In this document: positions 1 through 64,000 of the stretch, piece after piece
How positions within the stretch are numbered: position 1 is the stretch's first letter
How the letters are laid out: every line of letters begins with the position of its first letter
IMG/VR virus record: IMGVR_UViG_3300046804_003503
Span: 97,059-161,058 of that record
From: a virus
Strand: one strand, 5' to 3'
DNA length: 64,000 bases
Notes under the pieces: generated by a model
What the model saw: the letters and a program-made list of their open reading frames with translations, nothing else
Told to the model about the DNA's origin: nothing
Databases searched by the model: none
Position numbers and translations under genes: made by a program

Positions 1-146
1 CTACTGCACCAGATAATGTTTTGTAATCGCATATTCCACAGGCTGGATATCCATTATCTTTGCACTTTTGTGCCAGTTCTTCTGGTTTAGAATATCCACG
101 AAGAAGACTGTAATGTGTAAAATTCTTCAATGGGAACCAATTCATA
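1..146 (-). CDS. dnaE: DNA polymerase III alpha subunit (DnaE-type), N-terminus only
   Basis: The gene starts at 146 and runs off the left edge, so only about 48 residues are visible. They read MNWFPLKNFTHYSLLRGYSK, then a helix with EELAQKC, and then a CGICDYKTLSGAV-like stretch. This is the pattern of the PHP domain that opens bacterial DnaE/PolC polymerases: a metal-binding H-x-S followed by a TDH-like x-D-x-x-x-L-x-G-A-V motif. A good ribosome site (AAGGA) lies 6 nt before the ATG. If intact, it would be the replicative polymerase that works with the DnaB helicase, primase and SSB found further along. The identification rests on a short piece, so a different PHP protein remains possible. 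Confidence 0.72.
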
Positions 147-181
147 CATTTTCCTTGTCAATACTAAGAGATCAACACTTT

Positions 182-210
182 ATTATACCCATCAGAAGGC
201 AATTAGTCAA
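182..210 (-). promoter_or_regulatory. sigma70-type promoter before dnaE
   Basis: On the minus strand there is TTGACT, a 17-nt spacer and TATAAT. The -10 element lies about 36 nt before the dnaE start. The -35 sits inside the inverted repeat at 191-228. Confidence 0.7.
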
Positions 211-228
211 CTAACTGCCTTTTCTGAT
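191..228. terminator. long inverted repeat after the ferritin-like gene
   Basis: TCAGAAGGCA(A)TTAG pairs with CTAACTGCCTTTTCTGA around a short loop. It lies directly after the stop of the 238-759 gene, as a terminator would, but has no clear U-tract. It overlaps the -35 of the dnaE promoter, so it may do both jobs or act as an operator. Confidence 0.5.
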
Positions 229-237
229 GAGAAAAAA

Positions 238-759
238 TCACACTTGCAAAGTTAAGAAATTATCCAAACCCATTTGTTCAATCATCTTTAAAAATCCTTC
301 ATAGAGCTTGATACCGTCTTCGCTTCCTTGTAGTAATGGGATCATTGTGTTAGCAGTGATCTCATCACCAACCGACCTCGCAGCAACAATGGTTGCCCTT
401 TCTGCTAGCGATGCTTCTTGAACAGAATTCAGATTATATTGTATCATAGCTAACATATCATGCCTTGTCCAAGTCGGAGGAGATACTGTTAATGGTTGAT
501 AATCTATATCAAAAAATTCTAATCTTTCTATATTTACAGCAGCATGTTCGTGTTCTTGTTGAGCATCTTCTTTTATAATAGCAGCGAGCTTTTTATATCC
601 CCATCTTTCAAGATGAACAGCCTGTGCTGTTAATACGGTTGTCTGCTGCCAATGAATATTTAATGATTTTTTTAGTAGTTCTATTACTTGTTCACTAGAA
701 TAGTTTGTTACATCCTGTGCTATACTTTGCTTGCTTAATAAGTCATCTATTTTATTCAT
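238..759 (-). CDS. bacterioferritin-like four-helix protein with altered ferroxidase site
   Basis: This 173-aa protein has the bacterioferritin pattern: a helix with HLERWGYKKLA near residue 50, then EDAQQEHEHA and a NIERLEFFD turn, and it ends MGLDNFLTLQV, like the MGLQNYLxxQ ending of bacterioferritin. By hand alignment the E51/H54 pair is kept (E-x-x-H) and E127 is present. The E18, E94 and H130 positions appear to be H, V and G, and the haem-ligand Met is His. It is therefore probably a ferritin-fold protein with a weakened or different metal site. It could still bind iron, protect DNA or form a cage. It lies just downstream of a Cys-rich protein gene (769-1191), separated by 9 nt. Confidence 0.75.
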   Translation of the reverse strand: MNKIDDLLSKQSIAQDVTNYSSEQVIELLKKSLNIHWQQTTVLTAQAVHLERWGYKKLAAIIKEDAQQEHEHAAVNIERLEFFDIDYQPLTVSPPTWTRHDMLAMIQYNLNSVQEASLAERATIVAARSVGDEITANTMIPLLQGSEDGIKLYEGFLKMIEQMGLDNFLTLQV

Positions 760-768
760 CTTTGTCTC

Positions 769-1191
769 CTATTTTTTTATTGGACCGCCGGTTATCCATG
801 CATCACAAGTTCTTTCTCCAGCGCACTTGAAATCAAATAATTCACAATAACCTAAATTAGCTTTGTCTATTATGTCAATTGCTATTTGATCTTCGCTTAT
901 TTCTGATGCTATGCCTTTTTCTATGCAATTCATCATTTTTTCTTTTTGTATGAATGCTGCACAATTTTTACATCTCATAGTTTTAGCTTCGTCTATGGAT
1001 GTTTTAAATAGATCTGCTTTACCTTGCCAAAAATCTTCATTTGGAAGATCTGGATTTGCTGGTCCATAGTTTGCTTTTTCTACACATATTTTTCTATTAG
1101 CTAAGTTAATAGTAATATCTTGAGTAGCTGGAGGACACTCTATTTTAGCTTGAACTGATTGTAATAATTCTTCTGCTCTAGATTTTTTCAT
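769..1191 (-). CDS. cysteine-rich hypothetical protein
   Basis: This 140-aa protein has no function I recognise. Its C-terminal half has a CKNC pair near residue 74, a single Cys near 89 and a cluster YCELFDFKCAGERTC followed by DAW. The spacing suggests a zinc or iron-sulphur site. It sits between a ferritin-like gene and a probable structural gene, so a metal link is tempting but unproven. Confidence 0.8.
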   Translation of the reverse strand: MKKSRAEELLQSVQAKIECPPATQDITINLANRKICVEKANYGPANPDLPNEDFWQGKADLFKTSIDEAKTMRCKNCAAFIQKEKMMNCIEKGIASEISEDQIAIDIIDKANLGYCELFDFKCAGERTCDAWITGGPIKK

Positions 1192-1203
1192 TTGTGTTTC
1201 TCC

Positions 1204-2175
1204 TTACCAGCTTTTGCAGGCCCAGTAACGAGCTTTATATTTGGGACCGGGATTGTCGCAATTATGCCTCGCTCTAAAACTCTTGCGTCTTTCTGGAATA
1301 TTTTTCTTTATCTTCATATTTGGATCACCAAATCGTACAATAACTACATTACCACTTTCATTTTTGACATAAACTGCAAATTTCTTTGGTCCACCGGGAG
1401 TTCTGAATGGTTTATTTAATGTCACTTTACGACCTTGATATTCACTTCCTTCTCCCATATACATTAAAATTCGACCATCTTTTTCATAATATCCTTTACG
1501 TCTATAAGTATAGACTTCTCCAGTTTTTGGATCTTGATATTCATATGAACTATATGATTCTTCTGTATCATCTTCATATTTACCGGGTTCATAGTACGTT
1601 ACAAAATCATGTATGTTTTGAATATATACTTCAGCTTTAGAAATCATATCCTTAGTCCAATCTTGAAATTCTAAAGACATTGACATATTTTTTAACTTAG
1701 ATACTATGTCTACTAATTGATCGTGCATTTTTTGTAACTGCTCTATAGCCATTTCGCTATCACCATTTGATTGAGCCTTTTTCCATGACTTTGGATCTGG
1801 TCTATCTGGATCTCCCGGTTTAGCTGGTTTATATTTTTTGCCCATACGCTCTTTTTTCTTGCGAATATTTTCCCATAATCCGGGTTTTTCTGCTGCTATA
1901 TCAAATTCTTCAGTTTCTTCACCAAAGTCTTCATATTCTGCTTCTAGTGGAATATATACATTATCTTCATTGAGTTCTTCTTCATAGCCAAACGCTTCCA
2001 TTTGTAGTCTAAAGTCAGCAGCTTCTATGCATCCACAGTCTGCCGTTGCCTGATCTATACAAATAGCCACTCTCTGTTTGGAATCTGGATATTCTTTTTG
2101 CATAGTTTCATTACTCATGCAACGTGACACAAATTTATCCTTATTCTCATCTTTGTTTCTACTTGGAAGTGGCAT
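1204..2175 (-). CDS. probable virion/prohead-associated protein
   Basis: This 323-aa protein has two end modules that I associate with large-phage structural or prohead-protease proteins. The N-terminus (MPLPSRNKDENKDKFVSRC... with QRVAIC) resembles the short K/R-rich leader that often precedes phage prohead proteases. The C-terminus has VVIVRFGDPNMKIKK, ERRKSFRARHNCDNPGPK and ends RYWACKSW. The middle is acidic and then Lys-rich, with a low-complexity Tyr/Glu stretch. It overlaps the glycosyltransferase gene by 17 nt. No catalytic residues can be assigned; the role is inferred only. Confidence 0.6.
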   Translation of the reverse strand: MPLPSRNKDENKDKFVSRCMSNETMQKEYPDSKQRVAICIDQATADCGCIEAADFRLQMEAFGYEEELNEDNVYIPLEAEYEDFGEETEEFDIAAEKPGLWENIRKKKERMGKKYKPAKPGDPDRPDPKSWKKAQSNGDSEMAIEQLQKMHDQLVDIVSKLKNMSMSLEFQDWTKDMISKAEVYIQNIHDFVTYYEPGKYEDDTEESYSSYEYQDPKTGEVYTYRRKGYYEKDGRILMYMGEGSEYQGRKVTLNKPFRTPGGPKKFAVYVKNESGNVVIVRFGDPNMKIKKNIPERRKSFRARHNCDNPGPKYKARYWACKSW

Positions 2176-3031
2176 GATTTTCTCCTAATATTGTTTTTTT
2201 AGCTTCAAGAAAGATGTTATCTAAACTTTCTCTTGGTATTTTATTTCGAAAGTAATTGTATATACTCAGAACCATTATGTCATTTGGATCTTTGGTAATT
2301 TCTAACCATCCTATGAAATAGTTCCATATTCTGTCTTCTAATATTAATCTATATTTTACACCATCGGGTCTTCCAAATCTATGATTCCACTTTAAGTATG
2401 GAAGACAAATATTTTTACCACCATTTCTTCTAAATTTTTCTGCTATATATCCTTCTTCTGCTCCAAATCCTTTAAAATTATTATTTATTCCTGTCCAAGC
2501 AGATTTTTCAAACGCCATTAATCCCATACCTTGCATTTGTATTTCAAAGGGTAGCCCTTTATCATATTCGTTTTTATTTGTTCCCCATATGCCAAACATA
2601 TCTCCACGCCACACTGGATCAAAATGCGTTGATATGTTTTTTAAATCATCATACCATAATGGACCCTGTATTAAATTTTTGCAATCTGGATTCTCTTGAA
2701 AATATTGTAATAATTTAGATATTCCATCTTTTTCTATTAAAACGTGACAATCTATTATTAAAATATACTTTCCTGTAGCGTATTCTACTATTTTGTACTT
2801 ATTAAATGAGCTATTTACACCATCATATGCTATGTATTTACCATGGACTTGATGCTCTATATATGATTTACAAGCTTTTCCATGTTCACTAGATGGATTT
2901 CCATCAAGTACAATAAACTCCACCTGTTCTGTATTGCATATTTCGTGGAACATCCTTAATGACTGTATGGAGAAAAATACTCCATTATAGTCATCATATG
3001 TTGCCATACCGATAGTTAATAATTTACTCAT
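2159..3031 (-). CDS. family 2 glycosyltransferase (GT-A fold)
   Basis: This 290-aa protein opens with LLTIGMATYDDYNGVFFSIQ and has VEFIVLDGNPSS near residue 40 and YILIIDCHV near 93, the usual GT2 order of nucleotide-sugar loop and DxD-like site (here D-C-H). A late GFGAEEGYIAEKFRR segment matches the acceptor-side ED/EE motif. It probably transfers a sugar to DNA, to a virion protein or to host surface glycan. There is no signal peptide or membrane span. Confidence 0.8.
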   Translation of the reverse strand: MSKLLTIGMATYDDYNGVFFSIQSLRMFHEICNTEQVEFIVLDGNPSSEHGKACKSYIEHQVHGKYIAYDGVNSSFNKYKIVEYATGKYILIIDCHVLIEKDGISKLLQYFQENPDCKNLIQGPLWYDDLKNISTHFDPVWRGDMFGIWGTNKNEYDKGLPFEIQMQGMGLMAFEKSAWTGINNNFKGFGAEEGYIAEKFRRNGGKNICLPYLKWNHRFGRPDGVKYRLILEDRIWNYFIGWLEITKDPNDIMVLSIYNYFRNKIPRESLDNIFLEAKKTILGENHATSK

Positions 3032-3035
3032 ATTT

Positions 3036-4055
3036 TCACCCCGGAGCAGAATAAAATCCTATGTCAAATCCCTGTCTGGTACAATCCTCTATTGTCTTTT
3101 GTATACCGTGTGTTTTTATACTGTTCTCTACATATATACACATGTTCTGATCTGTTCCCGGCCAGTTGTGCTTACAATAGTGGCATAATTTGGTACATTT
3201 CCAATTATCCCTATTTTGTGAAATTGGCTGGGGATTATTATTACTTTTTATGTCTAAAAACCTATTTTTGAGCATTTTAATGAACTTTTGCTGGTCAAGT
3301 TCGTCAAAGCACATAGAAAATGGACCACCATCTTTTATAAAGAAAATACTCATTATCGACTGTTTATATTGCGGGAATAATTTAGATATTGCATAGTTAT
3401 ATAGCAATAATTGTGGATCTGCACATAATTTGTCGTATGTCTTTTCTTCACCCGTTGCCCAATCTAGCCTTTTGCCAGTTTTCCAATCAATTACCTCTAT
3501 AATTCCTTCTTCTGTCTCTGTTACGAGATCTATGGTCCCTTTTATCGCAAGTTGCCCTTTGATCTTTTGACCATTTACTTCATATTCATAAAAAGCCCAA
3601 TCTTCGTCTATTGGTATGTCAAAATGTGGTTCTGCTGCCACTATTTTTCTATATCTTGGATCAAATTGTCCATCATTATAATTCAAAGTGTCCCATACTA
3701 ACTTAGAGCATGAATCTTTGTCACCTTTTGTAAATGAATGCTTGGATGATCCAGTATAAAATTCAAAACTCTTAGAAAGTAAACTGTCTACTAATGAGCT
3801 AGTAAATAATTCATTTTTTTTGATTGATATTGTTTGGAGGGCATCATCTTCTATGACTAGATTTAATTTACGTGGATTATCTTGATGAAATTTCTTTAAA
3901 CTGGCCAATACTTCCATTACTTTATGTACTATTGTTCCTAATTCAGCTTTTTTGCCACTATCTGGCTGATGGCCCAAAACATAAGTCATAAAATATTGCA
4001 TTTGACAATAAGCATAATTATTATAACTAGAAGATCTTATATATGTAACTAACAT
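3036..4055 (-). CDS. PD-(D/E)XK nuclease, RecB/Cas4-like
   Basis: The core G-T-I-D ... EVIDWKTGK near residues 170-190 is the D-x(n)-(D/E)-x-K nuclease motif of the RecB/AddB/Cas4 group, with an upstream GTIVHKVME helix. One Cys near the N-terminus (YAYCQMQYF) and three near the C-terminus (KLCHYCKHNW...C) could hold a 4Fe-4S cluster, as in AddB and Cas4. I chose the ATG at 4055 because GGAGG lies 5 nt before it and it overlaps the previous stop (TAATG); a TTG 12 nt upstream also exists. The likely role is DNA end-processing in recombination or host DNA breakdown. Confidence 0.82.
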   Translation of the reverse strand: MLVTYIRSSSYNNYAYCQMQYFMTYVLGHQPDSGKKAELGTIVHKVMEVLASLKKFHQDNPRKLNLVIEDDALQTISIKKNELFTSSLVDSLLSKSFEFYTGSSKHSFTKGDKDSCSKLVWDTLNYNDGQFDPRYRKIVAAEPHFDIPIDEDWAFYEYEVNGQKIKGQLAIKGTIDLVTETEEGIIEVIDWKTGKRLDWATGEEKTYDKLCADPQLLLYNYAISKLFPQYKQSIMSIFFIKDGGPFSMCFDELDQQKFIKMLKNRFLDIKSNNNPQPISQNRDNWKCTKLCHYCKHNWPGTDQNMCIYVENSIKTHGIQKTIEDCTRQGFDIGFYSAPG

Positions 4056-4798
4056 TAATTCCTCCAAAATGGATTGTTTCTTAGTTCATCGCACAAGACC
4101 TCTAGCGTCATGTTATGATTATCAATAACCATATCGAAATTTGACCAAGAAAATTGTTCACTATCTAAAGCACATTCTGATTCCGAATCACTATTAAAAA
4201 TGTCTCTTGTTAATCTTATTACCATCCCCCCATTGTCTTTTATCGCCTTAACCTCATTGGGAAATCTAACATCTGGTACTATAGCTATCTCAGATTGCTC
4301 AAACACAATTTTTTTTAGTGTATATTCAGACCATGCATTATTCTTTATTTTTCTTACAACTTTAGTGCCAAAATGTTCTAAAAATTCTCTGTATGTCATT
4401 CTGTCTTCTTTATTTGAGTCATTATCTGGCATATTCTCCCATCTTAGATCAGTTTTTTCATTTTTTTGATCATTTGTGCCATATATATTTTCTGGATTTA
4501 ATCCAAATAAATTGATAGACATTTCTTTTAGCGGATCAGCAAAATGGTATACTTTTATGTAGGGCCATAGTTCTCGTTCTGCATAATCTATGAAAATGTT
4601 ATCTTTTCTAGTGACATCAAATATGCCATACCCACTTGTACCAGTAATATCACTAGTATTGATTAACAATTCTCCATTATCATTTATAGAGAAATCATTT
4701 ATCATCGATTTAGACTTTAAAATGTCTCCGTTGATATAGTTTGCTACAGTATTCTTTCCAGATTGTTTTCTACCAGAAATTCCAATAATTTTAACCAT
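4055..4798 (-). CDS. deoxynucleoside monophosphate kinase
   Basis: This 247-aa protein starts MVKIIGISGRKQSGKNTVAN, a P-loop. It also has FADPLKEM, TYREFLEHFGTKVVRK and IVPDVRFPNEVKAI, all typical of phage dNMP kinases of the T4 gp1 type. It would phosphorylate dNMPs and complements dUTPase, dCMP deaminase, ThyX and NrdAB elsewhere in the window. Its start overlaps the primase stop by 8 nt. Confidence 0.88.
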   Translation of the reverse strand: MVKIIGISGRKQSGKNTVANYINGDILKSKSMINDFSINDNGELLINTSDITGTSGYGIFDVTRKDNIFIDYAERELWPYIKVYHFADPLKEMSINLFGLNPENIYGTNDQKNEKTDLRWENMPDNDSNKEDRMTYREFLEHFGTKVVRKIKNNAWSEYTLKKIVFEQSEIAIVPDVRFPNEVKAIKDNGGMVIRLTRDIFNSDSESECALDSEQFSWSNFDMVIDNHNMTLEVLCDELRNNPFWRN

Positions 4799-5816
4799 TG
4801 TTGCCTCTCAATTGCGGAACCAAGATTTTGTGTATTTGATCCACCGTCATTTCTCCTACGTCTTTTGCTGGTATTCTAGGGAAAAACAATTTGTACATTC
4901 TATTTAATTGTCTTTGCAATTGCACTTTTGCTTCTCTACCAGCTTGATCATTATCCATTAATATCACTACTTTGGTAAGTGGCATAGTAGATAATTTGTA
5001 TTCTTGTTCTTTTGATAATGTTCTTCCAAAGATGCTCATCACATTTTTGATTCCAGCTTCATGAAGTCTCCATATGTCACTTTGGCCTTCGACTAATATC
5101 AACGAAGAAGATGTATACACATAATCTATTGCTCTATGATAATTGTAGAAAATGTACCTTTTGTCGAAACCTTTAGGGGTGATCAAGAATTTAGGACTTT
5201 TGTATTCTTTAATTGCTCTAGCTATAGATCCTATGATTTGTGTTCCATCTTCATTATGTATTGGTATAATTGATCTGTCATATAGCTTGGAAGATTTATC
5301 TGTGCAATCTCCAACTTCAAAAAATGATAATGTTTCTTTTTTAAATCCGCGATTGAGAAAGTAACAAGATGGAATAGAATTACATTCTAGTGTTATCGCT
5401 GAATATTGTGTTTCAATTTTTATATTACTATTAATAGTATTTACTATACGCGAGAAATCACATTCTTCAGTCTTAACAGATTTAGAAATAACATTTGGAC
5501 TTTTTGACACTCCAAGAAAAGAACAAGACCATTTAAGTGCCTCTGAAAAACCAACGTCTTCTCCGTGCTGTTTAGACAAAAACCCCCTTATGACTCCAAA
5601 TATATCATTTTTATAGTGATACTGACAATCTCTAGTCCAACATTTCCATATACCTTTATCTTTAGAAAATGAGAATGCCCGTGGGTTATCACTAGCCTCA
5701 TGTGCTGGACAATTACAATATATGTTATCTCCTAATACCTCATATTGCATACCCAAACTAGAGAATACTTCTTCTGCTCTTAAATTAAGACTATTCTTTA
5801 TCTTCTGTAAGTCCAT
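4791..5816 (-). CDS. DnaG-type primase (zinc finger plus TOPRIM)
   Basis: The 341-aa protein has a CHC2-like zinc site at residues 33-62 (YCNCPAH ... WKCWTRDC). This is followed by a TOPRIM domain with LILVEGQSDIWRLHEAGI near 240 and KVVILMDNDQAG near 280. It is shorter than bacterial DnaG and lacks an obvious helicase-binding C-terminal domain. The next gene upstream is the DnaB helicase, overlapping by 26 nt, so the two probably form the primosome. Confidence 0.88.
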   Translation of the reverse strand: MDLQKIKNSLNLRAEEVFSSLGMQYEVLGDNIYCNCPAHEASDNPRAFSFSKDKGIWKCWTRDCQYHYKNDIFGVIRGFLSKQHGEDVGFSEALKWSCSFLGVSKSPNVISKSVKTEECDFSRIVNTINSNIKIETQYSAITLECNSIPSCYFLNRGFKKETLSFFEVGDCTDKSSKLYDRSIIPIHNEDGTQIIGSIARAIKEYKSPKFLITPKGFDKRYIFYNYHRAIDYVYTSSSLILVEGQSDIWRLHEAGIKNVMSIFGRTLSKEQEYKLSTMPLTKVVILMDNDQAGREAKVQLQRQLNRMYKLFFPRIPAKDVGEMTVDQIHKILVPQLRGNNG

Positions 5817-7254
5817 TTTTTAGTTTGTCCAATGCTTCTTGGTTTACCATGCCAGTATCTCCAACCGGCTGATTTTTGAACTCATTGCGTGTTTTTAATT
5901 CTCTCAACTTGGCATGAGATCCTTGCATTACCATATTGATATAGTCGCCGTCATCTAATCCAGCACCGTGTCGTGAGACTATTGGAACAAGTTTTCTATT
6001 ACCAGCATTTGGTCCATCTTCTGCTAGTTCTTCTGGTGATTTTGCCTTGAATATAGTAAAAGATGTACATAACCATATTAACCTATCAGATCCAGAAACA
6101 GCGTCAGTACTTTCTTTAGTTATACCATCACGGTTCAATTGTACAAATGATAAACATGGTATATCCAATTTTACACATAGATTATGCAAAGCGGTTATCT
6201 GAAAGCCTAAAGCTTGATATTCTTGAATATTATTTGTGATAGAATTAGATGACATTAATTTAAGATAATCATATATAATAAGACAATTATTTGTTTTGCC
6301 ATTTTCATCCATCTTTACTTCTTGCATAATCCACCTTTTGATTAAATTCAATATTTGTTCAAAAGGTTTTCCAGCAACACTAACGTAGCTATATGGTATT
6401 GATTCTATTTTGTCAATTGCTTCTTTGACTTTGATTCTTTTTTCTTCATCTTCAGTAAACTTTCCGGTAGCTATTTCGTTTATTGGAATGCCACTAATGT
6501 TAGCTAATAGTCTATTTAAGTGATCTTCTTTGCTCATTTCTGTATCTAACATCAATACAGGTATTCTTTTAGAAGATACATTCAATGCAACATTATCAGC
6601 AAATACGCTTTTACCAACTTTAGGACGAGCAGATATTAAGTCTACACATTTTCTGCGAAGACCGCCACCTATTGCTTCATCATATTTATTGAATCCCGTT
6701 GGTATGCCTATAATATCACATTTATTTTCTTCTAAAAAATCTAGATATTGCTGTATGTCTTTTCCTATTTTTTCTGGTAAATCTCCGCTATCATCTTCAC
6801 GCAGAAAATCTGTTACTGGACTTTCTAAAATTTGTATAATTTCATTGATAGACTCAGATCCAGTAATGTCATCTATATCTTTATGTATTTTTGCTGTTAA
6901 ATGTTTTATTTTTCTGGCGAACTCAAATTTTTTAAGTTGCAATCCAAAGCTAAATACATTATCTTTATTAACCGGAAAATCAGATAAAGATTTGATATAT
7001 TTTAATTCCTGATCAGTATTAATACTATCAGACAAATTAAGTTGTTCGGCAGCTGATAAAATAGACGGTATATCTACTTTTTGATCATTAGTAATAACTT
7101 TTTCTATGCACTTGTAAAGAATTTGGTTATTTACGTGACCAAAAGAGTCTTGACTAATAATATCAGATATATTTACATAAGCATCTATACCATGCTGAAA
7201 TAATCCAGCGAGTACAGCACGTTCTGAACCTATATCTGTTAATTTAGTATCCAT
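5791..7254 (-). CDS. dnaB: replicative DNA helicase DnaB
   Basis: I chose the ATG at 7254: it follows the previous stop (7256-7258) and has GGAAG 7 nt upstream. Earlier in-frame starts would overlap the neighbour by 80 nt. The 487-aa protein has the DnaB N-terminal domain (SERAVLAGLFQHG), then IGIPTGFNKYDEAIGGG, Walker A ARPKVGKS near residue 205 and Walker B CLIIYDYLKLM near 325. It is a hexameric RecA-fold helicase. The gene lies just upstream of the primase, as in many phage replisomes. Confidence 0.93.
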   Translation of the reverse strand: MDTKLTDIGSERAVLAGLFQHGIDAYVNISDIISQDSFGHVNNQILYKCIEKVITNDQKVDIPSILSAAEQLNLSDSINTDQELKYIKSLSDFPVNKDNVFSFGLQLKKFEFARKIKHLTAKIHKDIDDITGSESINEIIQILESPVTDFLREDDSGDLPEKIGKDIQQYLDFLEENKCDIIGIPTGFNKYDEAIGGGLRRKCVDLISARPKVGKSVFADNVALNVSSKRIPVLMLDTEMSKEDHLNRLLANISGIPINEIATGKFTEDEEKRIKVKEAIDKIESIPYSYVSVAGKPFEQILNLIKRWIMQEVKMDENGKTNNCLIIYDYLKLMSSNSITNNIQEYQALGFQITALHNLCVKLDIPCLSFVQLNRDGITKESTDAVSGSDRLIWLCTSFTIFKAKSPEELAEDGPNAGNRKLVPIVSRHGAGLDDGDYINMVMQGSHAKLRELKTRNEFKNQPVGDTGMVNQEALDKLKNGLTEDKE

Positions 7255-7255
7255 A

Positions 7256-7675
7256 TTATCTTCCAGTACACCTGTTGCATCTGTAATAATCACCATGTAC
7301 ATATCTTGGATCTTCTTTAAATGTTTTTCCGCATACATGGCATTCTACTTCAACCTTTTTGTGCGGTTGACGCTTACGCGGAGTGCGTTCAAACTGAGGA
7401 GTTTCTATATCGCGAAATTCTCCTGTATCTTGCCACTCATTCTTTCTAGCTCTCACGGGTTCTTTTCTCCTGACATTAGAAGTATCTTCCTGCCTACGTA
7501 TAGTAAAATCTTCATTTACGCTGGCAGTTGGCGTTGAAGACTTGATTGTTTTTATACTCTCTTGTTTTATTTCTGTTGGTACTGGTGCTACTGTTGGAGT
7601 ATTCCCAATTAATGCTTTTAATAAAGCCTGTTTTTGCTCATCGTTGAGCATATTTATGAAATCGTTCATGCTCAT
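7256..7675 (-). CDS. hypothetical protein with C-terminal zinc ribbon
   Basis: This 139-aa protein begins with a helix (MSMNDFINMLNDEQKQALLKALIG), has a long Thr/Pro/Arg-rich linker and ends with CHVCGKTFKEDPRY...YRCNRC, a four-cysteine ribbon. Its position directly before dnaB suggests a replication accessory role such as helicase loading or DNA binding, but I do not recognise the family. Confidence 0.8.
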   Translation of the reverse strand: MSMNDFINMLNDEQKQALLKALIGNTPTVAPVPTEIKQESIKTIKSSTPTASVNEDFTIRRQEDTSNVRRKEPVRARKNEWQDTGEFRDIETPQFERTPRKRQPHKKVEVECHVCGKTFKEDPRYVHGDYYRCNRCTGR

Positions 7676-8151
7676 GATCTTTTACCTCTCTCAAGAAGGA
7701 TGTCTGCTTTTCTCTTCAATTCAAATACTTTGCCATCTAATGATTGCAATCTAGCTTCAGCTATTTCTCTCATATTTTCTAGTGAAGCGGCGTATGAGTT
7801 ATTTTGTGCTAGTATATATTTTTTTGACTCATGCTTAGTATATTGACCAAAATCATTATTATGTTTAACTATTAACTTTTCTATTTGATCATGACACCAA
7901 GTTAATGCAACTTTATTTTTATTTATTTCATCTTGAATATAGGTAGCATATCCATATAATAGATATGCCGCATCAAATGCTTCTTGTTGTGTTGTTTTTT
8001 TAAGCTGGTCTAATGACAAATCTGCCACCATCAGATATTCTTCTCTAAATGATGAGAATTTAGTATTACTACTATTTATATAGTCATTGATTAGTGCTAT
8101 ATGTTCTGCTAATTTGTCAGATGCTTTTAATTCTTTTTCGCCACTCATCAT
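7672..8151 (-). CDS. hypothetical helical protein
   Basis: This 159-aa protein is mostly charged helix with coiled-coil character (MREIAEARLQSLDGKVFELKRKADI near the end). It is encoded between the recombinase/nuclease pair and dnaB, overlapping both neighbours. It is possibly a replication or recombination accessory factor; the function is unknown. Confidence 0.8.
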   Translation of the reverse strand: MMSGEKELKASDKLAEHIALINDYINSSNTKFSSFREEYLMVADLSLDQLKKTTQQEAFDAAYLLYGYATYIQDEINKNKVALTWCHDQIEKLIVKHNNDFGQYTKHESKKYILAQNNSYAASLENMREIAEARLQSLDGKVFELKRKADILLERGKRS

Positions 8152-8539
8152 CGCTTTCTGAATATTTTAAGGTTATTAATTCAATATTATTCAATTCGCA
8201 CCAAGATATTTTATCTTCATCTCGCACTTGGCTTTTTATGAAATCTGCTTTGCTTTTGTGAAAAAATGGGTTGTACTCATAATGTTGTTGACCATGAACT
8301 TCAAAGGCTCTTTGTAGAGTTGGTATATAAAAGTCTAAATATAAAACTGATTTTCTATGTAAAGCTGTACTGCCGGGAAGTTTAACCTCTTCTAATATTC
8401 TATAGCTATTGTAGATTTCTTTTAATAAGTTTCTTGCTCGCAAATGGTATCTAGATCTTTTACGAGCGTCATCATTGAATATATCATATCCAGTTAAATT
8501 CCAAGTATATTCTTTGCCATTGATTCCTTTGACTTTCAA
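8117..8539 (-). CDS. VSR/DUF559-like restriction-fold nuclease
   Basis: This 140-aa protein has LPGSTALHRKSVLYLDFYIP followed by AFEVHGQQHY, the D-x(n)-E-x-H/Q arrangement of very-short-patch-repair-like nucleases. A late helix ends in ELNNIELITLKYSESDDEW. It overlaps the RecA-like gene at ATGA, so a recombination or repair role beside the recombinase is likely. The catalytic assignment is from motif reading only. Confidence 0.7.
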   Translation of the reverse strand: MKVKGINGKEYTWNLTGYDIFNDDARKRSRYHLRARNLLKEIYNSYRILEEVKLPGSTALHRKSVLYLDFYIPTLQRAFEVHGQQHYEYNPFFHKSKADFIKSQVRDEDKISWCELNNIELITLKYSESDDEWRKRIKSI

Positions 8540-9642
8540 TGTAGTTCCTTTATCTTGTCATATATAAATTCTGACATCGATGGATTGTTATTCAAAAATT
8601 CCGATACATTATTCACACCTTGAAATTTAAAAAATCTTTCAACTTCGTCTGAAGTGTTCCCAATACCGTTGTCTTCTAGTAATTTTACTATAATTGGATT
8701 AGCTTGATCATCAACGGCGCATTGTATGGTATACCACGCTCCAGCCGCTTTGATAAGTCTAAATTCGCAAGCAATTTGTACAATTTCTTGTACTTCATCA
8801 ACTCCAGTTCCATATTTTATCCAACTTTCTGCCGTGCTGTTTGGTCTACCGCCAGCGTTAGAAGTTTTTATCACCCAATTTGCTATTTGGCCAACGTGTG
8901 GACCAGTATCCTTTGGAACTTGCCACTTACCACGATGAGTAATGACCATATTAGTACCGGCCTGATATTGCAACATATTTCCACAATCTGCCATCTTTTG
9001 TGGGGCATATGGCGATCCACCAGTATTAGCAATATTATGAGTGATACAAATAAGAATTGTCTTATTTTTCATCAAAGTACCACTGATTCGCTTGAAAAAC
9101 ATTGATAGCAATCTTGGAAGTGCATTTCTTACGCCAGTTCTTACTTCGCCTTCAAGTTCACACGCTGGAACCATGTTAGATAGTGAATCAGCAATGATTA
9201 AACATCCGGGATCATTATTGATATAATACTCAATAATGTTAAGAAAATCTTCTGCTGATAATACTCTTTCGTCAGTTGACTCTATTATTAAGATATTGTC
9301 TGGCTGAAGCCCCTTAATTCCATCAAAATTTTGTTTTGATAGTCTACCCTCAGTATTCACATATATAATGCGTTTTCCCTTTTGTTGGCATTTAGATGCA
9401 AAATGTAAAGCTGTTGTAGTTTTGCCACTTTTTGGATCTCCCGTCATCACCACGACAGAACCTTCTCTTATTCCACCGCCAAGTGCTATATCTAATGCTG
9501 GAGAAAGACCTATAACATTTAGACTATTTATACTTTCAAGAACTTCTGTTCCGCTTCTGACAACATCTCCATATTTACTGACAATAGAATTGCTTATAGC
9601 GTCTTCAGAGAATTTTACATTGTTCTTTTTAACTTTGCTCAT
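8536..9642 (-). CDS. RecA/UvsX-type recombinase
   Basis: This 368-aa protein has LSPALDIALGGGIREGSVVV, Walker A GDPKSGKTTTA near residue 67, IIYVNTEGRL, Walker B CLIIADSLSNMVP near 148 and a Gln-containing loop near KMADCGNMLQYQAG. This is the RecA/RadA core without the RecA C-terminal domain, as in phage UvsX. It should load on single-stranded DNA for recombination-dependent replication with SSB and the nearby nucleases. Confidence 0.9.
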   Translation of the reverse strand: MSKVKKNNVKFSEDAISNSIVSKYGDVVRSGTEVLESINSLNVIGLSPALDIALGGGIREGSVVVMTGDPKSGKTTTALHFASKCQQKGKRIIYVNTEGRLSKQNFDGIKGLQPDNILIIESTDERVLSAEDFLNIIEYYINNDPGCLIIADSLSNMVPACELEGEVRTGVRNALPRLLSMFFKRISGTLMKNKTILICITHNIANTGGSPYAPQKMADCGNMLQYQAGTNMVITHRGKWQVPKDTGPHVGQIANWVIKTSNAGGRPNSTAESWIKYGTGVDEVQEIVQIACEFRLIKAAGAWYTIQCAVDDQANPIIVKLLEDNGIGNTSDEVERFFKFQGVNNVSEFLNNNPSMSEFIYDKIKELH

Positions 9643-10154
9643 AGGTTCCTCAACTGGTTCATGGTGTTCTTTTTGTTATTATAGCCTGCTGACGCTCTAG
9701 TTTCAAGTGCCGGTTTTTCAATTGATACATCCATATTGATTTCAATTTTGTGTTTCTGATCTTCAATCTTTTGGTGATACTTTGCTATGATTTTTTCTGC
9801 CTCTGGATTTATTTTATATCCTCTGCCATTTTGCACTCCAATAACTAATAATTTATCAAAATCTTTAGACTGTATAGCTTGTATAATGGCTTCTTCGCTA
9901 TACTTCTTTTTTAATTGAAGTGCTGCTCCATGTTGCTTCTTCCATATCCAGTGTAGAGGATCGCCCTTTGTCCAAAATTTGTAAGATGGCTTACCTAAAT
10001 TCAATTTTTCAGATCTCCTCAAAACGATATATTCAGCTACATAAGCTTCAAATGTACAATATTCGCCAGTATGAATATGTTTATATTTATGAGTTTCTGA
10101 CCATTCTTTTTGGTAGTTTTGGCTAAATAACTCTGGTTTATTTTTCTGTGGCAT
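9639..10154 (-). CDS. hypothetical protein
   Basis: This 171-aa basic protein is rich in aromatic residues in its first half (KFWTKGDPLHWIWKKQ) and Lys/Glu-rich after residue 110. I do not recognise it. Overlaps on both sides place it in the replication operon. Confidence 0.78.
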   Translation of the reverse strand: MPQKNKPELFSQNYQKEWSETHKYKHIHTGEYCTFEAYVAEYIVLRRSEKLNLGKPSYKFWTKGDPLHWIWKKQHGAALQLKKKYSEEAIIQAIQSKDFDKLLVIGVQNGRGYKINPEAEKIIAKYHQKIEDQKHKIEINMDVSIEKPALETRASAGYNNKKNTMNQLRNL

Positions 10155-10566
10155 AATTGTATATTATGGCTTCTTCAAAACATTGTTCAATATTATCTTC
10201 TTCTTCTAAGTGCTGTATCAATTCTGGTATAATCCATATTGTTTTTTTGACTTTATTTCCATACACTTTGCCAACTGTGTATGTATGTTTTTCATCTTTA
10301 CCAAATGTGGCCAACATAGATCTTATCAAATAAACCGCATCTGTGCCAGAGGTATCAATTTCTATAGAACTTGATCTATATTGTAAACCTATTTTATTAA
10401 TACAAAGTTTGTGTAATTTACAATAATTTTTTAGATCCATCCATTCATTATAGTTTCTGAGATAAATTTCTTTACCATCATTTAAAATAGCACGAATCCA
10501 AGTATTATACTTGTCTTTTTTATATTCCTCAAGCCAATCAGTATATGAAGTAATAAAATTATTCAT
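10138..10566 (-). CDS. hypothetical protein
   Basis: This 142-aa acidic-to-neutral protein has no recognisable motif. It overlaps the next gene at ATGA (10563-10566) and the 9639-10154 gene by 17 nt, so it is translationally coupled. Confidence 0.78.
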   Translation of the reverse strand: MNNFITSYTDWLEEYKKDKYNTWIRAILNDGKEIYLRNYNEWMDLKNYCKLHKLCINKIGLQYRSSSIEIDTSGTDAVYLIRSMLATFGKDEKHTYTVGKVYGNKVKKTIWIIPELIQHLEEEDNIEQCFEEAIIYNYATEK

Positions 10567-10850
10567 CGTATTTTGGTAACACAGCTAGGGTTTTTTCTGT
10601 TTGGTATAATTTTTTTTTGATCTATCATAGTAGATGCATTTTCTGTCATTATGGTTGCACCGCCCTGACGTACAAATTGTTGATCTACTATAGTTTTTGG
10701 TGCTTCTATCTTGCATTTCTTGATATATTTTTCAATAGCACCAACAGCTCTATCTAAATCTTGTGCAATCTGTTCAATACTATTACCAGATTTATATTTT
10801 TCTTCTACGTAAAAAGATTCAGCTTTACCGAGAGGTCCAGTTTTAGCCAT
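10563..10850 (-). CDS. small helix-turn-helix-like protein
   Basis: This 95-aa protein starts MAKTGPLGKAESFYVEEKY. The segment SIEQIAQDLDRAVGAIEKYIKK reads as a helix-turn-helix. The tail has a conserved-looking QGGATIMTENAS and a NPSCVTKIR end. A regulatory or DNA-binding role is possible; there is no firm family assignment. Confidence 0.75.
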   Translation of the reverse strand: MAKTGPLGKAESFYVEEKYKSGNSIEQIAQDLDRAVGAIEKYIKKCKIEAPKTIVDQQFVRQGGATIMTENASTMIDQKKIIPNRKNPSCVTKIR

Positions 10851-11187
10851 TGATAAAACTCCTTTGTGCCCTAGTCATATATAGAGAATTTTTACTTTTT
10901 AAATAAGATACATACATATCATGTGTTTGTTTGCTAACTTGTTTCAAACTGAGCGATAGTGTGGATTCTCTATGACTATCAATTCCATAGGGATCATACG
11001 GTTGGTTATTAAATACTAAAATTGCATATTTATTTTGACTAGGTATAGAATTTGTATTCCCAATTGTCTTGGCAAATATCTTTTCAGACTCATCGCTGAT
11101 TGGTCTTCCCAGTTTATTTAGATTGATTTCAAATACATCTGTATGGTTAATTTCAAATGCTTGATTTTCAGAATTGATAAATTTCAT
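10843..11187 (-). CDS. hypothetical protein
   Basis: This 114-aa protein is unrecognised. It overlaps neighbours by 8 and 4 nt and belongs to the same tightly coupled operon. Confidence 0.75.
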   Translation of the reverse strand: MKFINSENQAFEINHTDVFEINLNKLGRPISDESEKIFAKTIGNTNSIPSQNKYAILVFNNQPYDPYGIDSHRESTLSLSLKQVSKQTHDMYVSYLKSKNSLYMTRAQRSFING

Positions 11188-11534
11188 TTTTCACCTGTCA
11201 TAATATATTTTGTTTTTTGTGCTTCTGTCATTTTGTTGATTTCTTTTTTAGATGCTGATCCAAAAGAAGAAAAGTACGAAGTTTCCTCCGTACTCTTCTT
11301 GGATTGTGATTCTATGTCGGATTTTTCGTAACTGCCCTTTTGTGACCAATTCTTTTCTGCCAGACTGCCTATCGTTTTACAGTCCTTCATAAAAGATGCT
11401 ATGCCACCATATATTACTCTTCGTAGACCACTTTTTCCACATGCTGGACAAGTGGTTAATGCATCATCCTTAATGGACTGATAAACATCTTTCATTTCAT
11501 TATGGCATTCGTCACAAATATAATCATATAACAT
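11184..11534 (-). CDS. FmdB-like zinc-ribbon protein
   Basis: This 116-aa protein opens LYDYICDECHNEMKD and has CPACGKSGLRRVI at residues 33-45, the FmdB-type C-x2-C...C-x2-C ribbon. The rest is Ser/Lys-rich. FmdB proteins are putative regulators; the phage role is unknown. Confidence 0.75.
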   Translation of the reverse strand: MLYDYICDECHNEMKDVYQSIKDDALTTCPACGKSGLRRVIYGGIASFMKDCKTIGSLAEKNWSQKGSYEKSDIESQSKKSTEETSYFSSFGSASKKEINKMTEAQKTKYIMTGEK

Positions 11535-11541
11535 ATAATCC

Positions 11542-12222
11542 TCAAGATTCTAAAGCGTGTAGAACAGCTCCTAAAATTCCATTTCTTTGTATATCTTCAT
11601 ATCCTAATCGACACATTCCTATACCATGAATATCTGTCAATTTTTCTATACATTCTAATAATCCATTCCCGCGATACAAATCTGTTTGTTTGGTATCACC
11701 ATTTATCATTACTTTAGAATTTTCACCCATGCGTGTAATAAACATTTTAATCTGCTCTAAGGTACAGTTCTGAGCTTCATCTAATATCATATAAGAATTG
11801 TGAAATGTTGATCCTCTCATAGTCTCAAGTGGCTCAAATTTAATTCTGCGAGTATTGTAATATAAGCCAAACTTATCTCTACCCAAAAAGTATTTTAGAT
11901 TTTCTTCCATAGGTTGTAGGTATGGCTTAATTTTTTCTCCCAATTCTCCCGGTAATGATCCTATATCTTTTCCTGTGCATACTAACGGTCTTGTTACTAT
12001 TATATTTTCAATTTTATCCTTTAATAAATGTTCAGCAGCAACTCCTGCGGCAATAAAAGATTTACCAGTTCCAGATGGTCCGGTACAAAATATTATATCA
12101 TTCTCAATGATTGATCTAATATAATCTTTTTGATTTTCTGTTTTTGCTACTAGTACATTTTGTTTTGGTTCTTGTTTAGATTTTTTGTTTTTTTTCGAAT
12201 TGTTATTTGCCGCTGCTGCCAA
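11542..12222 (-). CDS. phoH: PhoH-like ATPase
   Basis: This 226-aa protein has Walker A FCTGPSGTGKSFIAAG near residue 48, VTRPLVCTGKDIGSLPG, and Walker B MILDEAQNCTLEQIKMF near 140, the PhoH pattern. The first in-frame start is a TTG at 12222 inside the dUTPase 3' end, with GGGGAG about 9 nt before it; no ATG precedes the conserved core. PhoH proteins are RNA-related ATPases/helicases common in phages; the exact role is unsettled. Confidence 0.88.
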   Translation of the reverse strand: MAAAANNNSKKNKKSKQEPKQNVLVAKTENQKDYIRSIIENDIIFCTGPSGTGKSFIAAGVAAEHLLKDKIENIIVTRPLVCTGKDIGSLPGELGEKIKPYLQPMEENLKYFLGRDKFGLYYNTRRIKFEPLETMRGSTFHNSYMILDEAQNCTLEQIKMFITRMGENSKVMINGDTKQTDLYRGNGLLECIEKLTDIHGIGMCRLGYEDIQRNGILGAVLHALES

Positions 12223-12631
12223 AGCCGTTTTCTCCCCGTTGCGAGGAACCTAACGATTCATGGACCTCCATAATTACGCGAGGAACCTCTTGGAATATAA
12301 TCTGAGCGATTCTATCCCCGGTATGTATACTAACATTTTCATCAGAAGTATTATATAGACATACCATTATTTCTCCTCTATATCCACTATCCACTACTCC
12401 AGCCAAAACATCGATACCATGTTTAACTGATAAACCCGATCTGGGCCAAATTAAACCAGCAAATTGTTCTGGCATTTGTATTGCTATCCCGGTACTGACA
12501 GTCTTGCGTTGTTTTGATGGTATGACGGTATCAATAGCAGAATATAAATCAAATCCAGCGTCATTTATGTTTGCCTTAGTGGGAACTTTACCTTCAATTT
12601 TCAAAATTTGAACTTTTACTAAATTATTCAT
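12203..12631 (-). CDS. dut: dUTPase
   Basis: This 142-aa protein has the trimeric dUTPase motifs in order: NDAGFDLYSA, WPRSGLSVKHGI, GVVDSGYRGEI, GDRIAQIIF and a C-terminal RGENGFGSSGK. It removes dUTP and supplies dUMP to ThyX. It overlaps NrdB at ATGA. Confidence 0.95.
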   Translation of the reverse strand: MNNLVKVQILKIEGKVPTKANINDAGFDLYSAIDTVIPSKQRKTVSTGIAIQMPEQFAGLIWPRSGLSVKHGIDVLAGVVDSGYRGEIMVCLYNTSDENVSIHTGDRIAQIIFQEVPRVIMEVHESLGSSQRGENGFGSSGK

Positions 12632-13704
12632 AGCAGTCCTCCTAGCTCCATATCCTCTAAATCATTTTTGCTTGCACCAATTTTATATGATGTGATTTCA
12701 TGTTCTTGTGGTGCTACTTGAACTGATTCACTATTCATCCATGGATCGGTCCATCCAGAAATTGGATTTCTACACCCTTTATCGTATGGTAAACCAATAG
12801 TCTTTCTGCGACTCATGCATAACCAATCAATGTATTCTGCCATTACTTTCTCATTAAGACCGATAATTGATCCATCTTTAAATAAATATTCTGACCATGC
12901 TTTTTCTTCATTGGCGGCAGATTCAAACATTTGAACCGCTTCATCTTCGCACTCTTCTGCAATTTTAATAAATCCTTCATCTGGATTTGTACGTAAAATC
13001 TTAATTATTTCTTGCGTATTGTATAAGTGTAATGCTTCATCACGTTTGATTAACTTGATAATATCAGCATTGCCCATCATTTTTTTATTTTCAGCAAACG
13101 CAAAAGCGCAGATAAATGAAACATAAAATCTAACTGCTTCAAGAATATTAACGCTTATAAGAGTTAGGTAAATCTGCTTTTTGATATCTTTAAGTTTGCC
13201 GGAATGACCTATTTCTCTTAATGCGTTATATTCCTTGATTGCTACATTAGCTCTTTTAAGTATTTCTTTGTCTGTTAAGCAACTGTCTAATATTTCACTT
13301 GGATTGCTGTATACGTTCTTGATAATATAGGTATAACTGTAGCTATGAATTTGTTCAAAGAACTGCCAAACATTCATACATGCTTCTAATTCTGGATTAG
13401 AAACATATTGAGTCAACGTAGGCACTCCTCTACAAATAACGCTATCCATCATAGTCTGATACTTTAAATTGGAAGTAAAAATAAACTTCTCATTTGCCGA
13501 CATTACATCGTCATTTTTGAAGTCATTTCTATCTTTTTTAAGTTCTATTTCTTCTGGCCTCCAGAAGAATTCTATTTGTTTCTTATATAGATCAAAGAAC
13601 ACGGGATACTTAAACTTATCGTATCTCTGTAGGGATAGATCTTCGCCAAGGAATAATGGCTGAGAAAGATAATCTACATTATGTTTGTTCAATATTGTTT
13701 TCAT
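12628..13704 (-). CDS. nrdB: ribonucleotide reductase small subunit (class Ia R2)
   Basis: The start at 13704 overlaps the nrdA stop (ATGA). The 358-aa protein has FFWRPEEIEL and the iron/tyrosyl-radical helix FFEQIHSYSYTYII, with E-x-x-H and the radical Tyr in the E. coli position. It also has RDEALH for the second iron pair and an acidic C-terminus ending in MELGGLL for docking to the large subunit. Confidence 0.95.
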   Translation of the reverse strand: MKTILNKHNVDYLSQPLFLGEDLSLQRYDKFKYPVFFDLYKKQIEFFWRPEEIELKKDRNDFKNDDVMSANEKFIFTSNLKYQTMMDSVICRGVPTLTQYVSNPELEACMNVWQFFEQIHSYSYTYIIKNVYSNPSEILDSCLTDKEILKRANVAIKEYNALREIGHSGKLKDIKKQIYLTLISVNILEAVRFYVSFICAFAFAENKKMMGNADIIKLIKRDEALHLYNTQEIIKILRTNPDEGFIKIAEECEDEAVQMFESAANEEKAWSEYLFKDGSIIGLNEKVMAEYIDWLCMSRRKTIGLPYDKGCRNPISGWTDPWMNSESVQVAPQEHEITSYKIGASKNDLEDMELGGLL

Positions 13705-15929
13705 ATAGCACAAGCCCCCGATTCACAATTGGTTTCTTTTTCTGTCGCACCGTCACCGTCAGGGGTATTACAGTAATAAAAGTTCTTTACACCATATTTA
13801 TACCCGTAAATTTGATCTTTTATTAAGACGCTCAAGGGTATATTGCCGTCTGGATAATGGGCATAATTATAGTACAGATTGACGCTAATACTCATATCAA
13901 CAAACTTTTGAAGCACGGCACAGATATTTAAAATGGCCTTATTATTTTCCATTTCCCAAGCCAAGCTGTAATAATTTTTTCTTGAAGCGTAATTTGGAAC
14001 TAATTGTTTTAGAACTCCATTTTTTGCTTTTTTGTAGGACATAAGATTGCGAACTGGCTCAATGCCATTTGTACTGTTCTGTATTACGCTTGACGATTCG
14101 CATGGCATAATTGCCGTGACGGTTGAATGTCTAAGACCAAACTTTGCTATTCTAGATCGTAAACCTTCCCAATCCATAGTATATTCTGGAGCAACCAGTT
14201 CGTCAACTGTTTTTTTATACCAATCTATTGGTAATAATCCTCTAGAATATTTTGTCTCACCAAACTTAGAACATGGACCAAGCTTTTCAGCAAGCTTGCA
14301 TGATTCATTTAGCAGATGCCACTGAATTTTTTCCATAGTTTGATGTACTAATTTTAGAGTCTCAGCGTCTTCATACTTAAGTTTATGTTTTGCTAGAAAC
14401 GCGGCAAAGTTTGTTATACCAATACCAAGCGATCTGCGATTCTTAGTAAAATTTCTTCCAGCCTCAACTGGATAGTCTTGATAGTCAATAATAGATTCTA
14501 ATGACTTTACTGTTACCGAACAGGCTTGCTGTAAGTCTTTGTCATCCTCTATTTCAAGCAGGTTTAGTGCAGACAAAATACAAATGCCAATCTCGCCAAC
14601 CTCATCGTCTATAGAAACTATTGGATTAGTTGGGTGGATAATTTCCTGACAAAGATTACTCATATATACAGGTGCGTCCCAAGAACCATGTTCATTGGCG
14701 TTGTCAATGTTCATCACATAAATACGACCAGTTTCTAATCTTTCTTTTGTAAAGATTTCTGCTAATTTTCTGGCACTAATCTTTTTCTTCATCTTGACGT
14801 AACGAGCATTTTCGTACTTTTCGTATAGCTTTTTGAAGTCTTCATTGTTGTTCATAGCTGAATATAATCCGCCAGTTTCATGAGGACTCATAAGTGTGAT
14901 ATCTTCATTCTTTATTAAACGCTCATAAAAAAGCTTGTTGAACTGTACAGAGTAATCTAGTTTTCTTACCCTATTATCGTCAGTTCCGGCGTTATTCTTT
15001 AGAACCATAATATCTTCAATTTCATAATGCCAAAATGGAATATGTACAGTGGCAGACCCTCCGCGAATTCCGTTTTGACTTGTGGCCTTTACGGCAGACT
15101 CAAAGACTTTGAGATACGGTATCAAACCAGTATGAACTACTTCACCGCCCCTAATGCTTGAATTAATTGGTCTAATTCTACCAATATTTAATCCGATACC
15201 GGCTCTTCTTGCTGTATATTTACCAACCGCGTGTACGCTAGAGAATATAGAATCAAGATCGTCTTCTACGTCTACTAAGACACAGCTTGCAAATTGTTTA
15301 ATCTTAGTCCTTACTCCAGCCATGATAGGTGTTGGCAGATTGATTTTAAATGTGGAAAAACTTTCATATGCTTCTTCTACCTCTTCTATAGTATCAAACA
15401 AAGACATAGCAATACATATATAGGCAAACTGTGGTGTTTCATACATTTCGCCAGTAGAGCGGTTTTTAATTAGATATTTGTCTATCATCTGCTGTAAACC
15501 AGCGTATGTAAATAAATAGTCTCTATCGTGATCAATAAGTTTTTCTATCTGGCCGATCTGTTCTTCTGACCATTTAGACAATAGTTCATTGTCATACACT
15601 CCAGCCTTGACGTTCTCATATATATGAGAAAATAGACTTGGTGGCGAGTCATGTTTTTCCCAAAGGTCTTTTCTTAAAGACATATTGAGTAGTCTAGACG
15701 CCACATATTGATAATTTGGCTTACTTGGTGAGGTCAGGTCATTTGCAGATTTAATGAGTATTTGATGTATTTCTTGTGTAGTAATACCATCCCTCAAAGA
15801 TAAATTGGCGTTCATTTCTATGTCAGACCAAGAAACATTTGCAATATCTTTAATGGCCCATTCAACCACCTTATGTATTTTTTCAACTGTATAGACTTCG
15901 AAACTACCGTTCCTCTTTTGAACGCGCAT
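13701..15929 (-). CDS. nrdA: ribonucleotide reductase large subunit (class Ia)
   Basis: This 742-aa protein has an N-terminal ATP-cone (RVQKRNGSFEVYTVEKI), FASCVLVDVEDDLDSIF with the first redox Cys, MSNLCQEIIHPT with the thiyl-radical Cys, and a C-terminal CESGACAI swinging-arm pair. Length and motifs match aerobic class Ia enzymes. It is a key source of dNTPs for the phage. A 27-nt gap separates it from the 15957 gene. Confidence 0.96.
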   Translation of the reverse strand: MRVQKRNGSFEVYTVEKIHKVVEWAIKDIANVSWSDIEMNANLSLRDGITTQEIHQILIKSANDLTSPSKPNYQYVASRLLNMSLRKDLWEKHDSPPSLFSHIYENVKAGVYDNELLSKWSEEQIGQIEKLIDHDRDYLFTYAGLQQMIDKYLIKNRSTGEMYETPQFAYICIAMSLFDTIEEVEEAYESFSTFKINLPTPIMAGVRTKIKQFASCVLVDVEDDLDSIFSSVHAVGKYTARRAGIGLNIGRIRPINSSIRGGEVVHTGLIPYLKVFESAVKATSQNGIRGGSATVHIPFWHYEIEDIMVLKNNAGTDDNRVRKLDYSVQFNKLFYERLIKNEDITLMSPHETGGLYSAMNNNEDFKKLYEKYENARYVKMKKKISARKLAEIFTKERLETGRIYVMNIDNANEHGSWDAPVYMSNLCQEIIHPTNPIVSIDDEVGEIGICILSALNLLEIEDDKDLQQACSVTVKSLESIIDYQDYPVEAGRNFTKNRRSLGIGITNFAAFLAKHKLKYEDAETLKLVHQTMEKIQWHLLNESCKLAEKLGPCSKFGETKYSRGLLPIDWYKKTVDELVAPEYTMDWEGLRSRIAKFGLRHSTVTAIMPCESSSVIQNSTNGIEPVRNLMSYKKAKNGVLKQLVPNYASRKNYYSLAWEMENNKAILNICAVLQKFVDMSISVNLYYNYAHYPDGNIPLSVLIKDQIYGYKYGVKNFYYCNTPDGDGATEKETNCESGACAI

Positions 15930-15956
15930 TAATTACCCTTTCTGTTCAATCGTCAA

Positions 15957-16592
15957 TTATTCGTTAAATAGTTTTTTAAAGAGTCTTTCAAGCACAAATT
16001 TAAGCACAACAGGTAATACAACATAGATTAATAAAAATGTCAAAACGACAGATCCGTGGCGAACCTCTTCGTCATCTTTTACATTTGATATGACAAAATT
16101 TTTGCAATCTTTTTTGAGTTGTCTTCTGATATATCTGTCGCATGAACCAAAATCTGTGCCGCTTTGGCTAACTATTGTAGCCCATTCATTGGCATAGTGC
16201 AAGCACTTTTTTGCTAAAAAGTTTTGTTCTTCATCTGGAAATTCTGTATCAACTTGAAATTCTATATCGCTAACATCAAATGAGTTGCCAAATAATGACT
16301 CTGAATTGTCATCATAAGTAAAATTGATGTCTGGTAGGTACTTCAACTTAAGTGTACCACCGTCTTTGCCCAAAGTCAACCCCTGTACATAAGCACTTAA
16401 TCTAACAAATTTTTTCCATGTTACTTTTGGTAATGATTCAGTGAAAGACAAGATGATATTTTCTGACGAGTCTTTTACAATTTTTATGTCTAGCGGCTGT
16501 GGAAAACTAATATTTAGATTTTTTATATCATATCCATTTTTAGAAAAAATGAAATCAACTATTTGTTTTATCTGAGAGATTGGTATAGCCAT
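15957..16592 (-). CDS. hypothetical membrane-anchored protein
   Basis: This 211-aa protein has one strong hydrophobic segment near the C-terminus (VVLTFLLIYVVLPVVLKFVL, about residues 181-200) followed by a basic tail. The N-terminal domain (about 180 aa) is unrecognised and contains three Cys near 130-160. It starts a run of membrane-linked genes. Confidence 0.75.
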   Translation of the reverse strand: MAIPISQIKQIVDFIFSKNGYDIKNLNISFPQPLDIKIVKDSSENIILSFTESLPKVTWKKFVRLSAYVQGLTLGKDGGTLKLKYLPDINFTYDDNSESLFGNSFDVSDIEFQVDTEFPDEEQNFLAKKCLHYANEWATIVSQSGTDFGSCDRYIRRQLKKDCKNFVISNVKDDEEVRHGSVVLTFLLIYVVLPVVLKFVLERLFKKLFNE

Positions 16593-16595
16593 ATT

Positions 16596-17066
16596 TTACT
16601 TTCTTTGAATTAATAACCAAGCAAGTCCTAAAAATCTTTCTGATATTTCAATTTTTTCTTGTTCAGTAAGTTTATGGTTTTCATCTCCACCACAGGCAGA
16701 AGTAATTAGATTAATAATTCTATCATCAAGTCCAACATATTTATCGTTTATTGATCCTTGGAAAAACTCTCTTGCTGCAATTGATAAAATATCGTTCACT
16801 TGTTGTAACTGAACGTCATATTTTATGACTCTACTAGAAAATTCTTGACTATAAATAGCTAATTTAGCTCTATCGGTTGGATCAGTAACAAGATTAGATG
16901 TAGATTTTGTTAATTCTATAATTCTGTCAGATGGTTTATCTATGTTAAGTATAGCAACATCTGGTTTTGGTATTATTACTGGTAATACATTATTTATAGA
17001 ACCACATAACGCCACTCCAATCAACATTATAGCTATTAAATTTTTTAATTTAAGAAACTTTTCCAT
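16596..17066 (-). CDS. hypothetical protein with N-terminal signal/anchor
   Basis: The ATG at 17066 has GAGGA 6 nt upstream; an ATG 12 nt earlier is less likely. The 156-aa protein starts MEKFLKLKNLIAIMLIGVAL, a signal anchor, with a Cys after it that does not fit a strict lipobox. The rest is soluble helix. The function is unknown. Confidence 0.72.
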   Translation of the reverse strand: MEKFLKLKNLIAIMLIGVALCGSINNVLPVIIPKPDVAILNIDKPSDRIIELTKSTSNLVTDPTDRAKLAIYSQEFSSRVIKYDVQLQQVNDILSIAAREFFQGSINDKYVGLDDRIINLITSACGGDENHKLTEQEKIEISERFLGLAWLLIQRK

Positions 17067-17337
17067 TATTATCCTCAATTACCTTGTTTAAAAGTGGGAA
17101 TACTTCATCAAGTTTATCGGAAGCTACATCAAGATTATGTTCGTCACATTTATTTTTTAGTTGATACCATAAACTGACAATTTCCAAAAATCCCTCTTGT
17201 TTGTTTTCGTCTTTTTCTATTAATTCTCTTGTTTTTGATTTAGAAACAAGCTTAGAAATTAAATATGGAATATCAATAAAATTTGTTGATAATATTAATA
17301 ATCCCAAGCACAATAACACCATCTGCCAAAGTTCCAT
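17050..17337 (-). CDS. hypothetical small membrane protein
   Basis: I chose the ATG at 17337, which has AGAGGT about 7 nt upstream. The 95-aa protein has one N-terminal span (MELWQMVLLCLGLLILSTNF) and a charged helical tail. It overlaps the next gene by 17 nt. It could belong to a lysis or envelope cassette. Confidence 0.7.
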   Translation of the reverse strand: MELWQMVLLCLGLLILSTNFIDIPYLISKLVSKSKTRELIEKDENKQEGFLEIVSLWYQLKNKCDEHNLDVASDKLDEVFPLLNKVIEDNNGKVS

Positions 17338-17341
17338 TTTA

Positions 17342-17644
17342 TTACCTCTTATTAGTGGTCTTGCCGTGATATGGGCAAACAGTATTATGCCCATCTCCCT
17401 GTACGATTATTCCAGTACCCTTGCAGATACATTTTGCTGGATCTGGATTAGTATCATCTACAACTGGTTTTGGTTGCGGTTTAAATACTTCTTGTTCAGC
17501 CGTATCAAATGCGTTCTTGCATTTCTCTTGCCATTCCGTTACATAAGAAGAATACATGTTTGTTATATCTTGTGGATTTACTGAACAATTTTGTTCGTTA
17601 ATACATCCACATAATAAAAAGCAACATAAAAATATATATTTCAT
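17342..17644 (-). CDS. putative lipoprotein with Cys/His motif
   Basis: This 100-aa protein starts MKYIFLCCFLLCGC. LCGC is an acceptable lipobox, so Cys14 may be lipidated. The C-terminus has CICKGTG...GDG...CPYHG, resembling one half of a DnaJ-type zinc site. A role as outer spanin or exported metal protein is possible but unproven. Confidence 0.7.
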   Translation of the reverse strand: MKYIFLCCFLLCGCINEQNCSVNPQDITNMYSSYVTEWQEKCKNAFDTAEQEVFKPQPKPVVDDTNPDPAKCICKGTGIIVQGDGHNTVCPYHGKTTNKR

Positions 17645-17651
17645 ATGATTC

Positions 17652-17783
17652 CTAAGATATTGTTGTTATAAGAAAAGCAATTTTTTTAGTTACATACGGA
17701 TTTCCACTATCAACCATAACTAACAAATCGTCATTAGCTATAGAAGTTGACTCTGGCAATTCTGTTATTTTTACTATCGCCAC
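17652..17783 (-). CDS. 43-aa protein with GTG start
   Basis: A GTG at 17783 is preceded by TAGGAG 7 nt upstream. The product VAIVKITELPESTSIANDDL...VTKKIAF resembles the short N-terminal module often seen on phage tail-fibre or structural proteins (AIVKITELP...A.DDLLVMV). Standing alone it is unusual; it may be a remnant or a small structural peptide. Confidence 0.6.
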   Translation of the reverse strand: MAIVKITELPESTSIANDDLLVMVDSGNPYVTKKIAFLITTIS

Positions 17784-17796
17784 GTTATGCTCCTAA

Positions 17797-18033
17797 TCAA
17801 TTACCACTACCGGTGGTATAATATGTAACATCATCAAATCTATTTGTTAATCTAGTTTCATGACCTGTATATGAATAATTTTTGTCATATTCAAAATTAC
17901 TAACTAAAGCTTGATAATTTCCACTTCCGCTGATTGGCACACCTCTCCAGCAATAAACTATTGCGGAGCCATTCTGGATTGTTTCTCTTCCACTGACCAC
18001 ATTAGTAATTACATCTGTCGTTGTTATTGCCAT
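17797..18033 (-). CDS. hypothetical small protein
   Basis: This 78-aa Thr/Ser/Gly/Tyr-rich protein looks beta-rich (NGSAIVYCWRGVPISGSG). A virion or secreted role is plausible. It follows the papain-like peptidase gene by 12 nt. Confidence 0.7.
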   Translation of the reverse strand: MAITTTDVITNVVSGRETIQNGSAIVYCWRGVPISGSGNYQALVSNFEYDKNYSYTGHETRLTNRFDDVTYYTTGSGN

Positions 18034-18045
18034 TTTACACCTCTT

Positions 18046-18963
18046 TTAGAATTGATCTTTTAATGTCCAAGTTACTTTTCTTGGGGGAAAACCATCTACA
18101 TCGCTAAACACCCACGAACCATTTGATGCAAGCATTTCTGCTGCATCTCGTTCTCGTATCCAGAAACTACCATCTGGTTGATCTAAACGCTTTTCCCCAT
18201 TATTCCAAATCCCCCAAGAATTTTGGACTAAGAATAAAGTTTCATTGTATATTTCATGAGTGTCATCCATACCTATCCAAGCCATGGCATGACTCCATGA
18301 TCCAGAACGTGCTGCTATTCCATTTTTATCACGCCTAGAACTAAATCCAGACATTGAGCAAACGCTAATAGAATATCCATTAGCTAAAGCATCTCTAGCT
18401 TGATCTATAGTATTGATTAAGCTAATTGTTTTTACTTGATGTTTTTTTGCATATTGAACTAACTCGTCTGGTACTCCAGATCTGCCCCATTTGCCACCAA
18501 TGGCATTATATTCAGATAGATCGTATTCTCCGTACTTTTGTCTTAATAATATACCGCCGGTTTCATGAACGAATCTTGCTGCACCAGCACAAGTCATACC
18601 TTCGCCGCCATGGCCGCGAGATCCGTATATGCCTTCCGTGGCACCACGACAAACAAATTCTTCTCGTTGGCCGTCTACTATTTCACAGCTTCTAGTAACG
18701 TCTACAGCGTTTCGCGTAGCATGTGAAACACAATCTCCTTGAATTTGCCTTTCCGATGGGCCAAAAGATGGATCAAACTTAAGTAAATTTTTAAATGGTA
18801 ATGCTAACTTACCTTTACCGCTTCCATATAAATCATGAGCGGCCACACCAAATAAAGGATGTGGTAATTTACCTAAAAGTTTATCTAATTCTTTTGGATC
18901 ACAATATGATCCTACAAAGCCTTCTTTATAAGCTTTTAAGAGATCTTTTGGTGTTTTAAACAT
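18046..18963 (-). CDS. papain-like (C1 family) cysteine peptidase
   Basis: This 305-aa protein carries the full C1 triad order: QGDCVSHATRNA near residue 79 (catalytic Cys with oxyanion Gln), WSHAMAWIG near 219 (His) and FLVQNSWGIWN near 239 (Asn). There is no signal peptide. It could process virion proteins, cleave host proteins or act in lysis. It is followed by small membrane proteins and overlaps the holin-like gene by one base. Confidence 0.85.
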   Translation of the reverse strand: MFKTPKDLLKAYKEGFVGSYCDPKELDKLLGKLPHPLFGVAAHDLYGSGKGKLALPFKNLLKFDPSFGPSERQIQGDCVSHATRNAVDVTRSCEIVDGQREEFVCRGATEGIYGSRGHGGEGMTCAGAARFVHETGGILLRQKYGEYDLSEYNAIGGKWGRSGVPDELVQYAKKHQVKTISLINTIDQARDALANGYSISVCSMSGFSSRRDKNGIAARSGSWSHAMAWIGMDDTHEIYNETLFLVQNSWGIWNNGEKRLDQPDGSFWIRERDAAEMLASNGSWVFSDVDGFPPRKVTWTLKDQF

Positions 18964-19184
18964 TACTTTGTATTATCCTTGGCCCATTTTACTAATGTGT
19001 TTATCACTACTACCGTAACGGGTACAACTAGGGCTGTCATATTTCCAAGATCTAATTTAGTTAAATTTTCGCCAACATAAGTTAGTACTGCGGCTAAACC
19101 TACTAATAGGGCATTTTTACCTACTGAAATCAGATCTGTTGTATTTAATGCAAAGGGACCAGAACCACATTTGACTTCTGACAT
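18963..19184 (-). CDS. small two-span membrane protein, holin candidate
   Basis: This 73-aa protein has two hydrophobic segments (ISVGKNALLVGLAAVLTYVG and MTALVVPVTVVVINTLV) and a charged C-terminus (KWAKDNTK). Size and topology suit a class II holin. No recognised endolysin is next to it apart from the peptidase, so this is inference. Confidence 0.65.
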   Translation of the reverse strand: MSEVKCGSGPFALNTTDLISVGKNALLVGLAAVLTYVGENLTKLDLGNMTALVVPVTVVVINTLVKWAKDNTK

Positions 19185-19186
19185 TG

Positions 19187-19780
19187 TTATATCTCCTTGA
19201 GTTGAGAAATGCTTACTAAAAATCCTCCATGCTCTTTTTCATTTATCCTATAAGGAAAACCAGTAAACTTTACTAGTTTTCCATCTACCGTTTTTACTGT
19301 TTTTGCTAATTTTCTGTTCATTTCTAAACAGGATTTTAATTCATCAAATAATTCTTCTCTTTGATTTTCTTGCACATAATTAAGCCAATCATATCCATCT
19401 ACGCTATTTAATACATCTTGTGTTAATTCATAAAAATTATTATTTGTCCACGTTAATCTGCCACTATCATCTATTTCGAATAAAGCGACATCGTTATAGT
19501 GTAGTGCGGCTTTTGTTCTTTGTTCTATAATTTTTTGTCTTTTTTCCATTCTGTTTATGGTAGAACGCAAATCTATTACAGTATCTTTTAAGCTATTTCC
19601 ACCATTAGTTGTTAACTCTTTACGTATTGTTTCAAGAGAATGAGTTATTTCTTCTTGTCCTTTTACAAATTTTATCGTTGGTTTTACTATTTTTACCCAA
19701 ACTAGGCTGCAAAAAGTGCCAATTGCTCCTAATATTCCCCATATTATGGGTATATTTTGTGGATCTTTTATGTCTAACAT
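19187..19780 (-). CDS. membrane-anchored coiled-coil PAS-domain protein
   Basis: The ATG at 19780 has GGAGG 5 nt upstream. The 197-aa protein has an N-terminal span (IPIIWGILGAIGTFCSLVWV), a coiled coil (about residues 50-90, with LRSTINRMEKRQKIIEQ) and then a PAS-like fold: ALFEIDDSGRLTWTNNNFYEL ... YDWLNYV ... KTVDGKLVKFTGFPYRI. No output domain follows. PAS domains sense small ligands, redox or light. In a phage this could sense membrane state, for example for lysis timing. Confidence 0.7.
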   Translation of the reverse strand: MLDIKDPQNIPIIWGILGAIGTFCSLVWVKIVKPTIKFVKGQEEITHSLETIRKELTTNGGNSLKDTVIDLRSTINRMEKRQKIIEQRTKAALHYNDVALFEIDDSGRLTWTNNNFYELTQDVLNSVDGYDWLNYVQENQREELFDELKSCLEMNRKLAKTVKTVDGKLVKFTGFPYRINEKEHGGFLVSISQLKEI

Positions 19781-19802
19781 AGTTGCCTCCAAGGATAAAG
19801 GT

Positions 19803-19842
19803 AAGATAAAGTGCCTAAGATTTCTCAAAGGCACTTATCTTA
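19803..19842 (-). terminator. hairpin terminator after the 19855 gene
   Basis: On the minus strand AAGATAAGTGCCT pairs with AGGCAC(T)TTATCTT around a loop, 12 nt after the structural gene stop. There is only a short U-rich tail. It separates a probable virion gene from the peptidase/holin cluster. Confidence 0.8.
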
Positions 19843-19854
19843 AATAACGATTAA

Positions 19855-20484
19855 TTATTCGTTACTATCTTTAGCCTTGTAAGCTGTATTACGTGTAGGA
19901 ACTGTGGAACCAAACATGTATGTAAGTTCACCGGGAACTGTTCTGCTTGTTGTAGCGGCATCATCAACAGCGGGATAATTACCACTAGTTGATGAGTAAG
20001 TTACAGCAGTACCAGCACCAGTACCTCTAGTTAAACCGGGGAAATTACCACTTGATGGTGTAGCTAAAACGTTGAAAGTCCTAGTAGCATATGTACCAAC
20101 CTGTGTTGACTTCAAGTTTTTGTTGGTCATGAAGCCAGCAGCACCGCCGGGAATGCCTAATACACCAGACAACGCTGGACTAGAAACACCATTAATACTG
20201 CTAGCATTATCACCGCCACCACGTACTAAAAAGTTTGTACCGGGGGCTGGTGTGTATGCAAATGTACCAGTGCTTTTAGCCTTAGTTACACCGTGTGGGT
20301 CAGTATAATCCAATGGTGCAGAAGGTGTATCCTGTACTACAACTGTTCCATAGGCTGGAACTGAGGGAAGATTACCGATAATTGAAAGATCGGTTAAATT
20401 TTCTGATACATTGCCAGCTTGGATTATTACGCCGCCGTCGTTGTTTGGATTACCACCGGACTGTTTTGCTGATGTGGATGCCAT
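19855..20484 (-). CDS. probable virion structural protein
   Basis: This 209-aa protein is rich in Gly, Ser, Thr and Pro, with no signal peptide and few charged residues. A good ribosome site (AAAGGAG) and its own downstream terminator suggest strong single-gene expression. Composition fits a capsid decoration or fibre-type protein; no family is recognised. Confidence 0.65.
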   Translation of the reverse strand: MASTSAKQSGGNPNNDGGVIIQAGNVSENLTDLSIIGNLPSVPAYGTVVVQDTPSAPLDYTDPHGVTKAKSTGTFAYTPAPGTNFLVRGGGDNASSINGVSSPALSGVLGIPGGAAGFMTNKNLKSTQVGTYATRTFNVLATPSSGNFPGLTRGTGAGTAVTYSSTSGNYPAVDDAATTSRTVPGELTYMFGSTVPTRNTAYKAKDSNE

Positions 20485-20565
20485 ATTATTCTCCTTTAAT
20501 TTTTCATATGTAAAAAATATATGTCCGCATCCTTTTTAGTCCGATTCCTAGTTATATATACACAT

Positions 20566-21048
20566 TTAGCAAAATTTGTTTCTTACTGAATCTGCTAATT
20601 TGTGTATTTTTCTCCTAACACTTTCTCTATTTTTCCCGTACTTATTAGATATTTCAGAGATAGTCATGTTGCTTAATCTATCATTGATTAAATTTTGATC
20701 ATCTTCGTTTTTGAATTCGTCCATAAGATCAATATAAAAAAATGGATTATTTTTAGATGGAATATTGTTGTGTAATTTATTAAATAATTTACTTTTATTT
20801 GAAAACTTTATCTCTTTCATGCACTCTATAAAAACACCTTTATACAAATATGTAGTAAATTTTGCTCCCTTAGATGCATCATGGTGTAAAAATGTTTTCC
20901 ATAAAGCATTTAATTGACAAGTTCTGATAGTATCAGAGTCTAATTGATTTTTAAATCTTTTAGATGCTTTATTCATTATTTTAAGTATATTTTCATCTTT
21001 TAGGGCTTTATCCATCTTTTGGTTTAAGTCATTCAATTCAGTCATCAA
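20566..21048 (-). CDS. small sigma-70-like RNA polymerase sigma factor
   Basis: This 160-aa protein matches the small phage sigma layout. A region-2-like helix TIRTCQLNALWKTFLHHDASKGAKFTTYLYKGVFIECM is at residues 38-78 and a C-terminal helix-turn-helix (MTISEISNKYGKNRESVRRKIHKL) is at about 126-150. It may direct host polymerase to late promoters like T4 gp55. TATAAATA motifs occur at 31302, 33203 and 35754. Confidence 0.8.
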   Translation of the reverse strand: MMTELNDLNQKMDKALKDENILKIMNKASKRFKNQLDSDTIRTCQLNALWKTFLHHDASKGAKFTTYLYKGVFIECMKEIKFSNKSKLFNKLHNNIPSKNNPFFYIDLMDEFKNEDDQNLINDRLSNMTISEISNKYGKNRESVRRKIHKLADSVRNKFC

Positions 21049-21502
21049 TTTCTCCTTTTATAATTATTTTTTCAATGTCATATCTTACATTCTGAAAATC
21101 AAACATTTGACCAATACCTACAAAAAAACGATATCTACTAAATATCTTAAGAACTTCTACTCCAGCTATCTTATTTAATTGATCGCGAATTTTGGGGGTA
21201 ATATCAAAATTGGCGTGTCCAATCCAGCAATCAAAATTTGCCAATACTGAAATGTCATCAATGATTTGTGGTGTGAGTGGTAGCATTTTATGTATTACCA
21301 TCGCTAAAGAACTTTTTTTATCTTCATCTTCATCGGCATAGGATTCGTCCTCGTCCTCGCTATCATCTGAATTATCTTCTATTAAGTCTTCAGCAGTTGG
21401 AAACATACTTTGCAATATATTTTGCAACATTGGGCATGAAAGTTGTTTTTCAATATAATCTTCATATTTCTGCCATCCTATTTTTTTTACTAATTTGACC
21501 AT
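21038..21502 (-). CDS. hypothetical protein with acidic stretch
   Basis: This 154-aa protein has a run of Asp/Glu/Ser near residues 40-62. Overlap with the sigma gene (11 nt) suggests co-translation, perhaps as a regulator or partner of the sigma factor; that is only a positional inference. Confidence 0.75.
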   Translation of the reverse strand: MVKLVKKIGWQKYEDYIEKQLSCPMLQNILQSMFPTAEDLIEDNSDDSEDEDESYADEDEDKKSSLAMVIHKMLPLTPQIIDDISVLANFDCWIGHANFDITPKIRDQLNKIAGVEVLKIFSRYRFFVGIGQMFDFQNVRYDIEKIIIKGEIDD

Positions 21503-21515
21503 ATATTTACTCCCT

Positions 21516-21884
21516 TTATTTAAGAAACACTTCGGATGGTTTTATGCACGGTTCTTCCCTGTCGTTATATGAGTGTAATAATTTTGCTTTTGTGTTTACA
21601 TGTAACTCGCTCAAAAGTTTAACTAAATATTCTTGCTTATCTTCGCTGACCATAGCATTTTTTATGATTTGTATAGTATCAGCTATACAAGTATCTTTTG
21701 ATAATGCATCTATAATATAGCTTAGTTGCTGAACACATTCATTATTATACTCTTTTAATTCTACATCGACTATTACTGAGTCTGAATCTTTCATTGCTAC
21801 ATAACTAATTCGTGCCAATATTTCACCATCATCAGATTGCTCTTGTAGATTATTGTTTTTATTTTTTAAGAAGTTGAATAGCAT
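21516..21884 (-). CDS. hypothetical protein
   Basis: This 122-aa protein begins MLFNFLKNKNNN, followed by alternating strand and helix. There is no recognised family. It overlaps the glycosyltransferase gene by 26 nt. Confidence 0.75.
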   Translation of the reverse strand: MLFNFLKNKNNNLQEQSDDGEILARISYVAMKDSDSVIVDVELKEYNNECVQQLSYIIDALSKDTCIADTIQIIKNAMVSEDKQEYLVKLLSELHVNTKAKLLHSYNDREEPCIKPSEVFLK

Positions 21885-22944
21885 TTAATATTTTCCTTCC
21901 TGTATTTTGCCAATTGAACCTGTTTGCTGTTTCAATACCAGAATTATTAAGCAATAATTGATTATTTTGATGAGAGTTGTATATTTTTCTCATATGTTGT
22001 ATAGCATATCCTCTGGCATTGTCATCTATTTTAGCCCAATTGCCCTGACCATGAAACCATTTTCCATCATAGGCGATTTCACTAGATTTTATTGGCATCA
22101 ACAAAGCATTATCCTCATTGCAAAATTCTGTGTGTGCTGAGTAATTTGTTGTAATTACATGTTTTCCGCAGGCCATCATTTCCAATAATTCTAAATTCCA
22201 TCCCTCTGCTCTTGCTGGAAATACACCACAATGCATGGTAGACATAATATTATACACTTCATGTTGAGTATCTTGTCGTGGAATTATATGTATTTTATGT
22301 CCTAGTTTTGAGTTTTTGTATAGATTTATCCACTCTAATTCCTCTTGTTCTGAGCAAAAAGGATTAGTACACATCATGTGTAATTCAACATTATCATCTT
22401 CATTAAAGGCATCATTAAAAAGATTAACTAATAGATCATGCCCCTTTCTTATTTCCCATTTTCCACAATTAAAAAATTTAGTTGGGCCACCGTTTATCAT
22501 TGTAGATGGTTTAAATATAGATAAATCTACGCCCAGTGGTATAACAATGACTTTGTTTTTAGAAACAGATTTGATATTATTGCATATAACGCTTTTAGCC
22601 CATTCTGAACAAACAAATATTATATCTAGAGATGATAATTGATGTTTTTCCAAACTATTAAATTGATCTAATTCAAATATTGGAAAACCAATTCTAGTTC
22701 CTCTACCGACAGATTGTGCCATATCATGCTGATGCCAAATCTTGATGCTGGGGGCATTAACATCAAAAAAATGAGAATTTTGTATACATTTAGATACAAT
22801 GTCTGCATCCTCTTGGTTTGTCACTTGGGGTTGTCCTATCATGAACAATGACACTTCTGCAAATTTAGATAGTTCTTTAACAATATTGAGCGACGTTATG
22901 CCGTAACCCAATTGATTTATCGGTCCAATTATATTAATATTCAT
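21859..22944 (-). CDS. family 4-type glycosyltransferase (GT-B fold)
   Basis: This 361-aa protein has INIIGPINQLGYGITSLN at the start, IPLGVDLSIFKP near residue 145, CGKWEIRKGHDLLV, and PARAEGWNLELLEMMACGKHVITT near 245-270, the E-x7-E site of GT4 enzymes. It uses a nucleotide-sugar donor. The target may be host glycan, a virion protein or modified DNA. Confidence 0.88.
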   Translation of the reverse strand: MNINIIGPINQLGYGITSLNIVKELSKFAEVSLFMIGQPQVTNQEDADIVSKCIQNSHFFDVNAPSIKIWHQHDMAQSVGRGTRIGFPIFELDQFNSLEKHQLSSLDIIFVCSEWAKSVICNNIKSVSKNKVIVIPLGVDLSIFKPSTMINGGPTKFFNCGKWEIRKGHDLLVNLFNDAFNEDDNVELHMMCTNPFCSEQEELEWINLYKNSKLGHKIHIIPRQDTQHEVYNIMSTMHCGVFPARAEGWNLELLEMMACGKHVITTNYSAHTEFCNEDNALLMPIKSSEIAYDGKWFHGQGNWAKIDDNARGYAIQHMRKIYNSHQNNQLLLNNSGIETANRFNWQNTGRKILNAIQLLKK

Positions 22945-23501
22945 TCTATGTACCCCACATTATTGTATTTAAAGAAAAACCATCTTTTGAGTTTAGTTAT
23001 ATTTCTTTCTTGATTGATATGATCTAAATAGTTTATTATTTCACTGAGCGAACTAAATATATGCTCATGCGGCAGCATAAAAAATAACCAATTTGGTGCT
23101 TGCTTTTTTCCCTGTTTACACCATATCAAAACTGGCTTTTTTTGCCTATTTGCTGTCACTATTTCTTCATAAGTTCCGCAAGCGTGAACATCTAAATCAA
23201 TATGTGCAATTATAAAATCTGAAACATCGACACATCTTAAATCTGCACTTCTTATTACAGAGAATTTATTTTTGATTTTGTCGTATTGTTCTGTCTCCTT
23301 ATAATAATCAATCCAGTGCCTAGTTTCTTCATCTTCAACAATGCCATTTACAGGCTTATTACATGGATCTATTACAGTAATCCCTAGTTTCTCTAAGATT
23401 CCCGTTATTCTTTTTCTCCACGTAACACCACCGTCTGGTACTCTATCCATAGCACCAACTAAATATGTTCTCATACCTTTAAGATTATTCACTGAATCCA
23501 T
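22941..23501 (-). CDS. nucleoside 2-deoxyribosyltransferase-like protein
   Basis: The ATG at 23501 has GGAG 8 nt upstream; a TTG 6 nt earlier is in frame. The protein has RTYLVGAMDRVPDGGVTWR, VIDPCNK, DFIIAHIDLD and HACGTYEEIVTANRQKKPVL. This is the Rossmann-like fold of deoxyribosyltransferase-related (DUF4406-like) phage proteins. It may act on nucleosides or on nucleotide signals. Confidence 0.7.
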   Translation of the reverse strand: MDSVNNLKGMRTYLVGAMDRVPDGGVTWRKRITGILEKLGITVIDPCNKPVNGIVEDEETRHWIDYYKETEQYDKIKNKFSVIRSADLRCVDVSDFIIAHIDLDVHACGTYEEIVTANRQKKPVLIWCKQGKKQAPNWLFFMLPHEHIFSSLSEIINYLDHINQERNITKLKRWFFFKYNNVGYIE

Positions 23502-23892
23502 TGTCAATGCTCCACCATATTTTATTTATGCCAAGTGACTGTATAATCATATCGCAACGCTTGCACGGTTTGCTACAACGTAATTCACCCCGCTTGTTCA
23601 AACGAAGTATAACCATTTTTAGGCTATTATCTATATAGTATTTACCCCAGAGTCTAGAAATTAAGTCTGTCTCAGCATGAAAGTGAGGATGTTCCAAATT
23701 TGTATTAAATCTCTTAGCAAGCATTAATGCTTTGGTATGAGTTTTTTCTGGATTGTTTTGACCCATAGCCAAAAGCTTATTTCGTTTATAGGCAAAAGCA
23801 AAATGAAAAAACTTATTTTTTGTATTGCGGTCTTCTTTGGCTTTTGGTAAAAGACTTAATGCTATGTCTAAAGATTGGTGTAATATATTCAT
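23485..23892 (-). CDS. cytidine/deoxycytidylate deaminase-like protein
   Basis: This 135-aa protein has HFHAETDLISRL near residue 69 and SKPCKRCDMIIQSLGI near 107. These are the H-A-E and P-C-x-x-C zinc motifs of the deaminase superfamily. The substrate is not clear. A second, more typical dCMP deaminase is at 25505-25948. Confidence 0.8.
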   Translation of the reverse strand: MNILHQSLDIALSLLPKAKEDRNTKNKFFHFAFAYKRNKLLAMGQNNPEKTHTKALMLAKRFNTNLEHPHFHAETDLISRLWGKYYIDNSLKMVILRLNKRGELRCSKPCKRCDMIIQSLGINKIWWSIDNGFSE

Positions 23893-24308
23893 TTAGTTTT
23901 TAGTGCCGTCAACAAGAAAGACTGTAGATTGTCTGGCATCGGGATTGTAGTCTCAAAGACAGTTTTAGTTGTTTGTCTTGCTTCTTTCTTCTTCATGCCC
24001 AACGCTACTAATGCATCAATACAGTCAGTATAAAATGGTTGTTTATCAATACTTTTGATACTATCTATTTCTTTTGACTTAGTAGGAACCGGGGTTTTTG
24101 GAGTGTTAGGATCAAATTTTTCAAAATCGTTTGGAGGATCATTACGTTGAATGATGATTGGATCAGATTCTAAGTATCCAATTATAAAATTATCACTAAT
24201 TTGAATAGTCTTGTTTTGATTAATGGCTTGAATTGTATAAAATATAATCGATAAAACAAAAATAATTGCTACAACATTGCCGACTGTTGGATCTGGTTGC
24301 GGGTTCAT
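23889..24308 (-). CDS. membrane-anchored protein with RuvA-C/UBA-like domain
   Basis: This 139-aa protein has an N-terminal span (GNVVAIIFVLSIIFYTIQAI), a Pro/Thr linker and a three-helix C-terminal segment with DCIDALVALGMKKKEARQTT. That segment resembles the RuvA C-terminal (UBA-like) fold that binds RuvB. There is no RuvA DNA-binding part. Function unknown. Confidence 0.65.
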   Translation of the reverse strand: MNPQPDPTVGNVVAIIFVLSIIFYTIQAINQNKTIQISDNFIIGYLESDPIIIQRNDPPNDFEKFDPNTPKTPVPTKSKEIDSIKSIDKQPFYTDCIDALVALGMKKKEARQTTKTVFETTIPMPDNLQSFLLTALKTK

Positions 24309-24323
24309 AGTTTCCTCATACGA

Positions 24324-24351
24324 AGTATACAGTATGTATCGGAAAAGTCAA
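24324..24351 (-). promoter_or_regulatory. sigma70-type promoter before the 23889-24308 gene
   Basis: TTGACT, 16-nt spacer containing CCGATA, TATACT on the minus strand. It lies just after the SSB-operon terminator and restarts transcription. Confidence 0.75.
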
Positions 24352-24361
24352 GCCCAGACTT

Positions 24362-24398
24362 AAAAAAAATGGCCCGCAGCATGATGCTAACGGGCCAT
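24362..24398 (-). terminator. rho-independent terminator after ssb
   Basis: On the minus strand ATGGCCCG pairs with CGGGCCAT around a 14-nt loop, followed by a run of eight T. It ends the operon that contains ssb and dCMP deaminase. Confidence 0.92.
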
Positions 24399-24423
24399 TC
24401 TAAGATTAGACTAGAGGCAGAAT

Positions 24424-24756
24424 TCACTCTTTAGAATCTTGCCCTACAGTTCCAGACGGTCCTAAAGAAATTTCATCTGCCATTACGCAGATTGAATTCT
24501 TTTGATTACCATCCTTGTCTTGATAATCATCTATCTTTAACTTTCCTTGAACGCCAACTAGTCTACCTTTTTTTAGATGATCTTTTAATGCTTCAGCCAT
24601 CTTTCCAAAGCATAAGATATTCAAAAAAAGAGTTTCTTCGTTTCTACGATCATTTACTGCCATACGAAATTTAGCCATTGAAGTACCCTTTTGTGTAGTA
24701 CTAATTTCGGCATCTTTCGTTAATCTACCACAACCTAGCCAAGTGTTAATATTCAT
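24424..24756 (-). CDS. ssb: single-stranded DNA-binding protein
   Basis: This 110-aa OB-fold protein has GRLTKDAEI, MAKFRMAVNDR, TLFLNILCFGKMAEALKDHLKKG and LVGVQGKLKIDDY, the standard bacterial SSB order. It lacks the long acidic C-terminal tail tipped with DxPF seen in E. coli SSB. It should coat single-stranded DNA for the replisome and recombinase. Confidence 0.92.
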   Translation of the reverse strand: MNINTWLGCGRLTKDAEISTTQKGTSMAKFRMAVNDRRNEETLFLNILCFGKMAEALKDHLKKGRLVGVQGKLKIDDYQDKDGNQKNSICVMADEISLGPSGTVGQDSKE

Positions 24757-24760
24757 GCTA

Positions 24761-25078
24761 TCATACCTCCAATGCTGAACGAATCCTACCTCTTAAAACC
24801 TGTGTGTTTCCGCGATTGTCAGACGCTAATGTGGCACTATATACATTTCTGGCAAATGTTCGTGGAATGCCAAGAAGTCTTGCTGCAAATTCGGTATCTT
24901 CTCTGTTATTGTTGAAAAAACCAAAACCAGACTTGTGGGCTAGTGCGGTGATTGGATTTAATGTAAAACCCTTGTAATTGCCACTTTGAATAGTTGCATT
25001 TACACGATTTTGGTTAATATCCCAATGATAAGCATTAGCAATATTAGACAACTTATTTAAGAATTCACTATAATTCAT
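24761..25078 (-). CDS. hypothetical protein
   Basis: The ATG at 25078 has GGAG 6 nt upstream. The 105-aa protein has a helical N-terminus (YSEFLNKLSNIANAY) and an Arg-rich C-terminal half. It lies 5 nt from ssb, so they are probably co-expressed. Confidence 0.75.
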   Translation of the reverse strand: MNYSEFLNKLSNIANAYHWDINQNRVNATIQSGNYKGFTLNPITALAHKSGFGFFNNNREDTEFAARLLGIPRTFARNVYSATLASDNRGNTQVLRGRIRSALEV

Positions 25079-25079
25079 T

Positions 25080-25253
25080 TCAATCTCCTTCATTAACTTT
25101 GCTTTCATATGTTTGTATATCTTTTACGCCATTATCTACATAAACTTTGAGTTGTTCAATTTCTTTTTGTATTAGTCCCTGCTGCTTAGTCAAGTCCTCT
25201 ATACGTTGAACAACATTTTGAAGATGAGCTTTAGCCATATCTATTACTGTCAT
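25080..25253 (-). CDS. small coiled-coil protein
   Basis: The ATG at 25253 has GGAGG 4 nt upstream. The 57-aa product is one amphipathic helix (HLQNVVQRIEDLTKQQGLIQ...IEQLKVYV). Its stop lies 1 nt from the next start. Confidence 0.7.
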   Translation of the reverse strand: MTVIDMAKAHLQNVVQRIEDLTKQQGLIQKEIEQLKVYVDNGVKDIQTYESKVNEGD

Positions 25254-25302
25254 ATCTCCTCCTTTGTTTGTCATATTATAGTTCTGTGCTGACACAAAAA
25301 CA

Positions 25303-25521
25303 CTATGGTCTTTGTTCATATGTCAAATAATCTAAAACTTGTAAATGGGTCCAATTTGATTTGTAATTGTCATCCGTCGATATTCTTGCAATTTCAATAT
25401 ATTCACTTTCTAATTTAACTATTAATTGAGCAAGAAATTCTAGTTTATTGGAATGAATACATTCTTCTATAAAATCTAATGTCTCATTTATGGATCTATT
25501 TTTATTAGAACTCATTCTCAT
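25303..25521 (-). CDS. hypothetical small protein
   Basis: This helical protein of about 72 aa is unrecognised. It overlaps the dCMP deaminase end by 17 nt. ATGs at 25521 and 25515 are both possible starts. Confidence 0.68.
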   Translation of the reverse strand: MRMSSNKNRSINETLDFIEECIHSNKLEFLAQLIVKLESEYIEIARISTDDNYKSNWTHLQVLDYLTYEQRP

Positions 25522-25948
25522 ATTCCGTATATTCTATGTTTGCTTCTTTAAATAACGATAATGACAGTTCAAATTCTTCTGCCCATCTTTCATTAATGTT
25601 TTTATATGATACTATACGATTGATTCCAGTTTGTATAACCATCGATGCACAACGTGGGCATGGCATAAAAGGATAAGTATATAAAGTACATCCTTCAAGC
25701 GATCTATTTGCAGATAAGATGGCATTCATTTCTCCATGAATAATCATTTTATATTTTGTTTCTCTATTATTTAATCTGTCATCATCTGCAAGTTTTTTTG
25801 GGAATCCATTATATCCAAGTGATATAATTTTATTATCACTGTCTGTTATAACTGCACCAATTTTAGTAGATGGATCTTTAGACCAAGTTGATACAAGCTT
25901 TGCCAAATCTAAAAACCTTATATCCCATTTAAAGTTTTGTAAGTTCAT
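25505..25948 (-). CDS. dCMP deaminase
   Basis: The product from the ATG at 25948 is 147 aa, with WSKDPSTKIGAVI, YNGFPKK, HGEMNAIL near residue 70 and PFMPCPRCASMVIQTGI near 96. These are the zinc motifs of dCMP deaminase (ComEB/T4 cd type). It makes dUMP for ThyX. The start is not backed by a strong ribosome site; the small gene at 25929-26081 overlaps it. Confidence 0.88.
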   Translation of the reverse strand: MNLQNFKWDIRFLDLAKLVSTWSKDPSTKIGAVITDSDNKIISLGYNGFPKKLADDDRLNNRETKYKMIIHGEMNAILSANRSLEGCTLYTYPFMPCPRCASMVIQTGINRIVSYKNINERWAEEFELSLSLFKEANIEYTEYENEF

Positions 25949-26081
25949 ACCAAAGTAGTCCAAGGTTTGCAAAAACATATCCAGCCCACATTACACAGTG
26001 AGGCTTATCGTTTTGAATATAACAATTAATTGATGTAAATAAATAACACAGCGTCGATATTATTATAGCAGGAATAGCCAT
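25929..26081 (-). CDS. 50-aa small membrane protein
   Basis: The ATG at 26081 overlaps the GMP reductase stop (TAATG). The product MAIPAIIISTLCYLFTSINC...VMWAGYVFANLGLLWYEL has two short hydrophobic segments. It overlaps the dCMP deaminase start by 20 nt, which may couple their translation. Confidence 0.6.
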   Translation of the reverse strand: MAIPAIIISTLCYLFTSINCYIQNDKPHCVMWAGYVFANLGLLWYELTKL

Positions 26082-27124
26082 TATACGCTCTTGTCAAAAT
26101 GTACTCTATTGACTCTAACAAATTCTGCACACTTAGGCAGATCTTTTAAACTATCTGCACCGACATAAGCACATGCACTACGTATACCACCAAGTATATC
26201 ATCTATTATGTCTAAAGCTTCTCCTTTATATGGAATAGACTTTACTCTACCTTCACTAGCACGATAATTCTTAATTCCACCATATTTTTCTTGTGCTTCA
26301 TGTGAACTCATTCCATAGAACTTTAATACTCTTCCCTCATTTGTCCAACTCCATTCTCCTTCGCATTGTTCTGTGCCAGCAAGCATACCACCAAGCATAA
26401 CAAAGTCTGCCCCTGCCGCAAACGCTTTTACAACGTCTGATGGGGTTCTACAACCACCATCAGCACAGATTCTTCCCAAATATTTATCTTTAGCTTTTAA
26501 TCCATGTGCGGCATGAGAACATTCATCAATAGCAGAAAGTTGAGGATATCCAATTCCTGTTTTTAGACGAGTTGTACACGCTGATCCCGGACCTATGCCA
26601 ACTTTAACAATGTCAACGCCACCGTGCAAGATTAATTCATGAACCATTTCTGGAGTGCATACATTGCCAGCCATTATTATAGTTCTAGTGCCAAACTTTT
26701 CTCTTATCATAGCACAGTGATCTACAAATTGATCAGTATATCCATTTGCAACATCAATACATATATTAGGAACGGCTTCAATAGAGTCAACAAGTTTTTT
26801 GAGTTTAGTGATTTCATCGTCACTAATTCCCATACTGTACCAAAATGTATTAAGATTTTGCATATTTAAAATGTAATCATTTACATTGTGGTGCTTATGT
26901 AGGCATGTTATGCAATCTCTCTTAGATAATGATTCAGCCATTTGAAAAGTACCAGTGGTATCCATATTAGAAGATATTATAGGAGTACCGCTCCACTCCA
27001 AAGATGAATGGAAAAATTTGAATGTTCTTTTTAGATCGACCAAGGACCGTGAAGCGGCTCGGGATCGCTGTGGAACGAGTAATACATCGTCAAAGTCAAG
27101 TTTAATGTCATTATTAATATTCAT
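26081..27124 (-). CDS. guaC: GMP reductase (IMPDH/GMPR family)
   Basis: This 347-aa TIM-barrel protein has FDDVLLVPQRS, IISSNMDTTG, GIGPGSACTTRLKTGIGYPQ with the catalytic Cys, DGGCRTPSDVVKAFAAGADFVMLGGMLAG and FYGMSSHEAQEKYGG. The TRLKTG.GYPQ sequence after the catalytic Cys points to GMP reductase rather than IMP dehydrogenase, and there are no CBS domains. It would convert GMP to IMP with NADPH. Its presence in a phage is unusual. Confidence 0.88.
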   Translation of the reverse strand: MNINNDIKLDFDDVLLVPQRSRAASRSLVDLKRTFKFFHSSLEWSGTPIISSNMDTTGTFQMAESLSKRDCITCLHKHHNVNDYILNMQNLNTFWYSMGISDDEITKLKKLVDSIEAVPNICIDVANGYTDQFVDHCAMIREKFGTRTIIMAGNVCTPEMVHELILHGGVDIVKVGIGPGSACTTRLKTGIGYPQLSAIDECSHAAHGLKAKDKYLGRICADGGCRTPSDVVKAFAAGADFVMLGGMLAGTEQCEGEWSWTNEGRVLKFYGMSSHEAQEKYGGIKNYRASEGRVKSIPYKGEALDIIDDILGGIRSACAYVGADSLKDLPKCAEFVRVNRVHFDKSV

Positions 27125-27136
27125 TTATATCTCCAC

Positions 27137-27172
27137 GAAAAAACCGACAGGGGAATTTCTTCCCCCATCGGC
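27137..27172 (-). terminator. rho-independent terminator after rIIB-like gene
   Basis: On the minus strand GCCGATGGGGGAA pairs with TTCCCCTGTCGG(T), followed by six T. It lies 15 nt after the rIIB-like stop and insulates the GMP reductase operon. Confidence 0.92.
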
Positions 27173-27186
27173 TTCAACACACACAC

Positions 27187-28065
27187 TCAAACACTCACTG
27201 TCTGCATACGCCTTGAGAGAACTTTATTAAGGCGTTCAATCTTTGCGGTGACTTCAACAATCCATTCACGATTACGCTTCTGACGTTGAACGTGAGCAAT
27301 ATCGTCGCTAGTCATATGAACAACCTTATCAAAAATACTATCGAATTCAGCTACAACTTCATACTGGCAGCAACGAAGCTTCTGAAATTTAGAATCAGTA
27401 GGAACGCTGACTACATCGCGTGGATTGACCTTGCAAATCATAAGACGATTTCCACCATCATTCCCACCGCCATCAATATCATCAAGATCAATGCCGCCAT
27501 AACTCTTTGCATAATCAATCGCACCAACGTGCAAACCGTGTCCGCATCCATTGCTACGATTGCTGTCTACAGCACTACGAGGCACAGAACAAATATCACC
27601 AACATTATTATTGAAAGTACCAGAGTAAATATCCTTATAGTCATTGCGAACAGCCTTGTATGCCAAGAAATGACCATCGTAAGTAATAGGCATGTTCTTG
27701 TTTTCCATAAAATCAAACAGTTCTACAACTGCGTGATCAGAAGGGTTCTGGCTCAGATTGTCAAGAAAGTTAAGCATTGGTTCAAAAGGAAAGCCCTGCT
27801 TAATCATATCAAGAATTGTTCCAGTGAACATATCTGGCATCTTAATACCATCCCAGCTAAGACTACCATCTTGGCAATTTACATATCCCTCACAGTAAGA
27901 ATTTACCTTAGAGATAATATCATAGGCCGCTTCAAAATGTTCAACATTATTAGTCTTAAGATAACCAATAAGCTTATTATAATTAGGATGAGACTTGCCA
28001 AAGCAATATGTCTGACCACTAACAACCGCAGTAACCGTACCATCATTTGCAATAATGTATTTCAT
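27187..28065 (-). CDS. rIIB: rIIB-like protein
   Basis: This 292-aa protein has the phage rIIB signature region PITYDGHFLAYKAVRNDYKDIYSG, then VGDICSVPRSAVDSNRSNGCGHGLHVGAIDYAKSYGG-like residues at about 130-185. It follows the rIIA-like gene in the usual order. T4 rII proteins guard against lambda Rex exclusion; the general role is unclear. Codons here are more GC-rich than in the flanking genes. Confidence 0.85.
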   Translation of the reverse strand: MKYIIANDGTVTAVVSGQTYCFGKSHPNYNKLIGYLKTNNVEHFEAAYDIISKVNSYCEGYVNCQDGSLSWDGIKMPDMFTGTILDMIKQGFPFEPMLNFLDNLSQNPSDHAVVELFDFMENKNMPITYDGHFLAYKAVRNDYKDIYSGTFNNNVGDICSVPRSAVDSNRSNGCGHGLHVGAIDYAKSYGGIDLDDIDGGGNDGGNRLMICKVNPRDVVSVPTDSKFQKLRCCQYEVVAEFDSIFDKVVHMTSDDIAHVQRQKRNREWIVEVTAKIERLNKVLSRRMQTVSV

Positions 28066-28093
28066 TTGTGTGTCTCCTTAGTGTATTATAGCA

Positions 28094-30232
28094 TCACATA
28101 GCGTTCAAAACATTCATCGCGTTAGCACCGACGTTTACAGTGTCGATGTAATCTGCAACAAGTTTCCTATCTTGATCTGACCAAACATTGGAAAGAAGTC
28201 GAAGCATAGGATACCTCTTAATCTCTTCGTCAAACCTAGCAGAATACCTAGTATCATCCAACTTGATTCCAGACAAATTGATAGATTCAATTGAAGGGAA
28301 TCTGTGCGATGCCTCGTAGATGTAGTTCATATCTTGACGAATGGCATTGAGTTCCTTTGCGTGAGCATCATGCTCAAGAACAATCCTTTTAAGTTCATTG
28401 TCTGTAGTAGTCATCATGATGCAATCCTTCCAGCGATCATGACGCTGACTAGAGAGATAATACCTCTTCTGGCACTCAATAATATTCTTCTTGTTCGCAA
28501 TAGCCGCCTTGTTAAGAATATTTCCAATCAGAGAAGCACCGTCAAACCAATTATCACGCTCTTCAAGCTTCCTGTTTTTGATAACAGAAGGCTTGATGAT
28601 ATAAAATGTGGCATCACCGATCATATCTGCATAATTCTTGTGTACATAACCAAGAATACCCTCAAGATAATGCACAGCGACTTCAGAGTTTACAAGATTA
28701 ACAGTCTCTTTAGACTCTTTGAAATAATGTGCATTCTCATACTTTACACTCATCTTGCACTCTTCAAAGTGTCCAGTTTCTTCATTAAAAACTTGAACTT
28801 GAACAACCGGTTCGGAACTTCCGCCAATACTCCTAGTACGATTATAGTTCACCTTATCAAGAGTAGATGTAAGAATAACATCTTCCCTAGAGGCATTACC
28901 CATCATAACAAGGAGATTGGAGTTGTCAACAGTCTCATTATCCTTAAGTTTGTAAACATAAGAGATTTGAGAACCGCTTCGATCTTTCATATATTGACGG
29001 ATACGACTCAATCCTCCGCGAGTCAGATCGTCAATAAAAAACTTGGCATTTTCTGTAAAGCACATACGTTCAATGCCGTACTTGATATCTACCTTGGAAC
29101 GATATTGAGACTTGTCAAGACTATTAAGAACAATCTTATCCTTAATATTAATGTATTCACCAGCAACGCTATCAAAAAGTTTCATCTCTTTCCAAGCGAT
29201 AGACTTCTGGAGAGACTCCATAGCAGTGCTGATCGAAGAACACTGATTGCTAATTTGAACATACTTCATACGAGCCTTAAACAAAGAGGGTTGATTAGCA
29301 ATTTGCTCTTCAATCTTATCCTTGATTTCATGCGTAATAGCATCAACAATCGTAAGAATATTATTCTTAGTCTCGCGGCTATAAGAAAGTGACTCGCGAC
29401 TAGGAGTAATATCAACATCCCCAATGTTCACGAAAATACGCAGACCATCAGAGTGTTCAACAAAGCGACGATGACGCTCAAAGGACTTGTCAAGATTAGA
29501 AATAAGTTGATAAGTGTCAATTGGGTATGCAATCTGACCCATGATAATCAAGTTGTCGTTAGCATTGTCATCAAAATACCAATTCTTACCAGCAAGAACT
29601 TTATCTACATTGCGGAATGAAAGTTTCTGTCCAATAAAGTTAGGCTTGACCTTAAAATATTCATATACGCGAACTGCTTCACTGTGAAAACGATTAACAT
29701 CGTTCGTATTGACATTAATAGAAACCTTGATGCCATTAGCCTCAGAAGTTTCAGTTTCATCCAGAAGAGAAAAAACGGGGCTACCGTCCTCATTCTTGTA
29801 TGCAGTATAGAGGCGGCGAATACCATTAAGATATGCTTCGACAGTAAAACTATCGGCGTAAGCAAACGGAGCCTTGCTACCAAGACCAAGGCAACCAACA
29901 GCATCATTGCTATTATTACGGGTACTACGGAAATACGTAGTATACAGTTGCATACAATCTTCGTGATTCATGCTTGTGCCATAATCACGAATAAAAAACG
30001 TCGGCTCAAGATGAGTCGGAATATGAACATCAAAAGGAACGTCGGCCTTACCAGCTTCAACGTGAGAATCATAAGCATTCGTGGAAAGTTCACGAACAAC
30101 AGCAAGAATCTTGTTAGAATAAAGACCGTCAGAAAGAATAAAGAAAGCCTTAGACGAAGCCTCAATACTAAACTTAGACTCTTCGAACTGACCAGACTTC
30201 TCAATGACGTTCGTACCAGCGTGAAGTTTCAT
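28094..30232 (-). CDS. rIIA: rIIA-like GHKL ATPase
   Basis: This 712-aa protein has the GHKL ATP-binding motifs: VVRELSTNAYDSH near residue 45 (E-x3-N-x2-D), FIRDYGTSM near 79 and GCLGLGSKAPF near 112. It belongs with phage rIIA proteins. It is transcribed from the strong promoter at 30279-30306, so it is probably early and abundant. The ribosome site is GGAG, 9 nt before the ATG. Confidence 0.9.
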   Translation of the reverse strand: MKLHAGTNVIEKSGQFEESKFSIEASSKAFFILSDGLYSNKILAVVRELSTNAYDSHVEAGKADVPFDVHIPTHLEPTFFIRDYGTSMNHEDCMQLYTTYFRSTRNNSNDAVGCLGLGSKAPFAYADSFTVEAYLNGIRRLYTAYKNEDGSPVFSLLDETETSEANGIKVSINVNTNDVNRFHSEAVRVYEYFKVKPNFIGQKLSFRNVDKVLAGKNWYFDDNANDNLIIMGQIAYPIDTYQLISNLDKSFERHRRFVEHSDGLRIFVNIGDVDITPSRESLSYSRETKNNILTIVDAITHEIKDKIEEQIANQPSLFKARMKYVQISNQCSSISTAMESLQKSIAWKEMKLFDSVAGEYINIKDKIVLNSLDKSQYRSKVDIKYGIERMCFTENAKFFIDDLTRGGLSRIRQYMKDRSGSQISYVYKLKDNETVDNSNLLVMMGNASREDVILTSTLDKVNYNRTRSIGGSSEPVVQVQVFNEETGHFEECKMSVKYENAHYFKESKETVNLVNSEVAVHYLEGILGYVHKNYADMIGDATFYIIKPSVIKNRKLEERDNWFDGASLIGNILNKAAIANKKNIIECQKRYYLSSQRHDRWKDCIMMTTTDNELKRIVLEHDAHAKELNAIRQDMNYIYEASHRFPSIESINLSGIKLDDTRYSARFDEEIKRYPMLRLLSNVWSDQDRKLVADYIDTVNVGANAMNVLNAM

Positions 30233-30278
30233 AATTGCTAATCTCCTAAAAAGTGCTTAAGTGCTGTGTATGCCTCTG

Positions 30279-30306
30279 AGTATACCAGAGTTATCGGCGT
30301 TGTCAA
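30279..30306 (-). promoter_or_regulatory. consensus sigma70 promoter for rIIA/rIIB
   Basis: TTGACA, 16-nt spacer containing CCGATA and ending TGG (extended -10), TATACT on the minus strand. The -10 is 47 nt before the rIIA start. Confidence 0.88.
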
Positions 30307-30324
30307 GGCGTGGCGTTAATTTTT

Positions 30325-30627
30325 TTACGGGTTCTCTTCTACGCAAAATGATATTGGTTCCAATGCAAAATCAACCAAGTGTCCATCAACGTAATCTGCC
30401 CATTCATCCACGAAAGATACTATTGTATCTATATCTTCAGTGCAATATCGATATGAATTGTAGTCATTTATAGAATCATCCCATAATATTATAGAATCAT
30501 TTGTGACTTCTACATTCTTTATATCTTCCTTAAAAACCCGTGCTGCTAATAGTTCTAAAGGCGAATGTCTATTATCACGCATCGCACGAACAATGTCACT
30601 TTCGGACATTTCAAGTTTGAGTTTCAT
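30325..30627 (-). CDS. hypothetical protein
   Basis: This 100-aa acidic protein (MKLKLEMSESDIVRAMRDNR...) is unrecognised. Its start is overlapped by the displaced thyX tail (30611-30685), which suggests that thyX and this gene were originally adjacent and coupled. Confidence 0.75.
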   Translation of the reverse strand: MKLKLEMSESDIVRAMRDNRHSPLELLAARVFKEDIKNVEVTNDSIILWDDSINDYNSYRYCTEDIDTIVSFVDEWADYVDGHLVDFALEPISFCVEENP

Positions 30628-30685
30628 TCCAACCTAAAGCCTCGCTAATTAAAGGAAATTGTTGATTAAAAATTTGTTTGCATTT
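30611..30685 (-). pseudogene. displaced 3' end of thyX
   Basis: The minus strand encodes CKQIFNQQFPLISEALGW, closely matching the C-terminus of the intact ThyX (CKKIFCEQFPIISEALGG), at roughly 70 percent nucleotide identity by eye. It has no start of its own, and the HNH gene (30666-31280) ends inside it. It looks like the original thyX tail left behind when the HNH element inserted. Confidence 0.78.
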
Positions 30686-31280
30686 TTTCATAATGTAAGT
30701 CATAAATTCGTTTAATGTGTGCAAAAAAATCTTGTTGTGACAAAGTTCTTTTGCCAGAATTACAATCAAAACAACAACTGACAATATTATCAATATTGTA
30801 TCCAATATCGTTGTTTACTCTGTCTAAACCATTATATACATAGTCCCCACTAGTTTTTCCTTGTCCTTTTATTATTCTATGTGGTTCTCTTCCGCAATAA
30901 TAACATGGTTTTTTAGTTAATTGTTTAAATTCTATTTTTGATAACTCAAAAGATAGATTTCTTTTTTTTGCACTGTGTGCATATTGAGAAAACAAATTAT
31001 TAAATGCTGACTCTCCTTTGTCTAATTGCCAAGTCATATTCCTTTGTTTTTTTATTTTCCAAGTTTTAGAATCTCTAGATACGCATCCACAACTTGTGGT
31101 TCTTTCTCTTTTTAAGATATTATTTCTCATCCATTTATTTTTTTTACATAGTCTACAATGAACTTTAGACCAGCCTCGTTTTGTTTTCGTTGTGCCTTCA
31201 GCTACAGTTTTTGTATCTAAAACTTCTAAATTATTTGAGCCAATTATATCACCTATTTTTAAACTCTTATTTCTTGGCAT
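30666..31280 (-). CDS. free-standing HNH endonuclease at thyX
   Basis: This 204-aa protein has an N-terminal Cys-rich DNA-binding part (VHCRLCKKNKWM ... TTSCGC), then CYYCGREPH, NGLDRVNNDIGYNIDNIVSCCFDCN: an HNH/zinc nuclease core at residues 128-180. It sits between thyX and a displaced copy of the thyX 3' end, and a TATAAATA late-type promoter lies 22 nt before its start. It is a typical homing endonuclease layout. Confidence 0.88.
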   Translation of the reverse strand: MPRNKSLKIGDIIGSNNLEVLDTKTVAEGTTKTKRGWSKVHCRLCKKNKWMRNNILKRERTTSCGCVSRDSKTWKIKKQRNMTWQLDKGESAFNNLFSQYAHSAKKRNLSFELSKIEFKQLTKKPCYYCGREPHRIIKGQGKTSGDYVYNGLDRVNNDIGYNIDNIVSCCFDCNSGKRTLSQQDFFAHIKRIYDLHYEKMQTNF

Positions 31281-31301
31281 AATAGTGTCTCCTAGAATGT
31301 A

Positions 31302-31309
31302 TATTTATA
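31302..31309 (-). promoter_or_regulatory. T4-like late promoter (TATAAATA) before HNH gene
   Basis: An exact TATAAATA octamer lies on the minus strand 22 nt before the HNH start and just after the thyX stop. T4 homing-endonuclease genes also often use late promoters. No -35 is expected for this class. Confidence 0.55.
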
Positions 31310-31321
31310 TACTATACATTC

Positions 31322-31978
31322 TTATATACACCAATCTTGCATAAAACCACCTAATGCTTCTGAAATTATAGGAAATTGTTCACAGAATATTTTTTTACAA
31401 CTTTTAGCAATTTCGATATGTTCTTTCTGAGTGCCGTTTTTTTCTCGCAATGCTATGTATGTAATCCACGACCTTACACTGCCACTAATATACATTCTAG
31501 TCGGAGTAGCGAGTGGTAACACAAACCTTGCACATTCTTTTGCTACACCGTCTTTAATCATTCCATCATATAAAGCTTTTGCTTTTGCAAAATGTTCTCG
31601 TATTTGAGTATTCCACTTTACAATTGTTTCTTGGTCAATATCATTAATACTATTTTGTCTATTTTTATTGTCTTGGCGGCGAAGTTCAAACAGTGGTATA
31701 TCCTCGCCTAATAAAGTTGCGTCTGCATACCTCTGGCTAAATTCTTGGAATGTAAAGCTTCTATGCCTTAAAATTTGTGCAGCAAGTCCTCTTGTGGTAT
31801 TAATCTCTAGAGTGAGAAAAGCCATTTCAAATATTGACCAATGTTTGTGGTCTATGCAATACTTTAAAAGTTTAGCATAGTTCTCATTGTCTTGATTATT
31901 AGGATTGCTTACTCTAGCACAATAAGCGATATTTTTTTCAGCATCTGGAGTGACACTAATTAATTTCACTTGGTCCAT
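31322..31978 (-). CDS. thyX: flavin-dependent thymidylate synthase ThyX
   Basis: The ATG at 31978 has AGGA 9 nt upstream; a TTG 33 nt earlier is less likely. The 218-aa protein has AQILRHRSFTFQEFSQRY (the RHR-x7-S motif) near residue 68 and LPLATPTRMYISGSVRSWITYI near 150. It makes dTMP from dUMP with FADH2. Its last 20 or so residues are duplicated at 30611-30685 across the HNH gene, so the present tail may have been acquired with that element. Confidence 0.93.
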   Translation of the reverse strand: MDQVKLISVTPDAEKNIAYCARVSNPNNQDNENYAKLLKYCIDHKHWSIFEMAFLTLEINTTRGLAAQILRHRSFTFQEFSQRYADATLLGEDIPLFELRRQDNKNRQNSINDIDQETIVKWNTQIREHFAKAKALYDGMIKDGVAKECARFVLPLATPTRMYISGSVRSWITYIALREKNGTQKEHIEIAKSCKKIFCEQFPIISEALGGFMQDWCI

Positions 31979-32204
31979 TTTGTATTTTCCTGTATTGTTT
32001 TTGATGTTCAATCCATCTATTTTCTGTCATATGATTATATACAGCTGCGGCAACTTTACTTACACTTAAAGCTACGCCAGTTATTGAGGAGTCATCATCT
32101 TTACACCAGTAATAACTAGCACCATTAACACTGTCATCCTTCTCTTTTATTATAGAGTATCCCCAGCGTTTTGCCCAACTTTTTACTTCTGTGATTTTAA
32201 ACAT
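31956..32204 (-). CDS. hypothetical protein
   Basis: The ATG at 32204 follows the upstream stop directly. The 82-aa product (MFKITEVKSWAKRWGYSI...) has W/Y-rich strands and is unrecognised. It overlaps thyX by 23 nt. Confidence 0.7.
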   Translation of the reverse strand: MFKITEVKSWAKRWGYSIIKEKDDSVNGASYYWCKDDDSSITGVALSVSKVAAAVYNHMTENRWIEHQKQYRKIQNGPSEIN

Positions 32205-32205
32205 A

Positions 32206-32556
32206 TTATTTTTGCAATTGATCTTCGCAGGATATACGTTGCTTGTGGGAATATCCACACTGAAAACCTTTCATAAAAGCAGATTTTAAGTATGAAATCA
32301 TATTTTCATTTTGTGGAGATTCGTTATGATACCACTCAATAAACATTTTGTCTTCATCGCATAGTTCTGGGCCACAAAGTTCATCATATCTATACTGAAT
32401 GGTATTTAATGATGTATCGATACACGTAAAATATAAATCATCTGATATACACGGGTTGTCAAATTTTTTGCTCCACCCGGATACTACAACTGTCTCTCCA
32501 GAATGTGTATAAATTTTATCACCAATTTTCAATCGAAGTGCTTCTTCAAATTTCAT
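32206..32556 (-). CDS. hypothetical protein
   Basis: This 116-aa protein has a small beta-like N-terminal domain (LKIGDKIYTHSGETVVVSGW) and an acidic middle. It is unrecognised and overlaps the next gene at ATGA. Confidence 0.75.
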   Translation of the reverse strand: MKFEEALRLKIGDKIYTHSGETVVVSGWSKKFDNPCISDDLYFTCIDTSLNTIQYRYDELCGPELCDEDKMFIEWYHNESPQNENMISYLKSAFMKGFQCGYSHKQRISCEDQLQK

Positions 32557-33191
32557 ATCAGTCTTTCTGATTCTAATATAGAGTAATAATCAGTAGTAAA
32601 TTGCCCCTTTCTCATGGCTTCCTTATACCATGGAGTTTCTTGTTTGTCAAACACAATATTGTGATTTTTATTGTTTAATCTTTGACTTCCATTGACTTCA
32701 AATTCCCAAGGAGTTTCAGTCCCACTAGATATTAAACACGACTCAAAGAATTCTTTATTCCATATTGAGGCTTGCATAGATATAGTATATAAGCTATATT
32801 GATGTAATTTATATATATTGTTAATTATATGATATTTGCTATAATAAATACTGTCATCATGTATGCCAAACCTATCAATTCCTATATCAATTAGATTCAT
32901 ATAATATTGAAACTGAGATTTACAAATAGTTTTTTGCAGAAAGTAATCATCTTGCATCCATAAAATATACTTAGTATCGACACATTTAAGAGCATACTTT
33001 AGGCAATCGGAATATGGAATTTTGCCCGGTAAAATAGACTTAAATCCATAGTCATTATATGACACAGTTTCGGATAAGAAATATTTAGATATATTTATGG
33101 AGTGATCCCAATATCTATCAAATAATATTGAAAAGTTTTTCCACAAAAAATTGTATTTATCGCATGTACCTACTAATAGTGTTATATCCAT
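32553..33191 (-). CDS. glycosyltransferase-like protein
   Basis: This 212-aa protein starts MDITLLVGTCDKYNFLWKNF and has DTKYILWMQDDYFL near residue 73, a DDx metal site of GT-A-type enzymes, and GTETPWEFE near 163. It is one of several sugar-transfer genes in the window. No ribosome site is seen before the ATG. Confidence 0.68.
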   Translation of the reverse strand: MDITLLVGTCDKYNFLWKNFSILFDRYWDHSINISKYFLSETVSYNDYGFKSILPGKIPYSDCLKYALKCVDTKYILWMQDDYFLQKTICKSQFQYYMNLIDIGIDRFGIHDDSIYYSKYHIINNIYKLHQYSLYTISMQASIWNKEFFESCLISSGTETPWEFEVNGSQRLNNKNHNIVFDKQETPWYKEAMRKGQFTTDYYSILESERLI

Positions 33192-33202
33192 AATTTTGTG
33201 TA

Positions 33203-33210
33203 TATTTATA
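33203..33210 (-). promoter_or_regulatory. possible late promoter (TATAAATA)
   Basis: An exact octamer on the minus strand lies 12 nt before the 33191 start. The distance is short, so the mRNA would have almost no leader. It lies in the divergent gap with the plus-strand gene. Confidence 0.35.
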
Positions 33211-33249
33211 TGAGTACTCGTTAATTAGTCCCTTATAAGGAGATATATT

Positions 33250-33609
33250 ATGTCTTGGAGTCCTGCGCATTCGGGTCAATTTTTACCAATTACAACAGCA
33301 TTTGCATCAGCTGCATGTTCAAATACAGCCGTAACAATTCCTTTTGCCGCATTAGAAAGTTATGGGGCTTCTACAAGCGGTGATTTTCGTGAGTTTGTTT
33401 ATTCTGTTGTAGATGCAGCATACAATCGTATTGTTGATATCAATGATACATTAACAGCTAGTGATTCTGGAGTTTTACAAAATTTTTCAATCACACGTTC
33501 TGTTGATACAACAAATGTAGTGGGTGACAATCCAACTATTACAAAGTCATATACTATTACTTCTGTATTAAATGTGAGCAATGCTACATACGATGTAGCA
33601 GAAGAATAA
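33250..33609 (+). CDS. probable virion protein on the plus strand
   Basis: This 119-aa Ser/Thr/Ala-rich protein (MSWSPAHSGQFLPITTAF...) has a strong ribosome site (AAGGAG, 8 nt) and its own terminator downstream. It is one of only two genes on this strand. The beta-rich, Thr-rich composition fits a small structural or decoration protein; no family is recognised. Confidence 0.7.
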   Translation: MSWSPAHSGQFLPITTAFASAACSNTAVTIPFAALESYGASTSGDFREFVYSVVDAAYNRIVDINDTLTASDSGVLQNFSITRSVDTTNVVGDNPTITKSYTITSVLNVSNATYDVAEE

Positions 33610-33651
33610 TATCGGACAGGTTTGATAGAAAAATATACGTATGTTTGGTTA

Positions 33652-33685
33652 AGAGGGTAAGCCTAGTGCTTGCCCTCTTTTTTTT
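33652..33685 (+). terminator. rho-independent terminator after the plus-strand gene
   Basis: AGAGGGTAAGC pairs with GCTTGCCCTCT, followed by T8 on the plus strand. The minus-strand protease stop lies inside it. Confidence 0.95.
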
Positions 33686-34430
33686 GCATTTGCTCTTTTA
33701 TCCATCCAAAAAACTTACTGACTCTTGTATGACCACCATCATCATTATACGTGGAGTTGGGCTTTTTGTCAACTGCCGTAACGCAAGAATTGATCCCAGC
33801 CAATTTTCCATCTATAAAAAGACCTCCACCGCTATCTCCGTTTCCTATTAAAAATTCAAGTTTTGTCTTGTCGTTTCTAGATGGTGAACATATCAATAAA
33901 TCATTTTCTATGAAATCTATTCTATTGGTTCCAGCCCTTTTATGATTATCTGATATATATATTCCTGTGTTAAAATTACCAGTTTGCCCATATCCAGCTA
34001 TTGAACATAATTTTTCTAATTCATCAGTATCTTCATAAAGTGATGGATAAGAATCTAATCCAATATCAGAAGATGTATAACATAGTGCTATGTCGGCAAT
34101 TCCAAATTTTGATTCTTCAAAATCATGATGAGGTATAACTAAGTCTATACCAGTGGCTTTCTTTTTTGTGTCATCATAAATGAATACTATTTTAGCATCT
34201 TTCACAACATGAGCCGCAGTTAAAATCCAGTGAGGGTCTATAGCAACGGCAGATCCGTAAAAAAAATTATTTGTCTTATCATAAGAACCCATTATCTCTA
34301 ACACGCATTCAAATTCTTTACCATATTCAATATATTTTTCATCTGGAGTATTAGGATCAATTGTTCCAGAGTAAGTTTTACCACTTAAAAAAACTAGAGA
34401 AAGTATTATTAACTTGATGAGATTGTTCAT
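33663..34430 (-). CDS. exported trypsin-like serine protease
   Basis: This 255-aa protein has a signal peptide (MNNLIKLIILSLVFLSGKTY, cleavage near residue 21) and the chymotrypsin-fold triad: ILTAAHVV near 72 (His), IADIALCY near 113 (Asp) and NGDSGGGLF near 204 (Ser). It would be secreted to the periplasm or outside. Exported host-like proteases are uncommon in phages. It could cut surface proteins or help release. Confidence 0.88.
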   Translation of the reverse strand: MNNLIKLIILSLVFLSGKTYSGTIDPNTPDEKYIEYGKEFECVLEIMGSYDKTNNFFYGSAVAIDPHWILTAAHVVKDAKIVFIYDDTKKKATGIDLVIPHHDFEESKFGIADIALCYTSSDIGLDSYPSLYEDTDELEKLCSIAGYGQTGNFNTGIYISDNHKRAGTNRIDFIENDLLICSPSRNDKTKLEFLIGNGDSGGGLFIDGKLAGINSCVTAVDKKPNSTYNDDGGHTRVSKFFGWIKEQMQKKEGKH

Positions 34431-34737
34431 GATATGGCCTATTCTTTATTTTGGATGAAAAATTATTACAGTCTTCTACGACATTTTCATTCCAACTTTT
34501 ATAGTCCATCAAGTGTCCAAACAATAAATGGCAGTTAGAGCATAATGTAATTAAATTACTAGGATTTAATTCATCTTCTGGATTTATATGATAAGGTACT
34601 ATATGATGAACTTCTAAGTCTTTTTTCCTATTGCAAGCCCGACAATTAGGTTCATTTAATAAATGCTCCTTTCTCACGCTAGACCATTTTGGAGATCTAG
34701 AATAATCATTTAATTTATTTTTTAACCAATTGAGCAT
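34378..34737 (-). CDS. HNH endonuclease
   Basis: This 119-aa protein has LNEPNCRACNRKKDLEVHHIVPYH and LNPSNLITLCSNCHLLFG, a compact HNH nuclease. It overlaps the protease gene start by 53 nt. It could be a homing enzyme or a packaging-type HNH; with four other HNH genes nearby, homing is more likely. Confidence 0.85.
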   Translation of the reverse strand: MLNWLKNKLNDYSRSPKWSSVRKEHLLNEPNCRACNRKKDLEVHHIVPYHINPEDELNPSNLITLCSNCHLLFGHLMDYKSWNENVVEDCNNFSSKIKNRPYHEQSHQVNNTFSSFFKW

Positions 34738-34756
34738 AGTATTATATACACCAAAT

Positions 34757-34785
34757 AAAAAGGGGGCAGCTTTCGCTACCCCCTC
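34757..34785 (-). terminator. rho-independent terminator after the 34810 gene
   Basis: On the minus strand AGGGGGTAGC pairs with GCTGCCCCCT around a GAAA loop, followed by TTTT. Confidence 0.9.
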
Positions 34786-34809
34786 AATGTTTGACCTATT
34801 TATTTATTC

Positions 34810-35100
34810 TCACTCTTCACGTATAAATGATACACCAAATTCGCCGGGAGCCGCTGGAGCCACGGTATCTAGTGCTACGAATTCTACTGTGGCCGGTGAA
34901 CTCACGTTGCCAGCATCATCGACATCTACTAAAGTTAAAACAACTTTGTCGTTATCGGCAAAGGATAATTCACCAAAAGCTGTTGTATCTGGAGCAAAAG
35001 GCTTAGTTTCACGAACCTCGCCATTTACTGTTACACTTAGCCTACGCTCTGCTACGTCCTTGTCTACTACGGCACCGGCTGTTACATTATATACTAGCAT
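34810..35100 (-). CDS. probable structural protein, Ig-like
   Basis: The ATG at 35100 has GAGAGGG 8 nt upstream; longer starts lack support. The 96-aa beta-rich protein (LSVTVNGEVRET ... VVLTLVDVDDAGNVSSPATVEFVALD) resembles an Ig-like virion domain. Its own terminator suggests separate, high-level expression. Confidence 0.65.
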   Translation of the reverse strand: MLVYNVTAGAVVDKDVAERRLSVTVNGEVRETKPFAPDTTAFGELSFADNDKVVLTLVDVDDAGNVSSPATVEFVALDTVAPAAPGEFGVSFIREE

Positions 35101-35227
35101 TTCTTTACCCTCTCTATATAAAAAGTTACATTGGAATGCAATTGGTTGAATATTCTGCATAGTTAATTTTTGCAGAAGATTCAAGTACTTACGAAATAAT
35201 TTGTTGTTTAACCAAAAAAATAACATC

Positions 35228-35719
35228 TTACCCCTGTATTATTTTAACTGGTTTGACCTGCGGAGTAGATTCTTGAGATTTAATAATTTCGAATGTTAAA
35301 GTCAAGATTCCATTACGCAAAACTGCTAAAGGTTCATTGTTTTCTATATCGTCTGGTAATCTAATAATTCTTCTAAAATCTTGGCTAGACAATTCTCTAA
35401 TATGATAATTTTCATCACCAAAAGATCTATATTCCTCTGATAGTTTTCCAGATACTTCTAATATCTTACCTTCTTCAGTATCAGAAATATTAACATTTAT
35501 ATCTTCTAGTTTTACTCCGGGGACTGTAAATTGTAGTATAAGACTATGATTTTGTCTTATTACATCTACAAGGGGATATCCTTTGGATTTTTTATTTGCA
35601 AAGTATTGACCATTAAACATTTCATTGAAAATATGGTCTAATTCTTTGTTGACCTCAGAAAATAAATCTACACGCTTTGGTCTTAGTAGAGGTCGATAAT
35701 TAGAAATTGAAAATGTCAT
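35228..35719 (-). CDS. Hsp20/small heat-shock protein
   Basis: This 163-aa protein has YPLVDVIRQNHSLILQFTVPGVKLEDINVNI..., LEVSGKLSEEY, FRRIIRLPDDI and VLRNGILTLTFEI, the alpha-crystallin domain with its A-x-x-x-n-G-I/V-L end motif. It may protect virion assembly. Both a TATAAATA and a TATAAT promoter lie upstream (35754 and 35807). Confidence 0.93.
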   Translation of the reverse strand: MTFSISNYRPLLRPKRVDLFSEVNKELDHIFNEMFNGQYFANKKSKGYPLVDVIRQNHSLILQFTVPGVKLEDINVNISDTEEGKILEVSGKLSEEYRSFGDENYHIRELSSQDFRRIIRLPDDIENNEPLAVLRNGILTLTFEIIKSQESTPQVKPVKIIQG

Positions 35720-35753
35720 AATAAATCTCCTTGTTACAGCAATTAAGCTTAAC

Positions 35754-35761
35754 TATTTATA
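35754..35761 (-). promoter_or_regulatory. T4-like late promoter (TATAAATA) for Hsp20
   Basis: An exact octamer lies 35 nt before the Hsp20 start on the minus strand. Confidence 0.5.
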
Positions 35762-35806
35762 TGGACCCATTTTGTGGCATCCACATTTAGCCAACGCGGC
35801 TATTGT

Positions 35807-35835
35807 ATTATACACTTTTACGGCTCAGTCCGCAA
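35807..35835 (-). promoter_or_regulatory. sigma70-type promoter for Hsp20
   Basis: TTGCGG, 17-nt spacer, TATAAT on the minus strand. The -35 overlaps the end of the 57-aa gene. Confidence 0.6.
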
Positions 35836-35998
35836 CCTTTGATTCTAATTCCATTATTTTGTCAGACATATTACGTATCATTTGTTCAGACATTTCATTC
35901 TGCTTCTTAGTATGATACATATCTTCATAATTTGCTAGGTGTATGATTAAAGACATAAATAACGTAGTAGTCAAGAATGTAATAACATATTTAGTCAT
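35825..35998 (-). CDS. 57-aa membrane/coiled-coil protein
   Basis: The ATG at 35998 overlaps the previous stop by 8 nt. The product has one N-terminal span (YVITFLTTTLFMSLIIHL) and a helical tail with Met heptads (MSEQMIRNMSDKIMELE). The size and i-spanin-like layout are suggestive but not proof. Confidence 0.6.
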   Translation of the reverse strand: MTKYVITFLTTTLFMSLIIHLANYEDMYHTKKQNEMSEQMIRNMSDKIMELESKVAD

Positions 35999-36203
35999 TA
36001 TTTTTCTCCGGTGGGATTGATATGGAAGGCCACCAATCTATACACTTACCGGGAACATTATTATTAAATAGTATACGTTTTTCTTCTCTAAGTACTGCTA
36101 TTTCTTTTCTTTGTGTTTTTACTTCTAATTTTAGTGAATCTATCGAAGTCTCCAGATCTTGTATTTTTCTTGTTAGGCTATTAATATAATCATCTAAATC
36201 CAT
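35991..36203 (-). CDS. small coiled-coil protein
   Basis: This 70-aa protein is a predicted coiled coil over most of its length (LTRKIQDLETSIDSLKLEVK...). It is unrecognised and coupled to the next gene. Confidence 0.7.
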   Translation of the reverse strand: MDLDDYINSLTRKIQDLETSIDSLKLEVKTQRKEIAVLREEKRILFNNNVPGKCIDWWPSISIPPEKNND

Positions 36204-36211
36204 AGTATAAC

Positions 36212-36790
36212 TTATTCATTTCCGACGCTATAGTATTGAGTAGCTAGTCTACTATTTTGTTTATGGGTTACTCTTTCTAAATTTTCCAGATTATTGTTTG
36301 ATCTGTCATGATCTATATGATTTACTAAGAACAAATCTTTTAACAGTGTTTTAATTGATTCTGGTGTATTTTCATAATCTGTTTTATTAATTTCATCTGG
36401 AAGATTTTGATCAAATGGTTTCCAGCTATCTATTACCAATCTATGAACTCGGCATGACCTTCTTTGTCTATTGGTAATAGATGATGAATTACAGTAGTAA
36501 TTATAATCAAATGTTCCTGAGTCAAAATTTATTCTGACACATTTGTATCCATCTTTTTTGATATCTGGTGTTAATAATTTTTTATAATTAGGATTATATA
36601 TAGTATCAAATCCTCTATTGGAATTTGGCCTCCTTATAGATTGCAAATGCGAATATACATTTCCACTTTTAGAAATGCTGTATTCTTTCATGCTAATACC
36701 ATCTACTATTAATGGAGTAAGTTCTTCATTAATATCTATATTGATATCATCAATAAAATTAAATTCACGCTGTGTTGCTTCCACTTCCAT
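36212..36790 (-). CDS. HNH_3-type homing endonuclease
   Basis: The product from the ATG at 36790 is 192 aa. It has KEYSISKSGNVYS (a NUMOD-like repeat start), RVHRLVIDSW near residue 110 and LFLVNHIDHDRSNNNLENLERV near 150. The H-x-D-x-N arrangement is that of HNH_3 homing enzymes. It overlaps the previous gene by 26 nt. Confidence 0.85.
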   Translation of the reverse strand: MEVEATQREFNFIDDINIDINEELTPLIVDGISMKEYSISKSGNVYSHLQSIRRPNSNRGFDTIYNPNYKKLLTPDIKKDGYKCVRINFDSGTFDYNYYCNSSSITNRQRRSCRVHRLVIDSWKPFDQNLPDEINKTDYENTPESIKTLLKDLFLVNHIDHDRSNNNLENLERVTHKQNSRLATQYYSVGNE

Positions 36791-37046
36791 ATAGTGCCCT
36801 CCCAAGTGCAATCTTAACGCCCATCCTCTTATTGTAGTTTTCTTTTTTACTACAAATTGCTACTCCCTCAAAATGTTGGCCGTCTGGACTATCGATTATT
36901 ACCATTGTTGATCCACCCTTGGCGTCTGGATCTATAGGTCCATCAATTTGTTTTACTCTGTTTTGCCAAATATAAACACCATTGTAAAGACGATTGTGTA
37001 AGACTTTAACTTTGTATCCGCTATGTCGCAACTGTTCAATAGTCAT
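36765..37046 (-). CDS. hypothetical protein
   Basis: This 93-aa protein (LRHSGYKVKVLHNRLYNG...) is basic at its N-terminus and ends Gly/Ser-rich. It is unrecognised. Confidence 0.72.
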   Translation of the reverse strand: MTIEQLRHSGYKVKVLHNRLYNGVYIWQNRVKQIDGPIDPDAKGGSTMVIIDSPDGQHFEGVAICSKKENYNKRMGVKIALGRALYGSGSNTA

Positions 37047-37048
37047 GA

Positions 37049-37135
37049 TTACCTTTCATGTTTAATTATCAATATTGTGAGTATTGCACACATAAAATAT
37101 ACAAAACCCAAGCATATCCAAGCAATAGTTTCCAT
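37049..37135 (-). CDS. 28-aa single-span membrane peptide
   Basis: METIAWICLGFVYFMCAILT then ILIIKHER: one transmembrane helix with a basic end. It lies between the tmRNA and the 36765 gene. No strong ribosome site is visible, so confidence is limited. Confidence 0.4.
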   Translation of the reverse strand: METIAWICLGFVYFMCAILTILIIKHER

Positions 37136-37143
37136 AATATTAT

Positions 37144-37499
37144 TGGAGGCGAGGGGAGTCGAACCCCTGTCCTAACATATATCAAACTATATCTTCTACA
37201 AGTTTATTTTGTTCATAAGTTAAACAGAAGTATAGAACAAACAAGATTCTTTCTGTCTTACCAGCTTCTCTTAACCTACAACCCGCTGGGTATTGTAAGT
37301 GCAGAGGGATTTAACGACAGACTTTTGATCGCTACCCTCATTCGCAATCGCAGTCTGTTACTGCCCTTTTTTGTCAGGCAGCAAGTGCTAACTGAGTTTC
37401 GCCAGTTAAAGCGTTTTAATCGACTTTTAAAGTGGCCTGTCGATCAACCACTACTTGCTAATATAATCTTCTTTATGTAGTCGAAACCTTTACGCCCCC
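37144..37499 (-). ncRNA. ssrA: tmRNA (transfer-messenger RNA)
   Basis: The minus strand carries both ends of a tRNA-like fold. The 5' GGGGGCG pairs with 3' CGCCTCC (one G-U) and leaves discriminator A at 37144. A T-arm AGGGG-TTCGACT-CCCCT precedes it, and the 5' D-like part has GGTTTCGACT. CCA is not encoded. An internal reading frame at 37374-37415 encodes (N)ALTGETQLALAA and stops at TGA; the -LALAA end is the usual proteolysis tag. The RNA is 356 nt, like bacterial tmRNA. It may rescue stalled ribosomes and tag products during infection. Confidence 0.93.
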
Positions 37500-37840
37500 T
37501 ATTTCAGAAGTAATAATAAACTGTTTGGACCCTTGTATCCTTGTAATCTTGATTTTTCTTTTCCGTTCTCAAAAACTACAAAGCATGGGATGCTTTTTAT
37601 ATTGTACCCTCTAACTATCTCTTTGTCAACATCAAAATCTACATCTACGATGGTATAATTTTTTATTGCCTCTGATAATTTGGGATGATTTGCCATATCT
37701 TGCTTGGCAACTTGGCAGTATTTACACCAATCGGCAGAAAAAATAATAAGAGTTTTTTCTTTGTTATTATCCATAGCAAAAACCGAAGCTATAGATATTA
37801 GTAATGAAAATAAAAGAACGCTGGTTAGGGAATTTTTCAT
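37499..37840 (-). CDS. exported thioredoxin-like protein
   Basis: The ATG at 37840 has GGAGG 8 nt upstream. The 113-aa protein has a signal peptide (MKNSLTSVLLFSLLISIASV, cleavage near residue 22), SADWCKYCQVAK with a C-x-x-C pair, and SIPCFVVFENGK with the cis-Pro. It is a periplasmic thioredoxin-fold oxidoreductase. Its stop overlaps the first base of the tmRNA, so the tmRNA may be processed from a shared transcript. Confidence 0.88.
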   Translation of the reverse strand: MKNSLTSVLLFSLLISIASVFAMDNNKEKTLIIFSADWCKYCQVAKQDMANHPKLSEAIKNYTIVDVDFDVDKEIVRGYNIKSIPCFVVFENGKEKSRLQGYKGPNSLLLLLK

Positions 37841-37902
37841 GTATAAACCCTCCAAGTGGAAAAATAATCTTCCTTGAATTTATACACTTATTAATTCATG
37901 AT

Positions 37903-38514
37903 TTAGTGACAAAGTAAAGATTCGAAATCTTTTAAGTGATGTAAACCATGAAAACCAAATGGCAAATTATCTTTATCGTATTCTCCCATCTCTATAGAAA
38001 ATTTATATCCAATATTTGTTGGTGCAAATTTGCATCCATTTTGTTCGAAATAATTTCTGTAACAGTAACATAAGATAAAATCTTCTGGTAAGTCTTCTCC
38101 GACTCCAGACATTAAAATTTGTTGATAATTTATGTATGGTGATAATTCTTTTTGTTGGCTAAGAAATTTTTTACTTCGTAAACTAAACCCCCCATTGCCG
38201 CATAGGTTTTGAAAATCCGGCCATGGCGCTCCTATATAATCATAGTTAAAAAATTCTTCTGTCCAAGCATTAGGATTGATAATAAATCCATCCCATTGAA
38301 TTATAAGCACAAAATCTGTAGATATAATATATGGTAATTTGTTGATAATAAATTGACTATAATCATAACTGTTTTTTATTGTTGGATCTTGAATAAACAT
38401 AGTATTATTAAATTGTGCATAATATTCACAAGTTTTTATAGCTAATAATGTCTCGTTTATTTTTATGTTGCTAAGACAAAATAATGTAGTGTTGGTTAAA
38501 TCTAATTTATTCAT
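37903..38514 (-). CDS. DUF5672-like glycosyltransferase-related protein
   Basis: This 203-aa protein has FVLIIQWDGFIINPNAWTEE near residue 68, YDYIGAPWPDF near 90 and CGNGGFSLRSKKFL near 105. These are the conserved blocks I associate with DUF5672 proteins, often found with glycan genes. The enzymatic role is likely but unproven. Confidence 0.78.
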   Translation of the reverse strand: MNKLDLTNTTLFCLSNIKINETLLAIKTCEYYAQFNNTMFIQDPTIKNSYDYSQFIINKLPYIISTDFVLIIQWDGFIINPNAWTEEFFNYDYIGAPWPDFQNLCGNGGFSLRSKKFLSQQKELSPYINYQQILMSGVGEDLPEDFILCYCYRNYFEQNGCKFAPTNIGYKFSIEMGEYDKDNLPFGFHGLHHLKDFESLLCH

Positions 38515-38683
38515 TTATGATCTCATGTGTCAACTTTGGTATCATCTCATCAGTAGTATTAATTATCTGTTTTATTTCAATGACTAATATATCGTCGTTA
38601 TGATTGCCAGATTTTAATAATTTTTGTATGGCGTGGCATACTTTGTCGCATGTTAGTTCTGGATTAATTTTTAGTGCTATCAT
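38507..38683 (-). CDS. 58-aa hypothetical protein
   Basis: The ATG at 38683 overlaps the previous stop (ATGA). The product MIALKINPELTCDKVCHAIQ... is helical. It overlaps the next start (ATGAATAA). Confidence 0.65.
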   Translation of the reverse strand: MIALKINPELTCDKVCHAIQKLLKSGNHNDDILVIEIKQIINTTDEMIPKLTHEIINE

Positions 38684-38790
38684 TCTACATCATACCATTC
38701 TGGGAAAAGATCTAAATAAAGATCAGCAAATGGGGCTGATTCTCCATCATTTATAGATGATCCAAGTATTGGTAAATTTTCATCGCTCAT
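38680..38790 (-). CDS. 36-aa hypothetical protein
   Basis: This acidic peptide ends LFPEWYDVE. ATGA overlap downstream and an 11-nt overlap upstream support translation. Confidence 0.55.
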   Translation of the reverse strand: MSDENLPILGSSINDGESAPFADLYLDLFPEWYDVE

Positions 38791-38995
38791 TTAAGTCTAT
38801 TATAATTTCTGCACCATCAAACACCCAACGATAATCGCTGTCATGAGGATCAATACCCTTGTAAAATTCTCTTTTAGTCTTAAATTTTACATCAAATATA
38901 CCACTGATGCCCTGACTATAATATAGATTTTTGATTATAGAATCTTTCACATCTTCTGCACACATTGTGATGTGTAATTTTTTATTCATCTCCAT
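38780..38995 (-). CDS. hypothetical small protein
   Basis: This 71-aa protein (KKLHITMCAEDVKDSIIKNL...) is unrecognised and overlaps both neighbours. Confidence 0.68.
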   Translation of the reverse strand: MEMNKKLHITMCAEDVKDSIIKNLYYSQGISGIFDVKFKTKREFYKGIDPHDSDYRWVFDGAEIIIDLNER

Positions 38996-39179
38996 TTTCT
39001 TCCATCTTTCTATTTTGAAGATTAAATAAGGTTAAAGTTAAAAAGAATCTATCATTGTCTAAGCGTCGTATTTCTTCATTAATATTGTCAATGCGAGATT
39101 TAATAATATCAATATTGTAATCTGTATCAGAATGTTGTTCACATAAGTAATCATTTAGTTGGTGCTGCCTTTTATTCAT
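38982..39179 (-). CDS. hypothetical small coiled-coil protein
   Basis: This 65-aa protein has a heptad-like helix (IKSRIDNINEEIRRLDNDRF). It overlaps the next gene by 14 nt. Confidence 0.65.
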   Translation of the reverse strand: MNKRQHQLNDYLCEQHSDTDYNIDIIKSRIDNINEEIRRLDNDRFFLTLTLFNLQNRKMEENGDE

Positions 39180-39315
39180 CTGTTATTTCTTTCAGTTTTT
39201 TGATTAATGTGTCTATTGTTTTAGTAATTGGTGCTGTTAGAGCATAGTCTTTTTGATAAGCTTTTAAGGCGTCAAGAATTTTCCATGCTTCGTTTTTAGA
39301 TATATCAATGTTCAT
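39172..39315 (-). CDS. 47-aa hypothetical protein
   Basis: The product MNIDISKNEAWKILDALKAY... is a helical hairpin. It starts with an ATGA overlap at 39312-39315. Confidence 0.62.
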   Translation of the reverse strand: MNIDISKNEAWKILDALKAYQKDYALTAPITKTIDTLIKKLKEITDE

Positions 39316-39692
39316 TTCCATTCGTTCCTATAAATTCCGGGGTTTAATCTTGGTTCATAAGGTTTGACAACCCATCCCATCATCATTAAATCAAGACGAA
39401 TTTCGTCAGTTACAAATCCTTCTTCAACGTAGCCGGGAATTTCTGTTATCGTACCAGAACAATACCAATCAATGTATTCTTCACCACCATCTCTAATATC
39501 TGCTACTATTCCACCACTCATTCTCCATGAGCAACTCCATTCATTATCTCCATAAAAAAATCTATTATTGCACATGGCAGCATATAGATTTTGTGCATAA
39601 ACATCGCTATTTTGGCATTTCTCTACTATCCGATCATTATTAATGAGATCATATTCTAGATCTGGTTTATTAACATTATAGTTCAAGTCCAT
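39312..39692 (-). CDS. hypothetical protein
   Basis: This 126-aa protein is rich in Trp, Tyr and Cys (NEWSCSWRMSGGIVADIRDG). It has the look of phage proteins of unknown function found in early regions. Confidence 0.75.
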   Translation of the reverse strand: MDLNYNVNKPDLEYDLINNDRIVEKCQNSDVYAQNLYAAMCNNRFFYGDNEWSCSWRMSGGIVADIRDGGEEYIDWYCSGTITEIPGYVEEGFVTDEIRLDLMMMGWVVKPYEPRLNPGIYRNEWK

Positions 39693-40411
39693 AGTGAACT
39701 CCTAATCTTAACTAATTCAATTAGCATATCAGTATCTTCTTGATCGTACTGATTTTCCATCTCATCAATCTTACGATAATAGTATTGTCCATCTTTTTCT
39801 TTTGTAAAGAGAGTGTATGGGTCAACTCTATCATCTCTATTAGTCCACCAATTATACAACTCGTAAACCTTTTTTGCAACTATTGCTTGATGAGTAGGCT
39901 TGCCATAATCTTCATCATTTATAGTTATTCCATAATCTTCATTCATAACAAGATTCATAGCCCAGTTAAGATGATCTAAACCAGCAAGTTTACATCTTCC
40001 ATTAACAAACTTATAATTACGGTCTGGATATGCTTTCATGGTATGAGCTAGTTCACTCTCAACATAAATAACCAATTCGTTAAAAAGACCGTTTAGGATT
40101 CTCCAATCCAGATCATAATATTGGCCGGGAGTTAGTCCTGTGCGAAGATAATGAATCTTATCAATATAACGATTACGAACATAGATATCTATGGTATGAT
40201 AGATATCCATCGGCAAATTGATAAAATCTTGTATATAATCAAGAAATTCATCTGCCACCCAATACCTAAATGGGTGTTTCTTTTTTGCTTCTTCTTTCCA
40301 AGTATCCCATGCGTCCCACTCAAGAGCGAAGGGTTTATTTGTTCCTCTGATCCAATCGGCAAATTTACTACAACTCCAGTAATGGAATCTGGCTCTTTTA
40401 TTTAGTTTCAT
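39683..40411 (-). CDS. conserved-looking phage hypothetical protein
   Basis: This 242-aa protein is rich in W, Y and D (WSCSKFADWIRGTNKPFALEW, YYDLDWRILNGLFNELV, HTMKAYPDRNY). It is a type I have seen in large environmental phages, with no known function. It overlaps its neighbours at 39683-39692 and at ATGA. Confidence 0.8.
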   Translation of the reverse strand: MKLNKRARFHYWSCSKFADWIRGTNKPFALEWDAWDTWKEEAKKKHPFRYWVADEFLDYIQDFINLPMDIYHTIDIYVRNRYIDKIHYLRTGLTPGQYYDLDWRILNGLFNELVIYVESELAHTMKAYPDRNYKFVNGRCKLAGLDHLNWAMNLVMNEDYGITINDEDYGKPTHQAIVAKKVYELYNWWTNRDDRVDPYTLFTKEKDGQYYYRKIDEMENQYDQEDTDMLIELVKIRSSLWT

Positions 40412-40710
40412 GATGGAAAATAACTCTTTCCTTCTAATGGATCAGTATCGTATGGGTATTTGAATGGCCCCAAAAACTTCTTGCGTTTCTTTTTAAGAGA
40501 CTCCAACACTTCATTAAAACAGTTCTCGCACATTTCAATATGATATTGAGTTCCATCTTGCTTTGACCAATATCCCCAAGTCGCCTCTATCGTGGCATAT
40601 TCATGGTCAGTCCACCCATTTTCTTCGTCGCCTTTTGTGCAAGATTCTCCACAAACATCACAATAGATTTTGTCGAGAACTTTAACTATTTTTTCTTTAG
40701 TTGTTTTCAT
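40408..40710 (-). CDS. hypothetical protein with zinc-finger-like Cys pairs
   Basis: This 100-aa protein has YCDVCGESCTKG near residue 17 and MCENCFNEVLESL near 65, two C-x-x-C pairs likely to bind zinc. A hairpin (TGCTTT-6 nt-AAAGCA) lies just before its start. Confidence 0.75.
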   Translation of the reverse strand: MKTTKEKIVKVLDKIYCDVCGESCTKGDEENGWTDHEYATIEATWGYWSKQDGTQYHIEMCENCFNEVLESLKKKRKKFLGPFKYPYDTDPLEGKSYFPS

Positions 40711-40895
40711 ATTATGCTTTGTATTGAAAGCACCCCCATTATTGAGCGTTGAACGTCAAGCATAGACGAACTAGAGGCTCAGGATGCTACCCTTGGCGAT
40801 CAACCCAAAGGCGAGTGTTAATTCACTTCTTGATTTTACTCACTCCATAAAGTATTGATCGTGCTAGTAATATACCGCAAGTTATCTCTAAAACT
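40711..40895 (-). other. 185-bp intergenic leader with hairpins
   Basis: No gene was found. The minus strand holds a perfect TGCTTT/AAAGCA hairpin next to the 40710 start and a TTGACGTTCAA palindrome. A weak -10-like TATATT lies near 40872. It may be a structured 5' leader of the 40408-40710 gene. Confidence 0.4.
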
Positions 40896-41042
40896 TTAGG
40901 CAGACTTATCCACAGCATACTCTGGTTCCTTATAATAAATGGGAGGCTTTTTGTATCCCATAAAAATTTGACTAGTAATAACTCCCATCCCGGCGATGAG
41001 AGTTACCACTATTCCCACAATAAAAATAACAAAGTCGCTCAT
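40896..41042 (-). CDS. small single-span membrane protein
   Basis: The ATG at 41042 overlaps the previous stop (ATGA). The 48-aa product has a span (FVIFIVGIVVTLIAGMGVIT) and a Pro/Tyr-rich tail. Confidence 0.68.
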   Translation of the reverse strand: MSDFVIFIVGIVVTLIAGMGVITSQIFMGYKKPPIYYKEPEYAVDKSA

Positions 41043-41197
41043 TTGGTTAGATTGCCCAGTGCCAGAATAGAAGGAACCCAAAGACCCACAAAGATTGCTT
41101 GCTGCTTGTTAATATCAGCATCACCAGCAAACCATAATGTAACACTAAAAACAAAACTTGCAAATGCGGCCACTAGAAAATAATTCGTACTCTTCAT
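41039..41197 (-). CDS. 52-aa two-span membrane protein
   Basis: The ATG at 41197 has AAAGGATAA upstream. The product has two hydrophobic stretches (YFLVAAFASFVFSVTLWFAG and FVGLWVPSILALG). It may work with the following 48-aa membrane protein. Confidence 0.65.
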   Translation of the reverse strand: MKSTNYFLVAAFASFVFSVTLWFAGDADINKQQAIFVGLWVPSILALGNLTK

Positions 41198-41208
41198 AAT
41201 TTATCCTT

Positions 41209-41391
41209 TTAAAGTTGAAAACCTTTTAACATATCCAATATTCGTCGTGCCAACGCAGCACCACCAACAATTCTTCCATCAGTATAGTCCTCGCCATATC
41301 CAGCATCTTTTTCATGCTGTTTTTGGTCTTTAATCTTTTGGTTGCAAAGTTTTATAATCTCAAGTATTTGATCTTTTTGCTTTTGATTCAC
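41209..41391 (-). CDS. hypothetical small protein
   Basis: This 60-aa helical protein has the end GRIVGGAALARRILDMLKGF, resembling small early phage proteins. It has an ATGA overlap with its neighbour. Confidence 0.68.
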   Translation of the reverse strand: MNQKQKDQILEIIKLCNQKIKDQKQHEKDAGYGEDYTDGRIVGGAALARRILDMLKGFQL

Positions 41392-41798
41392 TTATTTACT
41401 CCATAATGAACCATAAGTCCATCACGAACTACAAAGATTTTAACATCTCCGTTAGATCTAATGTAGTCTCGTCCACCATCAATCATATTGCCATTCTTGA
41501 ATGACTTATAATCATGGCGGCTTCTGCTATATTCTACATCGCCCTCATCGTTTTCCACAGTTCCAAATGTTAAATTCTCAACTTGATCTGCATTGCCAAT
41601 GTAAGGATCATCTCCTTTAAAGAATATTGCAAAATATCTATTGCCAAACTCTGGATGTGGAGTATCTCTATAAAAAACATCACAAATATGACCATTACCT
41701 AATTCCGTAGTGCAAACGTGAGATACTTTTACTCCATCTTTTTCAGAATACAGTGCCTCAACATTTTTGGTATTTGTAATTGGATAATGTTTTATCAT
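41388..41798 (-). CDS. hypothetical protein
   Basis: This 136-aa protein has alternating strands with many His/Asp/Tyr (CDVFYRDTPHPEFGNRYFAI...). It is unrecognised, with ATGA overlaps on both sides. Confidence 0.75.
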   Translation of the reverse strand: MIKHYPITNTKNVEALYSEKDGVKVSHVCTTELGNGHICDVFYRDTPHPEFGNRYFAIFFKGDDPYIGNADQVENLTFGTVENDEGDVEYSRSRHDYKSFKNGNMIDGGRDYIRSNGDVKIFVVRDGLMVHYGVNK

Positions 41799-41959
41799 AG
41801 TAGTTTTTCTAGTTTTCTCTTCAGCTCTTTCATGATTTCAGCTTGATCTTGGATAGATTCAATTAATATCTTAGGTCCACCGTATATATCATCTAAGCTA
41901 TCCTCTATGAGTAGAAGTATAACACCTACTTCATCGTCTGTCAAGATTACGTTATTCAT
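41795..41959 (-). CDS. 54-aa acidic helical protein
   Basis: The product MNNVILTDDEVGVILLLIED ... ends KELKRKLEKLL. ATGA couples it to the 41388-41798 gene. Confidence 0.65.
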   Translation of the reverse strand: MNNVILTDDEVGVILLLIEDSLDDIYGGPKILIESIQDQAEIMKELKRKLEKLL

Positions 41960-42153
41960 TTTGTTGGTTCCTCAACTATTATATCGTCAATGATGACTGA
42001 TAACTCTTCTAAATCTTCCTTACTAGCTCTTATTTCATATCTTTCATTGTTGTAATTAGTTAGTCTAATAAGATATGGATTATGCTTAAGATTCTCGTTA
42101 TGTAGAATCTCTATTATATCGTTATTCAATACTATGGTAGCTAATTTATTCAT
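41956..42153 (-). CDS. 65-aa hypothetical protein
   Basis: I chose the ATG at 42153 because longer reading would run into the tRNA-Ser gene. The product MNKLATIVLNNDIIEILHNE... is unrecognised. Confidence 0.68.
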   Translation of the reverse strand: MNKLATIVLNNDIIEILHNENLKHNPYLIRLTNYNNERYEIRASKEDLEELSVIIDDIIVEEPTK

Positions 42154-42160
42154 ATTTAAA

Positions 42161-42247
42161 CGGAATCTGAGGGATTCGAACCCCCGGAGGATTTTAACCC
42201 TCGGCGGTTTAGTAAACCGCTGCATTAGACCTCTCTGCCAAGATTCC
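42161..42247 (-). tRNA. tRNA-Ser, anticodon ACT
   Basis: The minus-strand RNA of 87 nt has a GGAATCT/AGATTCC acceptor, an anticodon arm GCGGT-TTACTAA-ACCGC, a long variable arm (GAGG/CCTC type) and a T-arm with GGTTCGAAT. The long arm supports Ser. The anticodon reads ACT (cognate codon AGU), where bacteria normally use GCT. CCA is not encoded. Confidence 0.88.
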
Positions 42248-42298
42248 TTGGGCGAGTTTTTGTTTTATAACAGAACCCGCTAAACTGTTAGACATAAA

Positions 42299-42523
42299 TC
42301 AGTTACAAGTATTGCAAGAATAACGAGCGGCTCGACGCTGCTTGGTATTCTGTACAACACGCTTCGTAACGCGAACTGGGGCTGTTACAACAGCCTCTGT
42401 GACGCGAACAACCGAACGTGCAGCATTACGAACTGGCTGGCGGCAGACTCCATTCTGGCAATCACCAGCAAAAGCAACTCCACCAACTAGTAGTGCGGCA
42501 ACAGTAAAAATAAAATTCTTCAT
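42299..42523 (-). CDS. small secreted Arg-rich protein
   Basis: The ATG at 42523 has AAGGA 6 nt upstream. The 74-aa protein has a signal peptide (MKNFIFTVAALLVGGVAFAG), then CQNGVCRQP, an Arg/Val-rich middle and a C-terminal SCNTCN. Codons are GC-richer than its neighbours. It may be acquired from a host gene. Function unknown. Confidence 0.72.
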   Translation of the reverse strand: MKNFIFTVAALLVGGVAFAGDCQNGVCRQPVRNAARSVVRVTEAVVTAPVRVTKRVVQNTKQRRAARYSCNTCN

Positions 42524-42553
42524 AAACATTCCTTTCAAATAAAAGTTACTAAC

Positions 42554-42934
42554 TTAACGATCAACCAACATTTCTTTATGCAATCCGCCATGTACTTCTC
42601 TATGACAATTTGCACAAAGTAATACGCATTTATCTAATTCTTCTATTATTTTTTCTTTGTTTTTATCCCAAGAGGTTCTTCCAAATTTACTAAATCCTAT
42701 ATCTTTCTTAGATGGATCTAAATGATGGAATTCTAATGCTCCCAAATATACTTTATATCCACATATTTTGCATTCACCGCCAGCATATTCAACGCATTGT
42801 TGTTTTAGTTTTCTTTGTCTTTTTATAACCTGTTCTTTATTACATTCTTTACAATATGATTGTATTTTTCCTTTCCTGCTTCCTGTTTTTACTTTATATG
42901 GTCTATCATTAATACCGCATTTAGTACATTTCAT
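42554..42934 (-). CDS. HNH endonuclease with N-terminal zinc ribbon
   Basis: This 126-aa protein has CTKCGIND...YCKECN at the start, then GECKICGY...LEFHHLDPSKKDIGFS and CVLLCANCHREVHGGL. It resembles the plus-strand HNH protein at 52288-52758, and both lie beside tRNA genes. Confidence 0.87.
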   Translation of the reverse strand: MKCTKCGINDRPYKVKTGSRKGKIQSYCKECNKEQVIKRQRKLKQQCVEYAGGECKICGYKVYLGALEFHHLDPSKKDIGFSKFGRTSWDKNKEKIIEELDKCVLLCANCHREVHGGLHKEMLVDR

Positions 42935-42994
42935 GTATATATCTCCTTGGATAGAATCTAATGTTCTATCCAGATATACACATTATTGTTTAAG

Positions 42995-43068
42995 TACCCC
43001 AAACAGGACTCCAACCTGTAACCTAATCATTAGAAGTGATTTGCTCTATGCAATTGAGCTATTGGGGC
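42995..43068 (-). tRNA. tRNA-Arg, anticodon TCT
   Basis: This 74-nt RNA has a GCCCCAA/TTGGGGT acceptor, anticodon arm AATCA-CTTCTAA-TGATT and T-arm ACAGG-TTGGAGT-CCTGT. It reads AGA codons, which suit AT-rich phage genes. CCA is not encoded. Confidence 0.9.
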
Positions 43069-43086
43069 AAATTTAATTCATCTTTG

Positions 43087-43251
43087 TCATTTAACCCATT
43101 CAAAATAACCGTAGTTCATAGCATCTTCTATGGTGCTATCTGGATTAGCTTTCATATATTGTAATGCATACAGTACAACTTCTGCGGTCAAGCCATATTT
43201 ACTAGCATCTTCAATATAAGCTCCAACAACATCAAGTGGATGAGGAGTCAT
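43087..43251 (-). CDS. 54-aa hypothetical protein
   Basis: The product MTPHPLDVVGAYIEDASKYG... ends YGYFEWVK. It overlaps the next gene by 20 nt. Confidence 0.65.
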   Translation of the reverse strand: MTPHPLDVVGAYIEDASKYGLTAEVVLYALQYMKANPDSTIEDAMNYGYFEWVK

Positions 43252-43414
43252 TTAGCAATTCCTTAATTGTTTGAGTAATGTTAACACCATCTACTATAAG
43301 ATCAAGTGGGCCAGTGTGATGTTCATATGGATTTTTAGTGGGACTATACTTTTCCACATAATCCATAGCCCTACTGTAACACCAACTTACTGCGAATCTT
43401 TCTTCTTTAGTCAT
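43232..43414 (-). CDS. hypothetical small protein
   Basis: This 60-aa protein (AVSWCYSRAMDYVEKYSPTK) is unrecognised. It has an ATGA overlap with the next gene. Confidence 0.65.
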   Translation of the reverse strand: MTKEERFAVSWCYSRAMDYVEKYSPTKNPYEHHTGPLDLIVDGVNITQTIKELLNDSSST

Positions 43415-43683
43415 ACAAACTTCAAGTCTCTAGGATGATCTTCGGTTGCTTCGCTAATAGATGGAAGATAGTAGTGTTCATAAACCTCTTTCCATGTTGG
43501 TAAATCATAAAAAGGATCGCCCTTATTCACACACAATCCGCTCTTATCATAAAGATCATAATAATCTACATTACGATTATCATAATCCTCTAGACTTTCA
43601 TAACAAGCAAATACATTATAAGTTCCATAAGGAACAGACGGATCATAAATATAAGATGCAACTTGTTCAGTTATTGTTGTCAT
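43411..43683 (-). CDS. hypothetical protein, paralogue of 61076-61288
   Basis: This 90-aa protein has FACYESLEDYDNRNVDYYDL and CVNKGDPFYDLPTWKEVYEH. It matches the 61076-61288 product across about 55 residues. It is presumably an early protein of unknown function, duplicated within the genome. Confidence 0.75.
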   Translation of the reverse strand: MTTITEQVASYIYDPSVPYGTYNVFACYESLEDYDNRNVDYYDLYDKSGLCVNKGDPFYDLPTWKEVYEHYYLPSISEATEDHPRDLKFV

Positions 43684-43864
43684 TTGGATTCCTAAATTTA
43701 ATAGTAATCTTATCTATATTATTTCGCAACTTCATCAAATCAACTAAAGACAAATACTTCACAGTTTTGTAATGTTCAAAATGTATGTTATCTTTTGTTC
43801 GCTCAAATTCTATACGATAAGTTAGTCCACCATCGTCTGTATAGATTACTGGATTAATCATCAC
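43667..43864 (-). CDS. hypothetical small protein
   Basis: This 65-aa protein (YRIEFERTKDNIHFEHYKTV) is unrecognised. It overlaps neighbours by 17 and 4 nt. Confidence 0.65.
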   Translation of the reverse strand: MMINPVIYTDDGGLTYRIEFERTKDNIHFEHYKTVKYLSLVDLMKLRNNIDKITIKFRNPNDNNN

Positions 43865-44286
43865 AAAACTTCCCAGTTTTTCTCTATAATACCAGCAATA
43901 GTTTTAAACTTTCGTCCGGTATCATTTAGATCAGCAAGACTTTCTCTTATTTTTTCTACCTCATAATCACCAAACCAAGTTATTCCTGTATAGAATTCAC
44001 CCATACTATTTTTCATTCCTGCCCATTTCCTAACCTCCACAGGCAAATCATCTAATTTGTTTCCAAATTTTGTACACCCATTAGGAAAATCCTTATTATA
44101 GATCTTTTCTGGCAGAGTCTTTTTCTTACTCTTTTTCATTTCCTGATTATACAATTCACAAAGAACGCCCAAACAACAATGCTGTGCGTTTCCCTTGCTA
44201 TCATATTGCTTGAGAGTTCCCTTACCCTGCTTATATTTGCCGCTCCTAAGAGCCTTGACCCATTGTTTCATAATATTCTGTTTCAT
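43861..44286 (-). CDS. phage hypothetical protein (WVKALRSGKYKQG family type)
   Basis: This 141-aa protein has WVKALRSGKYKQGKGTL, HCCLGVLCELYNQ and SLADLNDTGRKFKTIAGII. These blocks recur in many phage proteins of unknown function. No catalytic site can be named. Confidence 0.78.
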   Translation of the reverse strand: MKQNIMKQWVKALRSGKYKQGKGTLKQYDSKGNAQHCCLGVLCELYNQEMKKSKKKTLPEKIYNKDFPNGCTKFGNKLDDLPVEVRKWAGMKNSMGEFYTGITWFGDYEVEKIRESLADLNDTGRKFKTIAGIIEKNWEVL

Positions 44287-44498
44287 TTGCTATCCTCTGC
44301 AAAACTGTTGTCAAAACTCTGAAAAAGACCATCAACATCTTCGATAGAAAATGTCTTGTCATTTGGCAAACCGAAATCTTGACGAGTTTTCATTCTGTTG
44401 TGCAAAGTTTCCAACGCATCCAGAATAATTTCCATATCATGCTTTTCAATATAGTAATTCATACTTATATTCCAAGGGTATTTGTAAGCGTGTACCAT
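44283..44498 (-). CDS. hypothetical small protein
   Basis: This 71-aa protein is the first gene after the promoter at 44505-44532. It is unrecognised. Confidence 0.7.
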   Translation of the reverse strand: MVHAYKYPWNISMNYYIEKHDMEIILDALETLHNRMKTRQDFGLPNDKTFSIEDVDGLFQSFDNSFAEDSK

Positions 44499-44504
44499 AG
44501 TGGT

Positions 44505-44532
44505 ATTCTACCATGTTATCGGTAGTTGTCAA
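44505..44532 (-). promoter_or_regulatory. sigma70-type promoter
   Basis: TTGACA, 16-nt spacer with CCGATA and TGG end, TAGAAT on the minus strand, directly before the 44283-44498 gene. Confidence 0.85.
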
Positions 44533-44544
44533 CTGTCGCTTGAG

Positions 44545-44772
44545 TTAAAATCCAAAAGGCCCGGTATTTCTTATTACTTGATACATTTGTACTGTAACGT
44601 GTTCTACATCATTAATAGTTTCTGGTGATAAATGATCATTCAGATAATAAGATTCTTCACCAATATCAGTAAGGTGAGTTGGTGAATTTATATCATTAGT
44701 ATTCTCCCAAAAACTTAGTTGTTTCAGAAAAAATTTAATAATTGCTCTTTGTTTTTCGTTAGGTTTATTCAT
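44545..44772 (-). CDS. hypothetical small protein
   Basis: This 75-aa protein (EKQRAIIKFFLKQLSFWENT) is unrecognised. It lies just upstream of the 44505 promoter. Confidence 0.68.
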   Translation of the reverse strand: MNKPNEKQRAIIKFFLKQLSFWENTNDINSPTHLTDIGEESYYLNDHLSPETINDVEHVTVQMYQVIRNTGPFGF

Positions 44773-44786
44773 GTCTACTAACTCCT

Positions 44787-45068
44787 TTAAGACTCCAATC
44801 TGAAATTTTCTGGAAAGTCTATCTTATCACACAGATGAGGAAAAATCAAGTCGTGATCCGCATAGCCATCCAAACTATCTCCGATTGCTTCACTATAATT
44901 ATAGTCTATACAATCATTATCCATCCATTCTTTTTCACTATTTGCCACAACATAACTCAACACACCATGACGATAGCGAATATAAAGCCACTTATCATCA
45001 CTTGTTATTGCTTCTAGTTGGTATGGACAAGCCCCACCATAACTTAGTAGTCTTTTAATTTTGATCAT
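44787..45068 (-). CDS. hypothetical protein
   Basis: This 93-aa protein has DDKWLYIRYRHGVLSYVVAN and an acidic middle. It is unrecognised and overlaps the next gene at ATGA. Confidence 0.72.
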   Translation of the reverse strand: MIKIKRLLSYGGACPYQLEAITSDDKWLYIRYRHGVLSYVVANSEKEWMDNDCIDYNYSEAIGDSLDGYADHDLIFPHLCDKIDFPENFRLES

Positions 45069-45232
45069 TTTGGTTTCTCAATAAGTTCAACTTTGCTTCC
45101 ATCCTTAAAAGAGATCTCATACCATTCTCGCCAAGGAGAATCAAAACCAGTATTAAATATATGATGTATAGCGATGATTGGACAAGTTCTTTTGCCCATG
45201 CGACCAAATAGATAGTTAATTAGGGTTTCCAT
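45065..45232 (-). CDS. 55-aa hypothetical protein
   Basis: METLINYLFGRMGKRTCPII then WREWYEISFKDGSKVELIEK. It overlaps the 45216-45422 gene by 17 nt. Confidence 0.68.
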   Translation of the reverse strand: METLINYLFGRMGKRTCPIIAIHHIFNTGFDSPWREWYEISFKDGSKVELIEKPK

Positions 45233-45422
45233 TAGTTATTGTCCTTATTTTGTTTATTAGTCTTATTGTATAAGATTCTCTAATTGTCAGATAGACGTAA
45301 GTTACAACACAACATCCTAGCAAAATTAAACCGATCATACGCTCAATAAAAGGCCAGATAGGCTCATTATTAAAACTATCGCCAATCTGATATAGTGTGA
45401 TTATAAGTTCGTTAGAACTCAT
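45216..45422 (-). CDS. small membrane protein, paralogue of 46023-46232
   Basis: This 68-aa protein starts MSSNELIITLYQIGDSF and has a span (MIGLILLGCCVVTYVYLTI). It is clearly related to the protein at 46023-46232, a local duplication. Confidence 0.72.
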   Translation of the reverse strand: MSSNELIITLYQIGDSFNNEPIWPFIERMIGLILLGCCVVTYVYLTIRESYTIRLINKIRTITNGNPN

Positions 45423-45529
45423 TATTTATTCTCCAAAATTAGAACTATATTAGTTAACAGTATAATAATTGATACTAAACACGATATCAATAGATAATAT
45501 CTAAAATTGCTCACTGGTTGATTTTCCAT
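45422..45529 (-). CDS. 35-aa membrane peptide
   Basis: This peptide has one span (YYLLISCLVSIIILLTNIVL) and ends LENK. TAATG overlaps on both sides and the shared junction motif support translation. Confidence 0.6.
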   Translation of the reverse strand: MENQPVSNFRYYLLISCLVSIIILLTNIVLILENK

Positions 45530-45702
45530 TAGTTATTATCCCTATAAATAAGACACAAAAAACCTAATATAATAATCCATCCCATATTAGGAGGAAAACT
45601 ATATTGTGCTTTATCTTTATCCATAAGGTTCATTATTGTTCCCAGTAACACACTGAAATAAAAACTAAAATGAACAAAACTAAATGTTAAAGAGTTTTTC
45701 AT
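45529..45702 (-). CDS. 57-aa membrane protein
   Basis: Two hydrophobic segments (TFSFVHFSFYFSVLLGTIM and WIIILGFLCLIY). It ends DNN at the shared junction and overlaps by TAATG. Confidence 0.62.
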   Translation of the reverse strand: MKNSLTFSFVHFSFYFSVLLGTIMNLMDKDKAQYSFPPNMGWIIILGFLCLIYRDNN

Positions 45703-45851
45703 TAGTCCTCCGTAGCATCATCAATATACCAAATATGACCATAATCTTCACCAAATTCGGTCAAGTCCATTTCCAAACACTCAACAATATTATCTGCTTC
45801 TTCACTATCTGGATCAACACCCGGATAATCAATCACAACATGAACTTTCAT
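45702..45851 (-). CDS. 49-aa acidic protein
   Basis: MKVHVVIDYPGVDPDSEEAD ... ends YIDDATED. TAATG overlap to the 45529-45702 gene. Confidence 0.65.
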   Translation of the reverse strand: MKVHVVIDYPGVDPDSEEADNIVECLEMDLTEFGEDYGHIWYIDDATED

Positions 45852-46048
45852 TATTCATTCTCCCTATACAAAGGATAATCCTGTTCATTCTTTAGTAGAT
45901 TTTCGGCCAATTCCAATATTTGTCGCTCACTCCAACCAGCCCAATAGCCCCTCATATAAATTTGGGTCAGTTCATTCTTAGGAGTATTTTCATAAAACTT
46001 TTGAACAGATTCTATCCAAGTTTTAGTGGCTTGTTGTAGGGGATTCAT
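45851..46048 (-). CDS. hypothetical small protein
   Basis: This 65-aa protein has IYMRGYWAGWSERQILELAE. The GYWAGW-like element recurs in the 49644-49853 product (GHWAGWRYIKGG). Function unknown. Confidence 0.68.
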   Translation of the reverse strand: MNPLQQATKTWIESVQKFYENTPKNELTQIYMRGYWAGWSERQILELAENLLKNEQDYPLYRENE

Positions 46049-46232
46049 TAGTTATCCTTTTAAGAATTTTCCTTAGTATGTATGCTTCCCAAAGATCAAG
46101 AACAATATAACAAATAACAAAAACACCAAGAATAATAAGACTACCAATTAGCCTAATAGTAGGCCACAAACTAGTTTCTTTAAAACTATCGCTGATTTGA
46201 TATAGGGTTTTTATAAGTTCGTCAGAACTCAT
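46023..46232 (-). CDS. small membrane protein, paralogue of 45216-45422
   Basis: This 69-aa protein starts MSSDELIKTLYQISDSF and has a span (IGSLIILGVFVICYIVLDL). Its start lies on an exact junction motif. Its C-terminus reads through another junction motif in a different frame. Confidence 0.72.
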   Translation of the reverse strand: MSSDELIKTLYQISDSFKETSLWPTIRLIGSLIILGVFVICYIVLDLWEAYILRKILKRITNESPTTSH

Positions 46233-46558
46233 TAGTTATTCTCCAAATCTAATGATAGGTTATTTTGTTTAACAATCTCTTTTATTCTATCCAATTCATC
46301 TCTAGTAGCGGTTAATTCATTTTCAGCCGCCCAATATTTGTCATAATAAGACTGAGCCTTAACTACCTCGTTTACGGAAGGGCTAATCCACGGAACAGCA
46401 GACGCATAAGCGTCCAGCGTTCTTACGAGAAGGCGAGCCAACACCCAATCGGGCGTGTTACTAAACCTCTCCATACTGTGTTTGTTAATAAGGTCGCACA
46501 ACTCCTTCTCAAACGAAGCCGGTTGCTCAATAACTTGTTCATCTACAAAATTACTCAT
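46232..46558 (-). CDS. hypothetical protein
   Basis: This 108-aa helical protein has WVLARLLVRTLDAYASAVPW and ends DLENN at the junction motif. Codon use is slightly GC-richer in the middle. It is unrecognised. Confidence 0.72.
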   Translation of the reverse strand: MSNFVDEQVIEQPASFEKELCDLINKHSMERFSNTPDWVLARLLVRTLDAYASAVPWISPSVNEVVKAQSYYDKYWAAENELTATRDELDRIKEIVKQNNLSLDLENN

Positions 46559-46561
46559 TAG

Positions 46562-46714
46562 TTATTCTCCAAACATTTCATTACATAAAAATCCTAACAA
46601 AAATCCACTAGACAACATACCGATTAGAGGATCATCCCATACTAACATAGAACATATAAATATAGTGGCACTAGAATATGCTATTACTAGTTTATGTGTT
46701 GTGGTCATATTCAT
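46562..46714 (-). CDS. 50-aa membrane protein
   Basis: MNMTTTHKLVIAYSSATIFI ... GMLSSGFLLGFLCNEMFGE: two spans. It ends at GGAGAATAA, immediately before the junction-motif ATG at 46558. Confidence 0.6.
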   Translation of the reverse strand: MNMTTTHKLVIAYSSATIFICSMLVWDDPLIGMLSSGFLLGFLCNEMFGE

Positions 46715-46720
46715 GACAAA

Positions 46721-46936
46721 TTATTCTGCTAAATATTTTAGTGGTGCTGGCACACTGGTGGTTTCTACTATAATATCGTTATTGTGATCTTTTTGCAATT
46801 TTCCATCACTAGTTAACACGCACCTAATGATGGCTCCTGACTCGGTATCTGCCATAATCAAATATTTTAATTCTATTCCATTAGCATCAAAAATTCTATA
46901 TTTATGATGATCTTTGTTATTAGAGTCTAGTATCAT
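46721..46936 (-). CDS. hypothetical small protein
   Basis: This 71-aa protein (HHKYRIFDANGIELKYLIMA ... SVPAPLKYLAE) is unrecognised. Confidence 0.68.
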   Translation of the reverse strand: MILDSNNKDHHKYRIFDANGIELKYLIMADTESGAIIRCVLTSDGKLQKDHNNDIIVETTSVPAPLKYLAE

Positions 46937-46959
46937 TGGTATTTCCTTATAAATCTAAA

Positions 46960-47033
46960 TCTAGATGGAGGGATTTGAACCCTCAGCCTCTTGCTCCCAA
47001 AGCAAGCGTTCTGCCAAGTTGAACTACACCTAG
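46960..47033 (-). tRNA. tRNA-Pro, anticodon TGG
   Basis: This 74-nt RNA has a CTAGGTG/CATCTAG acceptor, anticodon arm CTTGC-TTTGGGA-GCAAG and T-arm GAGGG-TTCAAAT-CCCTC. It reads CCA and other CCN codons. CCA is not encoded. Confidence 0.92.
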
Positions 47034-47141
47034 TTGGTGGAGTCTTTTTTCTACTTTGTAGAATGATTTATCTGCGGGGAACTCCAGTCCACAGTTTAGT
47101 AAGAATGATTACCTACGCTTCCTTCAATTTTGTATTAGGTC

Positions 47142-47169
47142 ATCATAACACACTATCGTCATTTGTCAA
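47142..47169 (-). promoter_or_regulatory. sigma70-type promoter for tRNA-Pro region
   Basis: TTGACA, 16-nt spacer with CGATA, TATGAT on the minus strand, about 110 nt before the tRNA-Pro 5' end. A TTCTAC-AAA-GTAGAA hairpin lies between them. Confidence 0.78.
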
Positions 47170-47194
47170 GTGTAGACTTTAGAGGATTTCCCGA

Positions 47195-47365
47195 TTAGTT
47201 ATTCTCCAAATATTGAAGGATAAAATCGGCTAACTCCCTTAGTTCATACCTATTCACTGAAGGATAAACCAAACTACTAGCAAGACCAATCCTAATAGTA
47301 TCCTTCTCATCAAATAGATGAAAGATAAAAGTGTCGCCTTTGTAACTTTGATAAGTTTCATTCAT
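47195..47365 (-). CDS. 56-aa hypothetical protein
   Basis: MNETYQSYKGDTFIFHLFDE ... ends QYLENN. It overlaps the 47365 gene by TAATG. The junction motif after its stop is followed by ATC instead of ATG, so the next coupled gene has been lost. Confidence 0.65.
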   Translation of the reverse strand: MNETYQSYKGDTFIFHLFDEKDTIRIGLASSLVYPSVNRYELRELADFILQYLENN

Positions 47366-47658
47366 TAGTTATTCTCCACTAAAGGTTCAATTTCAACAAG
47401 CCAACCAACAGGAGCCAAATGACTGTTCCATCGTCCTGTCCATTTTCCATTATATTTTTCTGCTTCGAAAAACTTTGAATGCCCTCCATTGGTGGAATTA
47501 ACCATAGGTTGTTCCGTACTTTCTATAATAAAAGTTTTGTGAACAACTCCGTCTGGTCTAGTTAATTTAACAGAATATTTGTATAATTTTTGGTTTGGAT
47601 TTGGACTATTGCATCCAATAAAACAAAAAACCAATAATAATAAAATTTTGTATTTCAT
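47365..47658 (-). CDS. putative lipoprotein
   Basis: This 97-aa protein starts MKYKILLLLVFCFIGC, with lipobox FIGC. The mature part is beta-rich with TRPDGVVHKTFIIES. It is possibly an outer-membrane or periplasm-facing superinfection factor; this is inference. Confidence 0.72.
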   Translation of the reverse strand: MKYKILLLLVFCFIGCNSPNPNQKLYKYSVKLTRPDGVVHKTFIIESTEQPMVNSTNGGHSKFFEAEKYNGKWTGRWNSHLAPVGWLVEIEPLVENN

Positions 47659-47858
47659 TAGTTATTCTCCGCTACTTTTTTAGCCATTTTATGAATTGTT
47701 TTTCTATCGTTGGATAGGACATTATTCCATTCTAAGTATTTTGCATACAGCTTATAAAATTCTACAATATTATCTTCTGATGCTAGTTGTTTTAATTTAG
47801 TCCAATAGTTTCTTTCTTGGTCAACTCTGCCAGATTGTGCATAATAGTATTCATCCAT
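47658..47858 (-). CDS. hypothetical small protein
   Basis: This 66-aa helical protein (QERNYWTKLKQLASEDNIVE) ends KVAENN at the junction motif. Confidence 0.68.
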   Translation of the reverse strand: MDEYYYAQSGRVDQERNYWTKLKQLASEDNIVEFYKLYAKYLEWNNVLSNDRKTIHKMAKKVAENN

Positions 47859-47882
47859 AGTTAGTTGATCTGAAAATTTACA

Positions 47883-48098
47883 CTATTCCTTAAACCAACT
47901 CTTTTGTGATTCTGTGGGATTATCATACAATGCGTTTTGTCTTTGTCTTTCCTCTTGCTCAAACGGATGATGATAAATTCCCCACCCCATACGATCATAC
48001 AACTCTTGCATATTGTTGTCAAGATCACAGAGACTTTCATCTAGACTTTTAGGAACCATCCAATCGAATAAACTAAAGAAACCTGTCCAGAAACTCAT
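47883..48098 (-). CDS. hypothetical small protein
   Basis: This 71-aa protein starts MSFWTGFFSLFDWMVPKSLD and is acidic and Gln-rich at its C-terminus. It is unrecognised. Confidence 0.68.
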   Translation of the reverse strand: MSFWTGFFSLFDWMVPKSLDESLCDLDNNMQELYDRMGWGIYHHPFEQEERQRQNALYDNPTESQKSWFKE

Positions 48099-48118
48099 TA
48101 TTTATTCTCCAAATTTAA

Positions 48119-48204
48119 GGGCGAATGGATGGAGTTGAACCATCAATACTGATCACATTATTCGATTGTGTGAAAATTGTTTTTCCAATTAAACTACATT
48201 CGCC
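48119..48204 (-). tRNA. atypical tRNA or tRNA-like gene, anticodon uncertain
   Basis: The acceptor pairs for 8 bp (GGCGAATG/CATTCGCC), the T-arm is perfect (GATGG-TTCAACT-CCATC) and the D-arm has GTTT...TTGG...AAAC. The middle does not fold as a normal anticodon arm. The best fit is CAATT-TTCACAC-AATCG with one mismatch (anticodon CAC, Val), but this leaves an 18-nt variable region. An alternative TCACA/TGTGA stem has an 11-nt loop. It may be a degenerate or specialised tRNA. It has its own promoter at 48222-48250. Confidence 0.65.
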
Positions 48205-48221
48205 ACCGCATTTACTCAGTA

Positions 48222-48250
48222 AGTATACATCTAACATCGGCAGTTGTCAA
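48222..48250 (-). promoter_or_regulatory. sigma70-type promoter for the atypical tRNA
   Basis: TTGACA, 17-nt spacer with CCGAT, TATACT on the minus strand; the -10 ends 18 nt before the tRNA 5' end. Confidence 0.85.
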
Positions 48251-48259
48251 TAGCAGACT

Positions 48260-48466
48260 TTAGCCGATTTTCTCATTTAAATAGTGAGTAATTAACTCTA
48301 TGGCCTCAGTAAGAGTTTGATTTTCACTACTTCTTTTATTCATAGTAAACATAGATTGACCACAAGGGCCAGTACAATTTGCTTTTCTTAGTTCTTCTAA
48401 TCTAATAACAAGAGGTTTTTTAAGCCATTCTTGTGGATTATTATACATTGTAACTTTATCTTTCAT
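48260..48466 (-). CDS. hypothetical small protein
   Basis: This 68-aa protein has EELRKANCTGPCGQSMFTMN and a helical end. It overlaps the HAD gene at ATGA. Confidence 0.68.
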   Translation of the reverse strand: MKDKVTMYNNPQEWLKKPLVIRLEELRKANCTGPCGQSMFTMNKRSSENQTLTEAIELITHYLNEKIG

Positions 48467-48984
48467 TTGTTCTCCAAATCCTCAAGATTTTTAATATATC
48501 CAACTAACTCTGGTATTGTATTAAGATAGCCATGTCTAATAATTGCACTACGCATATTAATATTTCTGGCTCCTTCAATATCTCCAAATTTAGGATTAGC
48601 AGTTACCATTAGTGTTTCTAATGGTTTAAAGTTTGTATCTTTTTCTATAGTTTTATAAGCATCAAAATGTGGCTTGTAGACTTTATGCTTGTTCAAGTCC
48701 ACAATATGATCCCAATAGATATTATTAGATTCTGATACTCTTTTGATTAGATCATATGACCCATTACTTAGTGCTACACAAAAATAACCGTGTTCTTGTA
48801 ACAGTTTAATACCTTCCGCACTGTCAGGGTGACTTTTTAAGTTATACCAACTATTGGGAAAGGAGTAAGGCGAATAATCTTGCTTAATTATATGATTAAT
48901 ATATTTACATATTTCATTGTTTGATATATCTTTCATATCAAATACTGTACCAAAACAATCAAATGCTACACATTTTATGCTCAT
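48463..48984 (-). CDS. HAD-superfamily phosphatase/hydrolase
   Basis: This 173-aa protein has AFDCFGTVFDM (nucleophile Asp), FCVALSNGSYDL (motif II), YKPHFDAYK (motif III Lys) and VTANPKFGDIEGAR (motif IV), with a small helical cap. It could dephosphorylate nucleotides or sugars; the substrate is unknown. Confidence 0.85.
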   Translation of the reverse strand: MSIKCVAFDCFGTVFDMKDISNNEICKYINHIIKQDYSPYSFPNSWYNLKSHPDSAEGIKLLQEHGYFCVALSNGSYDLIKRVSESNNIYWDHIVDLNKHKVYKPHFDAYKTIEKDTNFKPLETLMVTANPKFGDIEGARNINMRSAIIRHGYLNTIPELVGYIKNLEDLENK

Positions 48985-49017
48985 AATTTATATTCTTATT
49001 CTTATTCCTTAAAATAT

Positions 49018-49323
49018 TTAATTTATTACCAGACTAGCAAGTTCAACTGCTCGTTGACTCTTATCGTCACCATAATATACAGTCGCTTTGCCAGTACGTC
49101 TAATATTTCTCAGATTAGTTATCATTTCTCTAGCATATTTGTCATCATCTCGCCAATCCGGCCAAAGAATATCTTGATATCGTTCCACAAATAATGCAAC
49201 GTCATTACCATTTCCAGTAACAGTAACATACGGCGAGTGAGGAAAATTAAATACCAAACCTTCAGCATTTACCGTACTGTTAAAACTCAAAACTGTCATG
49301 ATTATAGCAAAAAAATATTTCAT
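49018..49323 (-). CDS. small exported protein
   Basis: The ATG at 49323 has AAGGAG 7 nt upstream. The 101-aa protein has a signal peptide (MKYFFAIIMTVLSFNSTVNA) and a short globular mature part. It is unrecognised. Confidence 0.72.
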   Translation of the reverse strand: MKYFFAIIMTVLSFNSTVNAEGLVFNFPHSPYVTVTGNGNDVALFVERYQDILWPDWRDDDKYAREMITNLRNIRRTGKATVYYGDDKSQRAVELASLVIN

Positions 49324-49393
49324 TTTGTTCTCCTTATTTGATTGTTGCTGCAAAGTATCTGAAACCTGGTATCCACGATATAATACACACCAC

Positions 49394-49522
49394 TTAGACT
49401 ATTCGTATATGGTTAATCAACCAAACAATAACTTCTATCGTTTTCCATATTCCCATGATAGAAAATACTGTCATAACTAAGAGTGCTGGTATTAGTCCTT
49501 TTAGGTCAAAATTAAAATACAT
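49394..49522 (-). CDS. 42-aa membrane peptide
   Basis: MYFNFDLKGLIPALLVMTVF followed by WKTIEVIVWLINHIRIV. TAATG overlap with the previous gene. Confidence 0.58.
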   Translation of the reverse strand: MYFNFDLKGLIPALLVMTVFSIMGIWKTIEVIVWLINHIRIV

Positions 49523-49644
49523 TAATTCTTCTCCAAATATTCACATATCATACTGCTCAAACCTATTGGCCCAATTACTACAAAAAACAAAAATCCCAAA
49601 ATCAATAGTGAGTATACTATAATATCCTCTTTAGTTAGTTTCAT
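49522..49644 (-). CDS. 40-aa membrane peptide
   Basis: One span (YSLLILGFLFFVVIGPIGLS), ending YLEKN. It starts on an exact junction motif at 49642-49656. Confidence 0.6.
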   Translation of the reverse strand: MKLTKEDIIVYSLLILGFLFFVVIGPIGLSSMICEYLEKN

Positions 49645-49853
49645 TAGTTATTCTCCAAACCACCTTTGATATAACGCCATCCAGCCCAATGACCATCCCA
49701 ACCATTTTGGGCATCATAACCCTCTCTGGCGGCATCAGTGCCAATAATCTTGGCAATCTCATTAGGCTCTAAGCCTTTTGCTCTTAGTTTATTATAGAGT
49801 TCAATATTAGCCTTCTTTTTGAACTCTTCTTCATTTTCTGTAAAAATTCCCAT
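49644..49853 (-). CDS. hypothetical small protein
   Basis: This 69-aa protein has LEPNEIAKIIGTDAAREGYD and GWDGHWAGWRYIKGGLENN. The end matches the junction motif. Confidence 0.68.
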   Translation of the reverse strand: MGIFTENEEEFKKKANIELYNKLRAKGLEPNEIAKIIGTDAAREGYDAQNGWDGHWAGWRYIKGGLENN

Positions 49854-49928
49854 TAGTTATTCTTATGAAAAGTTTTTTTTAGAAGATTAAAGTAATTCGC
49901 ATCGAACAAGTCATTATTAATATCAGAC

Positions 49929-50180
49929 TTAATTACCTAGTTCTTGACATATAAACTCGTACACGCTTAGTCCCTCATAACTACTTTCAGGATATTCTCC
50001 CTCCATAAGATCATACTTCATTATTAAATTTTTAAGTTCTTCTAGCGAGATGTTCATTGTTTTATTCTCTGATTTAGTAGCAATTTTTCTCAATCTATGA
50101 ATAAAATCTACATTAGGATTTTCTCCATAAACATCAACTAGTCGGTCAATTAACCATTCTAGAAATTCTGTATCTGTCAT
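49929..50180 (-). CDS. hypothetical protein
   Basis: This 83-aa acidic helical protein (MTDTEFLEWLIDRLVDVYGE) is unrecognised. It starts on an exact junction motif. Confidence 0.7.
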   Translation of the reverse strand: MTDTEFLEWLIDRLVDVYGENPNVDFIHRLRKIATKSENKTMNISLEELKNLIMKYDLMEGEYPESSYEGLSVYEFICQELGN

Positions 50181-50197
50181 TAGTTATTCTCCAAATA

Positions 50198-50416
50198 TTA
50201 GGTATTAAATTCGTTATTTTGATCATTAACGTATGTTAAAGAGTCAATCAGAAATTTAATAGAATCTTGTCTAGTCAATCCTATTTGGGCCAAAAACTTA
50301 CCAAATTCATGACCACATAAATGATTCATAAGACGATTATAGTTGTGATCATTCAAATTTTGCTGATCGTCGTTATACACAAAAATTTCAGTTTTTTCAA
50401 TCCAGTAATTAGTCAT
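50198..50416 (-). CDS. hypothetical protein
   Basis: This 72-aa protein (NRLMNHLCGHEFGKFLAQIG) is unrecognised. It starts on an exact junction motif. Confidence 0.68.
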   Translation of the reverse strand: MTNYWIEKTEIFVYNDDQQNLNDHNYNRLMNHLCGHEFGKFLAQIGLTRQDSIKFLIDSLTYVNDQNNEFNT

Positions 50417-50428
50417 TAGTTATTCTCC

Positions 50429-50752
50429 TCAAAATTCTTCCCAAGAGTTTTCTTTGTTCTTGAAAAAGATCCAATTTTGGTAATATTCTGACCCAAAATC
50501 AACTCCAGCCTCATTCCAAGCGTTAAAAGATCGCCCCTGACAAATATCCACAACAAACTCCTTGTTTGAATCCATAGTCAGATTATCTGGAATCTCAAAA
50601 TCTTCTATCTCAAAACCGGGAGCGGTAATGTTATCAATATTGTCAAAAACATATTCGCCCAATTGAACATCAAGATCCCTATCATCTTCATCATTGGTTA
50701 TGTTCCAACAATTTGGGACTTCGTAAAAAGTAACCAAACGAATTTTAACCAT
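50429..50752 (-). CDS. hypothetical protein
   Basis: This 107-aa acidic protein (DRDLDVQLGEYVFDNIDNIT...) is unrecognised. It starts on an exact junction motif, overlapping the previous stop as TAATG. Confidence 0.72.
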   Translation of the reverse strand: MVKIRLVTFYEVPNCWNITNDEDDRDLDVQLGEYVFDNIDNITAPGFEIEDFEIPDNLTMDSNKEFVVDICQGRSFNAWNEAGVDFGSEYYQNWIFFKNKENSWEEF

Positions 50753-51015
50753 TAGTTATTCTCCAAATTATCAAACAAAGAACTTCTGTCAGAGTAAATT
50801 CTGACCAGTTTATGAACTTGATAGTTTTCTGGTTCGTAATCGCTAGTCCAATAAAACTCTCCATCGTCATCTGTAAAATATCCTACTTCCTCAACATCTG
50901 TAATTGATCTTGCAGCATCGTCGCAGCCATTCTTATCAAAGAATACCTGAACATTTCCACCAAGTTTATCACGCAGAGCGGTCAATTCATTAATCATTTC
51001 ATTAAGAGTTTTCAT
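50752..51015 (-). CDS. hypothetical protein
   Basis: This 87-aa protein (LNEMINELTALRDKLGGNVQ ... YFTDDDGEFYWTSDYE) ends NLENN at the junction motif. It is of a kind seen in other phages, function unknown. Confidence 0.72.
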   Translation of the reverse strand: MKTLNEMINELTALRDKLGGNVQVFFDKNGCDDAARSITDVEEVGYFTDDDGEFYWTSDYEPENYQVHKLVRIYSDRSSLFDNLENN

Positions 51016-51034
51016 CAGTTATTCTCCAAGTAGT

Positions 51035-52129
51035 TTAACCAACGCAAAATTCATCACTGAGTTTAGCAGCAAGATCTTTTGCCGAAGCAGAAAGAAACTT
51101 ATTATTACTGAAAAACAATGGTGTAGAAACTTGATTGAGAAAATCCACAACAGTTGAAAGCAAACGAAGTTGAGCTTCATTTGGTATGCACTTATTGCTG
51201 AATATTGGATTGGTATCCTCATCTTCATCAATATCTGCCTCGTTGTAATCTGGAATATCATCATCCTCGTTAAGAACCAATACAGCGTTAGCGTCTTGCT
51301 TAACCAGTTTGTTAAGTATGCTGGTAGCGGCGTCAACTGTCAATGGCACAGAATTGGCATCGGCTTTCTTAGACGCTTCACGCCAAGACTCATACCAAGC
51401 ATCGCTGCTCTTTGCGGACTGAACATGAATCTGTGCTGATTGACCAGTAAGAGCCTCTTGAAGTTGTACAATACTAACCTTCTTACCGCTGCAACCTTCA
51501 AGAAGCGTAGAAAAATATGACTTCTTACCCTCCCAAGGCTTACGCCACCAAGTATAAGGAACGCGAAAGATTTGATTAATCTTCATGGCACGAATATCAG
51601 CATTAAAATAATTGGCAAGCTTCTTCTGAATGCCTGTCCAATACTTTTTGTTTTTCGTAAGTCCAAGTTGATGATCCTTATCACAAAGAACCCAATAAAC
51701 TTGATAACCATTTCGTGTATCGACAACCCATGTTGGCTCGACGGCAAAACTGTTGATCATGTTAAGGAACTGCTTCTTCTTTTCCTTGACAATCTTAGGA
51801 GAAAAATAATGTCCATTGTTGTCTCGACCAGCATCAAGATCAATGTAGCAAGCACGAACAGACTTTATATCATCCTTCTTGCGTAATCCATTGATATAGA
51901 AATAAGCATCAGAACTGTTTTTGATGTTATTGTCTATAACTTCGCTAATCATAGTAGTATGATTCATACCACTGAGTTTCTTACGTGGATTATTATTATA
52001 GCAAAGTATATGACCACCGCCAAATGAATCCAAGAATCGGTTTCTCATATTCACATAACCGCTCCTGTTAACATCATTCTGTGTGCTTTTATCATCAAAT
52101 GGATTAAAACTAAGTTCAAGCTTGAGCAT
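51035..52129 (-). CDS. archaeo-eukaryotic-type primase (AEP/RepB-like)
   Basis: This 364-aa protein has VRACYIDLDAGRD near residue 90 (metal DxD), WVVDTRNGYQVYWVL near 134 (second AEP block) and QIFRVPYTWWRKP near 185, the usual order of small prim-pol or replication-initiator primases. The C-terminal 150 aa are acidic and unrecognised. No helicase part follows. It is the second primase in the window, next to the DnaG-type one. Codons are GC-richer than its neighbours. Confidence 0.75.
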   Translation of the reverse strand: MLKLELSFNPFDDKSTQNDVNRSGYVNMRNRFLDSFGGGHILCYNNNPRKKLSGMNHTTMISEVIDNNIKNSSDAYFYINGLRKKDDIKSVRACYIDLDAGRDNNGHYFSPKIVKEKKKQFLNMINSFAVEPTWVVDTRNGYQVYWVLCDKDHQLGLTKNKKYWTGIQKKLANYFNADIRAMKINQIFRVPYTWWRKPWEGKKSYFSTLLEGCSGKKVSIVQLQEALTGQSAQIHVQSAKSSDAWYESWREASKKADANSVPLTVDAATSILNKLVKQDANAVLVLNEDDDIPDYNEADIDEDEDTNPIFSNKCIPNEAQLRLLSTVVDFLNQVSTPLFFSNNKFLSASAKDLAAKLSDEFCVG

Positions 52130-52193
52130 AATTTACTCCTTAAAGGTAATTTTTGAATTTTGTTGTTGTTACTTAAAACGTTTTGGTGTATAA

Positions 52194-52276
52194 TCTCACG
52201 GGTGGGAGTCGAACCCACATGACTAATAGTCGAGACATTTTAAGTGTCTTGCGTATACCAATTTCGCCACCGTGAG
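52194..52276 (-). tRNA. tRNA-Leu, anticodon TAA
   Basis: This 83-nt RNA has a CTCACGG/CCGTGAG acceptor, anticodon arm AGACA-CTTAAAA-TGTCT, a class II variable arm and a GTGGG-TTCGACT-CCCAC T-arm. It reads UUA, the main Leu codon of AT-rich genes. CCA is not encoded. Confidence 0.93.
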
Positions 52277-52287
52277 GAGTGTTATCT

Positions 52288-52758
52288 ATGTATCATACCA
52301 AAGTTTGCGGCACTTGTCAAGAGGAAAAAAATGTGTCTGAATTTGGATTTAAGGACAAACAAAGAGGAAAATTGCAATCTAGATGTAAAAAATGTCAATC
52401 TGAATGTTCTAAAAAACATTATCTTTCAAATAAAGATGATTATCGCAAACGTGCTAGAAAAAATAATGTACTATATCGTGAGCGTAATCGTCAATTTGTA
52501 TCTGAGTATAAATCTGAAAAAGGCTGTCATTTTTGTCAAGAAAATACTCCAGTTTGTTTAGATTTTCATCATTTAGATCCAAACGAAAAAGAAATCAACA
52601 TTTCTATAATGTCTAAGGGTGCAAACTCTATAGAAACAATTATGAAAGAAATTGATAAATGTCTAGTAATTTGTTCAAATTGTCATAGAAAGTTACACGC
52701 GGGACTGATAGAAGTGAGTATACCACTGTCATCGGTTCTTGTCAAGCCACTTCTTTAG
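52288..52758 (+). CDS. HNH endonuclease with zinc ribbon, plus strand
   Basis: The ATG at 52288 has GAGGAG 7 nt upstream; a GTG at 52279 is in frame. The 156-aa protein has KVCGTCQEEK...RCKKCQSECSKKHY, then KGCHFCQENTPVCLDFHHLDPNEKEINIS and CLVICSNCHRKLHAGL. Its ribosome site overlaps the antisense of the tRNA-Leu 5' end, and its first codons overlie a minus-strand promoter. Its 3' end overlaps the convergent 52729-53022 gene. Confidence 0.87.
   Translation: MYHTKVCGTCQEEKNVSEFGFKDKQRGKLQSRCKKCQSECSKKHYLSNKDDYRKRARKNNVLYRERNRQFVSEYKSEKGCHFCQENTPVCLDFHHLDPNEKEINISIMSKGANSIETIMKEIDKCLVICSNCHRKLHAGLIEVSIPLSSVLVKPLL
52292..52320 (-). promoter_or_regulatory. sigma70-type promoter for tRNA-Leu
   Basis: TTGACA, 17-nt spacer ending TGG, TATGAT on the minus strand; the -10 is 16 nt before the tRNA 5' end. 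It lies inside the HNH coding sequence on the other strand. Confidence 0.85.
52717..52745 (-). promoter_or_regulatory. second sigma70-type promoter at the far side of the HNH gene
   Basis: TTGACA, 17-nt spacer with CCGAT and TGG end, TATACT on the minus strand. It points through the HNH gene towards tRNA-Leu and may be the tRNA promoter that existed before the insertion. Confidence 0.75.
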
Positions 52759-53022
52759 TTCTTCTCTGTTGGCATATAATGGAATTAATCTTTCTTCATC
52801 AAAACGATTATAATGCAATGTAAGATTATATATGTCTCCACGTTCATTTATACTGGCCCATGCAACATTGTAGAATGGCAATTCAGCATTAGATCGCAGT
52901 TTTTTAAGTTCATCTTTGGCATTGTTGACTGTAAATTGATCAGCACCGCTTGCCCAAGCAAACTCAATTAAAAACTCAATAGGATTAGATACTTTATCCA
53001 TTTTTATTTTTACATCCTTCAC
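52729..53022 (-). CDS. hypothetical protein
   Basis: This 97-aa protein (NPIEFLIEFAWASGADQFTV ... EELKKWLDKNR) is unrecognised. It overlaps the next gene by 29 nt. Confidence 0.72.
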   Translation of the reverse strand: MKDVKIKMDKVSNPIEFLIEFAWASGADQFTVNNAKDELKKLRSNAELPFYNVAWASINERGDIYNLTLHYNRFDEERLIPLYANREELKKWLDKNR

Positions 53023-53425
53023 AAAGAGTTGTTATCCATCCACCCTTATTCGGGCTTCCGCGTTCACCGCAAACTTCACAAATTTTGTAACTAAATCCTT
53101 CTGCCATACTAACTAAACCCTTAACATAATCATCGCCACCACTAAGATATACGCGAAGACCACCAAACTTTTCTTTTATTTGATCAAACTTTACTGGAAT
53201 ATAATTAGATATATAATCTGGATTCGTTTGTTGTTTCCATTTTGTTTGACCTATAATGTTGTCTTCGTGTTGTTTTATGTACCAACATAGGTTGGATATA
53301 ATATCAAACCAACCATTTCCGCATTCACAACCCCATGCCATACAACTTTGCATAATCCCCTTGTCTTTATTACTAAAGAATTGGGGATACTTTTCGTAAA
53401 GTTTATCTTCTAGTTCTTGATCCAT
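52994..53425 (-). CDS. hypothetical protein with Cys clusters
   Basis: The ATG at 53425 follows the upstream stop; a TTG 12 nt earlier also exists. The 143-aa protein has GWFDIISNLCWYIKQ, IKEKFGGLRVYLSGGDDYV and CEVCGERGSPNKG...CEGC, a zinc site. It resembles phage proteins of unknown function. Confidence 0.75.
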   Translation of the reverse strand: MDQELEDKLYEKYPQFFSNKDKGIMQSCMAWGCECGNGWFDIISNLCWYIKQHEDNIIGQTKWKQQTNPDYISNYIPVKFDQIKEKFGGLRVYLSGGDDYVKGLVSMAEGFSYKICEVCGERGSPNKGGWITTLCEGCKNKNG

Positions 53426-53427
53426 AA

Positions 53428-53757
53428 TTAATACCAAACAGTTTTATCTTCATCGGGGTAATTATACTTAGAAAATACATCCTTAATATATCTATCGCAA
53501 GTATCGCAGTCATTTATAGAATTTGTATCATCATCTTCATTGTGAAGATCAGAATATTCATCAAGTTTGAATACTTGTAGGAATGTGTCCCAAGCGACAT
53601 TATACCTAGCCTCATGAAGAATAGCAAGCCCATGAAGGGCAGCAAATGCATCATCTCTGTCTAGTGTACCATCAATAATTTGACCAGCAATAGTCTTAAT
53701 ATCGTCGCTAATCTTATTTAGATTTGTAAGTTCATTCTCCATGTCGAATCGGTCCAT
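53428..53757 (-). CDS. hypothetical protein
   Basis: This 109-aa acidic protein (AALHGLAILHEARYNVAWDT; CDTCD) is unrecognised. AGAGGA lies 5 nt before the ATG. Confidence 0.72.
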   Translation of the reverse strand: MDRFDMENELTNLNKISDDIKTIAGQIIDGTLDRDDAFAALHGLAILHEARYNVAWDTFLQVFKLDEYSDLHNEDDDTNSINDCDTCDRYIKDVFSKYNYPDEDKTVWY

Positions 53758-53950
53758 GTTGTCCTCTTTCTATTTCTTCTATTAAAGTCTTGTATAGTAA
53801 ATCTGTCAAATCATCTTGTCTAATTAACTGAGGATAATGTTCTCGTATAGTGTCAGAATAATCACCGTCAATCACATATTTATTTGATGGACTGTAATCA
53901 ACAGTCGGTATTGTGGAACTGATGATTATTGCTGACGCTAACTTTATCAT
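53732..53950 (-). CDS. hypothetical small protein
   Basis: This 72-aa protein starts MIKLASAIIISSTIPTVDYS, a possible weak signal sequence. It is unrecognised. Confidence 0.65.
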   Translation of the reverse strand: MIKLASAIIISSTIPTVDYSPSNKYVIDGDYSDTIREHYPQLIRQDDLTDLLYKTLIEEIERGQHGPIRHGE

Positions 53951-54279
53951 ATATATCGTCTAGAATATTCGCCCTGTATGTCACTAATAAATTCTGGATC
54001 GTTGGTAACATCTGGACCGATTATATATTCCTGCGGAACGTGTTTATAAACTCCCTTTTGCTTGGCGTCTTCCCAATCAAGACAACCATACCTACTCCAG
54101 TATAGATACTTAAATCCTTCATAACTCTTAGTCTCCATTAACATTTTTTCTACAAGAATACAAAGCTTTTGCTTGGTAGACTGAGGAATTCGTGTAGAAA
54201 GCATATCATTGACAGTATTCTTGATATGCTCAAGAAACTCAATGGAAACCTGTTTACGCTTCTTATTTGCAATCTTCAT
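53947..54279 (-). CDS. hypothetical protein
   Basis: This 110-aa protein has FLEHIKNTVNDMLSTRIPQS and WSRYGCLDWEDAKQKGVYKH. It is unrecognised, with an ATGA overlap downstream. Confidence 0.72.
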   Translation of the reverse strand: MKIANKKRKQVSIEFLEHIKNTVNDMLSTRIPQSTKQKLCILVEKMLMETKSYEGFKYLYWSRYGCLDWEDAKQKGVYKHVPQEYIIGPDVTNDPEFISDIQGEYSRRYI

Positions 54280-54281
54280 GT

Positions 54282-54461
54282 TTATTCCTCCAAGTTAGAC
54301 GCATTAATCGTTATACTAGGAAACCATTCTCCATCATTAACCTTAAACTCATCAATATCCGCTTCGTACTCAGAACCATCAACGAAATCATAAACATATA
54401 CAACGTCGTTATGAATACCGGGCTTATCTTCGATATACTTTTTAAGTTCGCCCCAAGTCAT
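54282..54461 (-). CDS. 59-aa protein, paralogue of 54463-54633
   Basis: MTWGELKKYIEDKPGIHNDV ... FPSITINASNLEE. It shares the MTW-x-EL start and W-P/F-x-x-x-I-N end with the adjacent upstream gene, a tandem duplication. Confidence 0.7.
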   Translation of the reverse strand: MTWGELKKYIEDKPGIHNDVVYVYDFVDGSEYEADIDEFKVNDGEWFPSITINASNLEE

Positions 54462-54462
54462 A

Positions 54463-54633
54463 TTATTCCTCTTCTTCGTTAATTGCTAAATAAGGAATCC
54501 AACCTTCATGAAGTAACTCAGTTATCTCTACTGGATATTCTGAATTGTCAGCATGAACATATATTTTGACTTCCTCATCTAAAGTGTGTTTATCTTGCTT
54601 TTGTATGAACTGCATTAGTTCTCGCCAAGTCAT
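54463..54633 (-). CDS. 56-aa protein, paralogue of 54282-54461
   Basis: MTWRELMQFIQKQDKHTLDE ... WIPYLAINEEEE. It is the first gene after the promoter at 54658-54686. Confidence 0.7.
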   Translation of the reverse strand: MTWRELMQFIQKQDKHTLDEEVKIYVHADNSEYPVEITELLHEGWIPYLAINEEEE

Positions 54634-54657
54634 GTTAACTCCTTTGCGATTGAACGT

Positions 54658-54686
54658 ATTCTACAGTATCGTCTATTTCCTGTCAA
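54658..54686 (-). promoter_or_regulatory. sigma70-type promoter
   Basis: TTGACA, 17-nt spacer with CGATA, TAGAAT on the minus strand. It drives the 54463/54282 pair and probably genes below. Confidence 0.82.
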
Positions 54687-54952
54687 GAACTTGAAACTTC
54701 TAGTTCTTCAAGCGTTATCCTTGCTTTTTCGTCAGAATGACGATTAGGGTCCGCCAATCCACTGTTTATACGATTCTTTTTTGTGATATAAAATCCACGA
54801 TCATCCTTACAGACTACTTCATCTGTATTAATTGAAATTGGTTTATATTGTGACAGATCTACAATCATTGTAGAATCTGATCCATAATGAGTTTTAGTAG
54901 TAACAACTGATCCAGATTCATGTTGTCGAGGCTTAAACAATTTTCGTGCCAT
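54683..54952 (-). CDS. hypothetical protein
   Basis: The ATG at 54952 was chosen (MARKLFKPRQHESG...). The 89-aa product is basic at its N-terminus and is unrecognised. Confidence 0.7.
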   Translation of the reverse strand: MARKLFKPRQHESGSVVTTKTHYGSDSTMIVDLSQYKPISINTDEVVCKDDRGFYITKKNRINSGLADPNRHSDEKARITLEELEVSSS

Positions 54953-55286
54953 TATTATTCTCCTTTGGTGCAAAAGTCATACAATTTAAAGTTTCATCCC
55001 AATATGTATCAATTATATCTTTAGAAGCCATTTTGGATAATGTGACTCCTAAAACCCAATCATGTACCTCAGTAAATATTTTTTGCAATATTTTAGTATT
55101 CATGAGATATTTGTCGCCCCTAGATATAGAATATTGTTTGATGATAGATACAATCTCTTTTGGTTTGATGTAATTAGTGAATTCATCTAATGGAATTCCT
55201 CTATTTTTAGCAACATCTTTACCAATATACTTAGCAGTTTTCTTTATATCTTTTATTACTACTAGCGGTTCTTTATCTTTATCCAT
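54933..55286 (-). CDS. hypothetical protein
   Basis: This 117-aa protein (KTAKYIGKDVAKNRGIPLDE ... LGVTLSKMASKDIID) is unrecognised. Its start overlaps the UV-endonuclease stop by one base. Confidence 0.72.
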   Translation of the reverse strand: MDKDKEPLVVIKDIKKTAKYIGKDVAKNRGIPLDEFTNYIKPKEIVSIIKQYSISRGDKYLMNTKILQKIFTEVHDWVLGVTLSKMASKDIIDTYWDETLNCMTFAPKENNNGTKIV

Positions 55287-56200
55287 TATGCACCTACAAC
55301 ATTCTCCATATAACGTGAAATTGCATGATCTTTCATTTTGAGTTCAAAATCAAGATCAAAGTCAAGGCCATGAGTATTGAATATATTGTTAGCGTAATCT
55401 GAATGCGCCCGTGGATTATTGCCGGGGCGACTCTCACTGTAATGGAACAATGGTCTATAATCGCCCCACGTTGCGTAGCAGGCGTTTATAGCCTCGTTCT
55501 CTGATAAACCGTCTGGATGACAGGCGTGATGTAAATAGTCGAATGTGATTGGTATTCCGGTCTTAGAATGAAATATAGAGGTAAGTTCGCGTACACTCCA
55601 ACAGTTTATCTTATCGTCATTCTCGACAACCAATCGGCTACGACAATTGGGGTCAAGAAGATTAAAATTGCTAAGAAATCTAGATATGATAGCATCGTAA
55701 TCTCCCGTCTTGTTATGAACATGTAAATTCATGGGAGATCTGTAGTCTGTGGGACAGCCGATACGGTCCATGAATGAAGAATAGAAATTAAGTTCTGTGA
55801 TTGTTTTTTCGACTGCGGAAGCATTGGTTGAAGCGAGGACATTAAACTCACTAGGATGACAAGAAATGCGAACATTTGTAGAGGTAATAGTTTCCTCCAG
55901 TATATCAAAACTGTCTTGAATGTCATCATAATTAGGCAAATCCTCTAGATCGACTTTAGCTTCATCATAAGTAATAAGTGGGAAAAGGTCACTACTAAGC
56001 CTGTAGCAATAGTCATTGGCGGCACAATGTTTGATTATTTCATTGGTAACATACATATTGTTTAGTATGCGATCACCAAGGATAGATATAGCCTCTGATC
56101 TAGGCAAGCTAGAAAAACGCTTGAATGTCATAGTCTGGAACTTAACTGGATCGTCAAGTTCCTGCAACTGTAAAGATATACAACAGAGGCCAATTTTCAT
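55286..56200 (-). CDS. uvdE: UV-damage endonuclease (UvdE/UvsE family)
   Basis: This 304-aa TIM-barrel protein has YRLSSDLFPLI, RISCHPSEFNVL, NLHVHNKTGD, RLVVENDDKINCW, ITFDYLHHACHPDG and LFHYSESRPGNNPRAHSDYA. These are the metal-binding His/Glu/Asp blocks of UVDE in order. It nicks 5' of UV photoproducts. It would be useful to a phage exposed to sunlight. It is driven by the promoter at 56234-56261. Confidence 0.93.
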   Translation of the reverse strand: MKIGLCCISLQLQELDDPVKFQTMTFKRFSSLPRSEAISILGDRILNNMYVTNEIIKHCAANDYCYRLSSDLFPLITYDEAKVDLEDLPNYDDIQDSFDILEETITSTNVRISCHPSEFNVLASTNASAVEKTITELNFYSSFMDRIGCPTDYRSPMNLHVHNKTGDYDAIISRFLSNFNLLDPNCRSRLVVENDDKINCWSVRELTSIFHSKTGIPITFDYLHHACHPDGLSENEAINACYATWGDYRPLFHYSESRPGNNPRAHSDYANNIFNTHGLDFDLDFELKMKDHAISRYMENVVGA

Positions 56201-56233
56201 GTAATTTCTCGTATAGTGTCAGGGTACTACACT

Positions 56234-56261
56234 ATTATACATCGGCTGTGTCGGTTGTCAA
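56234..56261 (-). promoter_or_regulatory. sigma70-type promoter for uvdE
   Basis: TTGACA, 16-nt spacer with CCGATG, TATAAT on the minus strand; 34 nt before the uvdE start. Confidence 0.85.
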
Positions 56262-56263
56262 AC

Positions 56264-56794
56264 TTAATTTTTGTATACGTACCAATCTTCTTGATCATTT
56301 ACAGTTTTAACCAATTCATATCCAAGATTGCATAAAAATTCTCTTGATGGTAATAATATCTCAGTATTTCGATAATTATCATGCTCAAATGTTATTATAT
56401 TAAATATGTATTTGTTAAATGGTAATTTTTTTAATACCTCAAATGTTATTTTGGGTGGTTCAAGATCTATAGATAAATAATCTATATTTTTAGGTATATT
56501 ATTTTCTATGAAGATATCTTCAAATTTCGTTGATGTACAATCTCCAATGTATAACTTTGATTTTCTATTTTTTTTCCAAAATTGATCGTATTCTTCAATT
56601 GACATATTAGAGCAAGCATGGGTGTATGGTGGCCCTATATCGAAAGAAAGTCCAGACCAATTAAAGTCATTCTCAAGTATGTATGTGTTATTTATTTCTA
56701 TAGGATGACCAGCACCTATATCTATAAAAATTCCATTATTTTTTTTATTGCAAGTATTTAATACAAACTCATCTTGACCTATTTGTGATATCAT
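56264..56794 (-). CDS. FkbM-like methyltransferase
   Basis: The ATG at 56794 overlaps the previous stop (ATGA). The 176-aa protein has MISQIGQDEFVL, NNGIFIDIGAGHPIEINNTY (SAM site), WSGLSFDIGP, NIDYLSIDLEPPKITFEVL and IITFEHDNY, the FkbM-type order. It is likely a SAM-dependent O-methyltransferase acting on a glycan. With several glycosyltransferases in the window this suggests sugar decoration. Confidence 0.8.
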   Translation of the reverse strand: MISQIGQDEFVLNTCNKKNNGIFIDIGAGHPIEINNTYILENDFNWSGLSFDIGPPYTHACSNMSIEEYDQFWKKNRKSKLYIGDCTSTKFEDIFIENNIPKNIDYLSIDLEPPKITFEVLKKLPFNKYIFNIITFEHDNYRNTEILLPSREFLCNLGYELVKTVNDQEDWYVYKN

Positions 56795-57033
56795 AATTGA
56801 TTTTTTCTCCAACTGAAGAGATTATTTAGCCAAGCTTTTCTTTTACTGCAATTACACTCTCTTAAGTTGAACCATTCTTTAAATCTTTCTTCTGTAATTC
56901 CTACAGATTTTAATGCACTCTCTACAACATCTCCAAGGCCAGTTAGTTCACTATTTGTATGACTATTAGCTTTTATGCCCTTGCTTTCAAGTTCTTGTAT
57001 TACTTGATCCATTTCTTGTTTTATATCGCTCAT
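56791..57033 (-). CDS. hypothetical protein
   Basis: This 80-aa protein (IKQEMDQVIQELESKGIKAN ... LRECNCSKRKAW) is unrecognised. GGGAG lies before its ATG. Confidence 0.7.
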   Translation of the reverse strand: MSDIKQEMDQVIQELESKGIKANSHTNSELTGLGDVVESALKSVGITEERFKEWFNLRECNCSKRKAWLNNLFSWRKNQL

Positions 57034-57435
57034 TTTTTTCTCCCAATTGTGGGTTTTTGTCCCTTTTAATATTTTTTTCGATGGTTTTTTGTGGGATGGT
57101 TTCCATCATTCTACTAGTTATATACACCCAAAAATGAGTCTAAATAGGGAAGTTAGTCTACTATCCAGCACATGAGTTTAACACTACAAAATAAGACATA
57201 TAACAAACATACTATACTCCATATACATAAGAGTAATAACACACTACATAGTCCAAACCAAAATCTTGATTTATACGTGGCTAATTCACATAAATAATAA
57301 ATTTTCATATATGCCTATTTTTCTAGAGTCTATGGAGTGTATGGGTACGTATGTAGAGTATGTATAGAGTAAGACCCCTAGTAACCTTTATGGGGCTATA
57401 GGGGTCTATGGTATATATGTATGTATGTATATACT
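57034..57435. other. 402-bp region without genes; repeats and inverted repeat
   Basis: No supported gene was found on either strand. It contains a perfect inverted repeat AGACCCCTA/TAGGGGTCT at 57372-57407 with a nested GGGGCTATA/CCTTTATGG arm. It also has many short GTATGG/GTATGTA-type repeats (57337-57432). It is the longest gene-free stretch here and could be a structured RNA, a terminator complex or a replication region. Confidence 0.6.
57372..57407. repeat. 9-bp perfect inverted repeat
   Basis: AGACCCCTA and TAGGGGTCT flank an 18-nt loop just after the 57436-57702 stop. No T-run follows, so a terminator role is possible but not typical. Confidence 0.6.
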
Positions 57436-57702
57436 CTATTCCATATGGTCTAGGGCATACTCTATAATAGTCAGATACTGGTCAAGTTGTCTAGGTGTAA
57501 GTTCTTTACCATTAGCAGCAAGGGCGTGTCGATATGCTAATCTTTTAGATATATCCATATCAATCAACTCTCTCATTTCCTTGATTTGACTCTTATTCTT
57601 TAAACTAGCTATCTCTCTATATGTCTTATAGCCTTCGTTATCATCATAGTCTTCTTCAAACAATTCGCTCATATCTGTAAAGAATTCTATCTTTGTTTTC
57701 AT
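57436..57702 (-). CDS. hypothetical protein
   Basis: This 88-aa acidic helical protein (MSELFEEDYDDNEGYKTYRE ... TPRQLDQYLTIIEYAL) is unrecognised. Confidence 0.72.
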   Translation of the reverse strand: MKTKIEFFTDMSELFEEDYDDNEGYKTYREIASLKNKSQIKEMRELIDMDISKRLAYRHALAANGKELTPRQLDQYLTIIEYALDHME

Positions 57703-57789
57703 GATATTTTCTCCATATTAAATTTGGGGCGTTTTGCCCCTCATTTCTATAAATAAGTGTTAATAACTGTAAATATTGGAGGAATTTGA

Positions 57790-58227
57790 CTACTTTACAC
57801 GAACTGATATATTAGCTCTTACAATCTTATGTGGTGAACGGTACATGTTGGGAATGGTATCAGAAGCTTTTTCTGGCCCCATATATATATACCCCCAACC
57901 ACCATCACTAGCATGAACAATCAAGCCATCGGAGTCGCGATTCTTAACAGTATATATACCAGCATCAGTCATATATTGTTTATCGCCGTTCTCACCTAAA
58001 TAATAATTACCAGAACGACCGATTACCTTAATACGATCACCATTAGTAAGAGACTTCCAATCTTCTATTTCTTCAAACTTCTTCGGCTTCTTAATCTTGG
58101 CGGGCTTCTTATTTTTAGAGGTAGCCCCGATTACAAATTCAGTATTACAATGCTTACAAGTATGTGACCTAGCCCCGTTAATACCATTACAATTCTTACA
58201 AAGTTTCTGTCCACGTTTAACTTTCAT
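57790..58227 (-). CDS. zinc-ribbon protein with C-terminal SH3/KOW-like domain
   Basis: The ATG at 58227 has AAGGGAG 7 nt upstream. The 145-aa protein has LCKNCNGINGARSHTCKHCN (ribbon) at residues 9-28, a Lys-rich linker, and a beta-rich domain with LTNGDRIKVIGRSGNYYLG and GIYTVKNRDSDGLIVHASDG. It may bind nucleic acid. It is expressed from the promoter at 58291-58319. Confidence 0.75.
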   Translation of the reverse strand: MKVKRGQKLCKNCNGINGARSHTCKHCNTEFVIGATSKNKKPAKIKKPKKFEEIEDWKSLTNGDRIKVIGRSGNYYLGENGDKQYMTDAGIYTVKNRDSDGLIVHASDGGWGYIYMGPEKASDTIPNMYRSPHKIVRANISVRVK

Positions 58228-58287
58228 TTTAGCTCCCTTCACTGACTATAGCTACTTTGGCGATCTTAAAGATTAGAGTGATACAAA
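58228..58287 (-). repeat. 60-bp repeat, copy 1
   Basis: This copy lies between the promoter at 58291 and the 58227 start, so it is the mRNA leader. Copy 2 is exactly 100 bp to the right. Conserved on the minus strand: GTATCAC, AGATCGCCA, AGTAGC and ATAGTCAGTGA. Confidence 0.8.
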
Positions 58288-58290
58288 CGA

Positions 58291-58319
58291 AGTATACCAG
58301 AAGTATCGGCAAGTGTCAA
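58291..58319 (-). promoter_or_regulatory. consensus sigma70 promoter
   Basis: TTGACA, 17-nt spacer with CCGATA and TGG end, TATACT on the minus strand. It transcribes repeat copy 1 and the zinc-ribbon gene. Confidence 0.9.
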
Positions 58320-58327
58320 GGCAAAAA

Positions 58328-58387
58328 TTTAGCCCATCTCACTGACTATGGCTACTCTGGCGATCTCTATATCTTAGGTGATACAAA
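58328..58387 (-). repeat. 60-bp repeat, copy 2
   Basis: This copy overlaps the last codons and stop of the 58367-58639 gene and lies before the promoter at 58291-58319. The sequence matches copy 1 except for a few positions. Confidence 0.8.
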
Positions 58388-58639
58388 GCATATGTTATTA
58401 TTATCGGGATTGAACTTGACAAAATAACTATTGCTGATATACTTACCCTCAATACCTTCTACGTAACGCTTACTATATATATTGATACGCCACTTATCAT
58501 CAAATACATTGAAGCACTTTGAGAATATATAGTCAGCGGGCTTCTCTACGTGGTCAAATATAAAGTCACATGGAGTATATCCATAATCACTCTTTTTCAC
58601 TGTAGTCTCTTCAACGTTCTCTTTTTTAATCTTTGCCAT
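58367..58639 (-). CDS. hypothetical protein
   Basis: The ATG at 58639 has AAGGAG 7 nt upstream. The 90-aa protein (YGYTPCDFIFDHVEKPADYI ... DDKWRINIYSKRYVEG) is unrecognised. Confidence 0.72.
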   Translation of the reverse strand: MAKIKKENVEETTVKKSDYGYTPCDFIFDHVEKPADYIFSKCFNVFDDKWRINIYSKRYVEGIEGKYISNSYFVKFNPDNNNICFVSPKI

Positions 58640-58783
58640 TATTATCTCCTTGGTTAAATCTCGCTGACTGTATTGCAATATGTTGATCCCGATTATTTGG
58701 GAGGGACAACCCCATTTGTGCAGCTTATGTAATCTGCGTAGATTATCTATTTTACCAATCTTACCAACCTACGCATCCTCTCC

Positions 58784-58812
58784 ATTGTACCATATCGACA
58801 CACTCGACGCAA
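58784..58812 (-). promoter_or_regulatory. sigma70-type promoter at the edge of GC-core repeat A
   Basis: TTGCGT, 17-nt spacer with TCGATA and TGG end, TACAAT on the minus strand. The -35 lies in the terminal half-unit of repeat A. The leader to the 58639 start would be about 140 nt. Confidence 0.65.
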
Positions 58813-58942
58813 GTACTTGAGGAATAAGGACTTACGTTCACTCACCATTAGACTTGACGTAAGTGGTTGAAAATAAAAGACTTATGAATAGGGCGGCGGG
58901 CCGCGTTCGCCCTAAACCCTTGTGTTGCAAGGACTTAGAACG
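58806..58942 (-). repeat. GC-core repeat element A (with extra half-unit)
   Basis: On the minus strand: a half-site CTAAGTCCTTGC...ACAAGG...TTTAGG, a core with ACGCGGCCCGCCGCC, a half-site ATAAGTC...CAACCACTTACGTC, and another half-site CGTAAGTCCTTATT...ACTTGCGTC. Copies B (60838) and C (62944) share this order. The half-sites form GTAAGT/ACTTAC hairpins. Confidence 0.85.
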
Positions 58943-58957
58943 AATCACGGTTCCACG

Positions 58958-59218
58958 CTACAACGCTTCCCAAGCATTCTTTACTTCATCCATAGCCCGC
59001 TGCATGATTTCATCTACTGGCATATCTTTATGTACCTTTTCCCATTCATCTATTACAGGGGGTTCATAATCTGTTACGCGAAAGCCAGCATTGTTTTCCA
59101 CAAAATCCATATCCAGTTCACCTATAAGGTCATGAAGTTCATCTGAGTCTTTAGCCTCTACAATAAACTCAGCCCTATGGGCGGTGACATAGTTCATATA
59201 TACTCTATACTTTGGCAT
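58958..59218 (-). CDS. hypothetical protein
   Basis: This 86-aa protein (YRVYMNYVTAHRAEFIVEAK ... FRVTDYEPPVIDEW) looks like a small ferredoxin-like alpha/beta fold. It is unrecognised. GC-core repeat A begins 16 nt after its stop. Confidence 0.75.
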   Translation of the reverse strand: MPKYRVYMNYVTAHRAEFIVEAKDSDELHDLIGELDMDFVENNAGFRVTDYEPPVIDEWEKVHKDMPVDEIMQRAMDEVKNAWEAL

Positions 59219-59246
59219 ATTATTCTCCTTTGTTACTAGCGAGAGA

Positions 59247-59274
59247 GGGCTGGCGAGTTTTACCCCGCCAACCC
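59247..59274 (-). terminator. GC-rich hairpin after the DUF932 gene
   Basis: On the minus strand GGGTTGGCG pairs with CGCCAGCCC around a 10-nt loop, 14 nt after the DUF932 stop. No U-run follows, so it may be an attenuating or stabilising hairpin. Confidence 0.6.
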
Positions 59275-59288
59275 TTCCCTCCCACTAA

Positions 59289-60491
59289 CTAAGCGGTCAG
59301 AGCGAAAACCTTCTCGTAATCCTTGTCGGTGAAGGTATCAGCACGACGCAGGATCGTAGCCCAGCGGTCTGAGGACGTTTCCATCAGACTACCAGCGATC
59401 TCGTCAAACCTTACCCAAGTCTTATTATCAAACACCTGTCCCGCACGGGTCAGACCGTTGATAATACCGAACAGGTTACGCTCTCCAGATTCCAGAGTAA
59501 TATACTGGTCAAGGAACTCCGTAGCCTCACGCTTGGTCAGTTTGTAATCTGACGCAACCGCAGCCACGATACCCTTGACGCTAGCCTTGCCAGTTTCCAT
59601 AGCACGGGTAGCGAGGAACTGCTTGATACCCGGAGCGAGGAGCGGAACCTGTTGCTGGATATTCTGAGCGATTTCCAACTTCAGTTTGTCAAGGTCGATA
59701 TTACCGCGATGGACACGGCGAATCTTCTCACCGGCAGTCTGACCCCAAATGCAACCGTTCATACAAATCGAACGGAACAGGCTAGGCGTCTGACTAATGC
59801 GGCGAGTACCGATCTCGCAGTTACCAACGCTAATCATTCCACCGTAATCACTATCATCAGCACCGTAGTCCATGATGGTATCGGGGATAAGGACGTTACC
59901 ATAGATGGTATCCTCATCGCCACGCCAGTGACTGAAACGACCACCGGGAATAAACTCCGCGAGGGTTTCCAGATACCAGCGATTGTCAACCGGAGCATAC
60001 TGCTCAGTCACGAACGCACGGCACGTTCCATCCGTATAGGTACGCAGGCGAAACGTCTTGTCAGCGTCGATACGCCGCAGAGCATTGTTGCCAACGTATG
60101 CCATCGTATCAGCATCCGCAACGTCGAAACCTTCGATGTTACGCATTTCACGAAGGAACGAGGACGAGGTAACACCCACGCGAACGCTAAACTGTTCAAT
60201 GGCGTGGTCCGTAGGGCGAAACTCTCGTCCATCGTTCAACTTCAGAAAAAATCCCTTATCATTACCAACACAGGTAATGTTCTTACGCTCAGTCAGAATA
60301 TCCTCGCGGTTCTCAACCGCAACGTGAGCATCCTGCATGACTTGCTCGTAGGTTTTGGTCTTGCTCCACCAATCCTTGTGAACGTGCGTACCTTCAGCGA
60401 AACCAGTACCAGTAGCACCGACGAGAGTGCGAACAAAAGAACCGGCATTGGGGTTGCTGTCAATCGTCAACTTGTTATAGGCAGTCATCAT
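59289..60491 (-). CDS. DUF932 / phage-plasmid-like protein
   Basis: This 400-aa protein has VTSSSFLREMRN, RTYTDGTCRAFVTEQYAPVDN, ISVGNCEIGTRRISQTPSLFRSICMNGCIWG and VKGIVAAVASDYKLTKREAT, the blocks of the DUF932 (TIGR03299-like) family found in phages and plasmids. Its function is unknown, with a replication or nucleotide link suspected. ATGs at 60491 and 60488 are both possible; the second has better ribosome spacing. Codons are GC-rich, and the promoter at 60526-60553 makes it probably abundant. Confidence 0.87.
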   Translation of the reverse strand: MMTAYNKLTIDSNPNAGSFVRTLVGATGTGFAEGTHVHKDWWSKTKTYEQVMQDAHVAVENREDILTERKNITCVGNDKGFFLKLNDGREFRPTDHAIEQFSVRVGVTSSSFLREMRNIEGFDVADADTMAYVGNNALRRIDADKTFRLRTYTDGTCRAFVTEQYAPVDNRWYLETLAEFIPGGRFSHWRGDEDTIYGNVLIPDTIMDYGADDSDYGGMISVGNCEIGTRRISQTPSLFRSICMNGCIWGQTAGEKIRRVHRGNIDLDKLKLEIAQNIQQQVPLLAPGIKQFLATRAMETGKASVKGIVAAVASDYKLTKREATEFLDQYITLESGERNLFGIINGLTRAGQVFDNKTWVRFDEIAGSLMETSSDRWATILRRADTFTDKDYEKVFALTA

Positions 60492-60525
60492 CAATCTCCT
60501 AAGTAGTGGGTTATCAACTTTTGGT

Positions 60526-60553
60526 ATTATACAGGGTCACTCGTCGCTGTCAA
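60526..60553 (-). promoter_or_regulatory. sigma70-type promoter for DUF932 gene
   Basis: TTGACA, 16-nt spacer ending CTG, TATAAT on the minus strand. Confidence 0.85.
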
Positions 60554-60764
60554 GGGGCGAAAACATTTTGTCGAAACAGTCGCCGCACGTTCCGCTCAAA
60601 AGCAGTTCACGCTCGTTAGCAGAAAGATATGGCAAAGCATTTTGGATGGGCAGCGAACCGCTCAACCAATCATACATATCACTCTCATCAAACGTCAATA
60701 CAAACTGACGCCCACAGTGCTTGCAAAAAGCATCGCAAATAGTATCACGAACCGCAGCAACCAT
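60537..60764 (-). CDS. small zinc-finger-like protein
   Basis: The ATG at 60764 has AAGGAG 6 nt upstream. The 75-aa protein has FCKHCGRQF at residues 13-21 and CGDCFDKMF near 61, two C-x-x-C pairs. Its 3' end overlaps the next promoter. Confidence 0.72.
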   Translation of the reverse strand: MVAAVRDTICDAFCKHCGRQFVLTFDESDMYDWLSGSLPIQNALPYLSANERELLLSGTCGDCFDKMFSPLDSDE

Positions 60765-60783
60765 AACTGTCTCCTTTTCAACC

Positions 60784-60811
60784 ATCATACCATGAGTATC
60801 GGCAGAGTCAA
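60784..60811 (-). promoter_or_regulatory. sigma70-type promoter
   Basis: TTGACT, 16-nt spacer with CCGATA and TGG end, TATGAT on the minus strand, before the zinc-finger gene. Confidence 0.85.
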
Positions 60812-60837
60812 GGGGTCAGCATTAGTTTTTTCTTCTA

Positions 60838-60927
60838 GACGTAAGTTGTTGGTAGATAAGGACTTACGATCAGCGGGGCGGGCCGCGTCGGTCCTAAACA
60901 TTTGGTGGCACAGGACTTACGGCAAAC
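60838..60927 (-). repeat. GC-core repeat element B
   Basis: Same order as A: CCGTAAGTCCTGTGCCACCA ... TTTAGGACC, core ACGCGGCCCGCCCCGC, then CGTAAGTCCTTATC...CAACAACTTACGTC on the minus strand. It overlaps the 3' end of the 60894-61076 gene, whose stop TAG lies in the first half-site. Confidence 0.85.
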
Positions 60928-61076
60928 GGAGAAACAGACCTAGTTATTTCCCACGACTCCATATAGGTTGTATTCTCATCTGGAAACTGGGGAAGTAAAG
61001 CCTCGCATTTCTGTTTAGCGTCCTCTGCTGATTTACAGTTACGCATAACAACTTCTATAGTAACGTAGTGGTACAT
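60894..61076 (-). CDS. 60-aa hypothetical protein
   Basis: MYHYVTIEVVMRNCKSAEDA ... the last dozen codons (SPFAVSPVPPNV) are encoded by GC-core repeat B. The N-terminal part looks like a small alpha/beta protein. Confidence 0.68.
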   Translation of the reverse strand: MYHYVTIEVVMRNCKSAEDAKQKCEALLPQFPDENTTYMESWEITRSVSPFAVSPVPPNV

Positions 61077-61288
61077 TATTTCACCGGTGAGTAATAGATA
61101 TGGAAAACGTCATTCCACGTTGGCATAGTATACAAGGGATAACCCTCGTTTACACATTCTCCCGTCTTTTGGTTGTAAACGTCATAGAAAGATACATCAC
61201 GAATATCCATAGCATCAGCAGAATCATAACACGCATAAATATCATAGTGTACATCATCCATAACATAGGTGGCTACCAGTTCGTTCAT
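61076..61288 (-). CDS. hypothetical protein, paralogue of 43411-43683
   Basis: This 70-aa protein has YDIYACYDSADAMDIRDVSF, YDVYNQKTGECVNEGYPLY and MPTWNDVFHIYY, matching the 43411-43683 product. It overlaps both neighbours. Confidence 0.75.
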   Translation of the reverse strand: MNELVATYVMDDVHYDIYACYDSADAMDIRDVSFYDVYNQKTGECVNEGYPLYTMPTWNDVFHIYYSPVK

Positions 61289-61464
61289 ACGTTAACCTCA
61301 TACTCTCTTACATCTAGAATGTTATCTTCGTCAATCTGACCAAAGAACTCGGGGTCTTCGTAAATATAACGATTGATTGTCTCTGCTATCTCTGCCTTAG
61401 TCTTGACATCGGGCATGTTATGCAGACATAGATGCATCATGATTTTGACTTCTTTTACTTGCAT
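61285..61464 (-). CDS. 59-aa hypothetical protein
   Basis: MQVKEVKIMMHLCLHNMPDV ... DEDNILDVREYEVNV. ATGA couples it to the paralogue gene. Confidence 0.68.
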   Translation of the reverse strand: MQVKEVKIMMHLCLHNMPDVKTKAEIAETINRYIYEDPEFFGQIDEDNILDVREYEVNV

Positions 61465-61612
61465 GTTTACCTCTAAATGTTTGGGGGAATATTGGTTACT
61501 TTATTAGTCAAACTATTCCGATTTACTTATCTTGATACAACATACTCCAAACGAAAATCATAATCATGAGTTCTATCAAATGATCTCCCTAAACTGTTAC
61601 AAAAAAGAACAG

Positions 61613-61688
61613 TAGGGCGTGTACGAGTCGAACGTACCTATGAACACCTTATAAGAGTGTCGGATGCAACCGGCTTACCTTACGCCCC
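61613..61688 (-). tRNA. tRNA-Ile, anticodon TAT
   Basis: This 76-nt RNA has a GGGGCGT/ACGCCCT acceptor (one G-U), anticodon arm ACACT-CTTATAA-GGTGT and T-arm GTACG-TTCGACT-CGTAC. It reads AUA, a codon rare in many hosts. CCA is not encoded. Confidence 0.9.
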
Positions 61689-61709
61689 ATGATACGGGTG
61701 ACGCGGGCT

Positions 61710-61738
61710 ATTATACCACACGCCACCCGTACACTCAA
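61710..61738 (-). promoter_or_regulatory. sigma70-type promoter for tRNA-Ile
   Basis: TTGAGT, 17-nt spacer ending TGG, TATAAT on the minus strand; about 22 nt from -10 to the tRNA 5' end. Confidence 0.82.
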
Positions 61739-61745
61739 GGGAGAA

Positions 61746-61958
61746 TCAACGATAGCACTTCGTTTCGATCATCTTGTCGCACAACAGTGTACGCACAGTC
61801 TGGTCCATAGAACGAACCACGGCATATCGGCCATTCGGACCAGTACCAACACGCTCAATACGACCAACGTGATACTTCAGCACGTTCTTATTACCGTGCA
61901 GCGGATACTTGCACTTGATATGGCGGTTCTTACGAAGGCTAGCAAAGTTATTCGACAT
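61746..61958 (-). CDS. small basic protein
   Basis: The ATG at 61958 has GGAG 7 nt upstream. The 70-aa protein is very basic (MSNNFASLRKNRHIKCKYPL ... RIERVGTGPNGRYAVVRSMD). It may bind nucleic acid. Confidence 0.72.
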   Translation of the reverse strand: MSNNFASLRKNRHIKCKYPLHGNKNVLKYHVGRIERVGTGPNGRYAVVRSMDQTVRTLLCDKMIETKCYR

Positions 61959-61960
61959 CT

Positions 61961-62104
61961 TCATTCTCCTTGAGTAAACATCTTCTCAACATCAGCGAGG
62001 GTATACACAACCCTCTTACCATTAGAATCAAACGTCACACCATCACGCGAGATACTAACCACCTTACCGTACTTAGTATCGTCATTCAAACCAAGAATCT
62101 TCAT
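61961..62104 (-). CDS. 47-aa hypothetical protein
   Basis: MKILGLNDDTKYGKVVSISR ... ends MFTQGE. It is a small beta-rich protein, first after the promoter at 62143-62171. Confidence 0.68.
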   Translation of the reverse strand: MKILGLNDDTKYGKVVSISRDGVTFDSNGKRVVYTLADVEKMFTQGE

Positions 62105-62130
62105 CTTATTTCCTCGTTATTATCGGAATG

Positions 62131-62490
62131 TCACCACCAACTATCATACACTACGGTCAGTCCGTTGTCAAGAGCCTCTCGGGCCTTCATAACAAACTCC
62201 AAGTCTTGTTGCCCGTAGACAGCATCGCTATTGCTACCAAAGAAAAAACCTACGGTGTCTGGCAGATTAGCATTAGTAACATCCTGCTCTAGACTATCCA
62301 GATCTTCCTTAGTAAGTTCAACTGGAATACAGTTAAACTCGTTGGGATTATCTTCGTGGGCATTAGGGCGACCCTTACTAACCCACAGATCCTCCATCCA
62401 ACCTTGAAGATTAGGATGCTTACGCCAGTAGGCGAGTTCTTCCTTCTCTCCATTGTTATCGACAGCATGTGCGAACTGATCCAAACCCAT
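62131..62490 (-). CDS. phage hypothetical protein (MGLDQFA type)
   Basis: This 119-aa protein starts MGLDQFAHAVDNNGEKEELA with WRKHPNLQGWMEDLWVSKG, then CIPVELTKEDLDSLEQDV and FFFGSNSD. The pattern recurs in many phage proteins without known function. Confidence 0.8.
   Translation of the reverse strand: MGLDQFAHAVDNNGEKEELAYWRKHPNLQGWMEDLWVSKGRPNAHEDNPNEFNCIPVELTKEDLDSLEQDVTNANLPDTVGFFFGSNSDAVYGQQDLEFVMKAREALDNGLTVVYDSWW
62143..62171 (-). promoter_or_regulatory. sigma70-type promoter
   Basis: TTGACA, 17-nt spacer, TATGAT on the minus strand, inside the 3' end of the 62131-62490 gene. Confidence 0.8.
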
Positions 62491-62552
62491 TGTAATCTCC
62501 TAGTTAGTGGGCTAGAATGGATACTGGCTACTACTACTTCACCAGTATCGAC

Positions 62553-62581
62553 ATTCTAGCAGACAATCTTTAGAAAATCAA
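62553..62581 (-). promoter_or_regulatory. sigma70-type promoter
   Basis: TTGATT, 17-nt spacer, TAGAAT on the minus strand, before the 62131-62490 gene. Confidence 0.75.
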
Positions 62582-62841
62582 GCGGTCGCCGTAGCAACCT
62601 CGGCCTCGGCCTTCGCAGCCTTGGGAGCCTTGGGAGCCTTGACCTTCGGCGGTTCCTTGACGCCAGCAACCCTAGCCCGCCAAACCTTGAAGCCCTGCTC
62701 CTTGAGCGAATCAACCTTCGCCGGATGCACGGCAGAAATCGTACCGATACCATCCACAGTCTCCAGCAGCGAAGCACGAACAGCGTTCGCGTCGATAGCC
62801 GAATCCGAAACCACATCAACCACAAACGTATACTTCTGCAT
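62578..62841 (-). CDS. small protein with Lys/Ala/Pro tail
   Basis: The ATG at 62841 has AAGGAG 7 nt upstream. The 87-aa protein has a small alpha/beta domain (MQKYTFVVDVVSDSAIDANA ... FKVWRARVAG) and then a histone-H1-like tail of KAPKAPKAAKAEAE type. It may bind DNA or RNA. It is driven by the promoter at 62889-62916. Confidence 0.75.
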   Translation of the reverse strand: MQKYTFVVDVVSDSAIDANAVRASLLETVDGIGTISAVHPAKVDSLKEQGFKVWRARVAGVKEPPKVKAPKAPKAAKAEAEVATATA

Positions 62842-62888
62842 AATCAAACTCCTTACAAGTGTTAGTGTTATCAACCATTACTTCAATC

Positions 62889-62916
62889 ATTCTACCATAG
62901 TATATCGTCCTGTCAA
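62889..62916 (-). promoter_or_regulatory. sigma70-type promoter
   Basis: TTGACA, 16-nt spacer with CGATA and TGG end, TAGAAT on the minus strand. Confidence 0.85.
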
Positions 62917-62943
62917 CCCCTGTTCCTTGAAAAAATATTTATT

Positions 62944-63034
62944 CGTCATAAGTCGTTGTGAGGTAAGGACTTACGGCAAACGCGGCCCGCCGCCTTGGTC
63001 CTAAATCCTTGTGGGATAAGGACTTAAGGCGAGC
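62944..63034 (-). repeat. GC-core repeat element C (core inverted)
   Basis: On the minus strand: CTTAAGTCCTTATCCCACAA...TTTAGGACC, core GGCGGCGGGCCGCG (the reverse complement of the A/B core), then CCGTAAGTCCTTACC...CAACGACTTATGACG. It begins just after the L7/L12-like gene stop. Confidence 0.85.
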
Positions 63035-63035
63035 T

Positions 63036-63392
63036 TCAAGAGTTAGTGGTCCAACAAGCCATACCACACGCCTTGAGTTCGTCGCACAGTTTTTGTGCTG
63101 AAGCGGGATCAAGAGGAGGCGAGAAGTTGGTCTTGGAGTCGTATTGGCAACTCTCAACCCAATCCTTGCTCTCCCTGAGTCCCCAACCGGTAGCCAGACG
63201 CAGAACCTTAATGGCAGCGATCTTGTGATCCCAGTATTGACCATCATAGTCAACACCCTTGCAAGCCACCAGCAACTTCTCATTGCCAGTAGCCAGTTCC
63301 AAAGCCTTGATGATCCTCTCGTAAAGATCGGGGCTGTTGGTGGAAGTAGCAATGCTCACCATCTCACGAATCGTCATACCAACGTTAATCAT
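63036..63392 (-). CDS. ribosomal protein L7/L12 C-terminal-domain protein
   Basis: This 118-aa protein has a C-terminal 65 aa matching the bL12 C-terminal domain: KIAAIKVLRLATGWGLRESK then DWVE, against [20 protein letters not shown] and DLVE in E. coli L7/L12, followed by DPASAQKLCDELKACGM. The K-x3-I-K-x2-R surface that contacts translation GTPases is kept. The first 50 aa (MTIREMVSIATSTNSPDLYE...) replace the ribosome-binding N-terminal domain. It may bind EF-G, EF-Tu or IF2 away from the stalk or compete with L12. Confidence 0.85.
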   Translation of the reverse strand: MINVGMTIREMVSIATSTNSPDLYERIIKALELATGNEKLLVACKGVDYDGQYWDHKIAAIKVLRLATGWGLRESKDWVESCQYDSKTNFSPPLDPASAQKLCDELKACGMACWTTNS

Positions 63393-63664
63393 TTGTTTTC
63401 CTTATTAGTAATCCAAGGGTAATCGGGAGGGTAATCTTCACTAGGTGGTTGTGGTTTCTCTTGTCCTAAATCTGGCATCCACCATGGAGCATCCATATAA
63501 TCTACATTTCCCCAACCATCCTCACAGTAGATATTATGAATACAAAACTTATCCTCATAGTTTATCTTATAAACCCCACGCCACACACCAATAGCCTCAC
63601 CATAATAGATGATTTTTTGACCATTGATTGGGCGACGAGGCCCATGAAAACTAATCCATTCCAT
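63389..63664 (-). CDS. hypothetical protein
   Basis: This 91-aa protein starts MEWISFHGPRRPINGQKIIY, is Trp/Tyr/Pro-rich and ends YPWITNKENK. This type recurs in phages, with unknown function. It overlaps the L7/L12-like gene at ATGA. Confidence 0.75.
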   Translation of the reverse strand: MEWISFHGPRRPINGQKIIYYGEAIGVWRGVYKINYEDKFCIHNIYCEDGWGNVDYMDAPWWMPDLGQEKPQPPSEDYPPDYPWITNKENK

Positions 63665-63831
63665 TAGACACTCATTGCTATTTGGTGTGCCATATCAATC
63701 AAATCTTCCACAGTTATACCATGCTCTTTGGCGAGAGTCAAGGCTTCTTCACGATTAAATCTATTAGTGACGCCCATCATGCTCTTCAAGACTTTCAGAA
63801 TCTTAAGCATCGCCTTTTCTTTGTCGGTCAC
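63664..63831 (-). CDS. 55-aa protein with GTG start
   Basis: The GTG at 63831 overlaps the previous stop (GTGA) and has AAGGA 7 nt upstream; an ATG at 63810 is an alternative. The product ends with a helix-turn-helix-like EALTLAKEHGITVEDLIDMA. Confidence 0.65.
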   Translation of the reverse strand: MTDKEKAMLKILKVLKSMMGVTNRFNREEALTLAKEHGITVEDLIDMAHQIAMSV

Positions 63832-64000
63832 AGCCCGTTCCTTATCATTTGGATTAGGTTAGAAGCATCGCCTAAAGCAGCAGATTTAAAATCATCTTCA
63901 ATATCTTCTGCAACATCGTCAAGTATATTCTCAAGATTTCTTAGTGCAATAGTGAGTTCTTTCTTAGATAGATCATCACTATCAATACCAAGAGCGTCGG
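63828..64000 (-). CDS. hypothetical protein, 5' end beyond window
   Basis: The last 56 or so residues are visible (LSKKELTIALRNLENILDDV ... ASNLIQMIRNGL). They are acidic and helical. The start lies past the right edge. Confidence 0.65.
   Translation of the reverse strand, partial: DALGIDSDDLSKKELTIALRNLENILDDVAEDIEDDFKSAALGDASNLIQMIRNGL

Follow-up and report, generated by a model that had tools for sequence, protein, structure and literature searches.

A repeated stop-start connector between small phage genes and its coincidence with exchange breakpoints

Results

The small-gene cluster and its connector

The window, meaning the whole stretch of 64,000 nucleotides that was analysed, contains a cluster of small minus-strand genes (Table 1). 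A motif search of positions 45230-51027 located GGAGAATAACTAATG at 17 gene starts and in one relic. Every copy reported in the initial annotation was recovered, namely the eight exact ones (46232, 46558, 47365, 47658, 49644, 50180, 50416 and 50752), the near copies at 45422, 45529, 45851, 46048, 48098, 49522, 49853 and 51015 (1, 1, 2, 3, 1, 2, 2 and 1 mismatches, respectively) and the relic without an ATG; one further start copy, at 45230-45244 (GGACAATAACTAATG, 1 mismatch), was absent from that list. A search of the entire record of 161,058 bases that allowed 2 mismatches gave 18 matches, all on the minus strand and 17 of them within the 5.8-kb cluster, and a control search of the same record with the reversed pattern gave none. 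The initial annotation had also suggested a count against shuffled sequence: with up to 3 mismatches, the window contains 22 matches, compared with a mean of 3.98 in the shuffles (sd 1.80, maximum 11).

The LENN end ascribed to many upstream proteins is exact in four cases in the window, the relic included, and the rest read VENN, AENN, LEKN, RENE, RDNN or LENK. When ORFs of at least 30 codons were considered, 9 start copies out of 17, and the relic, showed the TAATG overlap that had been described as usual. Both descriptions were somewhat overstated. At copy 50416 a 32-codon ORF also ends at the motif, but it lies inside a longer gene with an earlier stop. The connector at 51013..51027 comes shortly past the stop codon of the conserved ORF flanking the cluster. 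Ten proteins, including that of the flanking ORF, were compared with Pfam, and a single one, the HAD-like hydrolase at 48463-48984, passed the cut-off.

Table 1. Connector copies and neighbouring features, in transcription order; the last two rows give the small genes and the flanking ORF.
Feature	Position	Strand	Remarks
Connector copy GGAGAATAACTGATG	51013..51027	-	Starts gene 51015; first of the cluster
Exact connector	50750..50764	-	TAATG overlap; LENN ends upstream protein
Exact connector	50414..50428	-	Precedes gene 50416
Exact connector	50178..50192	-	Precedes gene 50180; 3' boundary of cassette common to L063, L064 and L152
Near copy TAAGAATAACTAATG	49851..49865	-	
Exact connector	49642..49656	-	LENN ends upstream protein; 5' boundary of 139-base cassette
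Near copy GGAGAAGAATTAATG	49520..49534	-	3' boundary of 139-base cassette (49644)
Near copy GGAGAATAAATAATG	48096..48110	-	After tRNA-Val
Exact connector	47656..47670	-	AENN ends upstream protein
Exact connector	47363..47377	-	VENN ends upstream protein
Relic GGAGAATAACTAATC	47193..47207	-	Ribosome site and stop retained, start codon lost; followed by promoter-like site and tRNA-Pro
Exact connector	46556..46570	-	Upstream ORF ends at first TAA of motif (second stop frame)
Exact connector	46230..46244	-	LENN ends upstream protein; paralogue 1 starts here
Near copy AAAGGATAACTAATG	46046..46060	-	5' boundary of cassette 46048
Near copy GGAGAATGAATAATG	45849..45863	-	3' boundary of cassette 46048
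Near copy GGATAATAACTAATG	45527..45541	-	
Near copy GGAGAATAAATAATG	45420..45434	-	Paralogue 2 starts here
Near copy GGACAATAACTAATG	45230..45244	-	Absent from the initial list
Small genes between or beside connectors	45065..51015	-	Mostly without Pfam match
Conserved ORF flanking cluster	51035..52129	-	PHROG of unknown function; protein 96-97% identical in four contigs

Anatomy of the connector among relatives

The window's record and the relatives compared with it are IMG/VR contigs, whose names suggest that they are mostly from metagenomes. Counts from 27 sequences leave out the near-identical L040, L163, L170, L178 and L179 and the short L154; the L063/L064 crossover analysis and the clean-indel counts use all 33 sequences. 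Among named phages, positions 42000-54000 gave no megablast match and the flanking ORF no tblastn match, and uvsE, the UvsX/RecA-like protein and rIIA match only distantly (<60% identity). The 108-aa gene 46232-46558, used as a query for relatives, found none.

In the 27 sequences, 105 of 1559 called starts lay within 2 mismatches of the motif; for most starts the number of mismatches peaks at 8. The conserved unit of the 105 copies is TTTGGAGAATAA(C/A)TAATG, which comprises a ribosome site, stops in two frames and a start, with GGAG at the ribosome-site position. Between -13 and the ATG the information content is high; further upstream it is about 0.1-0.6 bits, and beyond about -15 the copies have no common sequence. 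Positions -8 to -1, outside the Shine-Dalgarno, are near-invariant save -3, and the 3' half of the motif can accommodate mismatches and indels. The TAATG overlap accounts for 54 of the 105 starts, the stop lies 3 bases earlier at 19, and the spacing is between -4 and +4 at 75 of the 105 junctions. The N-terminal leader MTNELK was considered as an extension of the connector and dropped, as two protein families account for most of its occurrences.

Gene order

The initial annotation had proposed that cassettes are swapped between phages exactly at the motif and that a comparison of gene order would reveal it. Order is indeed not conserved in the relatives, and single genes that are 87-93% identical occur amid unrelated neighbours, with similarity stopping at the motif. 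In L095, cassettes 49644 and 46048 are 92.8% and 86.8% identical to those of the window, and the uvsE region is 76.4% identical. The 139-base cassette 49644 is 93-94% identical in L157, L158 and L166, and cassette 46048 is present in 13 contig loci. L157 carries the homologue of 46714 before that of 49644, the opposite of the window order, and in L063 the homologue of gene 50416 directly follows that of the flanking ORF.

Where both neighbours exist, adjacency was retained at 13 of 62 motif junctions versus 405 of 825 other junctions. When the neighbour had changed, the motif was kept in both phages in 24/107 gene pairs (upstream) and 22/106 (downstream), and it was discordant in 83/107 and 84/106 homologous pairs, respectively, close GGAGAA-core variants being scored as absent. 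With an unchanged neighbour, the motif was concordant in 5 of 6 gene pairs, compared with 24/107 with a different neighbour.

Homology breakpoints

Homology breaks were taken from matches of at least 88% identity over at least 80 bp, with at most one end counted per sequence and 8-base bin; the related contigs in these counts are not independent, and permutations were stratified by contig only. Motif copies accounted for 100 of 554 breaks versus 0.9% expected from position, and other starts for 201 of 554, a 4.4-fold enrichment. By junction class, breaks occurred at 41/105 motif junctions, 27/83 other GGAGAA-core, 9/108 other GGAG, 21/108 AGGA/GAGG and 57/388 weak junctions; the class counts are approximate because the home-made gene caller set some starts wrongly (45955 for 46048) and a few just past the connector. 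Breaks marked 68 of 188 GGAGAA-core junctions versus 30 of 216 other Shine-Dalgarno starts, a difference reached by 0 of 5000 within-contig permutations, and omitting the three contigs chosen by cassette 46048 left 47/162 versus 26/204 (again 0/5000). Ribosome-site preference alone is therefore an insufficient explanation. The initial annotation had named such an explanation, together with fully conserved gene order, as the outcome that would speak against its cassette reading.

Among tight junctions of the same contigs at 88% identity, 28/75 with the motif versus 50/225 without it carried a break (1.7-fold; 25/5000 permutations). At 85% identity, without the contigs selected by 46048 and matches of the 46048 family, the comparison was 20/64 versus 46/200 and not significant (321/5000). 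Tight non-motif GGAGAA-core junctions had a higher break rate, 13/27. A motif-blind contig set, retrieved through uvsE or through the flanking ORF (57 of 78 sequences after near-duplicate removal), showed a weak excess at motif over other junctions at 85% (19/91 versus 265/2369) and 90% identity (6/91 versus 89/2369), and no excess at 95% (0/91 versus 19/2369). Few motif copies in this set lie near close relatives.

Indels and a crossover inside the motif

Contigs L063 and L064 have flanks that are 99.9% identical, and two small ORFs between connector copies are absent from one allele. At the hybrid junction, the left flank is that of copy 1 and the right half that of copy 3, with the crossover within TTGGAGAATAA; the two copies have 11 identical bases in common. 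Each allele is present in two contigs from different datasets (L063 and L040; L064 and L068). The gene joined by one motif of L063 has a non-motif start in L064 and in the window, and thus two-sided homology was not needed there. Among distinct clean indels, 6 of 33 have connectors at both ends, all 6 short alleles retaining a connector with overlaps of 16-30 bases, and 21 of 33 have a connector at neither end, with overlaps mostly near zero.

Discussion

The motif is probably a coding stop-start connector and, at the same time, a point of exchange through short homology. The proposal that the genes are interchangeable cassettes recombining through the junction holds in so far as order is permuted, breaks are enriched over both position and other ribosome-site junctions, and one crossover lies inside the motif; the motif is not required, as the clean indels without it and the enrichment at ordinary starts indicate. 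In the transcript, the connector provides the ribosome site GGAG, stops for the upstream gene in two of the three frames (GAA TAA, AAC TAA) and the start of the downstream gene, and this arrangement of a start near or overlapping a stop may link neighbouring small genes translationally. Many genes of the cluster have the same 15-18 bases at both ends, so that any copy-to-copy join would rebuild one full connector and leave the operon functional; the genes lying between copies could thus be lost, gained or rearranged at no cost. The 11-20 bases of identity may serve phage recombination, or else template switching, as a crossover point, with selection then retaining joins that still translate. 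Because joins also happen elsewhere, the connector would raise the rate of viable exchange without a monopoly on it. Judged from the sequence patterns, the breaks would be due to recombination and not to selection acting on joins made at random.

The last distinction bears on the alternative that the motif is purely a translation signal, the preferred initiation region of the operon and possibly bound by a phage regulator, with random joins surviving only at gene boundaries. The motif does sit at the ribosome-site position and includes GGAG, breaks are also enriched at other starts, 21 of 33 clean indels proceed without it, and it exceeds tight non-motif junctions only modestly in breaks. However, junctions with GGAG but without GGAGAA had the lowest break rate although their Shine-Dalgarno looks equally good, conservation reaches past GGAG, the motif is kept or lost with the neighbour and not as the gene's own, and the L063/L064 crossover fell inside it. 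We regard this explanation as rather unlikely.

That the repeats are remnants of tandemly duplicated, diverged genes is improbable: paralogues 46232 and 45422 match at 88% over 68 nt that take in the motif and the coding bases after it, but they are the sole such long pair. Other repeat families have little in common besides the motif and the bases next to it, and in the 105 copies information drops right outside the motif. We give equally little credence to a dedicated enzyme, a site-specific recombinase or homing nuclease for which the motif would be the site of cutting or joining. In favour of it, an HNH protein is encoded close to the cluster (42554-42934), and each cassette is a single gene, all of them in one orientation; against this, the motif is short, asymmetric and tolerant of changes, non-motif joins are common, and among the few nearby proteins scanned no motif-specific recombinase or nuclease was identified. 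The mostly metagenomic origin of the contigs raises the further question of whether assemblers joined reads at the repeat. Such an artefact is very improbable: in the L063/L064 event, each allele recurs in a different dataset, and the identity common to the copies, 11 bases, would be too short for bridging assembly at usual word sizes.

These uncultured bacterial viruses also offer, in nature, an operon with one plug common to its parts: tiny genes are gained, lost and reordered, and the breaks often fall inside the shared stop-start signal. The many near-identical short junctions and many natural relatives allow connector joins and other joins to be compared within one region, and the behaviour of the connector suggests a testable role for start-associated sequences. 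More speculatively, and on balance doubtfully, this clade of large phages may have evolved a shared assembly standard in which selection for gene traffic, beyond translation, keeps the connector uniform; if so, carrier lineages would swap, drop and reorder single genes at a high rate with the operon unbroken.

Comparison with known systems

No description of exactly this connector was found in open-licence papers. In the portions of text available from two reports, the SAS/ESAS of cluster K mycobacteriophages are short asymmetric repeats at the ribosome-site position, with 11-19 copies per genome, in one orientation in the non-structural gene region, before unrelated genes and conserved past rRNA pairing; the SAS sequence is GGGATAGGAGCCC, mostly at genes with >50 bp of intergenic space, inverted repeats (17-bp, ESAS) accompany about half, and the function is described as unknown (PMC3203893; PMC12699233). 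The connector is likewise short, asymmetric, in one orientation and directly 5' of start codons, but its consensus differs from the SAS and it lies mostly in tight stop-start junctions. It also coincides with exchange breakpoints, whereas the same portions claim no gene-exchange role for SAS (PMC3203893; PMC12699233). An SAS-like 26-bp repeat with TGGAGAATCTA before ATG is described for the Felix O1-like phage Mordin in the available part of another paper (PMC4611695). Its 13-base core, with up to 2 mismatches allowed, occurs 16 times in the Mordin stretch, and we found gene gain or loss near such repeats in related Ounavirinae (for example Sf14 versus Sf16: 1329 bases absent, 90-base overlap at the join). 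In contrast to the connector, the overlap of about 90 bases is mostly intergenic DNA, and gene order looked conserved in the fetched regions, as judged by eye and uncounted, with L181 unannotated.

Arbiol 2010 and Comeau 2014 reportedly describe PeSLs as cassettes of an early promoter and a stem-loop between genes. According to one source, these elements recur between the small genes of T4-like phages and are said to bring about modular shuffling there (PMC4503421). The connector similarly coincides with small-gene shuffling, but it consists of 15-18 bases of ribosome site, stop and start, often inside coding sequence, and a conserved unit of about 18 bases ending at ATG would be too short to include a promoter or stem-loop common to the copies. 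The description of nin as a chain of interlinked genes is said to go back to Kroger and Hobom 1982. In the parts available, lambdoid boundary sequences are short shared gene-boundary sequences proposed as exchange points, and the nin chain consists of tightly packed small genes with overlapping stop and start codons at ATGA junctions (PMC3029335; PMC8022706). Exchange endpoints at a short shared sequence were found here too, though not exclusively; the connector is longer and more uniform than the nin overlaps, and order is permuted among relatives. An integron-like requirement for a core site does not fit, as most clean indels lack the motif and no recombinase was seen among the few nearby proteins scanned. 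The best reading is that the connector is a variant among the known phage boundary repeats, alongside SAS, the T4 PeSLs and the lambdoid boundary sequences.

Connector copies in the window and its relatives

The connector, a unit of 15–18 bases made up of a ribosome site, stops in two frames and a start codon (GGAGAATAACTAATG), occurs as 17 gene-start copies and one relic within the cluster at 45230–51027 on the minus strand. Allowing 3 mismatches, the window holds 22 matches, whereas shuffled sequence averages 3.98, which confirms the repeated junction motif of the initial annotation. With up to 2 mismatches, the 161,058-base virus record, of which the window is bases 97059–161058, holds 18 matches on a single strand, 17 of them inside the 5.8-kb cluster. 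Two details of that annotation hold in part: the TAATG stop-start overlap, described as usual, closes an upstream ORF (30 codons or longer) at nine of the 17 start copies and also at the relic, and the LENN end, ascribed to many upstream proteins, is exact in only four, counting the relic.

The window encodes ribonucleotide reductase subunits, a DnaB-like helicase, a UvsX/RecA-like protein, rIIA, PhoH and a UV-damage endonuclease-like protein (uvsE; named from phage annotations at 26–33% identity). No near relative was found in the phage collection searched; IMG/VR relatives were recovered through the ORF flanking the cluster (5 loci), uvsE (75) and the small gene, or cassette, 46048 (13). Motif copies with up to 2 mismatches were present in 24/24 records checked, and in most of these they are clustered and on one strand. 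The exact 18-mer TTTGGAGAATAACTAATG was found in 54 IMG/VR stretches, not every one a relative.

Connector statistics were taken over 27 sequences (the window stretch and 26 loci) with 1559 called starts. Mismatches to the motif numbered 0 in 48 starts, 1 in 38, 2 in 19 and 3 in 16, the remainder forming a distinct hump that peaks at 8; the variant forms TGGAGAAAAATAATG and TGGAGAAAAGAAATG also recur among these starts. The information profile of the 105 copies with 0–2 mismatches stays high between −13 and the ATG, apart from position −3 (C or A), and drops on either side. The connector carries stops in two frames (GAA TAA and AAC TAA); 54/105 copies use the TAATG overlap and 19/105 the earlier of the two stops, an arrangement across which adjacent genes may be translationally coupled.

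Gene order and exchange

Gene order differs among relatives. Cassette 49644, which spans 139 bases from motif to motif, is 92.8–94.2% identical and cassette 46048 82–87% identical in L157, L158, L163, L166 and L170. By comparison, L095, a locus of the contig that also carries L170, matches the window at 76.4% identity in its uvsE region. In L157 the homologue of 46714 precedes that of 49644, whereas in the window 46714 follows it. When both neighbours were present in another phage, adjacency was retained at 13/62 motif junctions, 30/62 junctions with a weak motif (3–4 mismatches) and 405/825 others. Among homologous pairs (at least 70% identity, at least one with the motif), both members carried it in 5/6 with the same upstream neighbour versus 24/107 with a different one (downstream, 5/6 versus 22/106). 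This result indicates that the connector belongs to the junction rather than to the gene as a fixed signal, and that exchange does not always restore it.

One exchange can be followed at base level. Up to the first connector copy, loci L063 and L064 share 99.9% identity over 2656 bases, and the following 242 bases are 100% identical. Between its first and third copies L064 has a 12-codon ORF (MTNELKTTMENN) and one gene, both absent from L063. The L063 junction, TAAACTATTTGGAGAATAACTAATGAGTAATTAC, matches L064 copy 1 on its left flank (TAAACTATTTGGAGAATAAATAATG) and copy 3 on its right (AACTAATGAGTAATTAC); this hybrid therefore places the exchange within the common TTGGAGAATAA. L040 has the short allele too, and L068 contains the beginning of the long allele. 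The 12-codon ORF (L064 2638–2690) lies between two connectors, ends in MENN and may be what remains of a deleted cassette. At a second L063 junction, a connector is joined to a gene that begins at a non-connector start in L064 and in the window; a join therefore does not always require a matching connector on each side.

Clean indels gave 61 pair rows and 33 distinct joins. Connectors stood at both ends of 6/33 (overlaps 16, 16, 18, 21, 22 and 30), all six retaining the connector, at one end of 6/33 (overlaps −10 to 15) and at neither end of 21/33 (−12 to 26, median 0). Since connectors make up 233/893 starts in indel regions, simple arithmetic gives about two double-connector joins if ends were random starts; the overlap at these joins is a consequence of the sequence they have in common and alone does not prove recombination. 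Recombination through the junction, as initially proposed, may account for the L063/L064 exchange and the double-connector joins, but not for the 21 joins that have no connector.

Breakpoint enrichment

Breakpoints were placed where a block of high identity (at least 88% over at least 80 bp) stops. Motif copies accounted for 100/554 block ends, against 0.9% expected by position, and other starts for 201/554, a 4.4-fold excess. A break was present at 41/105 motif junctions, 27/83 with another GGAGAA core, 9/108 with another GGAG, 21/108 with AGGA or GAGG and 57/388 weak ones. Within the same regions, GGAGAA-core junctions were broken more often than junctions with another Shine-Dalgarno: 78/188 versus 36/216 at 85% identity, 68/188 versus 30/216 at 88%, 59/188 versus 15/216 at 92% and 49/188 versus 13/216 at 95%. 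The observed count was reached in 0/5000 within-contig permutations, with or without the three contigs selected through cassette 46048.

The case for the motif itself is weaker in other comparisons. Against all tight non-motif junctions the difference was only 28/75 versus 50/225 at 88% (25/5000 permutations) and, at 85% without 46048-selected contigs and 46048-family matches, 20/64 versus 46/200 (321/5000). In the contig set retrieved through uvsE and the flanking ORF, motif and other junctions gave 19/91 versus 265/2369 at 85%, 6/91 versus 89/2369 at 90% and 0/91 versus 19/2369 at 95%. As to mechanism, the sequence, position and frames of the connector, the breakpoint location and the enrichment were observed; connector homology may drive crossover, and selection may favour exchangeability of genes.

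Block ends also fell at tRNA genes (53/554, 4.4-fold over position; L163, L170, L178, L157, L177 versus L175); one example is a 583-base indel with an apparent end at the 3′ terminus of a tRNA.

Other elements in and beside the cluster

A second repeated element, TTGACAA-N-TG-N-CGAT, resembles a promoter −35; when up to 2 mismatches are allowed it occurs 14 times, where 2.3 would be expected. Both exact copies immediately precede tRNA-Pro and tRNA-Val genes within the cluster. The HNH-like protein, recognized by eye, had Cas_TM1802 as its sole match, under the cut-off for that family.

Coordinates of additional features in the window
Feature	Position	Strand	Remark
Second repeated element	47155-47169	-	
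Second repeated element	48236-48250	-	
Second repeated element	44518-44532	-	
Second repeated element	58305-58319	-	
tmRNA gene (predicted)	37144-37499	-	tag GETQLALAA
HNH endonuclease (PF01844)	42554-42934	-	beside cluster
HNH-like protein	52279-52758	+	CxxC...HHLDP...CxxCH; opposite to neighbours

Comparison with known systems

Deletions found in Ounavirinae, such as that between Sf14 and Sf16, have overlaps of about 90 bases and lie close to intergenic stretches that carry repeats. In Felix O1-type phages (L180–L190, Ounavirinae), repeats like the start-associated sequences (SAS) of mycobacteriophages lie near single-gene gain or loss, and several of the joins there overlap by roughly 90 bases. 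The nearest described systems are the SAS of cluster K mycobacteriophages, the SAS-like repeat of Mordin, the promoter and stem-loop repeats (PeSLs) of T4-type phages and the lambdoid boundary sequences, from which the present cluster is set apart by its 15–18-base connector, tight stop-start spacing and permuted gene order.

Follow-up and report, generated by a model that had tools for sequence, protein, structure and literature searches.

The repeat elements between the early operons of this phage are members of a large, hitherto undescribed family of ~95-bp DNA sites of uncultured T4-like phages. Our best reading, which we consider probable, is that each is an operator in double-stranded form, placed between neighbouring early operons, for a sequence-specific regulator of the early promoters. 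The findings on promoter spacing and site sequence are all accounted for by a trans-acting, sequence-specific protein that sits upstream of the promoter in a fixed orientation.

Elements in the window and the rest of the genome

The window, i.e. the whole 64,000-nucleotide stretch analyzed, comprises bases 97059-161058 of virus record G000 (total 161,058 bases). The half-site pattern yielded nine matches in the window, compared to 0.13 expected from shuffling. The sequence-only reading had placed three repeat copies at 58806-58942, 60838-60927 and 62944-63034, each with two half-sites. All three are present, and their half-sites, 25-bp imperfect palindromes flanking a GC-rich stretch, are spaced exactly 53 bp start to start in copies A, B and C. 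The following features were assigned:

58854..58943, minus strand: copy A, full element (model score 85 bits on the minus strand); half-sites 58860-58884 and 58913-58937, GC core 58885-58912; sense strand minus
58804..58840, minus strand: extra half-unit of copy A, palindrome 58810-58834
58784..58812, minus strand: predicted sigma70 promoter after copy A (score 9.2); predicted -35 TTGCGT (58807-58812), -10 TACAAT (58784-58789)
60836..60925, minus strand: copy B, full element (79 bits); half-sites 60842-60866 and 60895-60919, GC core 60867-60894
60784..60811, minus strand: predicted sigma70 promoter after copy B (score 13.3; -10 offset 130); predicted TTGACT (60806-60811), 16 bp with CCGATA, TATGAT (60784-60789)
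62943..63032, minus strand: copy C, full element (101 bits); half-sites 62949-62973 and 63002-63026, GC core 62974-63001
62917..62942, minus strand: UP-element-like A/T-rich tract from copy C to its -35
62889..62916, minus strand: predicted sigma70 promoter after copy C (score 14.8; -10 offset 132); predicted TTGACA (62911-62916), 16 bp, TAGAAT (62889-62894)

The extra half-unit of copy A, described earlier as overlapping a promoter -35, proved to be real. It is a third palindrome 50 bp before the first palindrome of copy A, and the predicted -35 on the minus strand falls in its outer arm. The predicted promoter of copy A is weaker, with a spacing of 148 that is off the main register. A similar extra half-unit was found in two relatives (L094, L123). 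All three copies follow gene ends as had been observed, and copy B even contains the stop of the upstream gene (60894). Likewise, copy C carries an inverted core when compared with A and B. The idea of a palindromic core did not hold for the family, which keeps only G+C content in this stretch, and core orientation varies even within G000.

The number of copies had been underestimated: bases 1-12,000 of G000 hold eight more, full or partial, which brings the genome to about 11, while the middle of the record holds none. All lie in the early region, whose GC content of 44-45%, compared to ~33% elsewhere, agrees with the earlier description of a GC-rich region in an AT-rich genome. On a circular or circularly permuted genome, the array may form a single block. 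G000 carries T4-like genes (ribonucleotide reductase, rIIA, UvsX and a DnaB-like helicase), yet its terminase is only ~25-28% identical to those of cultured phages, and its early proteins are nearly absent from them. The phage also encodes several tRNAs and a complete tmRNA (window 37141-37499, minus strand, 130 bits, predicted tag GETQLALAA).

To sample relatives by gene and not by element, 80 viral loci were fetched via GP88. Elements were present in 71 of these loci (679 copies in 1.28 Mb, a count that includes low-scoring diverged copies), with intact sites scoring 40-108 bits and shuffled sequences at most -23. A lack of further copies would, by the sequence-only reading, have counted against the element; there are hundreds. 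In each family copy, two imperfect palindromes with a 53-bp spacing flank a core in which G+C content, not sequence, is conserved. In the consensus of 240 non-redundant copies, the sense strand reads TTGACG TAA[A/G][T/C]CCTTG N5 TAAGGACTTA GGGCGA before the core and TTTGACG TAAGTCCTTA N5 CAACGACTTA CGTCAA after it, followed by an A/T tract. Elements follow the stop of one early operon and precede the promoter of the following one; the upstream stop and the element edge are a median of 14 bp apart. Among those with called neighbours, 333 of 358 sit between co-directional genes, and 619 of the 679 elements (91%) in this gene-chosen sample point in the same direction as GP88. Gene and promoter calls were made by our own scripts on contigs that are metagenomic and related.

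The exact half-site pattern occurs in at least 119 stretches of IMG/VR. It was also found in 69 stretches of bacterial genome contigs, few of which contain both halves; many of these matches may be due to chance, and many are single palindromes, probably unrelated. Copies were confined to one region of ~10-25 kb in 11 of 14 viral records searched whole, the remaining three giving one or two matches only at this stringency. No convincing match was obtained in the cultured phages and plasmids searched, and a literature search for the motif returned only unrelated papers. The density of 6-18 copies per 20-kb early region, as a rule each before a promoter, makes the earlier suggestion of a part of a replication origin unlikely.

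Helical register with predicted promoters

Downstream of the elements we found an UP-like A/T tract of the form AAAAATTTTTCTAAAGA, followed by a near-consensus sigma70 promoter. Promoters were predicted by the sigma70 consensus only. Their score reached a median of 13.8 downstream of elements, whereas upstream coding DNA gave 6.3 and the reverse strand 7.7. A CGATA motif was present in 195 of 237 downstream regions (50 of 237 controls), and 356 of 509 elements had a strong predicted promoter within 120 bp.

Measured from half 1 in the 509 non-redundant copies, the start of the -10 hexamer peaks at 120-121 (47 copies), 130-132 (136 copies) and 141-143 (27 copies), with troughs at 123-127 (3 copies) and 145-149 (1 copy), and the element-promoter distance clusters at ~120.5, 131 and 142 bp. 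When each downstream gene family was counted once, 88% were in register, compared to 48% if spacing were uniform. Orthologous sites across phages differ by whole helical turns, those at GP88 having spacings of 121, 131, 142 and ~151. This helical register is the main evidence for an action of the element, as double-stranded DNA, on the promoter. Transcription control by a DNA-binding protein, one of several roles considered by the sequence-only reading, gains support from this register and from changes in the inner arms (below).

Within the array span, 278 of 420 CCGATA-type promoters have an element and about one third have none detected, although some of the latter carry diverged elements below the cut-off. 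Outside the array, G000 contains CCGATA-type promoters without elements. A second upstream repeat, built around CTAATCCTTCGGATTTGG...GTAGTCAGCGAAAA, precedes several early promoters that have no element (L258 4141-4195 and 8145-8199, and similar places in other loci). Additionally, motifs of the sigma54 -24/-12 consensus (TGGCA[CT]N5TTGC) cluster beside elements in loci L215-L294 and in L197 at 8.0-11.8 kb, which is the G000 early region. There are 147 such motifs in the 80 loci and 2 in shuffles, and 10 of the 12 in G000 lie within the early region; a sigma54 gene was not detectable in the phage.

Inner arms across phage lineages

The excess of within-phage over between-phage identity reached ~0.2-0.3 in the inner arms alone, at positions 19-21 and 56-58, and was ≤0.12 elsewhere, a contrast that owes largely to a variant lineage. 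Positions 20 and 57 co-vary (z=64), mainly via two arm types; when these were analyzed separately, inner-arm co-variation was weak except for 20-57 in the variant set. The inner arms of this sister lineage read AAGASTTTR (L225, L226, L227, L228, L232, L238, L253 and others). In other sister phages, both palindromes are replaced by pairs of CTGCCAAAATGGCAG that flank a GC core at a spacing of 29 bp and precede the same promoter type as type I elements do, and two loci (L249, L218) retain one type I palindrome. The early genes are common to all site types, and early genes and promoters stay homologous. The backbone of the variant phage G015 is closer to that of G000 than the backbones of G017 and G018 are (median +34 points identity), but several of its early-region genes are not, as if the early region had been exchanged as a block.

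Relatives that share genes and promoters differ in site sequence, which favours a phage-encoded protein as the regulator, and we think this likely. The early-region proteins covered by a Pfam scan showed no clear DNA-binding domain, and no clear candidate emerged when family presence by site type and identity contrasts among G000, G015, G017 and G018 were considered as well. A 261-aa protein adjoining a sigma-like gene shows, by eye, a possible N-terminal helix-turn-helix. The terminase genes are close by, however, and it could itself be a small terminase.

A proposed early operator and alternative explanations

We propose that the key recognition sequence is the inner-arm pair, an inverted repeat with the consensus AAGGACTTA / TAAGTCCTT and 37 bp apart around the GC-rich core. 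Together with the more variable outer arms, this pair forms two 25-bp palindromes at a distance of five helical turns. The element would be bound by a sequence-specific protein, probably a dimer (or pair of dimers) encoded by the phage, that acts on the following sigma70 promoter. The centre of half-site 2 lies near -78 and that of half-site 1 near -131, and with the element abutting the UP-like tract, these positions would place the complex on a fixed helix face beside RNA polymerase, in possible contact with the alpha C-terminal domain. As for upstream regulators that act through this domain (class I activators, rrnB P1 type), the distance from site to promoter varies in steps of whole helical turns.

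Given that the promoters are near consensus as they stand and have UP tracts, we lean towards a shut-off, either of early operons at later stages of infection or of superinfecting genomes, to which we give an even chance; activation of early promoters is a somewhat fainter prospect. For down-regulation, p4 of phage phi29 is a precedent (PMC3100819). This phage-encoded dimer recognises imperfect inverted repeats, arranged in pairs by early and late promoters; acting through the RNA polymerase alpha subunit, it represses A2b and A2c and activates A3 (PMC3100819; PMC4495994). The early promoters of phi29 carry UP elements (PMC4495994). The elements described here are likewise pairs of imperfect inverted repeats near promoters. 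However, p4 has few sites in one promoter region and an AT-rich target, CTTTTT-15 bp-AAAATG, without GC core (PMC3100819; PMC4495994), from which our sites differ in sequence and by the presence of the core.

Another point of comparison is the stoperators of Cluster A mycobacteriophages, many repressor sites per genome that lie mostly in one orientation to transcription and whose consensus differs between phages along with the cognate repressor (PMC6550527, PMC9283540). Many sites, a dominant orientation and site differences between phages are seen here also, and stoperators offer a precedent for lineage-specific operator sets. The elements nevertheless lack two of their defining features: stoperators measure 13-14 bp, have no dyad symmetry and lie mostly off promoters throughout temperate genomes (PMC6550527, PMC9283540), whereas the elements are ~95 bp long, dyad-symmetric (two palindromes plus the inner-arm inverted repeat) and in phase with promoters, and lie only in the early region of T4-like phages. 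We can tentatively imagine an immunity-like system, in which a phage protein on arrays of exchangeable operators silences its own and superinfecting early operons, and operators diversify between lineages with genes and promoters unchanged. One repeated operator appears to control the entire early, probably host-takeover, region in widespread uncultured large phages, with a specificity exchangeable as a set. The timing or silencing of early genes in T4-like phages, a long-standing question, thereby becomes directly testable, as does an operator-based exclusion of relatives. Further, the signature of palindrome, GC core, palindrome, UP tract and sigma70 promoter offers a means of locating early regions in metagenomic phages.

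The same operator could instead serve an activator, a virion or host protein that boosts early promoters via the alpha C-terminal domain like Fis at rrnB P1, although we regard this as rather unlikely. Such activators typically show helical phasing, sites upstream and an UP-like tract. At rrnB P1 the UP tract abuts the -35 and helically phased protein sites lie further upstream, which the arrangement here resembles; Fis is a host protein with a degenerate site. The upstream region of E. coli rrnB P1 is activated by its UP element and Fis (PMC4495994). The element, in contrast to a Fis site, is specific and changes its palindrome sequence from one sister phage to another; a conserved host activator would leave this unexplained. 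Moreover, the promoters are near consensus already, and promoters with the same spacer motif occur elsewhere in G000 without elements.

We see little room for a terminator, roadblock or insulator at operon ends that, stoperator-like, would shield the next promoter from read-through. While the elements start at the stop codon of the upstream operon and one orientation dominates, a block to read-through needs no helical register with the next promoter. Intrinsic terminators combine a stem with a direct U-tract, and no U-tract directly follows the stems here. In a scan of 150 element regions, 16% scored as intrinsic terminators, compared to 7% in block shuffles. These were mostly separate upstream terminators, and strong canonical ones precede some elements.

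A recombination site that shuffles operon cassettes, tyrosine-recombinase or integron-like, is very improbable. Inverted arms with a short spacer, an early operon content that varies between phages and similar single palindromes by tRNA and guaA ends in some bacterial genomes would fit it, but promoter phasing would be left unexplained, and the arms that are most lineage-specific flank the GC core and not a crossover-length spacer.

An RNA hairpin or processing site in the transcript, a role also considered by the sequence-only reading, is the least credible: the half-sites are palindromic, some single copies can fold, and fold energies of both strands are below those of dinucleotide shuffles (z ~-2), but sense and antisense are equal in this, A-C mismatches on the sense strand outnumber G-U pairs (841 vs 615), and the Rfam models searched gave no match at the elements. 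Palindromes acting as hairpins would require kept stems, and these are not kept across the family (Watson-Crick pairing at 3-21, 58-72 and 59-71 occurs in no more than 30%, 29% and 19% of copies, respectively), so the hairpin reading is strongly disfavoured. Roles in RNA processing, termination or as an origin are not supported.

Further repeats were observed in other settings. In bacterial genomes (L130, L132, L142, L147, L149, L171, L177, L186), single TAAGTnnTTG...TAAGGACTTA palindromes adjoin the 3' ends of tRNA genes or of guaA and may be integrase attachment core sites. Contigs of WOR-3, TA06 and Stahlbacteria (L131, L148, L150, L159, L162) contain paired TATAAGGACTTA repeats 59 bp apart. 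The viral contig L084 carries many related palindrome pairs at a spacing of 42 bp, about one helical turn less, which are centred on ACCTCCGAGCT and not on a GC core.
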